Source of the DNA: Clytia hemisphaerica
Taxonomy: Eukaryota > Cnidaria > Hydrozoa > Leptothecata > Clytiidae
NCBI GenBank assembly: GCA_902728285.1
Contig: CACVBU010000349.1
Location: 520,384-584,383 of the forward strand
DNA: 64,000 nt
Direction: 5' to 3'
Shown: in pieces, positions 1 through 64,000 of the stretch
Layout: the number at the start of each line of letters is the position of its first letter
Position numbering within the stretch: position 1 is the stretch's first letter
Program-made: the position numbers and the translations under genes
The notes under the pieces: model-generated
Told to the model about the DNA's origin: nothing
Database searches by the model: none
What the model saw: only the letters and a program-made list of their open reading frames with translations

Positions 1-419
1 TGTAGTAAAAACAAGTGCGACATGATTAGAAAAAGGTTTTAAAAAAATAAAAATACATTGGACAAAAAACATTCCTCAAACAAAGGGACTTTTACTGATA
101 CTCTTTCGAATGTTTTTATGTTTATAATTTTAGTTTTCTATCTTATAATCAAACATTCGATTGTAAATTTGCTCGAAATCAACTTTGCTATTTTTTTGTT
201 TACAAAAGCAATAAAATGTGAGGTTACATCTCGAACTAACTTTCGATCTTTCATTTGTTTGCAGGATATTGTTGCGTAAAAAAAGTAGCTTTAATTTATC
301 TGGCTCAGCATGAAGACATTGCCTAAAATAAGCTCCTTTTATTCCCGTAGAAAACCTTTAAGGATTTATTAATATTCTTTGATAATAACTTGATGTTCAT
401 TATTTTCCTCCTTCTCCAG
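1..419 (+). other. Partial intron upstream of the CDC40-like exons
   Basis: No coding similarity was recognised here. The segment ends in a pyrimidine-rich tract and an AG at 418-419, immediately before an exon that starts mid-codon. It is therefore read as the tail of an intron whose upstream exons lie outside the window. Confidence 0.6.
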
Positions 420-1091
420 TTATTTGGTATCAGGAGATGCAGATGGCAAACTGAATATTTGGGACTGGAAAACTACCAAGCTGTATTGGTAAGTTTAAAT
501 CGAGAAATTCCTGGTCAAGAGTAAAGGTTTGGGGACACAATAAGTTTTTTTCGCGTTTCTTTTTTTGTTTCATGGGACAAAAAGTAAGGGAAATACCCAA
601 AAGACATGCTGATTTTGTCCCAGGGACAATGGACCAAAATTGATTCGAATCAATTTTGCTCCATTGTGCCAGGGACAAAAGTGAGATTTCACTTTTATTG
701 GTAGAAAGAAAAATGGGTTGGAGACACGAAAAAGCTTTTCAGATTGTTGAGATGGAGCATGTTGCATTGCACCAACGCGAAAAAAACTTCTTGTGTCCCA
801 AGCCTTAAAAGAGAGTAACACTTCAAACCACTTTAGGAGCTTTGAAAATGCCGCTAAATTTCTTTTTGGCAATGTTCATTTCAGATTTACTTGATACAGG
901 GGGTGCCTTATCCTAGCATCGAAACTTCAACGGCTCTCAAGATAGATTTTTAGATTAATGGAACTTTCCTTTTCAATTGTAGTAAATTCAAAGCGCACAG
1001 TGAAGTTTGTATTGGTTGTGAGTGGCTGCCCCACGAAACGTCCAAGATTGTCACTTGTGGTTGGGACGGACTGATTAAGTTATGGGATTAA
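420..1091 (+). CDS. CDC40: Pre-mRNA-processing factor 17 (CDC40/PRP17) homologue, last two exons
   Basis: Two exons, 420-488 and 983-1091, encode the C-terminal WD40 repeats of the spliceosomal factor Prp17/CDC40, which acts in the second step of splicing. Exon 420-488 reads [20 protein letters not shown] and ends at a GTAAGT donor. After an intron ending in TTGTAG the frame continues with the last repeat, including [19 protein letters not shown] and a TAA at 1089-1091. Ending at GLIKLWD followed directly by stop is characteristic of this family. The 494-bp intron has canonical borders and the codon is split across it consistently. About 50 residues are visible; the N-terminus and the earlier repeats are missing because the window starts inside the gene. 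Identification rests on recalled family sequence and is strong. Confidence 0.9.
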
Positions 1092-2640
1092 AACAACAAC
1101 TATGAGATAGTAAGAATGGAGAGAGAAAAAGTAACTGATTATCTAGAGATCATTTTGATCAGATATTTCATTGGAAGGAGCATTGGTTCACGACCAGTTT
1201 AAGTATACAGAGGTGCTTACGGTGATGCTCGTCTGTTTCTACAAGCATTAGCGTTCGGAATTTCGTTGATGTATTACGCTTTAAATTCAAGGAACAATTA
1301 GTTACAATGCTATGATTTGATTTTGAGAAGCGAATTGCTTTACAGACATCATTGTTCAATATTCGCCAAGAACTTGTTTGAATTTTACATTTTATACCAG
1401 GACTGATAAGTAGGAAACCGTTTCAAGGATTTCATAGTGAGCTTTTTTAACCTACCAATTTGCATCGCTTTCAAAGATTTTCTAAATTACATTCTGGGTA
1501 CTATTCTACTGGAAGCTTTTAACACCCCCTTTGATATAAACAAAGTCTTCAGATATTTTTAACAATTTTTTACATCAGCTTTTTACAAGACAAGAAGCTG
1601 TGTACTTTTATTTATGTATAATTAATATCAAAAAGAAAATGATCGAAAACCAATTACTCAATGGTTTAATCACTCCTCGGAAACACTCGAGACCACCGTG
1701 TATCGAAAAACGTGCTTTCTATCATGCCCTCTTTTTCAAGGAAAGTAGACGATTGCTTTTGTCCGTTAAATCTTTAAATTGATAGCTGCAGGAAAATAGA
1801 TATGCGCTGAGTAAACTTTGAATATTGCTGATTTCAAATTTATTTCCAATTTTTCATCTTTTGGATAAAAAACAAGAGCCGCAAAGATGCGGATAAATAT
1901 TTCCTTTACAAATGTTAAAATAATAATTGATGTCCTCAAAAGATTTCAAAGTGCTTTAAATCTCAGATAACATCAAGCAACAAGTCCCTAAGAATTTCAA
2001 AATTCCATTTATGTTATTGCCAGTTTACAGGATTATTCATAAAATGACTGTAGGTTCAAAGCTACGGACCACGAAATATATCCAAGCTGAACCCGACTGA
2101 GAACAACATACAGTAATCAAATTGGCTAGAACTTTAATTTTCGTTAGGTGGACTTTAAATGGATTTTAGTATTATACTAGCGGTCACCCGGCGTCGCACC
2201 GCCAAGTAGAGTGTTGTTGAACACATCAAAAGACCTGATTATATATAATTATTACAGTATTTTAAGCGCTGATTTCCCAGGATTTCCAGAAATATTATGT
2301 AGCCAAAAAGGGCAAATATTTAAAATGAAAGAATAACAAAAAGGAGAATATTCCACAGTTAGAAAACCAAAGAAAATTTTAACAATGAGATGAAATATTT
2401 TGCATTATACTTTCATATATAAAATATTGTAAAAATGTAAAAATTTAAAGTAACTTTTGGAGTTTTTTGAAATAATGTACGTGCTAAAAAGTAAAAATCT
2501 TTCAAAACAGGGAAACAATTTGATATTTTCCGACAGAATGCAAAAAAAAAAAAAAAAAAAAAATCTCATACTGGGAAACATTTCATAATCTGAAAGAATG
2601 GCGATAGGAATAAATTCCCCAAACAGAGGCCATTTTATGA
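1092..2640. other. 3' flank and intergenic DNA
   Basis: Downstream flank of the CDC40-like gene. Only short accidental open frames are present, all AT-rich and without recognisable domains. A run of about 20 A lies near 2540. No structural RNA or clear repeat was seen. Confidence 0.5.
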
Positions 2641-2882
2641 TTTCTAAAAGCATGCTGCAAGAGCAAAAAATGTCACATACTTGGAAACAATCAAAATTTC
2701 CAAAAAAATGTCAGAAAAGAAAATAAATTGTCATGCCAGGAAATCACTTGAGTTTTCTTCATTTTTTAAATGCATGTGGAAGAAAATGTCAAGCTCACGA
2801 CAAAAGTTTTCCATGTTTTGAATGCACGTGTAAGAAAATCTCCAAATTTATCACAAAAGTTTCCACGTTTTAAATGTACATA

Positions 2883-3562
2883 CCATCAACTGCTTTAACT
2901 TGGGACGATCGGTCGAAACATGGGACTGTTTGATATCTGGTCTGTATTTTCACTAACTTGTTAAATCTTCTCTTTGACAACAAATTTGTTTTGATAACTC
3001 CACCAAGCCTATCAATCATACTTCCTTTCGTAACATGTAACGATAACTTTCACTGATAGTGCCGATCGGAGAATGGGCTCTTCCAGAAAAAATCTGTTCA
3101 TGGGGGGGGGGTGGATATATTATTTTTTTCATGAATTACCCCTGGACATTTAGATTTTTAACCCCCTGGACACGGGTTATACCCCTGGACAAACATCAAA
3201 TCAACCCCTTGGACACAAAAAATTACCCCTGGACATTGGAATTTACCCCCTGGACATTGCAATTTTTTGGTAATTTTTTCAATACCCCTGGACAATTCAT
3301 CCACCACCCTCCATGAACGGATTTTTTCTGGAAGAGCCCAATTAGAGAACACCCGCCGCCTAACCGCCTATCGCCCGATGGGATTAACAAATAACGTGTG
3401 TGTAACTTGCCGCGCGAGTGATGTCAAACGCTCCATCGTTTTGCCATTTTTTTAATACGCCGTTCATTAACTCAAATCAAATGACTTTGGAGGTCCGGTG
3501 AAATGGTGGCCAAATTGCCGTCCCATGTTTTGTCAGATAGTCCAAGTTGGAGCAGTTGATGG
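2883..3562. mobile_element. Inverted-repeat (MITE-like) element with TA borders
   Basis: The left end (CCATCAACTGCT, then a TTGGGAC and an AAACATGGGAC block) is matched in inverted orientation at 3517-3562. Both ends are flanked by TA (2881-2882, 3563-3564), as expected for a Tc1/mariner-type target duplication. No transposase is encoded. A second inverted-repeat element (3073-3340) is nested inside. Degenerate about 55-bp repeats (AAGAAAATCTCCAAATT...) occur on both sides, so it probably landed in a minisatellite. Confidence 0.6.
3073..3340. mobile_element. Nested MITE with TGGGCTCTTCCAG ends
   Basis: Terminal inverted repeats TGGGCTCTTCCAGAAAAAAT bound a 268-bp non-coding core. The core carries a G-run near its left end and several CCCCTGGACA motifs spaced 20-25 bp apart. 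A related but distinct element (TGGGCCATTCCAG ends) lies at 62488-62797. Short open frames here follow the CCCCTGGACA repeat and are not genes. Confidence 0.65.
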
Positions 3563-5357
3563 TAAGAAAATCTCCAAATTCACGACAAATGTTTCCACGT
3601 TTAAAACACACGTTGCACGCGGGGAAGAAAATCTCCAAGTTCAAGAAAAATTTTAATAATATGTGAGGTGATTTCAAATTATTTACATCCATATTCAATG
3701 CAATAAACCTTTTAAGAAGTATAACATAACATTCTTCATATTGGGGCCGTGGTGTTCCGGATCCGGTTATCAGCTTTAAAATTTGAAACTTATAACTGCA
3801 ACGAGTTTTCACTAACTGTCACTACAGCAGTTTAATTCATTGTTGCAGATAAAAAAACCAAAATTCAATCATTAACCAGTCAGATTTGCTCCATGTTTAA
3901 ATTTTTAGCTAAAATCAGTTCATCAACCATTCCCATTGTTGCATTGCCGGCGCATTTGCTGCATTCGTTGGGTGCAAACTTTTTTCATATTGCAATAGTG
4001 TAATTTTTCAGGTATAAAATGGTCAGATTTATTCACAGTCACTTGCCTTCGTACTATTTATGTAAATATACAAACAAAATTGAAGTTAGTTTGTTGTGAA
4101 AGTTGATAAAATGTCCTTTTTTTCCAAGACCAAGAGATTACATCATCTCTCATTCCAGCTCATTCCAAACCAACAGAATTTGAACGAAACATCAAATCCA
4201 GAAAGAAATATTAAGAAAAGTTCACTATCGACAATTCCTTGTGACAATCTTTCAAAAATCATGATCCAATTCAACTCATCAAAGCATAAAAACCAAAGCA
4301 AAGAAAAGTAGCGAAAGAGCAAAAGTTGTTGTCTATTTTCTGCCATCTTTGGTTTGACAGTTAGAAACAAAGCAGTATGGTCCGATCAACAATACGCTTC
4401 TGAAACGGCCGACGTTGCCCGATCGACAAGGAGAATAGAGCGCCGTACGGATATTTACCATAGACGTTTTTCGAAGAAATGACGTCTTCCGCCTCGAAAA
4501 AAAGAACATCGTACTGTCTTTACCGCCGGAGCTTGATTTAAAAAGAGACTCATGTACAAACTCACGAAATTGACCAAAACCGAGCGTTAGACTTGAAGAA
4601 GGAGAAGAAAAATTACCGTTTTAACAAATATTTCCTTCTCAAAGGAAATATTTAATTAAAGTCACTTGTAAAAAGTCCATTTCGACAATTTTTAACAATC
4701 GCCCATTTGGACCTTTTTTGGTCTTTTGATCTGAAAATGATATGAAAAATGTATGGTTTCAAAACACTCTAATCAAAATCTTAATTTGCTTAAAGTATTT
4801 CAAGGGGAGGAACAGAAGGCTTCTAAACTTTTTAGACTATCCTTTCCGTCCTCAAACGAAAGTGTTTCTAGGAAGACCCCTAGGAAGTGTATCTTGTACA
4901 GGTCTATGAAACAGACTCGGTGATTTTTGTGCGGTCTACAATAACAATGATTTCATCTCCTCCAGGTATCGTTGAGGAACTTCCCAATCTAGCAAGGAAC
5001 CAGTTTTTTATGAATATTACACAGCTTGGCAGAAAATTTTACCATTTTCAGAATCGTTTAAAATATTTTAAAAAGGACACTCTAAAAATCAGTTAAAAGC
5101 TTTTACGTCCGATTTTTATATTATTATAATCCTAACATAGTCCTGCATGGAGTCATGTAAAACTTTAAACGTTTTATCTAGAACAACACGAAAAAAATCT
5201 AAGAAACATGCTGAGGCTGAGAATGAGAAAATAACATTTTTCAATTCGGTTTTTTTAAGAATCTTCCAATCGAAACAAATATTTTTTTCTTTACATGAAA
5301 AATAAATAGGCTGATTATGTCAAAAAGTTTAAGAAACATTTAAGGCTCAAAAGGCCG
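3563..5357. other. Non-coding stretch with one decayed open frame
   Basis: The stretch opens with remnants of the AAGAAAATCTCCAA minisatellite, up to about 3650. It includes a possible decayed reading frame (4111-4536). No other gene, RNA or repeat is supported. Confidence 0.4.
4111..4536 (+). pseudogene. Unrecognised open frame interrupted by in-frame stops
   Basis: From the ATG at 4111 a single frame runs 142 codons to 4536, interrupted only by TAG at 4309-4311 and TGA at 4480-4482, and ends at TGA 4534-4536. The second segment is locally GC-richer than its surroundings and encodes a charged, Arg-rich stretch (ETADVARSTRRIERRTDIYH). I do not recognise the family. It could be a decayed gene, exons read through small introns (a TTTGACAG acceptor-like site lies at about 4353-4360), or chance. 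Confidence 0.22.
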
Positions 5358-5514
5358 ATTCATGATATTCACGACGTAATGTTTCCTACGGAAAGGTCCC
5401 GGTTTTTGCCAGTAGTGGCAAATTTTATGCAACTTTTGTATAGTTCAAATTTACCACTACTGGCTAAAACCTGGGTATTTCCGTAGAAAACATTACGTCA
5501 TGAATATCATGAAT
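5358..5514. mobile_element. Short hairpin MITE (157 bp)
   Basis: Almost the whole segment is a perfect-to-near-perfect inverted repeat. ATTCATGATATTCACGACGT at the left returns inverted at the right, and the arms continue through CGGAAA and CCAGTAGTGG to a short AT-rich loop. It is non-coding. Confidence 0.7.
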
Positions 5515-5794
5515 TTCTTACGAAACATTGAGGCTGCTTGGTAAAACTAATTTCTTAAAAAAAACAAAAAATACGTGTAATGAGAAACCAGGCAATGAAT
5601 CAATCTCCCCAAACACACAGTGGAAAATCGTGGAAGTTTCGAACCTTTTCATGTCGTTCAGACGACAACAAATTTTGTCGACTGGATTTTCGTACTTTTG
5701 ATAAAAACATCTTCAAGGCATGTTTTATACATTCAATTATGATAATGCTTTTCCGCTAACACTATCAGATTTAGTCATTTAGCTCAGTGTCATA

Positions 5795-6150
5795 ACTAGG
5801 GGGGGGGGGTTTCATTGTTGGCGGAGGAGCGGAATCGGCCCTTTTTTCGAACGGAGTGGCGGAATTTGGCGAAAATTTAGACGGAATTACGGAAATTGGG
5901 TTCTCTGACGGAGACGGAAAATTAGACAAGCTTAGTGCGGAAAAACGGAATTTAGCAAAAAAATTTGCGGAATTTCGGAATTGGTAAAAGATTTTCAAAA
6001 TTTGCGGAATTTTCGACAAAAATATTGAATTTCAAAGGAATTTTCGGTGACGGAATTTTGGTTCAATTTAAGACGGTTTGACGGAAATTGGAGAAAAAAT
6101 TGGCGGAATTACGGAATCGGGTACCCCCTGAACCCCCCCCCCCTAACTAG
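5795..6150. mobile_element. Inverted-repeat element with G-run/C-run ends and CGGAATT repeats
   Basis: The left end (AACTAG then about 11 G, then TTTCA) mirrors the right end (GAAC then about 10 C, then TAACTAG). The interior is a degenerate repeat of CGGAATT/GCGGAATTACGGAAA motifs. The open frame on the minus strand is a consequence of the repeat and is not considered coding. Confidence 0.45.
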
Positions 6151-6788
6151 GTGTTAAAATTAAGTTTTGGATCCTCTAATTTGCTAACTGACTCCACAAA
6201 GAGTGAATATTTCAACCTAGTGATCAACAAAGACACCCCTCCCATGCTGGAAACGTGAGTACAGAAAATGAATAAAACAGTCATGATTATTGTTAGTGAA
6301 ATCAGTTCGAATCAAACTTTGTCTTTTAGTTTAATTATTTAGATAGCGAGCATAAAATATTTATAAAATCCTTTTTCAAATATATCGACAGTATTTACAA
6401 CCTACCTATATATAACGTTATAAAATTTTCAAAAGAAATTGGTGGCTACATCCAATATATAGAATACCCAGGGACCGCGGCTTCACTTTGAAAGTGATAT
6501 ACTGACTAAGGAGGCACCACCAGGTCTGTTTTAAGGTTACTACTCAAATGACATGAAAGGTAGTTATAGATTTCTTGCTCGAAATGCTTTATATTACATT
6601 ATCACAACCCTGAAATCTGCAAAATTTCAGCAAAAAAGTGCTCTCTATTTATCCAATACCACCCATTCCATAGGTTTGTCACAGTGGAAAATATTTGAGG
6701 TTTTCCTTACTCTGAGAGAATGCCGGAATTGATTCCATTCACCAAGCACTCAAATGATATTGAATCAAACAAAAACGGATAATGTATG
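6151..6788. other. 3' flank of the EGLN-like gene
   Basis: AT-rich sequence lies between the G/C-run element and the EGLN-like gene, on that gene's 3' side. No domain, tRNA or strong repeat was seen. Confidence 0.4.
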
Positions 6789-7618
6789 TTACTTCAAAGT
6801 ACACGAACCAAAAAACCAACTCGTTATATGGTACATATCTCTAGTGTTGGAAGATAAAACTTCTTTGATGACTCTTTGGTCAGACCAATGTATAACTGCA
6901 GTATTGAAAGATGGTTCTACCTCAATAAAACGAGTATTGTTTTTCAGGTAAAATCGAACCAGACCTTCATCTTCAATTTTCGAATAATTTTTATTGGTGT
7001 AATAAACAACAGATAACAATCGTCCGTTATTGTTTGGATTCTCAATATGAGGTTTATAACCGACTGCACAACCTTTCGGAAACTTGGAGACCTGGATATG
7101 CGATTTATGAGTGATCTTAAAACGATGTTGTTGCAACTCTGGTAAACCACCCATAGACACTACAAGGTTCTGAAGAGTACAGTTCAGTTTATTAAGAGCC
7201 GTATTTTAGTGTCTTTACTTCCAACCCAAGCTACTTCGTCGCTTCGAAAATTAGGGTTCGATTTTTGAGTTTTGGTTGAATCATCATTGCCACAGCTATC
7301 AGAGAATAGATTTTCAGTTTCTTTGTGAACTAACTCTGCCAATGATGAAGGTAGAAAGTCTTTAAGAACACAAACACCAACACGCTTTAAAGAAGAACAC
7401 AAAAGCTTTCGTAGAAAACCTTCATACGTTCGTAATTCATCCATTGATAAGCAATAGTATTGTTCAGGGACGCGAACCCGTTTATTGACTGTTGACTTCG
7501 GAGGTGTTTTCCGAACAGCATGTTGCTCGTTCTCCGCTGATTCGGCCTGGTCATCTTCTTCGTCTGTGATGCTACCTCGTTCACAATGCTGAGGTTCGGC
7601 CATCAAAGGGATTCTCAT
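6789..7618 (-). pseudogene. EGLN/HIF prolyl-hydroxylase-like gene: intronless, one frameshift, metal site lost
   Basis: Two adjoining minus-strand frames (7618-7184 and 7160-6789, the second frame extending upstream to about 7207) together cover the EGLN/PHD 2-oxoglutarate oxygenase domain. The N-terminal half has the family's GVCVLKDFLP and RSDEVAWVGSKDT blocks. The C-terminal half has HIENPNNNGRLLSVVYYTNK, the IHWSDQR core and NTRDMYHITSWFF. The active-site triad, HxD...H in known EGLNs, reads HIE here, and the distal His position (NPHEV in human EGLN1) reads VIKEV. The 2-oxoglutarate-binding Arg is kept. A one-base frame break lies at the T4 run 7204-7207. The gene has no introns, whereas animal EGLN genes are multi-exon, which suggests retroposition. 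There is no MYND finger. It could be a pseudoenzyme, a retropseudogene, or a gene with one base-calling error. Family assignment is firm; function as a hydroxylase is unlikely. Confidence 0.8.
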
Positions 7619-9552
7619 TGTACCACCATTTGTCTAAAAGAAAAGTACGGTACTGTAGAAAAAATAAGCAAGTTATATATTTGTACTGTAGAGAAGATCT
7701 CTCTTCCAAAATATTGAAAATATCAAAATGGTATCTAAAGAGACACACACACAGAAATATATATAAACCACTAGCAGTAGTGAGAAATAATTGATACGGC
7801 TTCCTTCAGTAAGATCTCTGTGGAAAATGAAATTATATGTTTCAGCACTTGAGATTTTATGCGTGCGATTTCTCACGTCTTTTTATTTGAAACCGTGCAC
7901 TGTTTCACGTTTCAAAGAGAAAGTTGTTCGTTTATTATTCAAACAATCTTTAAGGCCCTATCTACACTAGAACAATCCATGAATTATTTAAATAGCTCGC
8001 GAATATGATTACCGGATTCCGTAACTTTAGAAAAAAAACTGCTGAATAATGATAAATAGGGAAAAGAGCGATAAAGAGTGTATAGTGTAAACGTACCTTA
8101 ATAATTGGGCAGATTAGAGTGTGTGTGAGTGAGGTAGCAACCAGCAGAGCAGTTTTGTTGTCAAGTTGAGGGTGGTCTCGTCTCGATATCAAGCTTTTGT
8201 GCCTACAATAATGACAGTCAAAAATGTTTCATAGAAAGCTCCAAATATAGTTTTTAGATCTAAGCTTGATGTCTTTCGGAGAAGGTTCGTTAGTTTTCCT
8301 GTATATTAGCGAATGACGTCTATACATACAAGTTATTACGGAGCCATACTATTAATAATAAATAATGATTTTACAACTACCCATTACTGGGTGAAGTTGG
8401 ACATAGATAGAGCCATGACTCTCGTCCGCGAGGCCTACTCATTTCAGAGAGTTATCAAAAACTTTAAAAATATTACTGATAGTAAAGGCACCAAATTAAA
8501 AAAAAATTACATTTTTTGAGCCGAATCAATGTTAAAAACATGAAGTATCAAAATCACCATAGTTACCTAAGCTTCTAAAGTTACAAAACAACTCATCTGC
8601 CAAAATTTTTAGTTAGTTTGCAAAGTTCCTAGTTGTTGTTTTTATTTTTCAGTAGTTGCGCTAAAAATAGAATGGAAAATAGGTGAGAAAACAACCAGCA
8701 TGCAGGGGGCACATCAAAAGGGTAGGAATAACAGTAGACTGTTAACAGCTTCATCTCTTCTCTTTTTTTCACTTGAATGATGTAACTTATGTTAAAAAAA
8801 AACTACTAGCTTCTTGGTTCGGCAAAAAAATGTGGAAACGAGGAATCAGATACAACCAATAGACTCTCTTACTCTTAGTATTCAATTTCATGAAATTAGA
8901 GACACTGTTCAAAAAACAACGACTAAGTTACAGTGAGAGGAAAATTGAAAGTTTTCAGTAGTTCAAGAGGGTGAAGGAGGAGGTCGGGAACAGAATCAAA
9001 TATTTTTTCAAAATAAAAGACTATTATTTAGATCCCGTGAAAGAGATCTTTTCATAAATATAATCTAGGACCTAAGGTTCATATTCAGTATTCTAATTTT
9101 ATCAAATAACTCGGCTATTTACAAATCAAAGTAAACTGCACACGTTTTTCTAACTAAAACCCCGTTTATAAGAGCATTTAAAGGTTGAAATTTGGGGAAG
9201 AATAAGAACGTCACCAGCCTGAGAATTGAAGCCATCAGCCAAATTTTCTCAATATTATCTGAATTCATAAGAATGAATCTTTCGTAATTTCAGTATATTA
9301 CATTTTAGGCATAAAATCGTGAAAAAAGCATACCCACGCACAGCCCAAATTAGGAGGGTCTAATAAAAATCAACGTGTACGTCAGATCGAACATCTTTCT
9401 CTTCCTTCGAAAAGGCAAGCAAGCACGATAATTTCTGAAAAAAAATTAACGAATCTGCTAAGTGCAAAATTCTGATTGGACAGAAACCTTCTGCAAACTA
9501 AGAATGTTCCACCTGTATCAAAATGAAATTATTTGTGTACACAATAAGGAAT
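7619..9552. other. Intergenic DNA between the EGLN-like gene and the zinc-finger gene
   Basis: Upstream flank of the EGLN-like gene (an acceptor-like CTTTTAG precedes its ATG by 15 bp on the minus strand), followed by the 3' flank of the zinc-finger gene. Short frames here have no recognisable domain. A CA/TG-type microsatellite lies near 7743. Nothing else is supported. Confidence 0.4.
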
Positions 9553-11615
9553 CTAAAGATTAATATCTTGATAAGCTTGTCCTACATCTACATCCGTTTC
9601 TGTAATGTTCGATACAATCTGCTCTTCTTGAATGAAAGACTGTTGTGTAGTATCTTGGTCTGTGATTTCAGTGATAGTGGCTGTCGGTTGAAGGTCTTTC
9701 ATTGATTGGATGGCTTGCGTGGTCAGCTGGTTGACTTGCTGTTCAGGAAGTGTTAGAACTTGTTGGCTAGTGATAACTTCATCTGAATTGTGTTGGATTT
9801 GGATGACCGCTGTACGGTTGTTGAAATGCAAAACGTTTTCTGATCGCAATAAATTGTTTTGATCCGTCGTTTGGATACCAAGAGCGGCCGCTTCGCTGCT
9901 ATCGAGTTGCGCACGGTTTTGAAGAGCTTCTGCATCAGTGATGATTTGTGTGGCTTGATTTTCGTTCATTAATAATTGGCCGGTGCGCGCGTCCAGTTGT
10001 GTGGAACTGACGATGAGATGATGTCCTTGTACTGTTGCTTCGTTGGAAGGTACATTGTTCGAACTACGCACAATAACACCGTGTTGAGACAAGTGAGCCG
10101 CTAACTGAGCTACTTCATTCTCACTGACGATATGAAGGCTTTGCGTGTTATCACCGTTTTGTGTTAGCTGAGCAACTTGGTTCACATTGCTCAATATTTG
10201 AGCAGCCTGGCCATCTCCTTGTGCCGTTGCTGTATCGATGAGCAGTTGAACATCCACTGCGGTGAGTTGCGACGCATCAACTGTGGTAATTTGGTTACCA
10301 TAACCATGGTCGAAATATTGTTGGTATTGAATACCATCTTGTGTGAGTACAGCCTGTGCCTGTTGTGTACCTCCTGTATCGTCCACATCATCTGTTTGAA
10401 GCTCACGGCCACGCACTGTCTGCCCTTCAAATTCCATTCCTTTGTGACGACGTTGGATATGACGTTTCAAGCTAGAACGGTTTGAGCAACCACGCTCGCA
10501 GAATGGACATTGGAATTGCTGTACGATACCATCCCTACATTTCTTCAAGTGAAGATAGAAGCCTGACTTGGAGCTGTAATGTTTTCGACATTTGTGGCAA
10601 ACGCCTTCTGGTAGTTCTGATTCGTCCAAAAGCAGATAAGGATTCTTCTTCGGGAATTCTAAATCCCCACCAGGTTGGTGACGAATCACGTGGCGATTGT
10701 AACTTGATTTGTGTTGAAATTTGACGTCACATTCTGGGCATTTGTAGGTGATCAAACCCCCGTCTGCGGTGTGTCTCATCACGTGAGCATTGTACTGAGA
10801 ACGTGAATAGAACTTTCGGTCACAATGAGGACATTGTCGAACTGGTTTCTCTTCTGAGTGAGTGACCATGTGTTCTTTTAAGCCGGTCGCCGTCTTGAAC
10901 GCGTACCCACATTCAGTACATTCGTGTTCGCGTGCACCCGAGTGCATCACACTGTGGGTGTAAATAGACAGAGCTGTGGTCAATTTCTTTTTGCACACAA
11001 TACAAGTGATAACACCTTCGTTTGAATGCACTGTAAAACAATGTTCTTTCAACTCAGCTTGCACTTTGAATGTTTTGAAGCAAATATCGCAACGAAAGTT
11101 TTTGATCATTGTATGCATAGTCTTGATGTGGTAATTCAAGTTTCCTTTCGTTTTATGGCTGCTTCCGCACAGCTCACAAACAAATTTCCGTTCGGTGGAA
11201 TGTGACGTCATGTGAAGGGTCAAAGCGCGTTTATTGGTGACACGTTTACCACAGATTTCGCATTGAAATTTCCCATTTTTGAAATGGACAACACTTTGAT
11301 GCTCACGCAAACCATATTTATTAGAGATGACTTTTCCACAAATATTACACGTACATGGACCCTTGTCTTCGGGATAAGCGAATTTCTCGTCCTCACCTTC
11401 CATGGATGTGATATCAGTATCAGGGGGTGTTAAGTGATCGACATTTTTATCGACCAAGTCGTCAAAATCGCCAGTACCATCAGGTTTGTTTTCGTTTTCT
11501 TTTTCGTCTCCTTCTCCAACCTTCTTGGTGTCTTTTACTTTTACTTTCACTTTCTTTGGTTCTTTCTTGGACCTGGCAACTTTTTGAATTTTGCGTTTCC
11601 GTCCAATTTTCTCTT
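9553..11615 (-). CDS. Exon 4: zinc fingers and Gln-rich tail
   Basis: The exon starts after TTTATTTCAG; open sequence further upstream to 11682 is intronic. It carries the basic stretch, ten C2H2-type fingers (the first with CNICGK, the ninth C2HC) and a Gln/Thr-rich tail ending VDVGQAYQDINL. The stop codon is at 9553-9555. Confidence 0.9.
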
Positions 11616-14600
11616 CTGAAATAAAAAAAAAGTTTTTTAAAAGGAAACTTAACGAATTACTTTTTAGCATTTCAAGTTTCAAAAAGAATTTATTTCAATT
11701 CCAAAATTACAAATTACCAGTCCATCAAATAGCCTGATAATCCCTTTAAGGAAACAATAGTATTCCCTCATAGGTTACCGTTTGTCAAGTTCGATTGTCA
11801 AGAAGAATTGAGAAAAGAGAAATTTCATCGAATATGGCAGCGTATGGAATACAAGATAAATATGGAATTATAGAGCTGGAGAGAAAAATATGGGTGAAAC
11901 CCTATTCATTTGAACACGTATCAGTAGAAATATTGAAAGATCTTATGAGCAAAATTGAACAAACATCGAAATAGAGAGCGTCAAATCTCCAACTCTAATA
12001 CAAAGGAAGAGCAAAAAACAGTCTAAAGTTCGTATATACCAATTTTGGATTCTATTTTGGATTCCATCTCTTCATTATTTTTCACCTCCTCAGGTTTTTC
12101 TTCATCTTTGTCAGGCAGTAAAATCATATTGATGCTGTTTTCAATATTATCCACCAAGCTTTGCTTTTCTGCTTCCAGTTTGGCTTGTTGCTTGTCCTGT
12201 TCATCATCTTTTGTTTTGTCTTCTTCTGGTGGTGTATCCAGGGCTTTAATGGTGAAATCCAGCTGAAAATTTAAGGTGTGAAGAAAATTAGTTTACTTTC
12301 TTAACAATAAACGGGAAGGACAGAATGATTACTCTCAAGTGCCTAAGTCGGTGTTTTTTACACTTTGGGCGAAAACGTGACACTTTTTTTCTCGCCAAAA
12401 ACAGTTTTTTTGGTATGAAATAAAGAAAAATGAGCATTTTAGGATGAAAAGTTCCACAAAGACGCAAAATCGGATTGTACATATGTGATTGTTTTTTGTT
12501 CGAGCGGAGAGGGATTAGATATTCCAAAAATGAAGATTTTCTGTTTCTCTCTCAAGAAGGGGAATTTTGAGTTTTTCCCAAGCCTGATACTAAGGTATAT
12601 AGTGAGATAACATTGACTCATTTTCTAACGGTGGTCAAATTTTCACTTTTTTGCCCAAAGTGTAAAGTGTAAAAAACACCGACCTAAGGTCTAATTGATA
12701 ATAAACAGGTACGCCTGTTTGTTTTATATTTTTACTTGAGATTGTTTTTGCTATTTTTGCTCCGGCCTAGGAGCCTTTAATTCTCTCTTCCGACAATGGT
12801 CAAGACATTTTTTTTTGTTTATCTAATCCGATGATCTATTCCGATTCAATAAAAACGGATTATCTGGATTCCGATAATATTGTGATTTGATCGGCCGAAA
12901 GTATTTAGAAAAAGATGGCTGCCGAAAGTGGGCTAGCTGACTGTGTAGCGAATGGGCAAATCTCAGTAAAAAATTGATCATTTTCATCATTATTCATGAT
13001 GCTTTGGACATGATTTATGAGAAGTTTGATGCATAACTGGTTCTCTAACAATGTGGAAAGACTTTGGAGAAATTTTGGCCATGAATCGTCAGCTGATCGA
13101 GTGCATCTTGCATATGGCTAACTTCTCTTCTAGACGCACAAAACCATAAAACTCTGTAACTTGACAATGAAACTTTCAAACACACAGCCATTGGAATTCA
13201 AAAGAGAATACTAAAATTACAACATTACAGTGCAAATTTGAAAACGATCTGAGTATTTTTTGTGGTGTCATGTCATATGTGTATGGCTGAAAATGATCCT
13301 GTTTTGTATTCATCGTTGTTGACTGGCTGGCGACCGTTCCTTTTGATTTTTCAAACCCGACAGATTTTTTACAAACATATCACTATGAGAATTCAATAAA
13401 GGATACTAAAACACAATTCCTGTGTAAATTTGAACAAGATTGGAGAAATTTTCACAGTGTTATATGGCTGAAAATGATCGTTTTTGGACTTTGTCGTAAT
13501 TTCATCGCGGCTGGCGACCGTTCCTTTTGATTTTTCAAACGCGACACAGATTTTTTACAAACATATCACTATGAGAATTCAGTAAAGGATACTAAAACAC
13601 AATTTCTGTGTAAATTTGAACAAGATTGGAGAAATTTTCACAGTGTTATGGCTGAAAATGATCGTGTTTGGACTTTGTCGTAATTTCATCGCGGCTGGCG
13701 ACCATTCCTTTTGATTTATTTCAAACGTGACACAGATTTTTTAAAAACATATCACTATGAGAATTCAGTAAAGGATACGAAAACACAATTCTGTGTAAAT
13801 TTGAACAAGACCGGAGAAATTTTCACAGTGTTATAACTGAAAATTATATTTTTTGGACTTTGTCGTAATTTCATTGGCTGGGGCGACCGTTCCAAAACAG
13901 GTTTTTTCTAAATACACTATTGTACCATTTTATTTGGTTTATCCTACTCTCCTCCAGGTATTATCCCAACAGAAAAAATAATGCTTAGCTAAAAGCTGTG
14001 GCCTCTGTGGCTATTTTTCTCCCGAAATTTTATCCGGACAATCAAATCAACGGCGCATCATGGCTTTGCTATTGGCAAGTTAAGAAAAAAATAAATTTAT
14101 AAGAACTTGGAAATATTGACTTCTAAATGTTTATCTCCTTTAGCTCCAATTTTGAACTTTTTAGTCGAGGATGAGTGGGCGGGGGTGGGGTTGGTTCTTT
14201 AGGCAAGAAAGTGCATGTGTAATCACTTAGAAGAACTAAACTTCCAGCTGGTTTATTTATTCATTAAGATTATTTCTCATACTCGCTCTGCAATAGAATT
14301 ATTACTTTGCTTTCTGATCTGTTCTGATTTAGTAGTTTGTGGGCAAGGTTCTAACACAACTAACTCAATAAACTCATCTTTCACATCTTTTGATCTCTTA
14401 AGCCGGAGCTTCCAGCGCAGCTGGTTTTTTAGGGTTTAGTTGTTAAACATTATCATATAATTCTTTTGGAAAGGTTGATTTCAGTCATCAACACATCTGT
14501 ATCGCTATCCCACTTCTAAGCCAATTTTCCCAACCGTTGGCCTCTACCATGGTGGCTTCCTTTGTCACTATATTACTTAGCCCCCTTTTTAAAACGATTG

Positions 14601-17600
14601 GCCAGCCCTGAAAATGTCATTTTTAATTTCACAAACCTCTTCTGGACTTTCATCAACCTGCTTTTCTTTATTTGCATGCTTTTGTTCCGTCCAAAACTGA
14701 TCCACCAGGTTTTGGTAAGCAGGCATTAATCCTTCGTGTATCCAAGTATCTTTCCATTTCATGCGATATGAACGACTGCCATCCTGAAAATAAAACAGTA
14801 ATCATATTTAATGATAATTCTAACGGAAAAACACCTACCGGAAGGTGTTTTTCTCCCTAATTTATGAATGCATACTCTTCTTAAACCTTTAAGCCAATAT
14901 TTTTAATCTTTGTGTGTTGCACTGGTCGACATACAGGGGGGGGGGGTCGGTAGTAAAATCTCAGACATAATGACGTTTACTACGGTGGTGGTGTGACGAA
15001 AAATCGAAAATAATTTTTACTACCCAGGTTAGTTAAATACTAATGGGTGGTATCTATGTGTTAAATGTTGAAAAAATTTTACTACCTGGGTAGTTAAAAC
15101 TGGTAAAATTAGCAAATTTTAGCTATTTTTGTACTTCTTTTAATTTTTTGGACGAGTTTTCTGAACAAATCTGAAAATTTTTATAATTTGAAAATATTTT
15201 CTGTTAGAAATTCTCGAAATTTTTTGTCAATATAAAAAAGACTTTAATTCTAAGGGCAAAACATTAATGTTTGCACAGTAATAAATGTGTCACAGAAATA
15301 ATCATTTTTTAGCTTGTTTTGTAAAATCAGTCCGAAAAGCAACCAAAAATAGGTGGTCTCCATGACAAATTGTCCCAAAAACTTTTACTACCAGGGTAGT
15401 AAAATACCTCTTCCAAGAGGCTGGGTGGTGGTATGTAAAAATTCATAAAAATCCTTTTACTACTCATATATGTCTGAGATTTTACTACCGACCCCCCCCC
15501 CTGGTCCATAAAGTAAAGTTACCTAAAAAAAAAGAATATTTGGCTATATTCGACAGCTAATTTTAAGGTATACATCTAAAAATTGCAAACTTGAAAAAAA
15601 ATCTGCTTAAAACGCTAATCTTTAGGAAAATTGCCCATAAAAGTTCAAGTAGGTAAGTCCTAGCGCTGGAACTTTATAGGGTTATACATAACGCTATAAG
15701 ACATTTCATTTTTAAACGAAAATTTAAAAGCTCTGCTGTATTCTTATCTATTATGCTTCAAATTAGGGTGGAAAAGCCCTACCAGTAGGGGGTTTTCTTT
15801 TCAGACCCTTTCTTTTCAGGTTGGAAAGGCTATTAAAAACTTTTTCCTACAACTTGGTAAACATTTTCCCCTTAATTCACTCCTTTTAAATTTAACATAC
15901 CATATCATAACCTAGTTCAAGTTTTCCAAGCTTTGGCATATTTAGTGCCAGGCGCGGGCACTCAAAGCTGGCTCGCCAATTCTTTATTTTTATCTAACTC
16001 ATCTTTTTAACCTTTCTCTGTCTTCTGGTTGTGTTCCTAAATCATGGAAGAAAAAAAGGGTGACACCAGTCTTTAAGAAGCCGGCGATACGGATGATGTT
16101 AACAACTATCGTCCAATTTCTATACTACCTATCGGGTATCGCTATGAAAGTGTTTGAAAAAGTTGTGCATTACCAGGTCTCTGATTTTCTAGATTCATCT
16201 AACATACTTTCATCATCGCAAAGTGGCTTCAGGCATGGTCATTCTACCGACACTGCTGTCATTTGCGTTTCAGATTTTATCCTTAAAAAGTTAGGAAAGG
16301 GTAAATATGTCGGAGCTGTACTCGCTGATCTCAAAAAGGCCTTCGACACTGTAGACCACCAAATACTCCTAAAGAAGCTTTTCTGTTACGGATTTCGGGA
16401 TGTCTCCCTTGAATGGTTTCAATCGTATCTTAGTGACAGACTCCAGTGCACCCTTCTTGAAAACACCATGTCTGATTTATCAAAAGAAAATCCTTTTGGT
16501 GTTCCCCAAGGATCAGTACTAGGACCTCTTCTGTTCTTACTGTATATAAATGATATAGGAGATTGCATTTATTAACTCTGACACTTTTTACCATCTCTAT
16601 GCTGACGACACAATAATCATCAAGAGTGCTGACGACCCTGACTTATTACGTTCTGGTCTGATGCGTCAACTCTCAGATCTTAGTCAGTGGTTCTATGGAT
16701 GTAAACTCTCAGTTAACACCTCTAAAATTGAAGTTATCTTCTTCGGTAGATCCAAGAAAGTTGAGGAATGCAAGTCTATTCCTCCTCTCAGATTTCTAGG
16801 TGATGCTATAGACTCTAAAAAGGAGGTGAAATATCTTGGTGTCGTCTTTGACGAGAACATGACCTGGGATGAGCAGGCTAAAAGGGTCCGAAGCAAAGCT
16901 TATCTTGCCTTAAACAGGATAAAACGGATTTCATCTCTTCTAAGGGCCTTCTACAAGATGATACTAAAAAGCTATTAAGTAAGTAAGTAAGTAAGTACAT
17001 ATTAACCAACGCTCTTGTCATGCCTCATGTCAATTACTGTTCCAACCCTTGGAGTGCTATGTCAGCTGCAAATCGGAATAAATGATTCGAATCTTTAATG
17101 CGTAACGTTAATTGAATAGCTCCTCTAAACAGAACTTTCCAACAAATGGCAGAGATTAACAAAGCCATTATGATGTTCAAAGGCATTCACAATAGGGTCA
17201 AATTGAAAAGTTAGTCGCGCGGCTGAGGTCGAAAAACGTTTCATTTCGTGATACATCTTTTAGATTCCAAAAAAAACAAAGGAAACTCACGAATTAGTAT
17301 GTGTAGATTACAAAATCAAAAAGTTTCCACGATATTATCGTGCAAGTAACGAGTAATTGGCGATTTTTTGCGTTTCCAGGCAAAATTGCAAAGCCTGGAA
17401 ATTCATGATTTTTGGGGGGTCTTCAAATTAAAAAAAGACCTATATCACATGATAGAGCTCCTCAAACTGAGCAAAAAAGTGTATTACACCAAAGTCCCAA
17501 CTTCTCTAGATCAAAATTTATTGGCCTATTTGTGGTAAAAACTGATGGAAAACAGGGAATTTCCCCACAATCTGCATTAATTTATGCAAAATTAAACACC

Positions 17601-20600
17601 TTTTTTACCACAAATAGGCCCATAACTTTTGATCTAGAGAAGTTAGGACTTTGGTGTAATACACTTTTTTGCTCAGTTTGAAGAGCTCTATCATGTGATA
17701 TAGGTCTTTTTTTAATTTGAAGACCCCCCAAAAATCATGAATTTCCAGGCCTTGCAATTTTGCCTGGAAATGCAAAAAAACGCCATTTACTCGTTATTTG
17801 CACGATAATATCGTGGAAACTTTTTGATTTTGGAATCTACATATACTAATTCGAGAGTTTCCATCGAAAAAAGTGGAATCTAAGAGGTGTATCACGAAAA
17901 TCATTTTCTAGCCACTTTTTTCGACCTCAGCCGCGCAACTAAGTGGTCAACCAAAACACAAAATCAAAAATCTTACAAACAAAATAAGTAACTGTAATTT
18001 TTTTTTTAAATAACCCTTAAATTTTCCAATTTCAATTTCTAAATCAACCGAGTCGCACTTTTAGACTCTGTAATCAGGTGATTATATCGAAACACAACTA
18101 GTGAGGTTTGTCACGGAAGGACAAGTGTTAAAATATAATGGACCTTCTTTTGAAAAATAAAATGATTAATCAAAGATGAAATGTTGTTTTAAAACAAGTA
18201 CACCCTAGTTAGTTTAATAGGTTTATTCATTTTGAAATAAGTCAAACAACAAAAAAGTACTGCAAGCAGAAACTTTTTTCAAATATTGAATTCCTTCCGT
18301 AACAATTTCAAGACAAAAAGTTTTTTCACCAGTTTTGTGCATGTACACTATTCTTGATATTATTGCAAGTTCTAACTATTGGTACCCCCTAACAAAAAAT
18401 GAAATTACATTCCAAAGCAACCTCCTTCATATTCACTTACAAGGTCTGAAATCATTGTCCTTCCGTGACACTTTCACGTTGTCCTTCCGTGACAGATTAA
18501 AAATATCTTGTTATTTTTAGAAATCTTGGACTTCAATGGGTCTAATCCATTGCAGGAGAGTGTCCTACAAGGTTTAGAACCATTGGGAACCAGCTCAACC
18601 CTGTATGGAGCTCAGAATAAGCTTAACTAAGGCTTCAGTACGGCGCTGTAAGCTTACAGCGTAAGCCTAAAAACTGGTTTTCTGGCAAAACTACTGTTCC
18701 TAGCCGGTTCTAAACCCTCTAAAACGCTTCAGCACCATAGAAATATGCTAATTAGAGCCTTTGGAAGTAGCTCACTCGCTTGCAAGGTCGCGTTTTTACG
18801 TTTTTTGCTTAAAAAATATAATCTTTCCTGTAAAATTTCCTAATTATTATCACCATTATGGTTGAACAATAAAAATACAGTTCCAAGGTTTTGAAATGAA
18901 CTGAATAGTAAAAATGGCTATGATTCATGATATGATGTGTCACTCCACTAGTTTCAGTCAACATTTCTTACGCTATTGCTGATTTTGAAAAATAGGAATT
19001 TTTTCCTTCCGTGACGGTGTCATTCCGTGACACTGACCTTTCTCAGTTGCAAAGGCCTGTAGCCATTGAAATTAATTTTTTTGACTCAGTTCTTTTTTCA
19101 ATGACAAGCAGATAGACATAAGTTTCTTCTTGTGGTATTTTGGTTTTAAAATTCTCTTTAAATTCACAGGAATCTGAATCAGCATACTTTTGTCTTTTTT
19201 AATGTCTTTGCTCCGTTCCTTCCGTGACAGAACCTTAAAAGTTCAATTATTCAACGAGGAAAAACTTTTATGAAATTTATTTTGGTTTGGAAGTAGTAGT
19301 ACTATGAAGGCTTTAATTCAGGACTAATACTATTTTCATTAAGTTTACCATTTTTCAAAAATAGACCAAAAAAGGCTCTGATTTCCTTCCGTGACAGAAA
19401 CGGGACTTTTCAATTTGGCCCAATATTGAACCGAGCTACCTCTGTATACTGTAACGAGGTGAATCTCGTCAGTGGCAGACATCAGAGAACAAGGTTTGCT
19501 GCTGAAAACAATGTTGTGGTGCCTTTATCTAAGACTTGTTTCACTGATCGAACATTTATTAATTCTGGCTCTTAATTATGGAATAACCTCCCAACTGAAA
19601 TCAAAACTAACAAATCAATAAAAATTGTGTCATTTTTCATTTCAGAACAATTTTGCGCAAATCACCCATTTCCCTTTGTTTCCTAGTCATTTATTGTTTC
19701 TCTTCTTTTCTTGATCGTTAAGCAAACGTTCCTCTTTATGTCTAGATTGTTTCCCGGTCATTTCCGCCCGGTCTTTCACATTTTAGTAAAGCAGTCCTGG
19801 CAATTTGCATCGGCATACGGCAAATGCAGAGGCAAAAGCTGACGAAAATTGTTTATAGTGTGTTTGCCTCGGCAAAAAAAAATGCCGAGGCAAATCTAAG
19901 TTAAGTTACACTCGTGTTTAGGGTTCACGAGAGGCACTCTTTGCCCAGGAGTGTAACGTCCCCCGACATCCCTTTAAATTGGGAAAAATGCCGATGCAGA
20001 ATCCTATTCTGTCGAGGCAACAGCAAATTTAGCCATTTGCTTCGGCAAAAAAATGCCGTAACAGCCCAACAGGTAGGTGAAAACCCAGGGGGTTTGGGTG
20101 CGCTATACTCTTAGGTTCCAAATAAACGAGGGGGGTTGGAGAAGTTTTGAGATTCTAATAAACGGGGAGGACCTAATTGCCCGGGGGTTGGGAATTGTAC
20201 TTCTGAAAACCCAAAAATAAGGTAAAATCAGGCTATTTAGAGCAAAATAAGCTGAAAATAATTCTTCCAAATTGATAAACGGGGGGCCCTGATAAGGTCC
20301 GGGGGTTGGAAAATTTTTAAAAAATTAACAACCGGGGGGATGTTTATTTGGAACCTAAGAGTAAGCAAACGGGTCCAGGGGGCAAAGAAAGCCCTGGGAT
20401 ATTGTAACTTCTGACGCCTAAAAATTGCTCAGAATTTGCTATATTTTCAGTTTTTATGATTAAATTAAAAAGACTAGAAAATAGCTGGTATTGCCGGTGC
20501 TTCTAAGGTGGATGCGCTAGACCTGGAGTCATGAAATCGTTTGTTGAAATGGCGGTATTCCTCTCATTTTGAAAAGCTTTTATTCATGCCATTGTCTTAC

Positions 20601-22292
20601 TTTATATTTGTTCCTTGCGCCAAATACACCAAAAGTAATTACTGCCTCCCGTCGAATATATACTGTGTATCATTTCCAGCCTGGCTACTGTACAAAAAAG
20701 ATATTTTGTTCCTCTAAAGAAGGGTGACAGACCAGTTTCCAGAGTATGGCAAGGCTGCACTTGAGGAAAAATTTGGAAATACCAAGTTCCCCACTTGAAA
20801 AGCGCACCTGATAAATTTTGGTCCGTACAAGGTGCACCTATATATACCTCGCAAATTGGCCCAAAAAAGCAAAAATTGCTAAAATTAGCTGCACTTGAGG
20901 AAAAAATAGTCGAACTCTGTACTTGGGGTTAAAAAACTGTCTGCATTTGCACCTGATACGAATGAACAAATAGGAAAATCCGGAATTTTCTGGAACATTT
21001 TTCAAAATTTCTCAGGATTTCCAAGTGAAAAAATTTCCATAAAACAGTGTTGTCCACAGGGGGTAATGGTTTTTTTCTGGAACTGCCCAATAGACCTTTT
21101 TGCCTTTGATATCATTTATAATGCAAGCATAGCCATTTTTCATAGAAATCATATAGATTTAAAAAAGATGAACCATTTTGAAAATGATGTCATTCAGTTA
21201 GTGGAAGTACTTTGATTTGCGAAGCGTCTTTACGTGACACAGAACAAGAGAAAATATCAAAAGAACAAAGGAACCCATAGCCACCATTTCACAACCTTGG
21301 GGAATCGCAATTTTACAGAAACGAATAAAGTATCTTCTGAAAATTACATTCTTCCCCATAAATGCAAAAATGTCTAATTGTCTTTTTAAACCGCCATGAA
21401 GTGTTATAAAATTCCTTATAGAATGACACATTCTCCTACTAAGAGGTTTAAAAAATGACGTAGAAGTAAGATTTAAGAAACTTTGAAAATCGATTACAAA
21501 ACCTACGTCATAACCACGGAGTGCTGACTTTTAGTTTTTAATGACTTGTTCTCACTTGTTTGGTTTTCGTAATAAAAAGAAAGTCGAAAATTGTGAACTT
21601 TGAACATGCTTTAAATGGAGGTATTTCCACTAACTGTCATTTATATGCAAAACTATGTAAATCTTGATTTGAAAAAAAAATTTAAAATATGCAAATCTGT
21701 TTCGGCAATCTAAAGTAGCTATGGAAAATGGCATGGCTGCTTGCATAAAAATGACATTAATGGCGAAAAGGTCTATTAGACAGAGAATGTTAACGTTAGG
21801 TATTATTCTCATCTCGAAAAATCAGGGTCATGGAACTAACAATATTGTTGACAATACTGTAGGAATCAGTCATTTCTGAAAGAAGCCACTCCCTGGAGGA
21901 CCCTGCCCCCTGTGTGATTTCTCAACATGCACGCAACAGAAGGTGTCTATTCATTTTCATTTCATGGGAGTAAGATAACAATTATGATGTTAAAAACTGA
22001 AATTATCATCCCATGTTATTTGTATTTTAGTGAAAGCAGTAAGTTTAACATGGCATAAAATGGATAAAAGAATGAACTTAAAATTTTTTACCGGTAAATT
22101 GGCAACTTCTACAATTTTTTCTGGTTGAAGGTTTACTTCAAAATCAAACCCTCCTTTCTGAGAGTCATCAACTGCATACTGAGAATTATCTTCTGACTTC
22201 CCTTCGTCGATAAAATTGTTCTCCGGACTGGCTTTTGTCAAAAGAGAATCGCCTTCGAGAGACTGAAGTGCATCTGTGAGAGCGTCCGCCAT
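9553..22292 (-). CDS. Chromodomain plus ten-finger C2H2 zinc-finger protein (four exons)
   Basis: Predicted nuclear DNA-binding protein of 877 residues. Exons: 22292-22092, 14783-14637, 12262-12040 and 11615-9553. All three introns have GT/AG borders and the phases agree (0, 0, 1). Exons 1-2 join within a chromodomain, from FEVNLQPEKIVEVANLP through DGSRSYRMKWKDTW to LVDQFW. Exon 3 is acidic and Lys/Glu-rich. Exon 4 has a basic stretch (GRKRKIQKVARSKKEPKK), then ten fingers from CNICGKVISNKYGLREH to CPFCERGCSNRSSLKRH; the ninth ends in Cys (C2HC). The C-terminal 300 residues are Gln/Thr-rich, like an activation domain. The start ATG is in GAAAATGG context. Introns 1 (7.3 kb) and 2 (2.4 kb) are swollen by mobile DNA. 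The combination of chromodomain and finger array in one protein is unusual. Target genes are unknown. The exon 1-2 link to exon 4 is inferred from phase and order and needs transcript support. Confidence 0.82.
12040..12262 (-). CDS. Exon 3: acidic linker
   Basis: 74 codons plus one base between TTTTCAG and GTATAT borders. It encodes a Lys/Glu/Asp-rich linker beginning LDFTIKALDTPPEEDKTKDD. The exon phase fits exons 2 and 4. No domain was recognised. Confidence 0.72.
12346..12683. mobile_element. MITE with TA borders in intron 3
   Basis: The ends GTCGGTGTTTTTTACAC and TTTGGGC are inverted copies of each other, and TA flanks both sides. It is non-coding and lies just upstream of exon 3 in the transcribed direction. 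Confidence 0.6.
13140..13905. repeat. About 184-bp tandem repeat in intron 2
   Basis: The motif CTGGCGACC(G/A)TTCC recurs at about 13327, 13511, 13695 and 13877 (spacings 184, 184, 182). Each unit contains ATATCACTATGAGAATTCA and TTCACAGTGTTAT. A more diverged copy precedes the array. No coding potential is evident. Confidence 0.85.
14637..14783 (-). CDS. Exon 2: second half of the chromodomain
   Basis: A 147-bp phase 0-0 exon between a TTTTCAG acceptor and a GTTTGT donor. It encodes DGSRSYRMKWKDTWIHEGL and LVDQFWTEQKH. The Tyr, the KWKDTW aromatic block and the C-terminal LVDQFW helix match chromodomain positions that form the methyl-lysine cage and closing helix. It is too short to show as a long open frame. 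Confidence 0.72.
14934..15503. mobile_element. hAT-like MITE with CAGGGG...CCCCTG ends
   Basis: The left end is CA, an 11-G run and TCGGTAGTAAAATCTCAG. The right end is its inverted copy, ending in a C-run and TG. CAGGG/CCCTG termini recall hAT elements, but no clean 8-bp target duplication is visible. Internal TTTTACTACC(A/T)GGG motifs repeat the subterminal sequence. It lies in intron 1. Confidence 0.6.
15880..17194 (+). pseudogene. Non-LTR retrotransposon (LINE) reverse transcriptase, 5' portion, degraded
   Basis: Frames at 16060-16575 and 16661-16978, with remnants before and after, encode a CR1/L2/jockey-type reverse transcriptase. Visible motifs are QSGFRHGHSTDTAV, ADLKKAFDTVDHQ, GVPQGSVLGPLLFLLYIND and the catalytic YADDT in the sequence between the two frames. 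Several frameshifts and stops break it. Sequence to 17194 encodes the following connection region (ALVMPHVNYCS). The 3' part continues at 19422-19700 after a 2.2 kb insertion. It lies antisense in intron 1 of the zinc-finger gene. Confidence 0.85.
17195..19421. mobile_element. 2.2 kb inverted-repeat element inserted in the LINE (AATA target duplication)
   Basis: The ends GGG(T/C)CAAATTGAAAAGT are inverted copies. AATA is duplicated on both sides (17191-17194, 19422-19425). Removing one duplication and the element rejoins the LINE frame through GIHNIEPSYL, so the borders are well determined. The element contains a large palindrome (17211-17942) and at least six full TCCTTCCGTGAC-type motifs in both orientations. 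No transposase is encoded. Confidence 0.8.
17211..17942. repeat. 0.73 kb near-perfect palindrome
   Basis: The two arms are about 330 bp each. The left starts TTAGTCGCGCGGCTGAGGTC and runs through GATAGAGCTC, GTGTATTACACCAAAGTCC and GGCCTATTTGTGGTA. The right arm is its inverse, and the centre is near 17570. The arms differ at only a few positions, so the structure is young or kept matched. Confidence 0.85.
19422..19700 (+). pseudogene. 3' end of the interrupted LINE
   Basis: This continues the reading direction of 15880-17194 with a typical LINE ORF2 C-terminus (NEVNLVSGRHQRTRFAAENN, then LWNNLPTEIK), with one in-frame stop before LWNNL. After about 19700 no coding similarity remains; sequence to about 19790 may be its 3' untranslated part. 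Confidence 0.75.
19795..20095. repeat. Cluster of TGCCGAGGCAAA-type short inverted motifs
   Basis: Variants of TTTGCCTCGGCA and TGCCGAGGCAAA occur at least six times in both orientations over 300 bp. They give potential short stem-loops, such as the pair around the A-run at 19875-19885. No coding is evident. Confidence 0.5.
20108..20361. mobile_element. MITE with TA duplication and CTCTTAGGTTCC ends
   Basis: CTCTTAGGTTCCAAATAAAC at the left is inverted at the right, with TA on both sides (20106-20107, 20362-20363). G-rich subterminal runs (GGGGGGTTGG) occur several times inside. It is non-coding. Confidence 0.75.
20362..21089. other. Intronic sequence with a short duplicated motif
   Basis: No gene was seen. 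CTGCACTTGAGGAAAAA occurs twice (about 20755 and 20890), suggesting an old duplication. The rest is AT-rich intron 1 sequence. Confidence 0.35.
21090..21776. mobile_element. Inverted-repeat element of the ATAGACCTTTTCGCC family
   Basis: The ends ATAGACCTTTTTGCC and its inverted counterpart bound a non-coding core that hosts a second MITE (21195-21636). The same terminal motif bounds the larger element at 28798-31559. Confidence 0.6.
21195..21636. mobile_element. MITE with 5-bp duplication TCATT
   Basis: The ends CAGTTAGTGGAAGTAC and its inverse are flanked by TCATT at 21190-21194 and 21637-21641. A related, shorter copy in the opposite orientation lies at 31706-32016 with its own 5-bp duplication. 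Two members with matching ends and different 5-bp duplications make the boundaries secure. Confidence 0.82.
22092..22292 (-). CDS. Exon 1 of the chromodomain zinc-finger gene
   Basis: 67 codons from ATG (22292-22290) to a GTAAAA donor at 22091. The upstream frame is open without another ATG, so this start is chosen. The exon encodes an acidic N-terminus and the first strand of the chromodomain (EVNLQPEKIVEV). The large element at 22564-28429 begins only 272 bp upstream of the start codon. Confidence 0.78.
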
Positions 22293-23060
22293 TTTCTTCA
22301 ACTTTCTTGCCCTTGTCGATGGTTGTGGGCACACTTACTGTTTATTCTTATGGTCTCTTTGCTCAGACATTCTTTTGTACGTGGAGCCAGCGAAACTTTT
22401 TTGGCAAATGAAAAATTGGAAAACGGCGCTTGTATTATTAGCCAGTAGATGCTTGATTTAAAATATCACAAAGTGAAATCTAAACGAAAAGCAGAAATTG
22501 TTGGAAGCTGGCTAAAAGACCCCCAGCAATGAAGCCCGTAATTGCAAAAGGTTCCATACACACTAGCCTGGGAATCCAAGCTCATAATTTTAGAAAAAAC
22601 AAAAAATACCTCACCTCACAAAGTTCTAAAATTATAGAGCTTGGTGCAGGTAGATTAGTCTGACACAGAATGTTATAAACAGTCTGTGTGTGAACCCTTG
22701 TTGACAGACTTTCTGAACTTTGGAAACCCAGGCAAACACACATAATCAACTTACCATAAAAACTCTTTCACAAGCTCTAAAGACTTTCAAAACTACTAAA
22801 AACCACATCAAAACATCAGCCACATGTATTTAGACTTCCAGCCAACAGCCATTTTGTTTCGAAATGAATCTATGTTTTCATTTTCATTTGTTTTCCTTTT
22901 TTCTGCAGAGTCAGCTTTTTCCATAAATTATGCGCGCGCATCGAAAATATCAAAATGCGCGCGAAAGTACTGCTAAGTAATACGCCAAAAGCTGGCCAAT
23001 CAGGCCGAACCTGCATTGCAGGGAAAAATCTCCCTGCAGGCGAGTTACCTGCACCAAGCG

Positions 23061-23966
23061 TTAATTTCTACGTCAGATGGCCGTAATGTAGAGTTTTTTG
23101 ATTCAATAATTATCGAATAAAAAAGCAAAGTGGAAACAAGAGAAATAGAGACAAAGTATTGAGTTCTGAAATATTTATTGTCGAAACGAGTTGAATGTAA
23201 AATGAAAATGTAATTTAAGTTTTTGCGTTGCTGCGTGGCTGCGTCTTGATGTAGGATTTGGGGTGACGTTGGGGATGTACCATGCAATATAAATGATAAC
23301 TTAAACGCCTAGGGCTGCGGGACAGCCACTGAGAAAGCCGCGGACGGCCTGAGGTGCGTAGCCGGAAGCTGTGAGCGACCTCGTAGCGGGTACTGCGTAG
23401 CAGTGTAGTGTCCTTAGCTTAATACCGTTGGGACTACGGTATGTCGTGACCTTAAAGTCCCGGTAGGACTTGTCGTGTGTGCCCGAAGGGCAGTGTGTAC
23501 TTGATCTAAACTAGCCGCTAACTATAAGTGTAAGGGGTTACGAAGTAACCCACACCCCCCTGATGATACATGGCACATCCCAAACTAGGCGGTCCCTGGA
23601 CTAAACATCCTCCGCGTATGAAAATGAGGTAAAACCTTGGGACCAAAAAGCGCCTTGACATCGTTGATTGGCCGTCGTCGTTGGCCGGTCGACGTCACCT
23701 AAAAAACGAAAGAAAAAAAACGAAAGAAAGCAAAGAAGGTAAGAGCTGGTGCTTATCCTTATTTTGGGCAAGTAAGGGCGGGTGGGAAATTCCAAAACAT
23801 TATGATTTTAAAAGAATGTGTTTCGATTTTCGGTCACGGTTTATAGGCTACAATTCAAGATGGCCACCAAGCGGGCGTGTGTTTGATGCGTAAGGGCGTA
23901 AGAGCCGTGATGGGCGTAGCGTTAGTCGCTTCCTCGAAATTAACATGAGCTAATGCTTAGCTCTAA
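23061..23966. mobile_element. TTAA-bounded hairpin element, short copy (906 bp)
   Basis: This copy begins TTAATTTCTACGTCAGATGG and ends with the stem-loop GAGCTAATGCTTAGCTC followed by TAA, next to another TTAA. Its first 499 bp and last 180 bp are shared, as far as read identically, with the longer copy that follows head to tail. The middle (23560-23786) is unique. No TIR and no protein were recognised. The minus-strand 76-80 residue frame in the head is shared only because the DNA is. Confidence 0.75.
23313..23556. repeat. Cluster of eight small stem-loops, copy 1
   Basis: Within 245 bp there are successive perfect or near-perfect hairpins: GGCTG/CAGCC, GCCG/CGGC, GAGGT/ACCTC (with an inner AGC/GCT), ACTGC/GCAGT, TACCGT/ACGGTA, AAGTCC/GGACTT, GCCC/GGGC and GGGTTAC/GTAACCC, mostly with loops of 3-7 nt. 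The region is much more GC-rich than its surroundings. It is repeated at 24219-24462. Confidence 0.85.
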
Positions 23967-24218
23967 TTAATTTCTACGTCAGATGGCCGTAATGTAGAGT
24001 TTTTTGATTCAATAATTATCGAATAAAAAAGCAAAGTGGAAACAAGAGAAATAGAGACAAAGTATTGAGTTCTGAAATATTTATTGTCGAAACGAGTTGA
24101 ATGTAAAATGAAAATGTAATTTAAGTTTTTGCGTTGCTGCGTGGCTGCGTCTTGATGTAGGATTTGGGGTGACGTTGGGGATGTACCATGCAATATAAAT
24201 GATAACTTAAACGCCTAG

Positions 24219-24462
24219 GGCTGCGGGACAGCCACTGAGAAAGCCGCGGACGGCCTGAGGTGCGTAGCCGGAAGCTGTGAGCGACCTCGTAGCGGGTACT
24301 GCGTAGCAGTGTAGTGTCCTTAGCTTAATACCGTTGGGACTACGGTATGTCGTGACCTTAAAGTCCCGGTAGGACTTGTCGTGTGTGCCCGAAGGGCAGT
24401 GTGTACTTGATCTAAACTAGCCGCTAACTATAAGTGTAAGGGGTTACGAAGTAACCCACACC
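24219..24462. repeat. Cluster of eight small stem-loops, copy 2
   Basis: This is the same stem-loop series as 23313-23556 at an offset of 906 bp. I see no difference between the two on reading. Confidence 0.85.
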
Positions 24463-24611
24463 CCCAAAACCACCGCCAAATCTAACATAGGATCGCCATT
24501 ACGCATAGAACGTTTATGATCGCTATGGGTCCCGAGACAGGTCTTAAGAGTAGATAAGATGATTAGGGTCGTTGCCTAAACCAGAGGTAACGCCAAGGGT
24601 GATTAAAAAGA

Positions 24612-25680
24612 ACGCATGATGCCGTAAGACGGCACGAAAATTGAAAACTTGAGCCGCGGGACGGCATGATAAACTGAATTTTGAGTCACGGGACGGGATG
24701 AAAATTGAAGAGCTAAGCCGCGGGACGGCATAGTAAAATTGGCAAATTAAGCCGCGGAACGGCATGAAAATTGAAGAGCTAAGCCGCAGGAAGGCATAGT
24801 AAAATTGGCAAATTAAGCCGCGGGACGGCTAGACTAGAGTCAACTTCTGGCTGAACTTTGCTTTTTGATGATTTTTGATGACGCTGAGTCCAGTGAAGTA
24901 GACTAGGAGCGTTTGGCGAGGTCGCCATTATGAAAAAGAATGTTTAAAATCCAAATAACAAAAAAAACTACTTGGAGTTGAAAGATATAATCAAAATGAG
25001 AAACAAACATCAATAACAGATTTGCAATCCCTTATTCTCAAATAAAAACATTGCTTCATACTGTTTTTATCTTCCAAAAACAACTAAAATCTGGCGGACT
25101 GTTTTACAGTCCGCCTAAGCAAAAGCATATTACCATATACTACCGGGCCACTTAATCGCGCCATCCAGTCTATCGAAAGCTTTAAATGGACCCCGGGCTA
25201 CGGGACGGCATGAAAATAAAGAACTAAGCCGCAGGACGGCATAATAAAATGAAATTTTGAGCCGCGGGACGGCATGAAAATTGAAGAGCTAAGCTGCGGG
25301 ACGGCATAATAAAATTTGCAAAATAAGCTGCGGGACGGCATGAGAATTGAAGAGCTAAGCCGCGGAACGGCATAATAATAAAGTTGGCAAGTTGAGCTGC
25401 AGGACATCACGATAAAATTAAATTTTTGGCATGGAAATTGAAAAGATAAGCCGCGGGACGGCATAATAATAAAGTTGGCAAGTTGAGCTGCAGGACATCA
25501 CGATAAAATTAAATTTTTGGCATGGAAATTGAAAAGATAAGCCGCGGGACGGCATGATAAAGTTGAAAATCTAAGTTGTGGGGCGGCATGAAAATTTTAA
25601 AACTTGAGCTGCGAGACGATGTGGTGAAAATGAAAGTTCAAGCCACAGGGTAGGATGATAAAACTGTCAAATGCTAACCG
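24612..25680. repeat. Hairpin minisatellite GCCGCGGGACGGC
   Basis: About 20 units of 32-37 bp, in two blocks (24612-24835 and 25193-25680) with a stray pair at about 26340. Each unit starts with the hairpin GCCG-CGGGA-CGGC followed by an AT spacer. Spacers tend to alternate between a GAAAATTGAAGAGCTAA type and a TAAAATTGGCAAATTAA type, giving dimers of about 66 bp. Between the blocks lies a larger perfect hairpin, GGCGGACTGT/ACAGTCCGCC, at about 25093-25115. Confidence 0.85.
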
Positions 25681-25789
25681 CACTGGTTTAACTTCAGTAT
25701 CTTTGAAATCATTCGTAGGCCCAATTGTAAACTTAATGGCTTAAGAAAAATTATAGCATTTTGGGTTTTAGCCTCGTTTAGGCTAAAAA

Positions 25790-26340
25790 CCTGTCAAAAT
25801 TTTGAAAAAATGAAAAAATAATTCCCAGGGATTTGCCCAAGGATCAAGTGTGCAAAATTTCAACCCAATCGGACCAATCTTTAAGTCTCCAACCTGCCCC
25901 AAAGTTTGACCCTCGTTTTGGCGAAAAACTCGTCCCCAGGCCCCAAAATTCAAAATCTTGAAAAAATGAAAAAACTCCCCCAGGGATTTGCCCAAGGATC
26001 AAGTGTGCAAAATTTCAACCCAATCGTACCAATCTTTAAGTCTCCAACCTGCCCCAAAGTTTTAGCCTCGTTTTGGCGAAAAACTTGTCCCCAGGCCCCA
26101 AAAATCTAAATCTTGAAAAAATGAAAAAACTCCCCCAGGGATTTACCCAAGGATCAAGTGTGCAAAATTTCGACCCAATCGGACCAATTTTGAAGTCTCC
26201 AACCTGCCCCAAAGTTTTAGCCCCGTTTTGGCGAAAAACTCGTCCCCAGGCCCCAAAATTCAAAATTTTGAAAAAAATGAAAAAAGCACCCCCAGGGATT
26301 TGCCCAAGGATCAAGTGTGCAAAATTTCAGCCCAATTTTA
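25790..26340. repeat. About 156-bp tandem array
   Basis: TTGAAAAAATGAAAAAA recurs at about 25802, 25958, 26113 and 26268. Units contain CCCAGGGATTTGCCCAAGG and GTCTCCAACCTGCCCCAAAG. The open frames on both strands follow the periodicity and are not genes. Sequence from 26600 to 27530 has degenerate related pieces. Confidence 0.85.
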
Positions 26341-28937
26341 ACCGCGGGACGGCATGAAATTGAAAATTTGAGCTGTGGGACAGCATGACGAAAATGAAAA
26401 GTTTTGTGGTAATCAAGTTTATTCATGAATTAGACTCTCGCATAAAAAGGATAGCGACAAAATGTAATATGCCTCTAAACTGACTATGAGCACAGTAATT
26501 ATCCCCCAATGGACAGTTTTCCCTAGTTAGATTGGAAGTGCTTACAACACCAGCTCAGCTTCGGCATCTTCATAGTCTCCCAGAGGCCAATTGTAAACCC
26601 ACATGCTAATTAAGACTGAGGAATTACCCAAGGAGCAAATGTGCAAAATTCCAGCCAAATCGACTCACTCTAAAGTATCCTGTAAACTAAGTAAACTGAG
26701 TAATGGTGTTATATATTGGCGTTATGGGGTGTGACAACACCCTTGAATCATATTACATTGAAAATGAAGACAAACTACCCAGGGATTCGCCCAAGGACCA
26801 TGATTGCAAATTTTTGCCTTTCAAACACTTCAGAGATCCCAAGTATGTCCAAATTTCGACTTAGTTCTCAGCCTTTAATTGGTGACCCTAAAACTAAATT
26901 GCAAAACTGAAAAGTGGGGAAACGCCCCAGTGAATTCACCTGAAGCGCAATATGCTCGAAATTGAAGCGGATTCGGACAATTTCGAGGTCTCCAGCCTGC
27001 CCACTTTTTGTACCAAGTTTAGGACAAACCAGTAACCCCATCCCCAAAATCTAATAGAGTATGAAGCACGCCCAGGGATACACTCAAGAACTTGTGTGCA
27101 AAATTCACACCAATCAACCTCTAGGGGGAATAACAGAACACTCCTAGGATTCCAAGGAACAAGCATGCAAAATATTAACTACTTCAAAGTATTGACCAAG
27201 GAATGCCAGAACCTATGAGTACGTCCCTCCCATCTAAATTCAATTAAAATGAGAGGAATGCCCCAAGGACTTATACCCAAGGGACTTAAATGTACAAAAC
27301 TTTAGCAAAATCAGCCAACTCCCAAGAAGAATGAAGAATGCTCCAAGGACTCACCCAAGGAACTTAAATGTAAGATAAATGTAAAAAAAAAGAAGAAGAA
27401 GAATGCCCCAAGGACTCACTCGAGGAACTACATGTACAAGACTTTAGCAAAATCAGCCAACTCCCAAGAAGAATAAAGAATGCTCCAAGGACTCACCCAA
27501 GGAACTTAAATGTACAAACTTTAACAAAATCAGCCGACCCCCAGGTCCTGAGCATGCATCCAGGTGACGACCAACATCTGCACATGCACCCACGTACACC
27601 CACACACTGACAGACACACTTTAATTCTAAATAGCTCAACTGAAGTTGAGAAAGTCTAAATAAAAAACGGGATAGTTGAACCATGTTGAAACTAGTGCAG
27701 GGAATCCAGCTAGGGTGAGGCATAATAATAGTCAGTGTGCTATTAGAGACGCATGTGGGAATGCTGGACACGTATAGATGGGACAACAAACTCTAAAAAG
27801 GAAACGACTCACCCAGCAAACTTGGAGTTGTTGATGGAATCTAGGTCACAACAGGGCAGGACTGGCAGGAAGCACTCCGCTGATTGGTTTGTGGAGGTTG
27901 ACAGGCAAGCCAAGGCCACGTTACGGCCACAAATGGATTGGGAACGGTCTCGAAAGGTCACCACATTTCGCTGATTCTCAAATCAACCAGGTCGAATGTA
28001 AACACACAAGAAAGGGAAGTTGCAATGTTCAGTATCCCAAAATTTGATTGATACCATGCACGACAGAATGCCAAATAATTTACACAAAGATGGTTCCAAC
28101 TACGACAGGATCAACGAGTTACAACAGCTTGATTAAATTTACAGAATAAAATTTCCAAGAATCCACATGACTTCACTCATCAAATTCCAAAACATTATGA
28201 TTTTAAAAGAATGTGTTTCGATTTTCGGTCACGGTTTATAGGCTACAATTCAAGATGGCCACCAAGCGGGCGTGTGTTTGATGCGTAAGGGCGTAAGAGC
28301 CGTGATGGGCGTAGCGTTAGTCGCTTCCTCGAAATTAACATGAGCTAATGCTTAGCTCTAATTAAACCAGCAGCAAAAATAACATAAACTAGACTGTGAA
28401 AAAAGTTTAACGCTTGGATTCCCAGGCTACATACACACGAGCAGTCAAGAAATATCAAAGTTAGGACTAAAAGAAGGCTGACTGGACTGCAAAACAGGTA
28501 TACCTATGTCATATTTATTTGAATTGATTGGAAATATAATATCCCCTAAATGAATCCATAGGTATCTTGCCAACCGTTTCCACGAGTATTATTTCAATTT
28601 GATGATTCGAGCAAGTGTTGCCAAAAAAAAAAAAGGAACCTAACCATCTAGGGGTAGGGTGCTGGTGGGTTGGCAGACAATCAATATCATCCACCAGACG
28701 ATATCACCCACCAGGATTTTCAATCTGCAGAACCTAGGCTGGGGCTCGGTTATTATCAGTTAAGGTTAGGGTTGGTGGTTGGAGCTTGAGAGAGTCAATA
28801 GACCTTTTCGCCTTTCCATCCGCCATCTTGAATTGTATGCAAAAATACAGGAACAAAAAAGCTGTGGTTGGATTTAGTTGGAAAGTATGCAAAACATATG
28901 CAAGTTTACACAAAGATTAAAATGACAACAAAGCATC

Positions 28938-29413
28938 TTATAACCAGACGATCTCAATGGAACGGAATCAATGATCGAACCAATCGAACGCAATCGACCG
29001 ATTGAAATTCGATTGGCGAACGCAATCGAACGTCAAAATTCTGGGTAATATTCGATTGGTTCGATTGTTGTTCGACTGGTTTGATCATCAATTCCATTCG
29101 ATTGAGATCGTCTGGCTTTATTCTTGCAGCTTCCCAACATCCAAGCTCTCAAACATCACAAGCCGAATGAAATTACTTTCGATTTCCCGTAGAAATTATG
29201 CGATGAACAATCCGGGGGTCAATGAATCGACGATCGAACGTAATGGAACATCAATCAAACGCAAACGAATATCAATCGAATCTGAAAATTGCAGTAATAT
29301 TCAATTGAGATTCGATTGTGTTCGACAATCGAATTTCGATCGGTCGATTGTGTTTGATTTGGTTAGACTGGTTCGACCATCAATTCCGTTCGATTGAGAT
29401 AGTCTGGTTATAA
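28938..29413. mobile_element. MITE rich in CAATCGA motifs, TTATAA borders
   Basis: CCAGACGATCTCAATGG at the left is inverted at the right, and both ends abut TTATAA. The interior is crowded with CAATCGA/TCGATTG words in both orientations. The open frame here follows that repetition. Confidence 0.65.
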
Positions 29414-29676
29414 ATAAATATTATACATAATCATTAGAACAATAAAAGATGGAATTTCTTCTTAATCCAAAAAGAAATATTTACAGAACAAAAAAGCCTT
29501 TTAGAAAAATCCACGAAGACGGAATATACACACTGTTCCATCCCGTGTGTTTTGCCGTACCAAGTTGACTGTTTTTGATAAAAATTTTCTTTGGTCAACT
29601 TGGTATACTTTCAATGAACATGGTAAGGCTAAAAAAAAAATGGTATCCTTACTTAATAGTGGGACACTTTTATAGC

Positions 29677-30004
29677 CAGGGATATCCCTCAATTGCGGTA
29701 TACTGCAATTGACATTTTTCTTACTGCAATTGCAGATTATTCTAAAAACAGAATTTGAGATTCAAGGAAAACAGGCAATTTTTGTACATAATTGACCATA
29801 TCTTTTTAACGCACAGGCAAAATATTTTTTCCGTAGATCAGATTCCTTTAATAAAGACAAACTCTCTTCTCGTATGATTTTTTACAGTCGATGTTTGTTT
29901 ATCTTTGTCGACCAGCGCTATATGTACCCATTATAAGCCTTATAGGCTAACGACGAATGAAAACTACTGCAATTGCAGTATACTGCAATTGAGGGATATC
30001 CCTG
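29677..30004. mobile_element. MITE with CAGGGATATCCC ends
   Basis: CAGGGATATCCCTCAATTGC at the left is perfectly inverted at the right, followed by TACTGCAATTG on both sides. CAGGG/CCCTG ends are hAT-like, but no convincing 8-bp duplication is visible. Confidence 0.65.
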
Positions 30005-30039
30005 ACTGTTTTAGTGGATAGTGGGACGAGTACAGAGTT

Positions 30040-30960
30040 TTTGTCCATACCAAGTTGACTGTGTCACATATAAGCCAACCAGGTCAACATAGTACAGCGT
30101 TTTTGCCAATACAAGTTGACTGTGTCACATATAAGCCAACCAGATCAACATAGTACAGCGTTTTTGTTCATACCAAGTTGACTGTGTCACATATAAGCCA
30201 ATCTAGTCACTTAGGTCAACATGGTACAGGTGTTTTTATGCAAACCAAGTTGACTGTGTCACATTTAAGCCAACCGGATCAACATAGCACAGTGTTTTTA
30301 TACAAACCAAGTTGACTGTGTCACCTATAAGCTAACTTAGTCATCCCAGGTCAACATGGTACAGCGTTTTTGACCATACTAAGTTGACTGTGGGTGCATA
30401 CCATTTAGCCAAAAACCCAAAAAGTGAAACAGAGGGTTTAGCGAACGCATTGATTCATTTAAAAGTTTACCTAAACAGACCATCAAAGCCAACAGTCTTT
30501 TTTCTGTGTTTTCTTCGTTCGCTAAACCAAGGGTTTAGCAAACAAACTGCACCATTTGATTTTTTGTTTTGCTAAACCATTATTCTAACCAAGCACTACA
30601 TTTTGTTTACGCTGGTTCACTAAGCGCACGCATGCACATGCCCTAAGCTTTAATGTTTTCTTCCGCTGGGCTACCATTTTGAAATTCGTTGCTGTGACTT
30701 TAGGCAAGATCCTAGAAATCGAATTAGCAATGTAACAGCTTCTTTGTTTAGGTAAACAAACCCAAACCATTTGCAGTTTAGTGAAACAGTTTCAGTTTTT
30801 TGGTTTTGAACATTAAAAGGTATGCAACCTGTGTCACATATAAGCCAACCAGGTCAACATAGTACAGCGGTTTTGCTCATACCGAGTTGACTGTGTCACA
30901 TATATGAGCTAACTTACACTTAGTAATCTCAGGCCAACATGGTACAATGTTTTTGTTCAT
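30040..30960. repeat. Minisatellite: CCAAGTTGACTGTGTCACATATAAG units
   Basis: Units of about 60-80 bp contain ACCAAGTTGACTGTGTCACA, TATAAGCCAACC and TCAACATAGTACAGCG. Five or more lie between 30040 and 30400 and two more at 30830-30960. They are separated by an unrelated insert rich in GGTTTAGC/GCTAAACC words. Related pieces also occur at 29550-29620 and 31035-31140. Confidence 0.7.
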
Positions 30961-31659
30961 ACCAAGCTTACTGTATCACTTGGGGAACCAAATTAGTTAT
31001 CAGAAGTAAATATGAGCGAGCTGTGGATAAAAATCGGCACCTGTCAACTTGGTACGCAAATGGTCAACGTGGTACAATCGGCCGTTTCAGTCAACATGGT
31101 ACGGGCAATCAACATGGTATGGAACACACAACATGGTATGGAACACACACATCAAACTTACACAACACGCAATCTGAAAGCAGTAATTATGACGTCACAA
31201 TGTTTTGATTTGATCCATTTGGGCGGTTCCATTCCCAGGAGAATAATTTACCGTCAGCCGAATAAGGATTATATTTGTACCTTCGCGGGTGATTTTTCAG
31301 CTTGAGTTTATGTCTAATGTTATGGTTTTTTGAAGTGCTTGGTTCTAAGAGATGAGCGAATTTGATAATTTCTAGTTTTCAAAAGAAGCAAATTTAATCT
31401 TTCTTCTACAAGATTACACTTTAATATAATGCCAATTATGCATGTAAGTTTTATATTAATACCTTCTTTTTGCATATGTTTTGCATACTTTCTAAGGGTA
31501 TTTAACCACGGCAATTCAGCCACCATAATTTTTGCATATGGAAAGGCGAAAAGGTCTATATAAGGCTGAAGGCCTTCTTAGGGGCATTCCGTACCCTCTG
31601 AGACTTTTAATTAATTTCTGTAAATTACACGCTATAAGTATTTGTGAATGACAGCTTTC

Positions 31660-32170
31660 TGTTGTGTCTCGTTGGGGTTTGTAAACCAAGGTTGCTTGCA
31701 TTTGGCAGTTAGACAGTGGAAATACCTCCATTTAAAAGCATGTTCAAAGTTCACAATAATTACTTTTTTTTTACTACGGAAACCAAACAAGTGAGAGAAC
31801 AAGTCATTAAAACTAAAAGTCATAGCAACAATTCATAGCGGGGGAATTCCCTCGATTTTCCAATTCGGAAGCTCTCCCGCATTTTTGAAAGGTGAAGTTG
31901 ACAGCTATTCATGGCTGCAAAATGGTACTATGGGTAATTCCTTTGTTCTTTTGCTATTTTCTTTTGTTCTGTGTGACGTAAAGATGCTTCGTAAATCAAA
32001 GTACTTCCACTAATTGTTTGGTGGTTCAAGCTGAGGTCAGAGACCTATTTCAACGGTACAGGCAAATTTTAGAAAAATACTCAGAAACAGCTTTGAAAAG
32101 TCAGAAAATCAGGATAGAAGATAGGAAATAGAAAATACAGGGGAAATAAGAGAGGATGCATCCTGGTGGA
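31660..32170 (+). repeat. Decayed tRNA-derived SINE copy, interrupted by a MITE
   Basis: GTAAACCAAGGTTGCTTGCATTTGG at 31681-31705 and TGGTTCAAGCTGAGG after 32021 match the contiguous sequence of the SINE at 63668. The intervening 31706-32016 is a MITE with a TTTGG duplication. The downstream body (AGATAGGAAATAGA) also matches. Confidence 0.65.
31706..32016. mobile_element. MITE with 5-bp duplication TTTGG, second family member
   Basis: The ends CAGTTAG and CTAATTG are imperfect inverted copies. TTTGG is duplicated at 31701-31705 and 32017-32021. It is an inverted, shorter relative of 21195-21636. Excising it restores the SINE sequence, which confirms the borders. Confidence 0.8.
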
Positions 32171-32862
32171 TGATATTGTTTGCCAGCCGTGCTGGTGGGA
32201 TTTTAGACTCCAGTGTCCAGCATCTTTTTTTATGCCGTCAGTGATTTGTTATGCAGTTATGGTAAATTATGGCTGTTATTCATTAGATTGTCACTTCCCC
32301 GCCTAAAGATGTATTCATGGTATTTTCAAAACAATAACTGTGAAAAAAACTATCAGTCAATATTTTAAGTTTTTGTAGCACATTTTATAGCTCTTTTTGG
32401 CCTGATTCAAGGTACACTTGAAATCAGTGCTTATAAATAGGAATAATCAGAAAACACCTATCGTCAAAATCGGCCTCTTACTTATCAGGGTGTCATGTTC
32501 AATAATTAAACAATTCAACCTAAAGTAATGACACATCAATGCATAATTATCATAGTGTGCACCATTTTTTTTCTTATCATTGTTTTGATGCTGTAGTTTT
32601 TTTATTATTCAACATGAAATATCATGATTTGCAAAATGTCTATTGGAGTTACTTTCATAAGCAAACAGTAACTTTCATAGCCTTCAATAGCTGGCACTAA
32701 CTTCTGGTCTGTAATTTAGAAATTACACAATAGTTTGCTAGATTATGATATAAGCAAGTTATGTTCTGGCTTTCTGACTTATAGATAAGTCAGGAACCAG
32801 AAATATTTTTGATTTAGAGGCTTTAAAATTCGCTACACAGAGTAACCCCAAATCATGGTATA
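32171..32862. other. AT-rich spacer
   Basis: No gene, RNA or clear repeat was seen. TCCTGGTGGATGATATTG near 32160 resembles the sequence near 28690 and may be an old duplicated piece. Confidence 0.3.
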
Positions 32863-33969
32863 CTACCGGGTGACCCACGAAAAAGTTCGGACGTTTCTCG
32901 GCGTCTTGAGGCCGAACAAATGTCCCAAAGTGCTCGGAGTTTTATTATTTAGAAAGTAGATATCCTAACTTAAAATCCGAGCCATTACTTTTTAAATTTG
33001 ACGCACAAGTTCCCTAGTTATGAGCTTTTAAACTCAAAATTCACTTTTCGGAAAGTGTAAAAAACAGGTAAAAAAGGGGTATCAAATTATGTATTTTTAG
33101 ACGTTTTTGATATACAGTTTTTGAGAAAATTCCTTGAAAGTGCCAATTTTGATAAAAACTAGTCTTGTTTTAAACAAAAACTTCTTTCAAAGGTGTTTTT
33201 AATAATTATTAATGTCATAAAACTCGTTAAATAAGTCAATCTATAAGAGATTTTCTAATTGATTGCATTAATTTAATACCTCTTTTTTCAGCTTTTTTAC
33301 GTGTTTTTTACACTTTCCGAAAAGTGAATTTTGAGTTTAAAAGCTCATAAGTAGAGAGAAGTAAAGTTTCTCGACGTCTTGAGGCCGAACAAATGTCCCA
33401 AAGTGCTTGGAGTTTTATTATTTAGAAAGTAGATATCCTAACTTAAAATCCGAGCCATTACTTTTTAAATTTGACGCACAAGTTCCCTAGTTATGAGCTT
33501 TTAAACTCAAAATTCACTTTTCGGAAAGTGTAAAAAAACAGGTAAAAAAGGGGTATCAAATTAGGTATTTTTAGACGTTTTTGATATACAGTTTTTGAGA
33601 AAATTCCTTGAAAGTGCCAATTTTGATAAAAACTAGTCTTGTTTTAAACAAAAACTTCTTTCAAAGGTGTTTTTAATAATTATTAATGTCATAAAACTCG
33701 TTAAATAAGTCAATTTATAAGAGATTTTCTAATTGATTGCATTAATTTAATACCTCTTTTTTACGTGTTTTTTACTCTTTCCGAAAAGTGAATTTTGAGT
33801 TTAAAAGGTCATAAGTAGAGAACTAGTTGGTCAAATTTAAAAAGTGATAGCTCAAATTTTAAGTTCGGATATCTACTTTTTAAATACCAAAATTCCGAGC
33901 ACTTTGGGACATTTGTTCGGCCTCGAGACGCCGAGAAACGTCCGAACTTTTTTGTGGGTCACCCGGTAG
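32863..33969. mobile_element. 1.1 kb inverted-repeat element with internal tandem duplication
   Basis: CTACCGGGTGACCCAC at the left is inverted at the right, and the arms continue through AGTTCGGACGTTTCTCGGCG. ATA flanks both sides (32860-32862, 33970-33972). A block of about 430-470 bp starting TTTCTCG(G/A)CGTCTTGAGGCC is present twice (about 32892 and 33367). It is non-coding. It ends only 22 bp before the truncated BEL copy. Confidence 0.75.
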
Positions 33970-34063
33970 ATAACAAAACCCCCGTTGCAAATTTATCAAA
34001 ATCTGTGTACATCAGAGATCTCAATAAAGAAATCGATGATCGTCAAGAGTCTATAAGCAAAAG

Positions 34064-35447
34064 TTGTTTTCTGAATCGAACCTGAACATTAAACTTGAGA
34101 AATTTTCTGGATATTCAGATAGTATCGATATTTATACCTTCAAGTCAAAATTTGAAAAGCTACACCTCAAAACTACTCCGAAACATCTACTTGCTGATTT
34201 ACTCAAGAATAACTATCTGAAGGAACCAGCCCTGAGTTGTGTCAAAACTCAAGATGACATAGACGAAATTTGGGATCGACTGTATCAAGCCTATGGGAAC
34301 GTCATGCTCATCCTCCAAAGAAAAATCAACCAACTGACGTCATCAAGTTCCATTCAACGCTCCAAAGACACTGGATCAATCATTGAATCAATGACCAATA
34401 TTGTCAACCTCATCAAGGACCTTACATCTTTGGCAAGGGAACATCACGTCGAGAATTATCTGTATTACGGTGGTGCAATCAACAAAGTCTATAACCTGCT
34501 TGGTGATGCCAGGCTATCAAGATGGTTAACACAGATATCAAACGTCACTCTTAAAACCTGAGGAGACTTGGTCAAAACTGTGCACCTTCCTCGAAGATGA
34601 GCTGAAAATCCAACACCAGAAGCTGACAGTGAAATCAAGCATTCGAGACAACAAGACCGATAACAAACGTCCAAACAACCAAGATTCATCCAAACGAACC
34701 GGATCAAATCAAGACTCATCAAAGAACAACGGGACTCAGAGGTATGGATTTTCTTCTTTTCCTTCCATACCTCAATCTGAGCCCATTTGCTTTATCTGTG
34801 GTGCAAAAGACGGAACTGATGAACATGTATCCACTCTTGGTCCTGGAGGCACCAGGATTCTTCAGTACTACACCTGCAAGAAGTTTGTAGAATTAAGTCC
34901 AGCTGATAGACTCTCATTACTAAGAAGCAAAAGATACTGCTTTCAGTGTCTTTTTCCAGGTGCTGATGCTTCATCACCCAAGCACAAAGCACCTGCCCAA
35001 ATCCTATCCACCAGAAGTATCCAATCAAAAAACACGTCCTTGTTTGCAACGACCACAAGGAGGATCAAGTCAACAAAGATTTGTTATCAACTTACAAACA
35101 ACGCTGTGTCCGAAGCTCCAATCTGCCAGAATTTTCCAAAAACATCAGTTTATCATTTCATGCACATGAATCGTTCAAGACGACTCCGACATCTGGTGAT
35201 AAAGAATCAACTGACCAGCGTGGTATCTACATGCTACAAACAATCTCAATTGACAACACCCCGTACACTATCTTCTATGACACAGGGTGTAGTGACTTTA
35301 TCGTCAAACGTTCAGCCATTCAATCACTTGGTTCAAGAGCTACAAAAATGTCATCCCAAGTTACGTCCATCGGCGGAGTTGGTCAAACATCATTGCAGTC
35401 ATTTGGAACCTTCAACGTCAAAATCCCAATGCACGATGGCAATTTAG
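34064..35447 (+). pseudogene. BEL copy 1 gag (DUF1759-type), frameshifted
   Basis: This is the same protein as 41174-42556 but split by a one-base insertion near 34554 into 34064-34561 and 34629-35447. It contains the capsid-like LNIKLEKFSGYSDSIDIYTF block and the Cys-rich region (CFICGAKDG, YCFQCLFPG). The insertion should prevent a full Gag product from this copy. Confidence 0.85.
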
Positions 35448-38400
35448 CATCATTCAATGGCATATCACTTGATACGATAACCGCTACCTTTCCACAGTAT
35501 CCACTCACTGATGTTTACACGGAGATTGCTCAAAGCTACCACTCATCCGATCATTGTTCAACTCAACTTCCATCTGTACCTTCAAGTATCGGAGGAGATG
35601 TCCACTTCATGGTTGGTATTAGCTATTTACGATATCACCCAAAAGTCGTATATCAACTTGCGTCAGGACTGACGATCTATGAATCAGTTTTCAACAACCA
35701 AGATGGTGGTCGTGGGGTTATTGGAGGACCTCATGAGATTTTCACGAAAATTCATCAAACATTCTTCAATCAAACCAACTTCCTTGGATTTTTGAGTGAT
35801 CAATTATCATTGTACCGAACTGGAATTCAAGTGAATCCAGATGTCAACAAGTTATTTTCTTACTCATCGTATCCCATCAAGCAATTCGAAGAGATAGAAT
35901 CAACTGGTTCAACCATATCTTATCGGTGCATCAAGTGCAGAGAATGCAACGATTGTAAGAATTCAAACATCCCAGAGGAAATCAGCATCAAAGAAGAATA
36001 TGAGCAGAACATCATTGATTCTTCTGTTAAAATCGACCCTGATACGAAAATTGTCACTGCAACTCTACCCTTTGTTGCAGACCCTCTCACCAAGTTGGCA
36101 CCAAACAAGAGCATCGCCCTGAAGATATATCACCAACAACTTCGAAAACTCAACAACTCTCCATCAGATAAAGTCGAAATCATTTCATCTGAATCAAAAC
36201 TTCAAGATCTTGGTTTTGTGGACTACATTGAAAATCTTAATGCTCAACAACAATCAATGCTCAAGGACACATCGATCCACAACTTCATACCTTGGAGAGT
36301 CGTATGGAAGGCTTCATCTGTCACAACTCCTTGTAGAATCGTTTTCGATGGATCACACCCAACATCAACTGGCTTTAGCATCAACGATTTACTGGCTAAA
36401 GGTCACAATAGTCTCAATAAACTCCAGGAAATACTCATCCGTTGGACAATCCATCCCATCGGCTTTCATACTGACATTAGAAAAATGTACAAGACCATTA
36501 GACTCCACGAATCCCATTGGTGTTACCAACGTTACCTCTGGGAAGAATCACTTGACTCAACCAAAGCTCCAAAAGAAAAGATCATAAAGACTTTGATCTA
36601 TGGCATTCGTCCAAGTGGCAATCAAGCCGAATACGCCCTTCGTTCGATCTCGACATCCTTCAAAGATCAATATCCCAAAGTTGACGAAATCCTCCAACAC
36701 GACGTCTATGTTGATGATTGTATAACAGGTGCATCAACTATTCCAGATGCACACCAAAGAGCTGATGAAATTGAATTCGTCCTGAGTCATGGTAATTTCA
36801 AGCTAAAAGGAATCACGTTTTCCGGATCTGATCCACCAGAACAGCTAACGGATGATGGTGTCACAATTGGCGTCGGAGGCATGATATGGCACCCCAAAAC
36901 CGATGAGCTCTCAATCAATATATCCGAATTGAATTTTTCAAAGAAACGTAGAGGGAAGAAATCAACTGAAACCATCAATATCATCCCAGAACGATTGACA
37001 AGACGTCACTGTGCTTCTAAAGTCGCAGAAATCTTCGACCTTACCGGACGAATCGCACCAATTGTTGCTACTCTCAAGCTCAATCTCCACGAACTTTCAA
37101 CTCGACAACTCGAATGGGATGATAAGATTCCAGACGAACTTCGCCCAATCTGGCTAGATCATTTCGAGATGATGCAAGAGATTCCAAATATCAAATTCAA
37201 ACGTGCTGTTATTCCCTCAGATGCAACTTCATTAAAAGTCAATACCGTAGATTTTGGGGATGCATCTCAATCACTCATCTGCACTGCAATTTACGCTCGT
37301 TTTCCTCGACCTCATGGGGAATTTTCATCACAACTCATCTTCGCCAGAACTAAAGTCGTACCAAAAGATTACACTCTACCTCGGGCAGAATTATTTGCTG
37401 CTCTTGTAAACACTCACACAAGCGAAATCGTTAAACGATCATTGAAAAGTCTTCATGATTCATCTATCAAGCTGACCGATAGCCAAATTGCAATGTACTG
37501 GATAAGCAATGACGACAAACCTTTGAAAAAGTGGGTTCGAAGTCGCGTCTTAGAAATCCTTCGTTTCTCGGACAAGAAAGATTGGTACTACGTTCCAACA
37601 GATCAAAACCTTGCAGACCTTGGCACCAGAAGAGGAGCCACATTCCAGGATATCGACCAATCATCTAATTGGATCAATGGACATCAGTGGATGAAGCAAT
37701 CACAGTCATCATTTCCCATCCAATCAGCATCTGAAGTTACGATCTCCAACAAACAGATGGTTGAAATCAACAAGGAACATACTATCGTTCAAAGTTATCA
37801 CATCTTATCATTCAAAGAAACATCTGAAAGGTATAAATTCTCTCAATACCTTCTGAACCCAAATCAACACAAGTTTTCTACAGTTATTCGTATCATGGCA
37901 ATCGTCTTCAAGTATATTTACACTCTAATCAAACGTACAAAAGATAAATCTCGTTCCCAACTCACCATGATGAAACAATCAACCATTCTCATTAACGATG
38001 ACGAGATCAAAGCTGCTGAGACGTATTTCTACAGGAAAGCATCACAAGAGATAATTCAATTCCTTCCAAAATCAAAATATGAAAATATCACCAGACTCAA
38101 CGACAATGGAATCTTGGTGTACACTGGTCGAATCCTCGCCGATGATCAAGTATCCATAGTTGGACGTTTCACCAAATCAATGAAAGATTTATCTTCGACA
38201 TCCTTTTGTGTACCAGTTATAGACAGAGGATCACCAATTGCATATAGTATCATCCTCGACACACATTGGAATCATCCAGAAGTCAGTCATGCTGGGATAG
38301 AGTCCACACTTCGCTATGTCCTCAAGAAAGTTTACATCCTTGAAGGTCGAATTCTTATCAAATCCATCAAAAGTTCGTGTCAACGTTGCAAGTTTTTGGC

Positions 38401-39433
38401 CAAACGAACCATCGACATGGCTATGGGTCCAATCTCCAGATGCAATATCACCATAGCTCCAGCATTCTTCTACACCCAAGTCGACCTATCTGGACCGTTT
38501 GTATGCTACACACCACATCATAAACGAAAGACAGTTAAAATATGGTTGGCTGTCTTCTGCTGTTGCTCTACATCAGCTGTCAAAATCAAGGTTATGGACG
38601 ATTATGGAACGACATCATTCATCCTTGCTTTCAATCGCTTCTCCTGTGACCACGGTTACCCGAAACGACTTCTTTGTGACGAAGGAGGTCAACTCATCAA
38701 AGCCTGCAAAGAAATGCGACTTGATTTCATCGATATCAAATCCAAACTGATGAAACAAGCACGTGTTGAGTTCGAATTATGTCCAGTTCAAGGCCACTCA
38801 ATGCATGGAAAATTAGAACGAAAAATTCGTGAAATCAACAGTTCGATCGAAAAATCTGTTCACAACCAACGTCTTTCAATCCTTCAGTGGGAAACGTTAT
38901 CATCATCTATTGGCAATCAAATTAACAACTTGCCCTTGGCTGTTGGTAACATTGTGGGAGACTTCGAATGTCTCGACTTGATAACGCCGAATCGTTTACT
39001 ATTGGGACGAAACAATAATCGTTGCCCCACTGGCATTCTATCATCTACCAACCCATCAAATATCATCAAGGAGAACCAATTCATCTTCAATGCCTGGTTT
39101 GAAGTTTGGCTTCTCGTCCATGTGCCAAAACTCATGCACCAGCCAAAATGGTTTACATCAGACAAAATCAACGTTGGCGATATCATCTTGTTCACCAAAA
39201 ACGAATCAGTTCTGTCAAACTCGTACACCTATGGAATCGTCAAGAGTCTCGAATTCGGTCGTGATGGCGTGGCACGTAAGGCCATCATTCGATATCGTAA
39301 CGAAAATGAAAACGTATTTCGAGAAACAAAGCGAGCTGTTCGATCATTGGTCGTTATTCATCACGTGGACGATTGTGATATGATGAAAGAGTTGGGTGAA
39401 ATGGCTTTATATGTTGATTTGATTCGTAAATGA
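35081..39433 (+). CDS. pol: BEL copy 1 Pol polyprotein
   Basis: A 1450-codon frame with an aspartic protease (FYDTGCSD), a Pao-type reverse transcriptase (YVDDC), RNase H, and an integrase with an HHCC-type zinc module (ending SSCQRCK) and a D, D, E series (QVDLSG, LCDEGG, HGKLER). The frame opens at a TTG with no ATG, as expected for expression by frameshift from gag. Compared with copy 2 it has Lys for Asn in the RKMY(N)TI motif and Leu for Val beside the catalytic Glu. These look like derived changes, so copy 1 is probably the decaying one. Confidence 0.88.
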   Translation: MLSTYKQRCVRSSNLPEFSKNISLSFHAHESFKTTPTSGDKESTDQRGIYMLQTISIDNTPYTIFYDTGCSDFIVKRSAIQSLGSRATKMSSQVTSIGGVGQTSLQSFGTFNVKIPMHDGNLASFNGISLDTITATFPQYPLTDVYTEIAQSYHSSDHCSTQLPSVPSSIGGDVHFMVGISYLRYHPKVVYQLASGLTIYESVFNNQDGGRGVIGGPHEIFTKIHQTFFNQTNFLGFLSDQLSLYRTGIQVNPDVNKLFSYSSYPIKQFEEIESTGSTISYRCIKCRECNDCKNSNIPEEISIKEEYEQNIIDSSVKIDPDTKIVTATLPFVADPLTKLAPNKSIALKIYHQQLRKLNNSPSDKVEIISSESKLQDLGFVDYIENLNAQQQSMLKDTSIHNFIPWRVVWKASSVTTPCRIVFDGSHPTSTGFSINDLLAKGHNSLNKLQEILIRWTIHPIGFHTDIRKMYKTIRLHESHWCYQRYLWEESLDSTKAPKEKIIKTLIYGIRPSGNQAEYALRSISTSFKDQYPKVDEILQHDVYVDDCITGASTIPDAHQRADEIEFVLSHGNFKLKGITFSGSDPPEQLTDDGVTIGVGGMIWHPKTDELSINISELNFSKKRRGKKSTETINIIPERLTRRHCASKVAEIFDLTGRIAPIVATLKLNLHELSTRQLEWDDKIPDELRPIWLDHFEMMQEIPNIKFKRAVIPSDATSLKVNTVDFGDASQSLICTAIYARFPRPHGEFSSQLIFARTKVVPKDYTLPRAELFAALVNTHTSEIVKRSLKSLHDSSIKLTDSQIAMYWISNDDKPLKKWVRSRVLEILRFSDKKDWYYVPTDQNLADLGTRRGATFQDIDQSSNWINGHQWMKQSQSSFPIQSASEVTISNKQMVEINKEHTIVQSYHILSFKETSERYKFSQYLLNPNQHKFSTVIRIMAIVFKYIYTLIKRTKDKSRSQLTMMKQSTILINDDEIKAAETYFYRKASQEIIQFLPKSKYENITRLNDNGILVYTGRILADDQVSIVGRFTKSMKDLSSTSFCVPVIDRGSPIAYSIILDTHWNHPEVSHAGIESTLRYVLKKVYILEGRILIKSIKSSCQRCKFLAKRTIDMAMGPISRCNITIAPAFFYTQVDLSGPFVCYTPHHKRKTVKIWLAVFCCCSTSAVKIKVMDDYGTTSFILAFNRFSCDHGYPKRLLCDEGGQLIKACKEMRLDFIDIKSKLMKQARVEFELCPVQGHSMHGKLERKIREINSSIEKSVHNQRLSILQWETLSSSIGNQINNLPLAVGNIVGDFECLDLITPNRLLLGRNNNRCPTGILSSTNPSNIIKENQFIFNAWFEVWLLVHVPKLMHQPKWFTSDKINVGDIILFTKNESVLSNSYTYGIVKSLEFGRDGVARKAIIRYRNENENVFRETKRAVRSLVVIHHVDDCDMMKELGEMALYVDLIRK

Positions 39434-39473
39434 ATTCGTAAATTATGGTACATGTTTGCTTTTTTGGTGGGAG

Positions 39474-40281
39474 TGTAATGTGATTCATCAAATTTTTAGT
39501 ATATTTAAAAAAGCAAAAATATTTTATAGTTCAATTTTCAGTGTCTTGTTTTTGTCAGTGTCTTTTTGTCCCCAGCGTCCTTTGTTTTCCCAGTGCTTTC
39601 TTTTTCAGCGTCTTTTCTCTCTTGTGCATTCTCGTGTTTCATGCGTCATTTGTTTTGTTCTATGTTTTAAAGTCATTTATCTATGTTATCAATTATTTCA
39701 AATACTTTGTCAGTTATTATCATTTTGTCATTTAGTCATTTAGTAATTAATTATTTCACACGCATTTTATTTAATTATCATTTGATTTCTCAAGAGTGTT
39801 ATATATTCATTGTTTTTATATCTTGTCAAACTAGTTTTTTTGTATCAAATTTATTATAAAAAGGCCAACTTTTTCTCACTCGCTACTTAGTCACTTGTGA
39901 CTATGACTATGAGAGAGTCAACATCAATATGACTTCAAATGACAAATGACAATAATCAGAATTTTACTTCAATTTCAACTTTGTATTTTCACTGGCTCAC
40001 ATTTCCAGCACACATTCTTGGCCAGCTGGTAGGTTTTTCTTGTTTCTTGTTTGCACTTTTTCTGTTTTCTTTGTTTCTTTTGCATAGTGACTGTTCAGGC
40101 CTTAGGTTAAGTTAAGTTAGGCTCTACTTGTCAAATACATTTATAATTCAAGGCTCAATTTATTTTGTTAATTAGAAACTTAGGAATTTTCATTCATTTT
40201 ATTTTTTAGTTTGAACTTGAACCTCAATATCAATTCAATCAACGTTACAAATTCTTGTCTGTGTGTGTGCGTGGACTTACA
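39474..40281 (+). repeat. BEL LTR shared by copy 1 (3') and copy 2 (5')
   Basis: 808 bp, starting TGTAATGTG and ending GTGGACTTACA (TG...CA). It follows a purine-rich tract GGTGGGAG that is a good polypurine-tract candidate. It differs from the downstream LTR (46583-47390) by about four changes, two of them single-base indels. It serves as the 3' LTR of the truncated copy and the 5' LTR of the complete one. Confidence 0.88.
39855..39861 (+). promoter_or_regulatory. TATA-like box in the 5' LTR
   Basis: TATAAAA followed by AGGCC lies in the middle of the LTR, with the same motif at 46964-46970 in the second LTR. This is a plausible core promoter for the element's genomic RNA; the transcription start is not determined. 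Confidence 0.5.
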
Positions 40282-40415
40282 TTCAAACAGAACCCATCTC
40301 AACATCCGCTGATCGTGCAGCAAATCGTTTCAATCAATTCAATTCATTCTTCCAACTGAATCAGTCAAATCTCTCAACTTATTATCAACTTGTTCACGTT
40401 ACTCAATTTACGTGA

Positions 40416-41195
40416 ATGTCAAGACGTAATCTTCGTCGGATCGATTACAAAATACTCAACTCTACTGGGCAGCTAGTCGAGAAAGTTGCCACGTCAAAGG
40501 AGTCTTCAACTGAGTTTCAAATCTACTCAACAAAATCAACATTCAACGAAATGCCATCTCAATCTGCAATCAACATCAAAGTCCTTATCCAGGAGGTAGC
40601 TGACACTATTGACGAAAATCCTATCGAACCTGGAGCTGACTACAAAGACGTCATCGAGAGGTTAATCGAGTTACGTAAATCCATTCGATCCAATGAACAA
40701 ACTCTCGTTACTGAAACCCCCGATCCAATCTTGACAACAACCATCCTAGAGACACTCAACGTGATGAAGAATTACATCAAGGATGCTACCAAATCCAAAC
40801 GTCATTTTCAAATGGTACAAGCAAAGCAGGAAAGTGATGCTGTTGACCGTAAGGAAAAATCACTTCTATTCTCAATAAAAGATTCTAAAAATTCTATCGA
40901 GGAGCTAATTACTCAGTTCTCACGCCAACCAAAAGACTGTTCCAACGAGGAGTTAATGGACATGAAATCAAATCTATCATCACATATCAACTTAGTCAAT
41001 GAAACTTCAAAACGTCTTGAATCCATCTCTTCAGCTGAAACCAACAATGAAACTACTACAGAAGCAATCCAACGTCTATTGGAACGGTATGATCATTTGA
41101 CTTTATCAAAATCTGTGTACATCAGAGATCTCAATAAAGAAATCGATGATCGTCAAGAGTCTATAAGCAAAAGTTGTTTTCTGAATCGAACCTGA
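40416..41195 (+). CDS. gag: BEL copy 2, first gag frame (259 aa)
   Basis: The ATG at 40416 is the first in the internal region. The product is hydrophilic, rich in Glu, Ser and Thr and probably helical, and it ends at TGA 41193-41195. It corresponds to the N-terminal part of Gag in BEL elements. The next frame overlaps its end in the -1 register (shared open stretch about 41150-41195). Copy 1 keeps only the last about 30 codons. Confidence 0.75.
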   Translation: MSRRNLRRIDYKILNSTGQLVEKVATSKESSTEFQIYSTKSTFNEMPSQSAINIKVLIQEVADTIDENPIEPGADYKDVIERLIELRKSIRSNEQTLVTETPDPILTTTILETLNVMKNYIKDATKSKRHFQMVQAKQESDAVDRKEKSLLFSIKDSKNSIEELITQFSRQPKDCSNEELMDMKSNLSSHINLVNETSKRLESISSAETNNETTTEAIQRLLERYDHLTLSKSVYIRDLNKEIDDRQESISKSCFLNRT

Positions 41196-42556
41196 ACATT
41201 AAACTTGAGAAATTTTCTGGATATTCAGATAGTATCGATATTTATACCTTCAAGTCAAAATTTGAAAAGCTACACCTCAAAACTACTCCGAAACATCTAC
41301 TTGCTGATTTACTCAAGAATAACTATCTGAAGGAACCAGCCCTGAGTTGTGTCAAAACTCAAGATGACATAGACGAAATTTGGGATCGACTGTATCAAGC
41401 CTATGGGAACGTCATGCTCATCCTCCAAAGAAAAATCAACCAACTGACGTCATCAAGTTCCATTCAACGCTCCAAAGACACTGGATCAATCATTGAATCA
41501 ATGACCAATATTGTCAACCTCATCAAGGACCTTACATCTTTGGCAAGGGAACATCACGTCGAGAATTATCTGTATTACGGTGGTGCAATCAACAAAGTCT
41601 ATAACCTGCTTGGTGATGCCAGGCTATCAAGATGGTTAACACAGATATCAAACGTCACTCTTAAACCTGAGGAGACTTGGTCAAAACTGTGCACCTTCCT
41701 CGAAGATGAGCTGAAAATCCAACACCAGAAGCTGACAGTGAAATCAAGCATTCGAGACAACAAGACCGATAACAAACGTCCAAACAACCAAGATTCATCC
41801 AAACGAACCGGATCAAATCAAGACTCATCAAAGAACAACGGGACTCAGAGGTATGGATTTTCTTCTTTTCCTTCCATACCTCAATCTGAGCCCATTTGCT
41901 TTATCTGTGGTGCAAAAGACGGAACTGATGAACATGTATCCACTCTTGGTCCTGGAGGCACCAGGATTCTTCAGTACTACACCTGCAAGAAGTTTGTAGA
42001 ATTAAGTCCAGCTGATAGACTCTCATTACTAAGAAGCAAAAGATACTGCTTTCAGTGTCTTTTTCCAGGTGCTGATGCTTCATCACCCAAGCACAAAGCA
42101 CCTGCCCAAATCCTATCCACCAGAAGTATCCAATCAAAAAACACGTCCTTGTTTGCAACGACCACAAGGAGGATCAAGTCAACAAAGATTTGTTATCAAC
42201 TTACAAACAACGCTGTGTCCGAAGCTCCAATCTGCCAGAATTTTCCAAAAACATCAGTTTATCATTTCATGCACATGAATCGTTCAAGACGACTCCGACA
42301 TCTGGTGATAAAGAATCAACTGACCAGCGTGGTATCTACATGCTACAAACAATCTCAATTGACAACACCCCATACACTATCTTCTATGACACAGGGTGTA
42401 GTGACTTTATCGTCAAACGTTCAGCCATTCAATCACTTGGTTCAAGAGCTACAAAAATGTCATCCCAAGTTACGTCCATCGGCGGAGTTGGTCAAACATC
42501 ATTGCAGTCATTTGGAACCTTCAACGTCAAAATCCCAATGCACGATGGCAATTTAG
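41174..42556 (+). CDS. gag: BEL copy 2, second gag frame (DUF1759-type, 460 aa)
   Basis: It begins at a TTG rather than an ATG and lies in -1 relation to the preceding frame. It has the conserved BEL Gag block (LNIKLEKFSGYSDSIDIYTF ... EIWDRLYQAYG) and a C-terminal Cys-rich zinc-binding segment (CFICGAKDG and YCFQCLFPGAD). The part after about 42110 is probably out of frame with the true protein: the following Cys/His block continues in the pol frame. Confidence 0.82.
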   Translation: MFSESNLNIKLEKFSGYSDSIDIYTFKSKFEKLHLKTTPKHLLADLLKNNYLKEPALSCVKTQDDIDEIWDRLYQAYGNVMLILQRKINQLTSSSSIQRSKDTGSIIESMTNIVNLIKDLTSLAREHHVENYLYYGGAINKVYNLLGDARLSRWLTQISNVTLKPEETWSKLCTFLEDELKIQHQKLTVKSSIRDNKTDNKRPNNQDSSKRTGSNQDSSKNNGTQRYGFSSFPSIPQSEPICFICGAKDGTDEHVSTLGPGGTRILQYYTCKKFVELSPADRLSLLRSKRYCFQCLFPGADASSPKHKAPAQILSTRSIQSKNTSLFATTTRRIKSTKICYQLTNNAVSEAPICQNFPKTSVYHFMHMNRSRRLRHLVIKNQLTSVVSTCYKQSQLTTPHTLSSMTQGVVTLSSNVQPFNHLVQELQKCHPKLRPSAELVKHHCSHLEPSTSKSQCTMAI

Positions 42557-45500
42557 CATCATTCAATGGCATATCACTTGATACGATAACCGCTACCTTT
42601 CCACAGTATCCACTCACTGATGTTTACACGGAGATTGCTCAAAGCTACCACTCATCCGATCATTGTTCAACTCAACTTCCATCTGTACCTTCAAGTATCG
42701 GAGGAGATGTCCACTTCATGGTTGGTATTAGCTATTTACGATATCACCCAAAAGTCGTATATCAACTTGCGTCAGGACTGACGATCTATGAATCAGTTTT
42801 CAACAACCAAGATGGTGGTCGTGGGGTTATTGGAGGACCTCATGAGATTTTCACGAAAATTCATCAAACATTCTTCAATCAAACCAACTTCCTTGGATTT
42901 TTGAGTGATCAATTATCATTGTACCGAACTGGAATTCAAGTGAATCCAGATGTCAACAAGTTATTTTCTTACTCATCGTATCCCATCAAGCAATTCGAAG
43001 AGATAGAATCAACTGGTTCAACCATATCTTATCGGTGCATCAAGTGCAGAGAATGCAACGATTGTAAGAATTCAAACATCCCAGAGGAAATCAGCATCAA
43101 AGAAGAATATGAGCAGAACATCATTGATTCTTCTGTTAAAATCGACCCTGATACGAAAATTGTCACTGCAACTCTACCCTTTGTTGCAGACCCTCTCACC
43201 AAGTTGGCACCAAACAAGAGCATCGCCCTGAAGATATATCACCAACAGCTTCGAAAACTCAACAACTCTCCATCAGATAAAGTCGAAATCATTTCATCTG
43301 AAGCAAAACTTCAAGATCTTGGTTTTGTGGACTACATTGAAAATCTTAATGCTCAACAACAATCAATGCTCAAGGACACATCGATCCACAACTTCATACC
43401 TTGGAGAGTCGTATGGAAGGCTTCATCTGTCACAACTCCTTGTAGAATCGTTTTCGATGGATCACACCCAACATCAACTGGCTTTAGCATCAACGATTTA
43501 CTGGCTAAAGGTCACAATAGTCTCAATAAACTCCAGGAAATACTCATCCGTTGGACAATCCATCCCATCGGCTTTCATACTGACATTAGAAAAATGTACA
43601 ACACCATTAGACTCCACGAATCCCATTGGTGTTACCAACGTTACCTCTGGGAAGAATCACTTGACTCAACCAAAGCTCCAAAAGAAAAGATCATAAAGAC
43701 TTTGATCTATGGCATTCGTCCAAGTGGCAATCAAGCCGAATACGCCCTTCGTTCGATCTCGACATCCTTCAAAGATCAATATCCCAAAGTTGACGAAATC
43801 CTCCAACACGACGTCTATGTTGATGATTGTATAACAGGTGCATCAACTATTCCAGATGCACACCAAAGAGCTGATGAAATTGAATTCGTCCTGAGTCATG
43901 GTAATTTCAAGCTAAAAGGAATCACGTTTTCCGGATCTGATCCACCAGAACAGCTAACGGATGATGGTGTCACAATTGGCGTCGGAGGCATGATATGGCA
44001 CCCCAAAACCGATGAGCTCTCAATCAATATATCCGAATTGAATTTTTCAAAGAAACGTAGAGGGAAGAAATCAACTGAAACCATCAATATCATCCCAGAA
44101 CGATTGACAAGACGTCACTGTGCTTCTAAAGTCGCAGAAATCTTCGACCTTACCGGACGAATCGCACCAATTGTTGCTACTCTCAAGCTCAATCTCCACG
44201 AACTTTCAACTCGACAACTCGACTGGGATGATAAGATTCCAGACGAACTTCGCCCAATCTGGCTAGATCATTTCGAGATGATGCAAGAGATTCCAAATAT
44301 CAAATTCAAACGTGCTGTTATTCCCTCAGATGCAACTTCATTAAAAGTCAATACCGTAGATTTTGGGGATGCATCTCAATCACTCATCTGCACTGCAATT
44401 TACGCTCGTTTTCCTCGACCTCATGGGGAATTTTCATCACAACTCATTTTCGCCAGAACTAAAGTCGTACCAAAAGATTACACTCTACCTCGGGCAGAAT
44501 TATTTGCTGCTCTTGTAAACACTCACACAAGCGAAATCGTTAAACGATCATTGAAAAGTCTTCATGATTCATCTATCAAGCTGACCGATAGCCAAATTGC
44601 AATGTACTGGATAAGCAATGACGACAAACCTTTGAAAAAGTGGGTTCGAAGTCGCGTCTTAGAAATCCTTCGTTTCTCGGACAAGAAAGATTGGTACTAC
44701 GTTCCAACAGATCAAAACCTTGCAGACCTTGGCACCAGAAGAGGAGCCACATTCCAGGATATCGACCAATCATCTAATTGGATCAATGGACATCAGTGGA
44801 TGAAGCAATCACAGTCATCATTTCCCATCCAATCAGCATCTGAAGTTACGATCTCCAACAAACAGATGGTTGAAATCAACAAGGAACATACTATCGTTCA
44901 AAGTTATCACATCTTATCATTCAAAGAAACATCTGAAAGGTATAAATTCTCTCAATACCTTCTGAACCCAAATCAACACAAGTTTTCTACAGTTATTCGT
45001 ATCATGGCAATCGTCTTCAAGTATATTTACACTCTAATCAAACGTACAAAAGATAAATCTCGTTCCCAACTCACCATGATGAAACAATCAACCATTCTCA
45101 TTAACGATGACGAGATCAAAGCTGCTGAGACGTATTTCTACAGGAAAGCATCACAAGAGATAATTCAATTCCTTCCAAAATCAAAATATGAAAATATCAC
45201 CAGACTCAACGACAATGGAATCTTGGTGTACACTGGTCGAATCCTCGCCGATGATCAAGTATCCATAGTTGGACGTTTCACCAAATCAATGAAAGATTTA
45301 TCTTCGACATCCTTTTGTGTACCAGTTATAGACAGAGGATCACCAATTGCATATAGTATCATCCTCGACACACATTGGAATCATCCAGAAGTCAGTCATG
45401 CTGGGATAGAGTCCACACTTCGCTATGTCCTCAAGAAAGTTTACATCCTTGAAGGTCGAATTCTTATCAAATCCATCAAAAGTTCGTGTCAACGTTGCAA

Positions 45501-46542
45501 GTTTTTGGCCAAACGAACCATCGACATGGCTATGGGTCCAATCTCCAGATGCAATATCACCATAGCTCCAGCATTCTTCTACACCCAAGTCGACCTATCT
45601 GGACCGTTTGTATGCTACACACCACATCATAAACGAAAGACAGTTAAAATATGGTTGGCTGTCTTCTGCTGTTGCTCTACATCAGCTGTCAAAATCAAGG
45701 TTATGGACGATTATGGAACGACATCATTCATCCTTGCTTTCAATCGCTTCTCCTGTGACCACGGTTACCCGAAACGACTTCTTTGTGACGAAGGAGGTCA
45801 ACTCATCAAAGCCTGCAAAGAAATGCGACTTGATTTCATTGATATCAAATCCAAACTGATGAAACAAGCACGTGTTGAGTTCGAATTATGTCCAGTTCAA
45901 GGCCACTCAATGCATGGAAAAGTAGAACGAAAAATTCGTGAAATCAACAGTTCGATCGAAAAATCTGTTCACAACCAACGTCTTTCAATCCTTCAGTGGG
46001 AAACGTTATCATCATCTATTGGCAATCAAATTAACAACTTGCCCTTGGCTGTTGGTAACATTGTGGGAGACTTCGAATGTCTCGACTTGATAACGCCGAA
46101 TCGTTTACTATTGGGACGAAACAATAATCGTTGCCCCACTGGCATTCTATCATCTACCAACCCATCAAATATCATCAAGGAGAACCAATTCATCTTCAAT
46201 GCCTGGTTTGAAGTTTGGCTTCTCGTCCATGTGCCAAAACTCATGCACCAGCCAAAATGGTTTACATCAGACAAAATCAACGTTGGCGATATCATCTTGT
46301 TCACCAAAAACGAATCAGTTCTGTCAAACTCGTACACCTATGGAATCGTCAAGAGTCTCGAATTCGGTCGTGATGGCGTGGCACGTAAGGCCATCATTCG
46401 ATATCGTAACGAAAATGAAAACGTATTTCGAGAAACAAAGCGAGCTGTTCGATCATTGGTCGTTATTCATCACGTGGACGATTGTGATATGATGAAAGAG
46501 TTGGGTGAAATGGCTTTATATGTTGATTTGATTCGTAAATGA
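42190..46542 (+). CDS. pol: BEL copy 2 Pol polyprotein (1450 aa)
   Basis: It encodes, in order, a retropepsin-like protease (FYDTGCSD, about residue 65), a Pao-type reverse transcriptase (HTDIRKMYNTI, then HDVYVDDCITG), RNase H, and an integrase with a zinc module (HWNHPEVSHAG ... SSCQRCK) and catalytic residues in QVDLSG, LLCDEGG and HGKVERKI, then a C-terminal SH3-like tail. The frame is -1 to the second gag frame, and its open stretch extends upstream of the TTG at 42190. All visible catalytic motifs are intact, so the enzymes could be functional. Confidence 0.92.
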   Translation: MLSTYKQRCVRSSNLPEFSKNISLSFHAHESFKTTPTSGDKESTDQRGIYMLQTISIDNTPYTIFYDTGCSDFIVKRSAIQSLGSRATKMSSQVTSIGGVGQTSLQSFGTFNVKIPMHDGNLASFNGISLDTITATFPQYPLTDVYTEIAQSYHSSDHCSTQLPSVPSSIGGDVHFMVGISYLRYHPKVVYQLASGLTIYESVFNNQDGGRGVIGGPHEIFTKIHQTFFNQTNFLGFLSDQLSLYRTGIQVNPDVNKLFSYSSYPIKQFEEIESTGSTISYRCIKCRECNDCKNSNIPEEISIKEEYEQNIIDSSVKIDPDTKIVTATLPFVADPLTKLAPNKSIALKIYHQQLRKLNNSPSDKVEIISSEAKLQDLGFVDYIENLNAQQQSMLKDTSIHNFIPWRVVWKASSVTTPCRIVFDGSHPTSTGFSINDLLAKGHNSLNKLQEILIRWTIHPIGFHTDIRKMYNTIRLHESHWCYQRYLWEESLDSTKAPKEKIIKTLIYGIRPSGNQAEYALRSISTSFKDQYPKVDEILQHDVYVDDCITGASTIPDAHQRADEIEFVLSHGNFKLKGITFSGSDPPEQLTDDGVTIGVGGMIWHPKTDELSINISELNFSKKRRGKKSTETINIIPERLTRRHCASKVAEIFDLTGRIAPIVATLKLNLHELSTRQLDWDDKIPDELRPIWLDHFEMMQEIPNIKFKRAVIPSDATSLKVNTVDFGDASQSLICTAIYARFPRPHGEFSSQLIFARTKVVPKDYTLPRAELFAALVNTHTSEIVKRSLKSLHDSSIKLTDSQIAMYWISNDDKPLKKWVRSRVLEILRFSDKKDWYYVPTDQNLADLGTRRGATFQDIDQSSNWINGHQWMKQSQSSFPIQSASEVTISNKQMVEINKEHTIVQSYHILSFKETSERYKFSQYLLNPNQHKFSTVIRIMAIVFKYIYTLIKRTKDKSRSQLTMMKQSTILINDDEIKAAETYFYRKASQEIIQFLPKSKYENITRLNDNGILVYTGRILADDQVSIVGRFTKSMKDLSSTSFCVPVIDRGSPIAYSIILDTHWNHPEVSHAGIESTLRYVLKKVYILEGRILIKSIKSSCQRCKFLAKRTIDMAMGPISRCNITIAPAFFYTQVDLSGPFVCYTPHHKRKTVKIWLAVFCCCSTSAVKIKVMDDYGTTSFILAFNRFSCDHGYPKRLLCDEGGQLIKACKEMRLDFIDIKSKLMKQARVEFELCPVQGHSMHGKVERKIREINSSIEKSVHNQRLSILQWETLSSSIGNQINNLPLAVGNIVGDFECLDLITPNRLLLGRNNNRCPTGILSSTNPSNIIKENQFIFNAWFEVWLLVHVPKLMHQPKWFTSDKINVGDIILFTKNESVLSNSYTYGIVKSLEFGRDGVARKAIIRYRNENENVFRETKRAVRSLVVIHHVDDCDMMKELGEMALYVDLIRK

Positions 46543-46582
46543 ATTCGTAAATTATGGTAAATGTTTGCTTTTTTGGTGGGAG

Positions 46583-47390
46583 TGTAATGTGATTCATCAA
46601 ATTTTTAGTATATTTAAAAAAGCAAAAATATTTTATAGTTCAATTTTCAGTGTCTTGTTTTTGTCAGTGTCTTTTTGTCCCCAGCGTCCTTTGTTTTCCC
46701 AGTGCTTTCTTTTTCAGCGTCTTTTCTCTCTTGTGCATTCTCGTGTTTCATGCGTCATTTGTTTTGTTCTATGTTTTAAAGTCATTTATCTATGTTATCA
46801 ATTATTTCAAACACTTTGTCAGTTATTATCATTTTGTCATTTAGTCATTTAGTAATTAATTATTTCACACGCATTTTATTTAATTATCATTTGATTTCTC
46901 AAGAGTGTTATATATTCATTGTTTTTATATCTTGTCAAACTAGTTTTTTTGTATCAAATTTATTATAAAAAGGCCAACTTTTTCTCACTCGCTACTCAGT
47001 CACTTGTGACTTGACTATGAGAGAGTCAACATCAATATGACTTCAAATGACAAATGACAATAATCAGAATTTTACTTCAATTTCAACTTTGTATTTTCAC
47101 TGGCTCACATTTCCAGCACACATTCTTGGCCAGCTGGTAGGTTTTTCTTGTTTCTTGTTTGCACTTTTTCTGTTTTCTTTGTTTCTTTTTGCATAGTGAC
47201 TGTTCAGGCCTTAGGTTAAGTTAAGTTAGGCTCTACTTGTCAAATACATTTATAATTCAAGGCTCAATTTATTTTGTTAATTAGAAACTTAGGAATTTTC
47301 ATTCATTTTATTTTTTAGTTTGAACTTGAACCTCAATATCAATTCAATCAACGTTACAAATTCTTGTCTGTGTGTGTGCGTGGACTTACA
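46583..47390 (+). repeat. BEL 3' LTR of copy 2
   Basis: 808 bp, TGTAATGTG...CTTACA, nearly identical to 39474-40281. Divergence between the two LTRs begins exactly after CTTACA (ACTGC flank here, element interior there), which fixes the right border. Confidence 0.9.
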
Positions 47391-47717
47391 ACTGCTATTT
47401 TGTGCAAACTCAGCGTATTTGAAGCATCGATTCAGACCTCGTAAAAACATATAATGTCAATCTGGCTTTAAAGCAGTTGACGGTACATCCAACGTGTAAA
47501 ACTACTTTAATGGTTAATATGGTATTTGTCATGGTGAATGAACGAAGGCTGGAAGGCAAAACCATAAAGCTGAAATAGGAATAGAGAAGAAGAAACTGTC
47601 AATAGATAATTTGTAAAAATTTTTAACAAAAATAAAAAATGCTTCTATTAATTTTTATCATTAAGTTTCTTCATAATTTGTAATAAATATATCCAGGTGA
47701 TGTCAATCAGACTGTTT

Positions 47718-47934
47718 GATTACCGTGAAAAAGGGTAATCACTGGAGGGAAACTGGTATCGCCTCCAAATAGTAGAGCTTTCTGGTAATAAAATTTTAAA
47801 AATTCAAAAGTCAAAAACATTTAATTTACATTTTAGCTTAGAAAAAGTGCAGACCAAGAAAGGTCTGCAGTTTGGAGGCAATGTAAAGTTTCCCTCAAAT
47901 GATGCAAATTACCCTTTTTCACGGGTACCAATCT
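47718..47934. mobile_element. Short MITE with GTGAAAAAGGGTAAT arms
   Basis: ATTACCGTGAAAAAGGGTAA at the left returns inverted at the right. The arms continue through GAGGGAAACT and GCCTCCAAA. It is about 217 bp and non-coding. Confidence 0.65.
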
Positions 47935-48867
47935 AATATAAAATTATCAAACGATAGGTGTTAGATTACCGCAACCAAATCGAACAGTCACGAAACTAAA
48001 AGATTCTGGTAAAGTTGAGTTATATTCGAACGACCCTGCCGATTACCCGGACTCCAGGGATTTTCTTGTTGCCTGTCCGAGGATTTTAATATTACTTTTT
48101 GAGACTTAACCCGGACTGAACGCGTGGTCTGCGAGACGTACTTAAACAATTGGGCGATCACACATGGATAGAAATATTTCTTTCGTTCGACAGGGTCGTC
48201 TTCGATCAGGTTCAGTAACCAAACACCTATAGTTTGATTCTATTTGATAAAATTTGATAGTTCAATTACGAAAATTTGGATCAATTGAATTCAATTGACA
48301 TCGCCTGGAGATAAACAGAAGGTTCGTTAATGGTGGTATGCAAAGTTTTTCCCAATTTCTGATAATAATTACACAAAAGTAACAGTAAAGTAACTGATGA
48401 TGCCTGATTATACAACAAGGATACAAAGCAAAAAGAAATTCTTTAAAAAAATTTTCAATCATACATCCTATCTGAAACATTTGGAACATTACTTTTGATA
48501 AAATAGTATTATACTTACTATCAAAGTTGCAGAACAGTCTGTGGGATTATACCTTCTACTTTCTGAAACCAACTGGTCCCAAGTTTCGTTGCTTTTTGTT
48601 ATATTCCAAGCTATGACTTTGGAGCAGTTTGGAGCGCTAAAGACGCTAATTTCTGTTCACGCGGTGTTGTTGTATTCCAAACTATGACTTTGGAGCGCCA
48701 AAAACGCAAAATATCTGTTCGCGCGGTCGAGCTAGCTTATAATCTCACCACACGGCAATCTTTTAGATGCGGTCACTAGGTTACATCGTCCCGTTTTTTC
48801 TTGAACAATTTTTCGCCAGCTCGATCCCCACCTCGTGAAGCAACATAGGCTCCCTTCGGGAGCAATT
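47935..48867. other. Intergenic DNA with a short tandem duplication
   Basis: No gene was seen. TATTCCAA(G/A)CTATGACTTTGG and following sequence are duplicated at about 48602 and 48673 (unit about 71 bp). Confidence 0.45.
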
Positions 48868-49170
48868 ACACCCCTTCTCACAGACCCACTAGGAACCTTT
48901 CCCCCTAGAAAATTTGGGAAAAAATAGCGTCCCCGGGGGAGAATTATCCCCAGATTTTTATCCCCACTGAAAATAATCAATTAAACCAATCCTCACCACA
49001 AAATATCATGCTATTTTTCTCACCCCACTGAATTTTCTGACTTGAAAACAAAAGAATTTAAATCCCCGGTCATAAAAAATATGGGAATATCAATCCTTAT
49101 CGAATTTTGGTCCGTTATTTTTACCCCCACTAGCTGAAAAAATCCTTTCGGGTCTGTGAGAAGGGGGTGG
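48868..49170. mobile_element. MITE with CACCCC TTCTCACAGACCC ends
   Basis: ACACCCCTTCTCACAGACCC at the left returns inverted at 49149-49170. The core is CCCC/GGGG-rich and non-coding. Confidence 0.6.
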
Positions 49171-49306
49171 ATGGGTAAAAGGTTGAAAGTTCTGTCAACA
49201 ACGTTTTATAATGTTAAAATATAGCGATACAAATCTTCTGAAGTCTTGGACCACAAGACAAGGTGATGCAAAAGAAAATCATTGGAGAAAACAACAAAAT
49301 AGTTCA

Positions 49307-51108
49307 CTAACCTCCGTAATATCGTTTTTGCCATTTCAAAATGAACATTTTTGGTTTGAGTGGTATGGTGTGTAGTGTGTGGTGTACGATATCGATAGAC
49401 GTTGATGTGCTTTTGTTGTTGTTAGTTTGCGTTTCTTCTTGTGGTGTGACTAATAATGGTTGTTCATGTGTGCTGTCAGTAAGGAATTCTTCCTCCTTTT
49501 CATCCTCAAAGGCTTGAAGGTCTTTGCTTTGAACAAGTAGTTCCGAAGTTTGATTCGATTCATCAAAATTTCTACTCTCCTCTTCAATTGTATTGTCCTG
49601 AACTGGTTCTTCAGTATTCTGTTCTGTCTCATTGGTTTCCAACGATGCAGGTTCTGTTTCGTTCTTTATCGTTTTCTCTTCCACGATTTTCATAGCTGGT
49701 ACCTCCTCCACAGGTTCAATTGGCGATTCGACGTCTTTGATAACCGACGGCGAGACACCTTTACTAAGTAATGAAACTAATGCCCACCAGTTGTTATACT
49801 GAACTTTCTTAACAGTAATGTTTTTATCATGAGAGTTTTGTGGAAGGCTCTCCTTTATTCTAGCATCTTTCCCAAACAAATTGAACGAGCTCCACCAGGC
49901 TCCACCATCCAGACTCTTTAGGCAAGTTATCCCTTCTAACGAAACATTGACCTTTCTCAAAAAGTGAAAATAGTTTCCACCAGTTTTTGATCGTTTTTCT
50001 CAGCAGAGATGTCTGTGTGAGAGTTACAGACTTTCTATGTGCAGCGAAAGTCGTGTTTGTTAGTACAGGCACAGTTACATCCAAAGAAAGGTTTGTCACT
50101 GAGAGTTTATCTACACTTTTATTGATAAATATTGGCGATTTTTGAAAAATTTCATGCTCAACAGGTGCTAATGGTCGATTTTGAAGTCTTGTTTTTCCAG
50201 TCCTGAAAACAGGTATTGCACATATATTTTCTCGTAGAGGGTCCGAAAACCAACTGCATGAATTTCTTGAGCATGGAAGTCTTAGTAGTGTAAGGAGGCA
50301 CAAACTTTCCATGTTTTCCACATTGTAAACAAACTGCCTCTCTCTTGAAAAGATCTTTGACAAAGTTTGTCAATTTCAAAAACAATAAGTGTGGTGAATA
50401 AAATGAAGGTTGCCTGTCCTTTTCCCGAGTGACCTTTTCATTTTTGACTTGATTTAGAATTTTAACATCCCATAAAGGTGATTGTTCTTTGTCCACACTC
50501 AATGGATGCAAGGGAGGTAAAACAGTTTTATGTCTTGTAAACTTCTGATTTAGTTTACGGCAAGTGTTTCTAAGCGAGAAAAATTTCCCGGTAGAATGAT
50601 CATGATAAAGGTGGAGCTGCTTGAGAAAATGATCCAACCTGAAGCTTCTTAAACCATTCGTTTGTTGTTCAACAACGACCCTGTTGATTTGACGGCATTG
50701 AATACACCCATCTCTGATATACTTGTAAACTGTTCGATTATGTGAAACTAAAAAAAAACAGTGTTCAAAGTAAGTGTTTGAATCTTACATTTGACTGGGC
50801 CAATATTTTTCTTAAGTCTAGCTTTGGATAATCTTTTAAGTCTGCTGTATAGTGAAAATATCATTTTGATCTTTCAAGACTCAGAAACAAAGATCTGTCA
50901 AAGCTCTTGAAGAGAAAGAATCACAATCAGGAGGTAATGCCTTTTGATAAGTTCATGATAAATTATTACAGAAAGTCGATTTTGAAGTAAAATTTAATAA
51001 TTTAAATTTTCCAAACAGAGGTGCATCCAAGAGCATTTGACAACGGTACATACCTGTCTGCTGCAAGAGGCACCATACTATCAGCAGTATTCCAATATTA
51101 TACTGCAT
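49307..51108 (-). CDS. Candidate secreted Cys-rich protein, two frame breaks (weakly FGF-like)
   Basis: Exon 1 (51108-51054) encodes a signal peptide, MQYNIGILLIVWCLLQQT, and ends at a GTATGT donor. Exon 2 starts at 50747 after TTTTTTTAG with matching phase and encodes CIQC, then QLHLYHDHSTGKFFSLRN, CLQCGKHGKF and CNTCFQDW. The frame then breaks near 50190 (A5 run) and again near 49965 (T5 run). Downstream frames keep coding character: three WW-containing units (KNWWKLFSLF, GGAWWSSFNLFGKD, NNWWALVSLLSKG) and an acidic tail ending at 49307. LYHDHSTGKFFSL followed by a C-x-x-x-x-x-G-K-F block is reminiscent of FGF beta-trefoil strands (compare FGF8-type LYSRTSGKHV and CMNKKGKL), but spacing is longer and the match is weak. 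A donor-like GTTAGT at the end suggests more exons. Secretion is the better-supported inference. Confidence 0.45.
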
Positions 51109-51295
51109 ATTACATTTTTATTTCAACTTTTTCAAATCTAGAAAGTTCATTAACAATGTACAATTATTATCAACATTAACAAATTAACAAAAAAACTGAA
51201 GCTTCAAAATGAAATGTTGGCAAAATGAAAACATCATCATCTACTTTTTTCAAATATATTGATCTGCATAATAACTATGGTTTATATAACCAGGT

Positions 51296-51603
51296 TTAAG
51301 TTCAACCCCCCCTCTTTTTTTCGACCTTTTACGCACAAACTCTTACAATCTCTAACTATATTCCAAGGTTATTAAAATGAAGAATACAAATATATATGAT
51401 ATAATGATTGTTGAGAAATTTAAAAATGAATGGAAAACACTCTTTTGCAAATTGCCAAATCTTCCAAGCCCCCTCTTAAAAAATTAACCCCCTCTTTTTG
51501 TACAAGCCACCCCTTTTATTTGAAATTTTCACAAGCCCCCCTTCTTTTAAATTCAGTAAAATTCTCAACCCCCCCCCCTTTTTAAAGGGGGGGGGTGCCC
51601 ACT
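51296..51603. repeat. C-tract-rich low-complexity segment
   Basis: Repeated CCCCCCTCTTTTTTT-type tracts occur, ending in a C12 run, TTTTTAAA and a G10 run, a local inverted repeat. No coding was seen. Confidence 0.45.
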
Positions 51604-51719
51604 ATGGTTACCCGACTTCACGGTATATGTATCTTTGGAAAGCTAATTGAATCCATTTTCTTGTTATGTTAAAGATTTTCTTCAAAAACCTCATAAAATT
51701 TTCTAATTTTTACATAAAT

Positions 51720-51990
51720 AAACTTAGGGCAATATTTTTGCCCCAGTTTTCAGAGCATGTCATGGTTGCCCCCAAGGAAAATTTCCAACATAAAACTCTG
51801 CTCCTAAGATTTGTTTCCCACCACAAAAAAAGCCAGTAAAACATGTTATAAATATAGCCAGTTTTCAATGATTTTGCTCCTGAACTGTAGATATTATCAA
51901 AACTGTGCCCATGCCCTTGAAAAGTGAGCAATCTCTGCCCTCGAGATCTCAATGATTTCTGCCATACTCAACTGGTTTTTGCCAAGTCAA
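51720..51990 (-). repeat. Dispersed repeat, inverted relative of 62095-62370
   Basis: It shares TTTTCAGAGCATGTCATGG(T/C)TGCCCCC, CCCTCGAGATCTC and TTTCTGCCATAC, in the opposite orientation, with the segment near 62100-62370. It is a non-coding dispersed element, probably an old MITE. Confidence 0.55.
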
Positions 51991-52139
51991 AAAATATCAC
52001 AGTTTGTCGCACGTCTGACATTAATAAAAAAATTGGTGCAGTACAGTGAACGATATAAATTTTTCCAACCAAAACTTGTTCCTTTTATAGTCTCCGGTTC
52101 TCGTAAGAAAACCCAGCAAGAGAAATGGCATGGTGGTAG

Positions 52140-52460
52140 CCCGGGGGTGGGGGGGGGTACAAGGGTTGCGAGCTGACGGGGGGGTGCCGCCCAACTTTCA
52201 AACTTTGGACCCTTACCGGGACTAAAAAGGAGAAAAAAAAGGAACATTTGGGGAATTTTACGACCCTTAGCGGGACAAATTTGACCAATTTTGACCAAAT
52301 TTCGATCTTTCAGGGGGCAAAAAGTTGAAATTTTCCTATTTTTCGGACCCTTAGTGGGACTAAAATTTGATTTTCTGATTTTTCCAACCCTTAGCGGGAC
52401 TTTCAAAGTCCAAACAAGGTACCCTTAAGGGCGGCACATACCGCCTAAGTACCCCCCGGG
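52140..52460. repeat. CCCTTAGCGGGAC repeat element
   Basis: At least four variants of ACCCTTA(G/C)(C/T)GGGAC occur at irregular 50-70 bp spacing, between a G-run-rich left part (GGGGGTGGGGGGGGGTAC) and a right part with GTACCCCCCGGG that mirrors it. Probably a decayed inverted-repeat element. Confidence 0.5.
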
Positions 52461-52765
52461 TGTGGTAAAAAGAACTCCTTAAATCATAATTCTTTTTCTC
52501 TAGATAAATTTTTGTCAAATTTTCAAGAGAGATCCATAAAATTATCATTGTATATACATTGATATCATGCATGTTCAAATATCTATAATTATAAATCATT
52601 CTTTTTAAAGTTGAAAAAAGAAAAGAAAAAAATTGACAATGTTTACTTTCTTCAAACCTTCCACAGTACTAAAGTGTGCATTTTTACCTACAGCTTCTAC
52701 GGTGGAGATAGATTCCTAAACTGTGTATTCAATAATATACCTTCACGGCGTCAGGTCAGCTTCTA

Positions 52766-53093
52766 CATAGCTGTCAACTTCGCCTCACAAAAATGCGGGA
52801 GAGCTCCAAGTCGGAAAAATTTTCCCCGATAATCCGATTTTTCAAAATCGGAAAATCGGGAAATCGGGGAAATTTTCTCGTAAAATCCGATTTTATTGGA
52901 AATTTTTTTCAGGAAATTGGGGAATTTTTTGTTCCGATCTTTCAAAATCCAGAAATTTTGCCGTTTGGTTTTTCCAAAATCAGAAAATTTTTGGAAATGC
53001 GGGAGATGCGGGAGAAAATCCCAAAAATGCGGGAGATTTGGCAGAATTTTCTTCACGAGTCTCCCGCTCAATGCGGGAGAGTTGACAGCTATG
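52766..53093. mobile_element. MITE with CATAGCTGTCAACT ends
   Basis: CATAGCTGTCAACTT at the left and AGTTGACAGCTATG at the right are inverted copies; next to them are ATGCGGGAGA blocks. The core has repeated ATCCGATTTT and GCGGGAG words. A related fragment (CTCTCCCGCATTTTTGA, GTTGACAGCTATTCATG) lies at about 31870-31915. Confidence 0.65.
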
Positions 53094-53164
53094 GCTTCAC
53101 TGGCATAATTGTAGTTGAGTCCCGACACGGGATTGTAATTCAATCCCGACGAAATTTTTAAGAA

Positions 53165-54068
53165 TTTTCGTTAAGAAAGAAGAAAAATGGCGGGACTGAA
53201 CTGCAAGTATATATATAGTATTTGGCGGGACTGAACTGCAATTATATATATAGTAATTGGCGGGACTGAACTGCAAGTATATATATAGTAATTGAATAAT
53301 AATTTTCCTTTTATTAGTTTAGTCCCTTTAAAAGAAGGATTGGCGGCTTGAACTTTGAAAACAGGGAAGAACGGGGCTAATCATAAATAATACGCACTAA
53401 TTATAAGGCTTTTAAGCATTTGTCGGGACTGAAATACAGTCCCGCCATTAAATTATCGGGACTGAAATACAGTCCCGCCGAGTATTTGGAGGGACTAAAC
53501 GGCAAGTATATATATAGTAATTGGCGGGACTGAACTGCAAGTATATATATAGTAAGTGAACAATAATTTTCCTTTTATTAGTTTAGTCCCTTTAAAAGAA
53601 GGATTGGCGGCTTGAACTTTGAAACAGGGAAGAACGGGGCTAATTATAAATAATACGCACTAATTATAAGGCTTTTAAGTATTTGTCGGGACTGAAATAC
53701 AGTCCCGCCATTATATTATCGGGACTGAAATACAGTCCCGCCGAGTATTTGGCGGGACTAAACTGCAAGTATATATATAGTAATTGGCGGGACTGAACTG
53801 CAAGTATATATATAGTAACTGAACAATAATTTTCCTTTTATTAGCTTAGTCCCTTTAAAAGAAGGATTGGCGGCTTGAACTTTGAAAACAGGGAAGAACG
53901 GGGCTAATTATAAATAATACGCACTAATTATAAGGCTTTTAAGTATTTGTCGGGACTGAAATTCAGTCCCGCCATTAAATTATCGGGACTGAAATACAGT
54001 CCCGCCGAGTATTTGGCGGGACTAAACTGCAAGTATATATATAGTAATTGGCGGGACTAAACTGCAAG
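53165..54068. repeat. About 262-bp higher-order satellite with GGCGGGACTGAACTGCAAG subunits
   Basis: Three long units begin near 53290, 53560 and 53820 at AACAATAATTTTCCTTTTATTAG. Each contains inverted pairs such as CGGGACTGAAATACAGTCCCG and two or more short GGCGGGACT(G/A)AACTGCAAG-TATATATATAG subunits. The units are nearly identical. Confidence 0.85.
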
Positions 54069-54925
54069 TATATATAGTTTTGGCGGGACGCAATTATTTC
54101 CCGCTCTTTAAAAGGATTATACAAAGGGGTTATTCTAAAAGACGGAAGATACACTGTCATAATTTAAAGTCCATTCCCAATTTTTCCCGTTCTTTAAAAT
54201 CATTATAGAAAGGGGTTATTCTAAAGAACGGAAGATACACTATTATATCTGATAGTCCATTCCCAATTATTGCCCGTTCTTTAAAAGCATTATAGAAAGT
54301 AGTTATTCTAAAGAACGGAAGATACACTGTTATATCTTATAGTCCATACCAAATTATTTCCCGTTCTTTAAAAACATTATAGAAAGGGGTTATTCTAAAG
54401 AACGGAAGATACACTGTTATATCTGATAGTCCATACCCAATTATTTCTCGTTCTTTAAAAGCATTATAGAAAGGGTTATTCTAAAGAACGAAGATACACT
54501 TTTATATCTGATAGTCCATACCCAATTATTGCCCGTTCTTTAAAAGCATTATAGAAAGGGGTTATTCTAAAGAACGGAAGATACACTATTATAATTTATA
54601 GTCCACACCCAATTATTGCCCGTTCTTTAAAAAGCATTATAGAAAGGGGTTATTCTAAAGAACGGAAGATACACTATTATAATTTATAGTCCACACCCAA
54701 TTATTGCCCGTTCTTTAAAAGCATTATAGAAAGGGGTTATTCTAAAGAACGGAAGATACACTGCTATATCTTATAGTCCATACCCAATTATTTCCCGTTC
54801 TTTAAAAGCATTATAGAAAGGGGTTATTCTAAAGAACGGAAGATACACTTTTATATCTGATGGTCCATACCCAATCATTGTCCGTTCTTTAAAAGCATTA
54901 TAGAAAGGGGTTATTCTAAAGCGTT
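54069..54925. repeat. About 88-bp satellite array, about ten units, each a hairpin
   Basis: Each unit contains CCGTTCTTTA...TAAAGAACGG, an inverted pair separated by GAAAGGGGTTATTC-type sequence, then AAGATACACT and ATAGTCCATACCCAATTATT. Spacing is 85-89 bp. The array ends abruptly at GGGGTTATTCTAAAGCGTT. Confidence 0.88.
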
Positions 54926-56985
54926 AATTTGCCGTTTAGTTTAGCTTTATAGTGCACAGTGAAGGTTATCAAGAGTAATAGTAGCCATCAAATAAGTGAG
55001 TTTTCATTTTATTTCTTTCCAATTTTTTCACAAATAAGATCATCAATTTAGATCTGAAAAAATCAGTCCCCCCGGGGGACTCAAGTGCAATTATGCCGCT
55101 TCACTTCAGTGTTCAGTCAGTCAGGTTAACTCCTAAACGACAGTTTAAGAAAAACAGCTCGCAAAAAAAACAAAAAAATAAGATTGTATAAAAACAGCAA
55201 AACATCACAGAGAACAATTTACTAAATAATTCTGAATAAACCACAAGAAAATACAAAAATAGAAACTTTACCTTTCCTCAAACATCAAAAGCATCTCCAA
55301 GCAACGTTGCCACACCAAACTTTGTTGAAGGATAAAATTTATAGTTTCCAAGCTAGATTGACCTAGACTAGCAACCTACTGAAATTATCCGCGACCGCCC
55401 GATCCCGCCCAAAGCTTTTCTCGATGATGCTGGATTACGCCGATTTTGCGTCATTTACGGGTAGGTAGAAAACCTGGCCCACCTCTCTGGCCCGGTGAAA
55501 ACTAGTTTCAATCAGCAATTCCGCCCCTTCAATTTCTTTCGTTCTTTCTAGTCCGTGGTAATTTTCCGGGGGTCAGGATTCGATTATCAGTTAGGGTCAG
55601 CTAGGTTGCTAGTAACGGCTTGTCACTGTGCCGGATGCATACTCGGCGCCTTGGGCCCCGCAGGGTTGCTAGTAACGGCTCGAATTTCAGTCAGGTTTAA
55701 AAAGGGGTACTTTTACCCATATTATAATAACATTACCCCCGTCTTTTGCCAGTTTGGTATAATATGTTATGTATGGTGGCCGAGCGTTGTCACGCTAAAA
55801 ATAAGCAAAAAAGAAAAAAAAACATCGCTTGAAATTTTTTTTATTTTTTTATTTTGTAAAAAAAACTTTTTTTTGCAAAAAAAAAAAAAAAAAAAAAAAG
55901 TCAACGGGAAATAACTGAAAAAAAATTGACATGGCCGAGCATTGTCACGGTGGACAAAAATAATTTCCTTGAAATAGAGCACATCGAAAATAATTATTGA
56001 AAATAGAAAACGACTGGGAAATCGTTATGATACGACAAGGGAAGCATTTTAGAAAAGTCATTAACAGAAGAGGTAGTGGTAATAAATGGAAATGAGAGGT
56101 CCCCTACGGGGGGTACTTGGGCCAAAAGCACAGGCAGTAAGGACCTTTCTCGCAATTCTATTTCATAATACTGCGCATGCGTAATTTTCAACCGGTAGTG
56201 GATATTTAATGGCTAGAACCAAGTCAAATAATCAGGGAGGGGTGGACTCACTTTTACGGTCGGGGTTGTGGACGGCCAAATCCATTTTTTAGATGTGACG
56301 TTTTTTAGTGACGTATTTGTCGCTTATTGGGTCACTACCAGTTAGGGTCAGGGTTGGACTCGAGAGTCACAGTGACGTTTTTTAGTGACGTATTTGTCGC
56401 TTATTGGGTCACTACCAGTTAGGGTCAGGGTTGGACTCGAGAGTCACAACTAAGTGCCCTTGACCCATTTAGAGTCACTTTAGGGTCAATTGGACCCACT
56501 GACAAAATTGAAAATCTTCGTTTTTGTAAGATTTTAGATTGCTGCGAATAAGGTCCTTTCTTCCCCTCAAAGGGGTACCGGGATGTGCCGCTGGTCAGGG
56601 TACCATTTTTCACCTTCACGAGTCTCAGGGTCGCAAAAACAACGAGATAGAAAAACCAGCCCCTCGTACTTAGGGTGTCTTTTTTGGAAGATTTGGTGAA
56701 AAATTGAACTTCAGTCGTGTCGCTTTTTTCGGCTATTTTTCCCAAAAAATGAGTCCCTCCTAGGGTCCATTTTTTTAACCTCAGCAGAACACCCCCTCGG
56801 TCGACAAGGGTACTACCCCCGTGGGTCCTCTAGCTGCCTCTAGAATTAGTTTCGGAAGAGTACATTAAGATTTATTATCAACTTGAAACATCTGACAGGG
56901 ATCAAACAAAATGACCATGAAATTAAATAAGTAGGATCATTGAAATTTTATCGTAGCACGTTTATATTCATCAAAGACATTTTAA
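54926..56985. other. Intergenic DNA with short duplications
   Basis: No gene is supported. A 77-bp direct duplication (GTGACGTTTTTTAGTGACG ... CGAGAGTCACA) lies at 56295-56448. GTTGCTAGTAACGGCT is duplicated at about 55605 and 55665. GGCCGAGC(G/A)TTGTCACG near 55780 and 55935 is related to the inverted motif near 63510-63640. Long A/T runs occur at 55800-55900. Confidence 0.5.
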
Positions 56986-57321
56986 TCAGGATTTTAGAAG
57001 AAAGTAGTAATAATCGGGCAACAACGATAATTTTTTAAGAGAAGCAATTTCTGGGAATGGATCATTTGGTTGAGGAAAGTAGTGAATCGAGAGAGTGTAA
57101 ATAAAAAATATCAACTGACGTACACTTACTTTCTTGATAAAATAATGTACTAAATAATACAGGGTAACAGGATGAAATATATACAAAGTTTCAAGAAAAA
57201 TACAGAGCTTTTTAGTACCCTGAGGAACAGAATTCGACTACAAAAATCAATCCGGTTCAGCACCTGTTCTGAATAACTAATTACGAAATTATCAAAACAA
57301 TAAATCAAGTGCCAGAAAGAA

Positions 57322-58521
57322 TCAAGGAATTCTTCGTTTCAATGTGAGGTAGGACTTGACCGCGTCTGAACATTTAATGGTCTCTGGAAATGGGATAACA
57401 GTTCCAAATAAGTTTCGTTCGTCCTCTTCAAGAAAATCTATGGATCCTTCTAGCACACCCGAAGCTTCAGCAGTATCTCTCAAATTTTCCTCTGTAAGAG
57501 GAAACCCATCCTTAAAAGCACCGTACGTTTCCGGAAAGTCGAACATATGGTCTGGGATACCTACTGGCAAAAGCAAGTCTTTTTGTTCTCGGATTCGATG
57601 TTCATTCCAGATGTTTACAAAAGTGTTACACTCCCTTTGAATGACTGGAATGAAAATATAGGCCAGCATCTTACGATCTTGTACATTTTCTGGATCATAC
57701 AGATGGTTGTCCAAAAGAGCTTTTAGCTGCTCTTTGAAATATCCTTCGAGACGCTCGTGAAGGTCTCGCCACCATCTCTCGATTTTGTTGCTAGTCGATT
57801 TTCCAAAGATAACAGAATCTATTGGATCATCAAAATCGCCAACTTGACCAATCAAATAAGCATGAATGGCAGTCATAATTCCTGTTTCATTTCCTCTATC
57901 CACTCTTAAGTACCGTGGCATGTGTCTATATGTGTATAAAAAGTCGAAATATTTTCTACCGATAACGTTTGGATCCGAGTTTGAAAAGATTACGGTCAAA
58001 AAAACAATTTTTCTTGAGAAAGTATCCAAGGATCCGTAAATTCCAAGTGGAAACATCCAATTTTGATAGCCACATAATTTATCATGCCCATCCAGTGAAG
58101 CCAAGTTCCACGAGCCGTTTGATTGAAAAGGGCGTTTCTTAGGTTTCTTTTTCTTTTCAAGTCGGCGTGCTTCCATTTGTTCCTGATTTTCATCCGTCAT
58201 TACAGCATAGACAACGTCCCTTGGTACTTGAATATTGTGGTATGTACGAAGCTTTTGGTTCATTGCACGATACCCTAAAAGCTTTCCTGGACCTTCTAAC
58301 TCATTCCTCACAGCTTCTTTGACACGGTCAATAGGTACACGATAATCAATGTAATTGATACCAAAATGTCTCATACGTCTGTCTAAACTCGACAGACTCC
58401 AAGGGTATTGAGGGTAATCCCTTCTCATATAGTCAAGAACTTCCGTTCGTTGGAGATTCCTTTCAACGTATGATCTAATATCCTTTCCAAGCTGGTCATC
58501 ATCTTTCCACTCTGTATTCAT
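57322..58521 (-). CDS. DDE integrase-core domain protein (399 aa, complete)
   Basis: A single frame from ATG 58521 to the stop at 57322. The N-terminal part (RNLQRTEVLDYMRRDYP, then LDRRMRHFGI) looks helix-turn-helix-like. After GKLLGYRAMNQKLR comes an RNase H-fold integrase core with candidate catalytic acids in SLDGHDKLCGYQ, YLRVDRGNETG and TSNKIERWW, followed by VIQRECNTFVNIWNEHRIR. This matches the integrase-core family repeated in cnidarians, other invertebrates, fish and basidiomycetes, thought to derive from a transposon; the family's biological role is not established. All three acids are present. An acceptor-like CTTTCAG lies 21 bp before the ATG, suggesting a 5' untranslated intron. 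No terminal repeats were seen around it, so it may be a domesticated or orphan gene. Confidence 0.82.
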   Translation of the reverse strand: MNTEWKDDDQLGKDIRSYVERNLQRTEVLDYMRRDYPQYPWSLSSLDRRMRHFGINYIDYRVPIDRVKEAVRNELEGPGKLLGYRAMNQKLRTYHNIQVPRDVVYAVMTDENQEQMEARRLEKKKKPKKRPFQSNGSWNLASLDGHDKLCGYQNWMFPLGIYGSLDTFSRKIVFLTVIFSNSDPNVIGRKYFDFLYTYRHMPRYLRVDRGNETGIMTAIHAYLIGQVGDFDDPIDSVIFGKSTSNKIERWWRDLHERLEGYFKEQLKALLDNHLYDPENVQDRKMLAYIFIPVIQRECNTFVNIWNEHRIREQKDLLLPVGIPDHMFDFPETYGAFKDGFPLTEENLRDTAEASGVLEGSIDFLEEDERNLFGTVIPFPETIKCSDAVKSYLTLKRRIP

Positions 58522-58559
58522 TACTTTTTATAATATTCTGAAAGAATGAAGAAAAAAAA

Positions 58560-60660
58560 ACAAGGGTTAGTCATTAAGATTAAATGAAAATGATCAAATG
58601 AAAATTAATTTTTGATTTAAGGTTTCCAATTTCCTCGTGGAGGGCCCTGGGATACAAAATTTTACTATACTTATTTTTCATCTCCTCCCAAGTCAAAGAC
58701 CTTAGGTTAGTATTCTTGTAATAGCCGACTTGTGAGCTAACCAGGAAAGGTACGAGCTTGAAATTTGACATGGATCTTTCCATCCATAATGCCTGCCAGC
58801 ACCCAAAAAATTATAGCCTGAAACTTTGTAGAACTCCCAGCAGGGGGGGTTAGGGTATAATTACGGAAAAAATTCACCAGTTTCCCTGCCTTCCTTCTTC
58901 ATCTCAGTCTTGTATTTTTGAAGGAAAATAACTAACGTCTGATTTCTGTATTTTTAAAGGAAAATTACTTGTCTTGTCTTTTTAAAGAGAAATAACTAAC
59001 ATCGCAGCTGATTGGGCCATTCTGAACCCATTTCTATATTATATGCAAGATATTCACTTAAAAAAAAAATTCACCTCAGCTCAAGCGTACTCTGGACTTG
59101 ACTCAGAGAGGCAGCGAAATTTAAAAAAGAAATACTTTCCTTGCGAAATACAGTGAACATATAGTCAGGTAGAATTACATAACTACCCCACCCAGACAAA
59201 ATGGTGTAGAGATGAAATATTGCACAGAGGTCCAGGAACATGTCAGGATTCACCAAAAAAAAAGCCCTTCCCTCAAGAAGATGGCAACACCCTTAAATCC
59301 ATAATGGCGAGCATTGTACTTTTTTCTACAATTAATTAAGGGGGGACCCTTGATAACTGATTTTTAATGATTTTCAAATGTCAAAAATAACTAGACAGGG
59401 AACACCCTCTTGATGAGTAGATGAAAAAATTGGGGTCACTTTTGAAGTTTGGACCACGTGGTCCCAAGATAATGACCTCTAAAGTCCAAAAAGATGACGA
59501 TTTTGATGACGTCAGCATTTTTACTAAGAGCAATAAATTGGAACAACGACATGCTCATCATGTAGCCCTGATCACGGGCTTTCAGAAAAATATATGGTTC
59601 AATATGTTTAGATCAGCCGTTGGCGAGATATAACGATTATAAAAATCGTTAAAACGCTTATTATTGCTGAGTCAGCACTTTTTTTCGATTTTTAAATCAT
59701 TATATTTCGTTATATTCTTGGACCTATGTGCAAAATTTCATCTCTGCACCATTTTTGTCCCGGTTTTGGTGGTTTATGATCTAATTCTACCTGACTAATA
59801 CTTTTAAAGTTTTTGGATGTTTTATCAAATGATACAACATTTTAGAGTTAAGGAAAAATGTTTTTCTATTGAGGCAATGGACACGTCACAACAGGTCAGT
59901 GGTAGCCTCTTTGCTGACGTCATAAATTTGAGACAGTAGCAGCTCTCTTTAATAAGGTCTGACAGGGTCTGATTTCCTTAGATCAAAATCAAAATTTAAT
60001 TTTACTCATATTTTAAAACTTTGGGTTGTTTTTTCAAAAAATAAAACGAATTGGAACATTTCTACTGCACTATCCTATAACTATTACAATAAAAGTGTTG
60101 GTTGGTTGACAAAAAAGACAAATATTCAACTAAAATATATAAATCATTTTCTGCCATTCTGCCAAGGTCAAATAAATATTTCCTTTTTTGTGTTAATAAA
60201 TGTATTACAGCCAACAGGTCGAATAAAAGATCGCTGTAGAGTATTGAACACAAAAAGCTCTGATTAATAAAATCACTATATCAATATTCTAATAAACATA
60301 TCAATAACGAAAAAAAGATACTAAAATGAGCTATAGGGCAGCTCTTACTCAAAACAAAATGGTTAAAGATTTCGAACATTGACCAGGGTACTAAAATGTA
60401 CTGATAGAAAATTCATCAACCAAATGTTTGTAGATTTCAAAAATGACATCATCAAAAAGGTTGAGCAACAGCGAATTATCCCCTGGTATGACAAAAAAAT
60501 GATAAAAATACAAACAAAAAAGTATAACAGGAATCTGAATCTACAAACAGTGCGTGTACAGGTATTAACCTATCTGCACAAGTTTTTGCTCATGAAAATA
60601 AGTTTAAGCTTTTAAAAAATTTCAATACTGGAACAAATTTCAACATGTTTTTTTCAATCA
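58560..60660. other. Intergenic DNA, one MITE
   Basis: The stretch holds the inverted-repeat element at 59163-59796. Otherwise AT-rich, with no supported gene. A 67-codon minus-strand frame at 58580-58783 has no recognisable domain. Confidence 0.4.
59163..59796. mobile_element. Inverted-repeat element with GTCAGGTAGAATTA ends
   Basis: AGTCAGGTAGAATTA at the left is inverted at the right. The arms (about 80 bp) also share GACAAAA and GAGATGAAAT(A/T)TTGCACA. TA-like flanks are present. It is non-coding. Confidence 0.65.
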
Positions 60661-60662
60661 GA

Positions 60663-61942
60663 TCAATTACTTTTGATTGCTGCACTAGTTGAGTTGTGGG
60701 GTGTTTCTAGTGGAGGGAACTCACGCAGTTTTAGAATTTTACACCAGTAATTACAAGTGTGATTTTGTTTGAAACTACCAATAGCTGCAAATGATAAGTT
60801 GCCAGTACAAAATAGCAATTCTTGCTCATCGTGGGGTTTATCAGTTGCGATTTCTGGATCGTAAAGTTGATACCCTGCACCTTGGATATCTGTTAACATC
60901 ATTTTTCCTTTAGATAGTTCATAAGACCAATGAATAAGAGCCTGTGCTTTTTCATAAATGGGTTTCAAGTGGGATTCATTTGGAATTTTAAAACAGTAGC
61001 CATTGTTGTTGACATATTTGGTAAATTGACCTTCAATATACTCTTCGACTGTGACAGGCTCAGTGTCACCCATGAGAGCAAAGTAGACTTTTCCGAAAGA
61101 AAAGGTATCCCCAAACTCCTCTGGGACTGATTTTTCAAATCTCTGTGTTATATTACGTGCCACGGTGTGCATTTGGCACTGTTTTTTCGCGTGATTGGTT
61201 ATCTCAATGTCTAGTGTTTCCATCTTTTTGGCAGCAGTTTTCAAATACTTTTTAACAACATAGGTCTTCTTTGTAAGACGTTCTTGGGCTTTGTGAGCAG
61301 CTCTGAAACCACCATAAGCAAACGGTTCTTTGTCGACATACAACTCAATGTCTTTGTACAATTTCCAATTTCCAATTTCTAAATCAAATTCTTGCAGTTC
61401 CAATTTGCTTGGCTTTTCAAGTTTTTGTAGCTTTCCTGCTTTCATCAAATCGCTAATACAAATTGATTTAGCAAACTCAGAATGAGGAATAGAGTTGTCT
61501 CCAGGTTGTGCCATTTCGTGCTTAACTTTGGGAGGTGGGGCTTGAACTCTCTGTGGTGTTACCGAATCTGAAGAAGATTTTCCATTGCTTAAAAAGCGGA
61601 TTAATATATTGTCCTTTTTCTTGATTTGATCATACCTTTGGGCAGATGGCCCTTCAGTATCAACAAGAACGTCACAAGTACCCGGCGGCTTATTAAAATG
61701 CTTTTCGCATGCAGATTTGATGTTTTTTATGCTCAGTTCATCGTATTCAGCAAATGATACATAAACCCTCGCATCTAAAGGTTCAAAAACTTTTCTTTTT
61801 TTGCCTGTTGCAATAGGATCACAGTTCTGAACTGTCAATTCACTTGGAACATCACTTTCAACAATATGATTCCTTTGTCTTTAGCAGACATGTCTTTTTG
61901 GTAGTTCTTGAATACAGCTTTGTTATTATTACGTTTGCTCAT
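60663..61942 (-). CDS. Alpha-kinase family protein kinase, one frame break near the N-terminus
   Basis: The main frame (61838-60663) ends with a complete alpha-kinase domain, of the eEF2K/TRPM7/MHCK-vWKA type. Visible features are the Gly-rich PFAYGGFRAAHKA, ATP-site Lys in TYVVKKYLK, VEEYIEGQFTKYVNNNGY, the catalytic MLTDIQGAGYQLYDPEI, and the zinc module GNLSFAAIGSF...HTCNYWC. About 170 residues precede it and are unrecognised. The only upstream ATG in good context (61942-61940, MSKRNNNKAVFKNYQKDMSA) is in another frame, and an acceptor-like TTTTTTAG precedes it. The two frames meet near 61871-61882 in short A/T runs, so a one-base error or mutation is likely. The gene ends in a Ser/Ala-rich tail. 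Substrate is unknown; no VWA, channel or alpha-solenoid domain is visible. Confidence 0.85.
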
Positions 61943-62094
61943 TTTAAAAATAAATCCTAAAAAGGAAACTTAAACCAGGCAACATTATTAGTTTGACAAT
62001 CGAACTAGATATTGCTCTTTATATACAAGAGATTTTACAAAGGTCAGAAAATAAACCTAATTATTCCTGATTATTCTTCTATAAGGTTTCAGAA

Positions 62095-62370
62095 CTTGTC
62101 ATGGCTGCCCCCGCCCCAGTTTGCAGGGTATGGCAGAAATCCTCGAGATCTCGGGGGCAGAGTGTGTCCATTTTCAAGGGCAGGGGTAAAATTTTGATAA
62201 TTTTCTAGTCTCAGGGGCAAAACTACTGGAAAATAGCCTATTTTGTCACTTTTTCTGGCTTTTTAACAGCTTTTTTGAGTGGGTACACAGAGTTCAAGGG
62301 CAGGATTTTAATGTTGTAATTTTTCCTTGGGGGCAGCCATGTGACATGCTCTGAAAACGGGCCCCCGCCG
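62095..62370 (+). repeat. Dispersed repeat, partner of 51720-51990
   Basis: It contains CATGGCTGCCCCC, TGGCAGAAATCC, TCGAGATCTCGGGGGCAG and GACATGCTCTGAAAAC, matching the inverted segment at 51720-51990. CATGGCTGCCCCC recurs inverted at its right end (GGGGGCAGCCATG), so it is probably an inverted-repeat element. Confidence 0.6.
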
Positions 62371-62487
62371 AAGGAACTTTTGGATATTTGAAAACCTGCC
62401 CTCCAGCCAAATAGACCATTTTTTTAAAGGGGACATCCCGACACCCTGTTGTGTTGTGAATAATCATGGACTCCAGCAGAAAAACAA

Positions 62488-62797
62488 TGGGCCATTCCAG
62501 AAGAAAAAAAATTACCCCCTAATGTAATGGATGACATCAATTTTTTAAATAAATTTTGGCACGGAATTCCAGGCAAACTTTAAAGAGAAAGTATCGGAAT
62601 TCCATGAATTTTACTTAATTTTGCATTAAAGTATTGGAATTCCATGATTTTTTTAGGTTACAGTAACGGAATTCCACTGTTTTGATAGGTATTTTGTAAA
62701 TTTGTTACGGAAATTCCGGACTTTCTTGAAAGCAATTTGCTATGGAAATTCCATGTCGTCCATTGGGGGGGTAACGAATAAAAACTGGAATGGCCCA
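62488..62797. mobile_element. MITE with TGGGCCATTCCAG ends
   Basis: ATGGGCCATTCCAG at the left is inverted at the right, next to TTACCCCC/GGGGGTAA blocks. The core repeats GGAATTCCATG-type palindromic words at least five times. It is non-coding. Confidence 0.7.
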
Positions 62798-63241
62798 ATG
62801 ATGCACAGTCATGTATAATTACTGTGTGATGCATGGCTGTATCATTGTTCATATTGTTGTTTTTCTGATTCTGGAGTCAATAATTCCAGGCCCGACTAAA
62901 ATCAAACCAATCGATCAATTAAAATTCGATTATAAGTTCGCTAATGGAAACTAATCTAACAGAACTAGGAGCTCGATTAGTCGAGCCTGGATAATTATTA
63001 AAATGGTCTAGCTATACTAATACTCAAAATTCACTGAATTTATAGTTAAAAATTGGGAAATTTTGAGCTTTTATTCTATCTGCCCCTGAGCCTGAACTTT
63101 TTTCAGATTTAGTTAGAATTCGAAGTTGTCAGTATTAATTTATAGAGCAGTTGTTTGAACCTTTACTCGAGACCTACCCCGAACACCACCAAAGCCAGCA
63201 ACAACCACCAATCCATCACAAATAACTGAATAAATCATAAA

Positions 63242-63553
63242 TCAACTACCTACCACCACGACCAAAAGGTTATTTTCGGACGTGAAAGGAACCATGTATA
63301 ATGTTTTTGCGGGAAAATGACGGAGGTCTGGGTTCGAAGTATTTTGAAGATGCTCGGCCATTGCATTATGTAGGGGCGGAGGCGGCCTTGGAGGAAATGC
63401 CTGAGGAGATTTGAGTTCTAAGTTGGCGTGAATGTTCTCGGCCACGAGAGAAATCGTGTTTTCACGGAGGGTGGTGAAGAAGGGCGGCGTAAGTTTTTTT
63501 ATTTTTCTATGTGACAACGCTCGGCTGAGACAAAACAAAATTTCGTTTTCCAA
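63242..63553 (-). other. Possible uncharacterised first exon
   Basis: A 103-residue open frame contains a Pro-rich stretch (FPPRPPPPLHNA) and hydrophobic VPFTSENNLLVVVV just before a GTAGGT donor-like site. Its base composition is richer in GC than its surroundings. No family was recognised, and part of it overlaps a dispersed GGCCGAGC motif, so it may be chance. Confidence 0.22.
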
Positions 63554-63667
63554 AAAAAATAAAATTTCTTTTTTTTACTTTTTTTAAACTTTTTTTATTG
63601 TTTTTTTTTTATTTTTGTACTTGACAAAGCTCGGCCACCATAGTTATGAATTGCATGATTTTGCTGT

Positions 63668-63900
63668 GCGACGATAGCTCAAGTGGTAAGGCGTCGGGTT
63701 TGGAAACCAAGGTTGCTTGCATTTGGTGGTTCGAACCGAGGTGTGGGAGTATAGTTTCAGAATTAGCAAAATAGCTTCAAATAGTCAAATTCAGAAAAAA
63801 CTAAGTCCAGAAATCAGAAAAAACAGAGTTAGAGATAGGAAATAGAGAAAAAGAGGAGAAGGGCGGAATTGGTGATTGAAACTAGATCTTTCCCTCTGGC
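63668..63900 (+). repeat. tRNA-derived SINE
   Basis: The head resembles a tRNA gene: an A-box-like TAGCTCAAGTGG, a 12-nt anticodon-arm-like GGTTTGGAAACC, and a B-box GGTTCGAACC. Pairing of a full cloverleaf is poor, so it is not annotated as a functional tRNA. The body (CAGAAAAAACTAAGTCCAG, AGATAGGAAATAGAG) is shared with the interrupted copy at 31660-32170. Confidence 0.65.
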
Positions 63901-64000
63901 CCGGGCCATATGGCCTACCCTTGGCCCACCTTCAAACATTTTTTTCCCCGATTTTATTCTCGGACAACCAGGTTATAATGATATGTGTGCGTCGGTATGC

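Follow-up and report, generated by a model that had tools for sequence, protein, structure and literature searches.

Which kind of mobile element leaves two copies head to tail in a single site, with constant ends, unrelated interiors and TTAA at every border? This question is raised by a locus of the hydrozoan Clytia hemisphaerica, which we analysed within a window of 64 kb, the whole stretch of DNA under study. The single ORF put through a sequence search matched this species at 100%. We consider it likely that the two copies are insertions of one non-autonomous rolling-circle family belonging to the Helitron2/Helentron branch and resembling its HINE members.

Two units nested in an outer element

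The head-to-tail units measure 906 bp (23061-23966) and 4395 bp (23967-28361) (Table 1), and no coding domain was found among the nine of their ORFs scanned. A preliminary description had reported a shared 499-bp head, a tail of about 180 bp and unrelated interiors, and all three were recovered: head, tail and TTAA are identical at 683 of 683 positions, while a blastn query from the unit 1 interior (23560-23790; E up to 1e-3) hits nothing in the window but itself. The tail identity comes to 184 bp when the border TTAA is included (23787-23970 = 28182-28365), and head/tail identity stops at both outer sides. Exactly two copies with these ends, at one locus, occur within the window. All three junctions had been placed on TTAA, which is indeed found at 23061, 23967 and 28362. 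TTAA is frequent in the window (412 in 64 kb), and AA follows 5.6% of window TTs; its presence at every border exceeds what a TT target requires.

Both units sit inside an outer MITE-like element, 565 bp when rejoined (22564-23060 + 28362-28429), which ends in inverted repeats matching at 18/18 bp and is flanked by a target-site duplication of 9 bp, CATACACAC. The stretch CCAAGCGTTAAAC pairs 13/13 with 28405-28417 and is the terminal stem of this outer element. The internal argument for the empty site offered earlier is correct, and is strengthened by the 18/18-bp repeat and the 9-bp duplication. Owing to the nested layout, the empty site is known exactly and no second genome is needed for it. 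This site, GCGTTAAAC, holds one TTAA and is compatible with insertion at T^T without duplication, and equally with duplication of TTAA.

Table 1. Positions of the features described, in window coordinates.
Feature	Position	Strand	Detail
Target-site duplication CATACACAC, left copy, outer element	22555..22563	.	9 bp
Outer element, left part	22564..23060	+	18-bp TIR at 22564-22581
Unit 1	23061..23966	+	906 bp
Head, unit 1	23061..23559	+	499/499 identical to 23967-24465
5′ asymmetric inverted repeat TTAATTTC, unit 1	23061..23068	+	
Weak 5′ hairpin TCTAC/GTAGA, unit 1	23067..23092	+	chance level
Hairpin cluster, unit 1 head	23313..23551	+	six perfect short hairpins
Tail, unit 1	23787..23966	+	180/180 identical to 28182-28361
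3′ asymmetric inverted repeat of unit 1, GAAATTAA on the + strand	23936..23943	-	3 nt before 3′ hairpin
Tail/head junction	23936..23974	.	39-bp compound palindrome, 15/19 position pairs complementary
3′ hairpin GAGCTAA-TGC-TTAGCTC, unit 1	23947..23963	+	7-bp stem, 3-nt loop
Unit 2	23967..28361	+	4395 bp
Head, unit 2	23967..24465	+	499/499 identical to unit 1 head
5′ asymmetric inverted repeat TTAATTTC, unit 2	23967..23974	+	
Hairpin cluster, unit 2 head	24219..24457	+	by head identity
Unit 2 interior, first block of 32-34-bp minisatellite (GCCG/CGGC hairpin)	24628..24829	+	
32-34-bp minisatellite, second block, unit 2 interior	25201..25602	+	
155-bp tandem repeat, unit 2 interior	25794..26336	+	3.5 copies
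Tail, unit 2	28182..28361	+	180/180 identical to unit 1 tail
3′ asymmetric inverted repeat of unit 2, GAAATTAA on the + strand	28331..28338	-	
3′ hairpin, unit 2	28342..28358	+	
Outer element, right part	28362..28429	+	18-bp TIR at 28412-28429
Target-site duplication CATACACAC, right copy, outer element	28430..28438	.	9 bp

A Pfam scan of 9 of the 32 unit ORFs returned no domain above cut-off (no Rep-helicase, transposase, Y1 or TnpB-like domain). Three exact head and tail patterns gave 0 matches each in viral contigs, as did one in bacterial/archaeal contigs, collections that were not made for animal genomes and may omit near records. Within the minisatellite, 11 of the 22 hairpin copies keep all four Watson-Crick pairs (1 via a paired change), 3 contain one or two G-T wobbles and 8 are broken; these counts, with a single paired change, do not demonstrate selection on this hairpin. 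Short hairpins are densely clustered in the head, six where 1.1 are expected (0/2000 shuffles reach six), and the three triloop hairpins of this cluster are C(GNA)G. A folded RNA was also considered and discarded, as the global RNA fold of the cluster gives z +1.29 with 181 of 200 shuffles as good; we therefore read the cluster as separate local hairpins, with no evidence of folded RNA. Rfam over 22000-29500 returned three matches up to E 1, all below the gathering score and all outside the units.

The unit ends and competing origins

The units possess an asymmetric inverted repeat of 8 bp. One arm, TTAATTTC, is at the 5′ end, and the other, GAAATTAA, precedes the 3′ hairpin by 3 nt and lies 23-27 nt from the 3′ end, by register. 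This repeat, noticed by eye before the test, was equalled in 105 of 20000 shuffles (0.00525). It counts only because the border fixed the 5′ end beforehand, as a free window scan for an 8-mer, a hairpin and an upstream inverted 8-mer gave many matches among those listed. Other + strand occurrences of TTAATTTC (14623, 31611) and GAAATTAA (19068, 56919) in the window have no comparable end, by eye. The units had been described as lacking terminal inverted repeats, which holds for symmetric ones but overlooks the asymmetric pair. The perfect 7-bp stem-loop claimed for the 3′ end was found 3-7 nt from the border and exceeds chance (32/5000 shuffles; DNA fold z -1.9, 8/200 shuffles as good). The claimed 5′ stem-loop is also present, sharing two bases with the 5′ repeat, but does not rise above chance, its 5-bp stem being matched in 790/5000 shuffles (DNA fold z +0.22, 107/200 as good).

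The copies might alternatively derive from a TTAA-duplicating cut-and-paste transposon of the piggyBac or Kolobok type, with non-autonomous copies entering the same site twice and the second using the duplicated TTAA. In its favour, TTAA is present at all three borders and a single time in the rejoined site, and such an origin needs no coincidence to account for the 4-bp match and the tandem. However, there is no symmetric TIR, as the two ends, read inward from TTAA, share 3 of their first 8 bases and 6 of their first 20, no inverted pair of at least 14 nt between the unit ends in the repeat search, and no transposase in the nine ORFs scanned with Pfam. In addition, the TTAATTTC/GAAATTAA repeat extends across the duplication that this model assumes, and the model has to leave such a repeat to chance (0.005). 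We regard a cut-and-paste origin as unlikely.

It is quite improbable that the tandem is instead an assembly or recombination product, in which the 499- and 180-bp repeats allowed two separate insertions to be misjoined. While the repeats are identical, so that short reads could misjoin them, and only one locus is available, the tail/head junction needs a source, the window contains no N, and a single empty site accommodates both outer borders exactly.

A single-strand HUH (Y1) transposon of the IS200/IS605 type, inserting 3′ of TTAA by way of subterminal hairpins and without duplication, would suit the lack of a symmetric TIR, a possibly duplication-free site, and the border-adjacent hairpin, immediately preceded on its 5′ side by bases that could pair with TTAA of the target, as in IS608, where guide and target pair; it is nonetheless very improbable, since we know of no eukaryotic Y1 family of this sort, the scanned ORFs (9/32, Pfam) hold no Y1 or TnpB-like domain, the 5′ hairpin is at chance level, and in the DNA fold of the tail the pairing register is shifted and takes in no more than the first two TTAA bases. 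Furthermore, the large satellite-filled interior is typical of HINEs instead, according to PMC7492417.

Probable assignment to the Helitron2/Helentron branch

Canonical Helitrons (Helitron1) begin with 5′-TC, end with CTRR-3′ after a hairpin 10-12 nt before the 3′ end, and target A^T. The misfit to ordinary Helitrons claimed at the outset was borne out: the empty site GCGTTAAAC lacks an AT dinucleotide, the 5′ end is TTAATTTC and the hairpin is 3-7 nt from the border, so that canonical membership was rejected. The Helitron2/Helentron (HINE) assignment, in contrast, fits because of the asymmetric repeat, the 3′ hairpin, the lack of a coding domain among the ORFs scanned, the central tandem repeats and the T^T-compatible site; the preliminary hint of a Helitron-like or single-strand element is likewise supported. 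The non-canonical branch is characterized by asymmetric repeats, a 3′ hairpin, insertion without duplication at T-rich or TT sites, central tandem repeats and modular interiors (PMC3627910, PMC4067079, PMC7492417), with a Helentron target of TT and no duplication (PMC4067079). Several observations count against the assignment. Only one locus is available, no Rep-helicase was found in the 9/32 unit ORFs scanned, the 5′ hairpin is at chance level, and TTAA at every border goes beyond a TT target. The 8-bp repeat is at the lower limit of the 8-15 bp given for Helitron2 in PMC3627910 and below the 11 bp by which Helentron families are defined in PMC4067079, and the inner copy of the tandem is complete. 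Tandem insertions are on record for Helitrons, such as the near-tandem case of FoHeli (PMC5148889).

Comparison with known families shows both likeness and difference. Cg_HINE of Crassostrea gigas is likewise built of a left and a right module with subterminal inverted repeats, the right one followed by a palindrome, and of a satellite-like centre that can differ between related modules; it inserts at TT without duplication, with which our empty site is compatible, whereas its inverted repeats are normally 11-12 bp (here 8 bp), the left one with its own complementary IR, and our units have a 499-bp head with many hairpins as well as TTAA borders (PMC7492417). Helitron2 has an asymmetric repeat whose 3′ copy directly precedes the hairpin at some 20-30 bp from the end, a 5′ T and, in the member Helitron-1N1_CRe, no duplication; however, Chlamydomonas members insert after TTTT, the 5′ hairpin is defining there and weak here, and no Rep-helicase is found in the 9/32 unit ORFs scanned (PMC3627910). 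DINE-1 and Helentron-associated HINEs are likewise non-coding, with subterminal inverted repeats, a 3′ stem-loop and central repeats in some, and their unmodified TT target is compatible with our empty site, while mite HINEs carry palindromic repeats of 12-15 bp, the 3′ one 38-60 bp from the end, compared with 8 bp and 23-27 here (PMC4067079). FoHeli of Fusarium oxysporum has asymmetric repeats, hairpins, evidence of a joined-end circle and one near-tandem insertion, but FoHeli1/2 differ in their 12-bp repeats, TCAG/ATTTT ends and TNAT^T target, and coding FoHeli members are known (PMC5148889).

The elements are thus probably an unnamed family of a known kind. The earlier suggestion of an undescribed family probably holds for the family, but an undescribed kind need not be assumed, since the Helitron2/Helentron branch covers its features. 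Judged by titles, literature searches for Helitron in Clytia hemisphaerica and for Helentron in Cnidaria returned no Clytia paper; a search on TTAA elements described as without terminal inverted repeats and one on HLE2 returned no paper. The locus would add modular elements of Helentron/Helitron2 type with satellite filler in a hydrozoan.

A possible route of insertion and target choice

Each unit has two constant modules flanking an exchangeable filler, the left one of 499 bp carrying the 5′ repeat and the right one of 180 bp carrying the 3′ repeat and hairpin. In the mechanism we propose, a Rep-helicase from an autonomous partner would nick the 5′ end and peel the + strand toward the 3′ end, stopping where the 3′ repeat and hairpin meet the border, and a circular intermediate would then be pasted between the two Ts of TTAA without duplication. 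Since TTAA is restored at the ends, the second copy could have entered at a border of the first, which would leave a head-to-tail pair whose interiors differ. The rolling-circle mechanism, the partner enzyme, the exact nick register and the insertion order are what we infer; any of five nick registers fits because TTAA is shared. In one register, CTAA is present at the 3′ end.

The 5′ repeat of the element itself opens with the same TTAA as the target, which means that pairing between the 3′ repeat and the target is conceivable in principle. By analogy, and only as a doubtful proposal, this Helitron2-branch family might choose its target by GAAATTAA-TTAA pairing, as GAAATTAA would pair with its own 5′ end TTAATTTC in the joined-end circle, while the C(GNA)G array might act on the displaced + strand, for example by starting complement synthesis. 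If true, this pairing would confer a four-base specificity for TTAA, explain the tandem insertion at the element's own borders and amount to IS608-like guide/target pairing. Such target choice cannot hold throughout the branch, because the targets stated for FoHeli1/2 and the Chlamydomonas elements differ from the 5′ end (PMC5148889, PMC3627910). If the TTAA preference is real, the family would provide a direct test of the role of Helitron2 asymmetric repeats, for which a replication end point has been suggested (PMC3627910).

Organization of the tandem units and their host element

The positions that the preliminary description gave for two head-to-tail units are upheld, as are their shared ends. 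The heads (499-bp 5′ modules) agree at 499 of 499 positions and the tails (3′ modules) at 180 of 180, or 184 counting the TTAA, and in a comparison within the window both matches stop at the unit borders. The interiors are unrelated, as had been described, and that of unit 1 finds no other match inside the window. In the unit 2 filler, the minisatellite (24628-24829, 25201-25602) contains a hairpin, GCCG-CGGGA-CGGC, similar to the head hairpin GGCTG-CGGGA-CAGCC, and given this likeness the filler looks as if it had been amplified from head sequence. The units are overlapped by 32 ORFs, counted from stop to stop with a minimum length of 55 aa, and a Pfam scan covering nine of the 32 found no domain above cut-off in these nine, with one weak match (E = 0.096).

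The units interrupt an outer element, which is non-coding and 565 bp long. Mutator-like elements typically generate duplications of 9 bp, the length seen here, and stem-forming stretches lie close to either end. Removing the units exactly restores its right-end stem, CCAAGCGTTAAAC against GTTTAACGCTTGG, and the pre-insertion sequence is thus GCG-TTAA-AC, with a single TTAA.

Features of the units and of their surroundings
Feature	Position	Size or match	Remarks
Unit 1	23061-23966	906 bp	
Unit 2	23967-28361	4395 bp	
Unit 2 filler	24466-28181	3716 bp	two 32-34-bp minisatellite blocks; tandem repeats of 91, 155 and 77 bp
Outer element with duplications	22555-28438		18/18-bp inverted ends; 9-bp duplication CATACACAC; units nested within
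Inverted matches	28798-28819/31538-31559	22/22	
Inverted matches	28878-28900/31473-31495	22/23	
Retroelement-like direct copies	33992-40281, 41102-47390	99.8% identity	long ORFs
Tandem arrays	53188-54921	spacings ~264 bp, ~87 bp	repeated CGGGACTG...CAGTCCCG hairpins
401-aa ORF	57322-58527	rva_4 integrase core, E 3.2e-22	- strand

Asymmetric ends and likeness to Helentrons

That the units lack terminal inverted repeats holds for a symmetric repeat (3/8 and 6/20 positions agree), but an asymmetric one is present: TTAATTTC at the 5′ border (23061, 23967) recurs in inverse as GAAATTAA at 23936 and 28331, three bases upstream of the 3′ hairpin. The repeat was spotted by eye before testing; the test took the three 8-mers that the opening ten bases contain and looked for any of them, inverted, within the shuffled last sixty, where one recurred by chance in 0.5% of shuffles. 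Of the two hairpins described earlier, that at the 3′ end exceeds chance (32/5000 shuffles), while the 5′ stem exists but only at chance level (790/5000 shuffles; 107/200 fold as well). The tail/head junction forms a 39-bp compound palindrome, GAAATTAA-CAT-GAGCTAA-TGC-TTAGCTC-TAA-TTAATTTC, whose 15/19 pairs are the second-highest score among all 39-mers of the window (the top, 17, lies at 55847).

Helitron2 elements are defined by 8-15-bp asymmetric repeats and a 5′ hairpin, the 3′ repeat lying ~20-30 bp from the end, upstream of a hairpin (PMC3627910). Helentrons and their non-coding, non-autonomous associates, HINEs, are described with subterminal repeats, a 3′ stem-loop and often central repeats, and as inserting into TT with the target unchanged (PMC4067079). 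Oyster HINEs are built of a left and a right module around a satellite centre, which may vary among related modules (PMC7492417). The units agree with this picture in their ends and layout, in that no gene was detected in them, and in a site compatible with it. The agreement is incomplete or unproven on three points: the inverted repeat only just reaches the minimum length, the 5′ stem is weak, and neither a partner element nor a second locus was seen. A search for other copies gave no matches in viral or bacterial/archaeal contigs, collections that say little on animal copies.

Insertion site and origin of the tandem

Since TTAA is common to element and site, a cut anywhere inside it fits. 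If insertion at T^T is right, the AA of the target, which follows 5.6% of TT sites in the window, would be there by luck, or else sites resembling the 5′ end would be preferred. A piggyBac-type duplication of TTAA, compatible with the site taken alone, is unlikely, as the ends have no symmetric inverted repeat and the asymmetric one would be coincidental. We consider it quite doubtful that the target was picked by base pairing of the 3′ asymmetric repeat with TTAA. Here, the host TTAA at the right border occupies the place of the junction 5′-repeat TTAA and is therefore complementary to the 3′-repeat TTAA. However, the predicted tail DNA fold does not choose this pairing, which slightly lowers the odds: at minimum energy AATTA (23938-23942) pairs with TAATT (23964-23968), using only the first two TTAA bases, and in the centroid both of these stretches are unpaired. 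The accounts of the FoHeli1/2 target, TNAT^T (PMC5148889), and the Chlamydomonas Helitron2 target, TTTT (PMC3627910), state no resemblance to the 5′ end where the targets are given, so a pairing rule would be confined at best to the Clytia family.

Most likely, the + strand would have moved by rolling-circle transposition through a circular intermediate, with the Rep-helicase supplied elsewhere; such an intermediate is reported for Helraiser, a canonical Helitron (PMC5876387). Had one circle been copied twice, the interiors would be the same; as they differ, one unit would have inserted at the border of another already in place, or, alternatively, there may have been exchange between relatives via their identical ends. 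Tandem Helitron copies are on record (PMC5148889, PMC5876387), and inner ones are reportedly often 3′-truncated (PMC7492417), whereas unit 1, the inner copy, is not. The absence of differences in 683 shared positions means that the units are young, homogenised or collapsed in assembly.

Hairpins of the head and neighbouring elements

By one scan's criteria, both heads are the window's densest hairpin places, with 6 hairpins per 350 bp where the mean is 0.55. The stretch 23310-23559, picked once hairpins had already been seen, holds six perfect hairpins of 5-7 bp, where shuffles give 1.1 and 0/2000 reach six; the region as a whole folds no better than shuffles. Read on the + strand, the three triloops of each head all have the form C(GNA)G. 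This type accounts for seven of the 129 triloop hairpins that the window contains with 5 bp or more, six of the seven being the three of both heads. Such DNA mini-hairpins are highly stable. By analogy, the hairpins may act on the displaced + strand, because in Helraiser the + strand is the one transposed (PMC5876387). When Helraiser plus-strand circles were supplied in single-stranded form, they neither integrated nor turned double-stranded, and complement synthesis is proposed at the donor fork instead (PMC5876387); a start site in the cluster would therefore have to act there.

The inverted matches suggest, from sequence, the ends of a further ~2.7-kb DNA element adjoining the units. A 38-nt tail stretch (23827-23864, 28222-28259) is 74% complementary to 28822-28859, inside the left end of this putative neighbour, with a shared ACAATTCAAGATGGC-like core. 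The retroelement-like copies are, by eye, of BEL/Pao type, their early reading frame being split in the first and open in the second, and the tandem arrays are another hairpin-bearing satellite. The window very probably comes from Clytia hemisphaerica or a very close relative: the one ORF searched, a zinc-finger ORF at 9553-11694, has its best match in a protein of this hydrozoan, with 100% identity along 96% of the query length.
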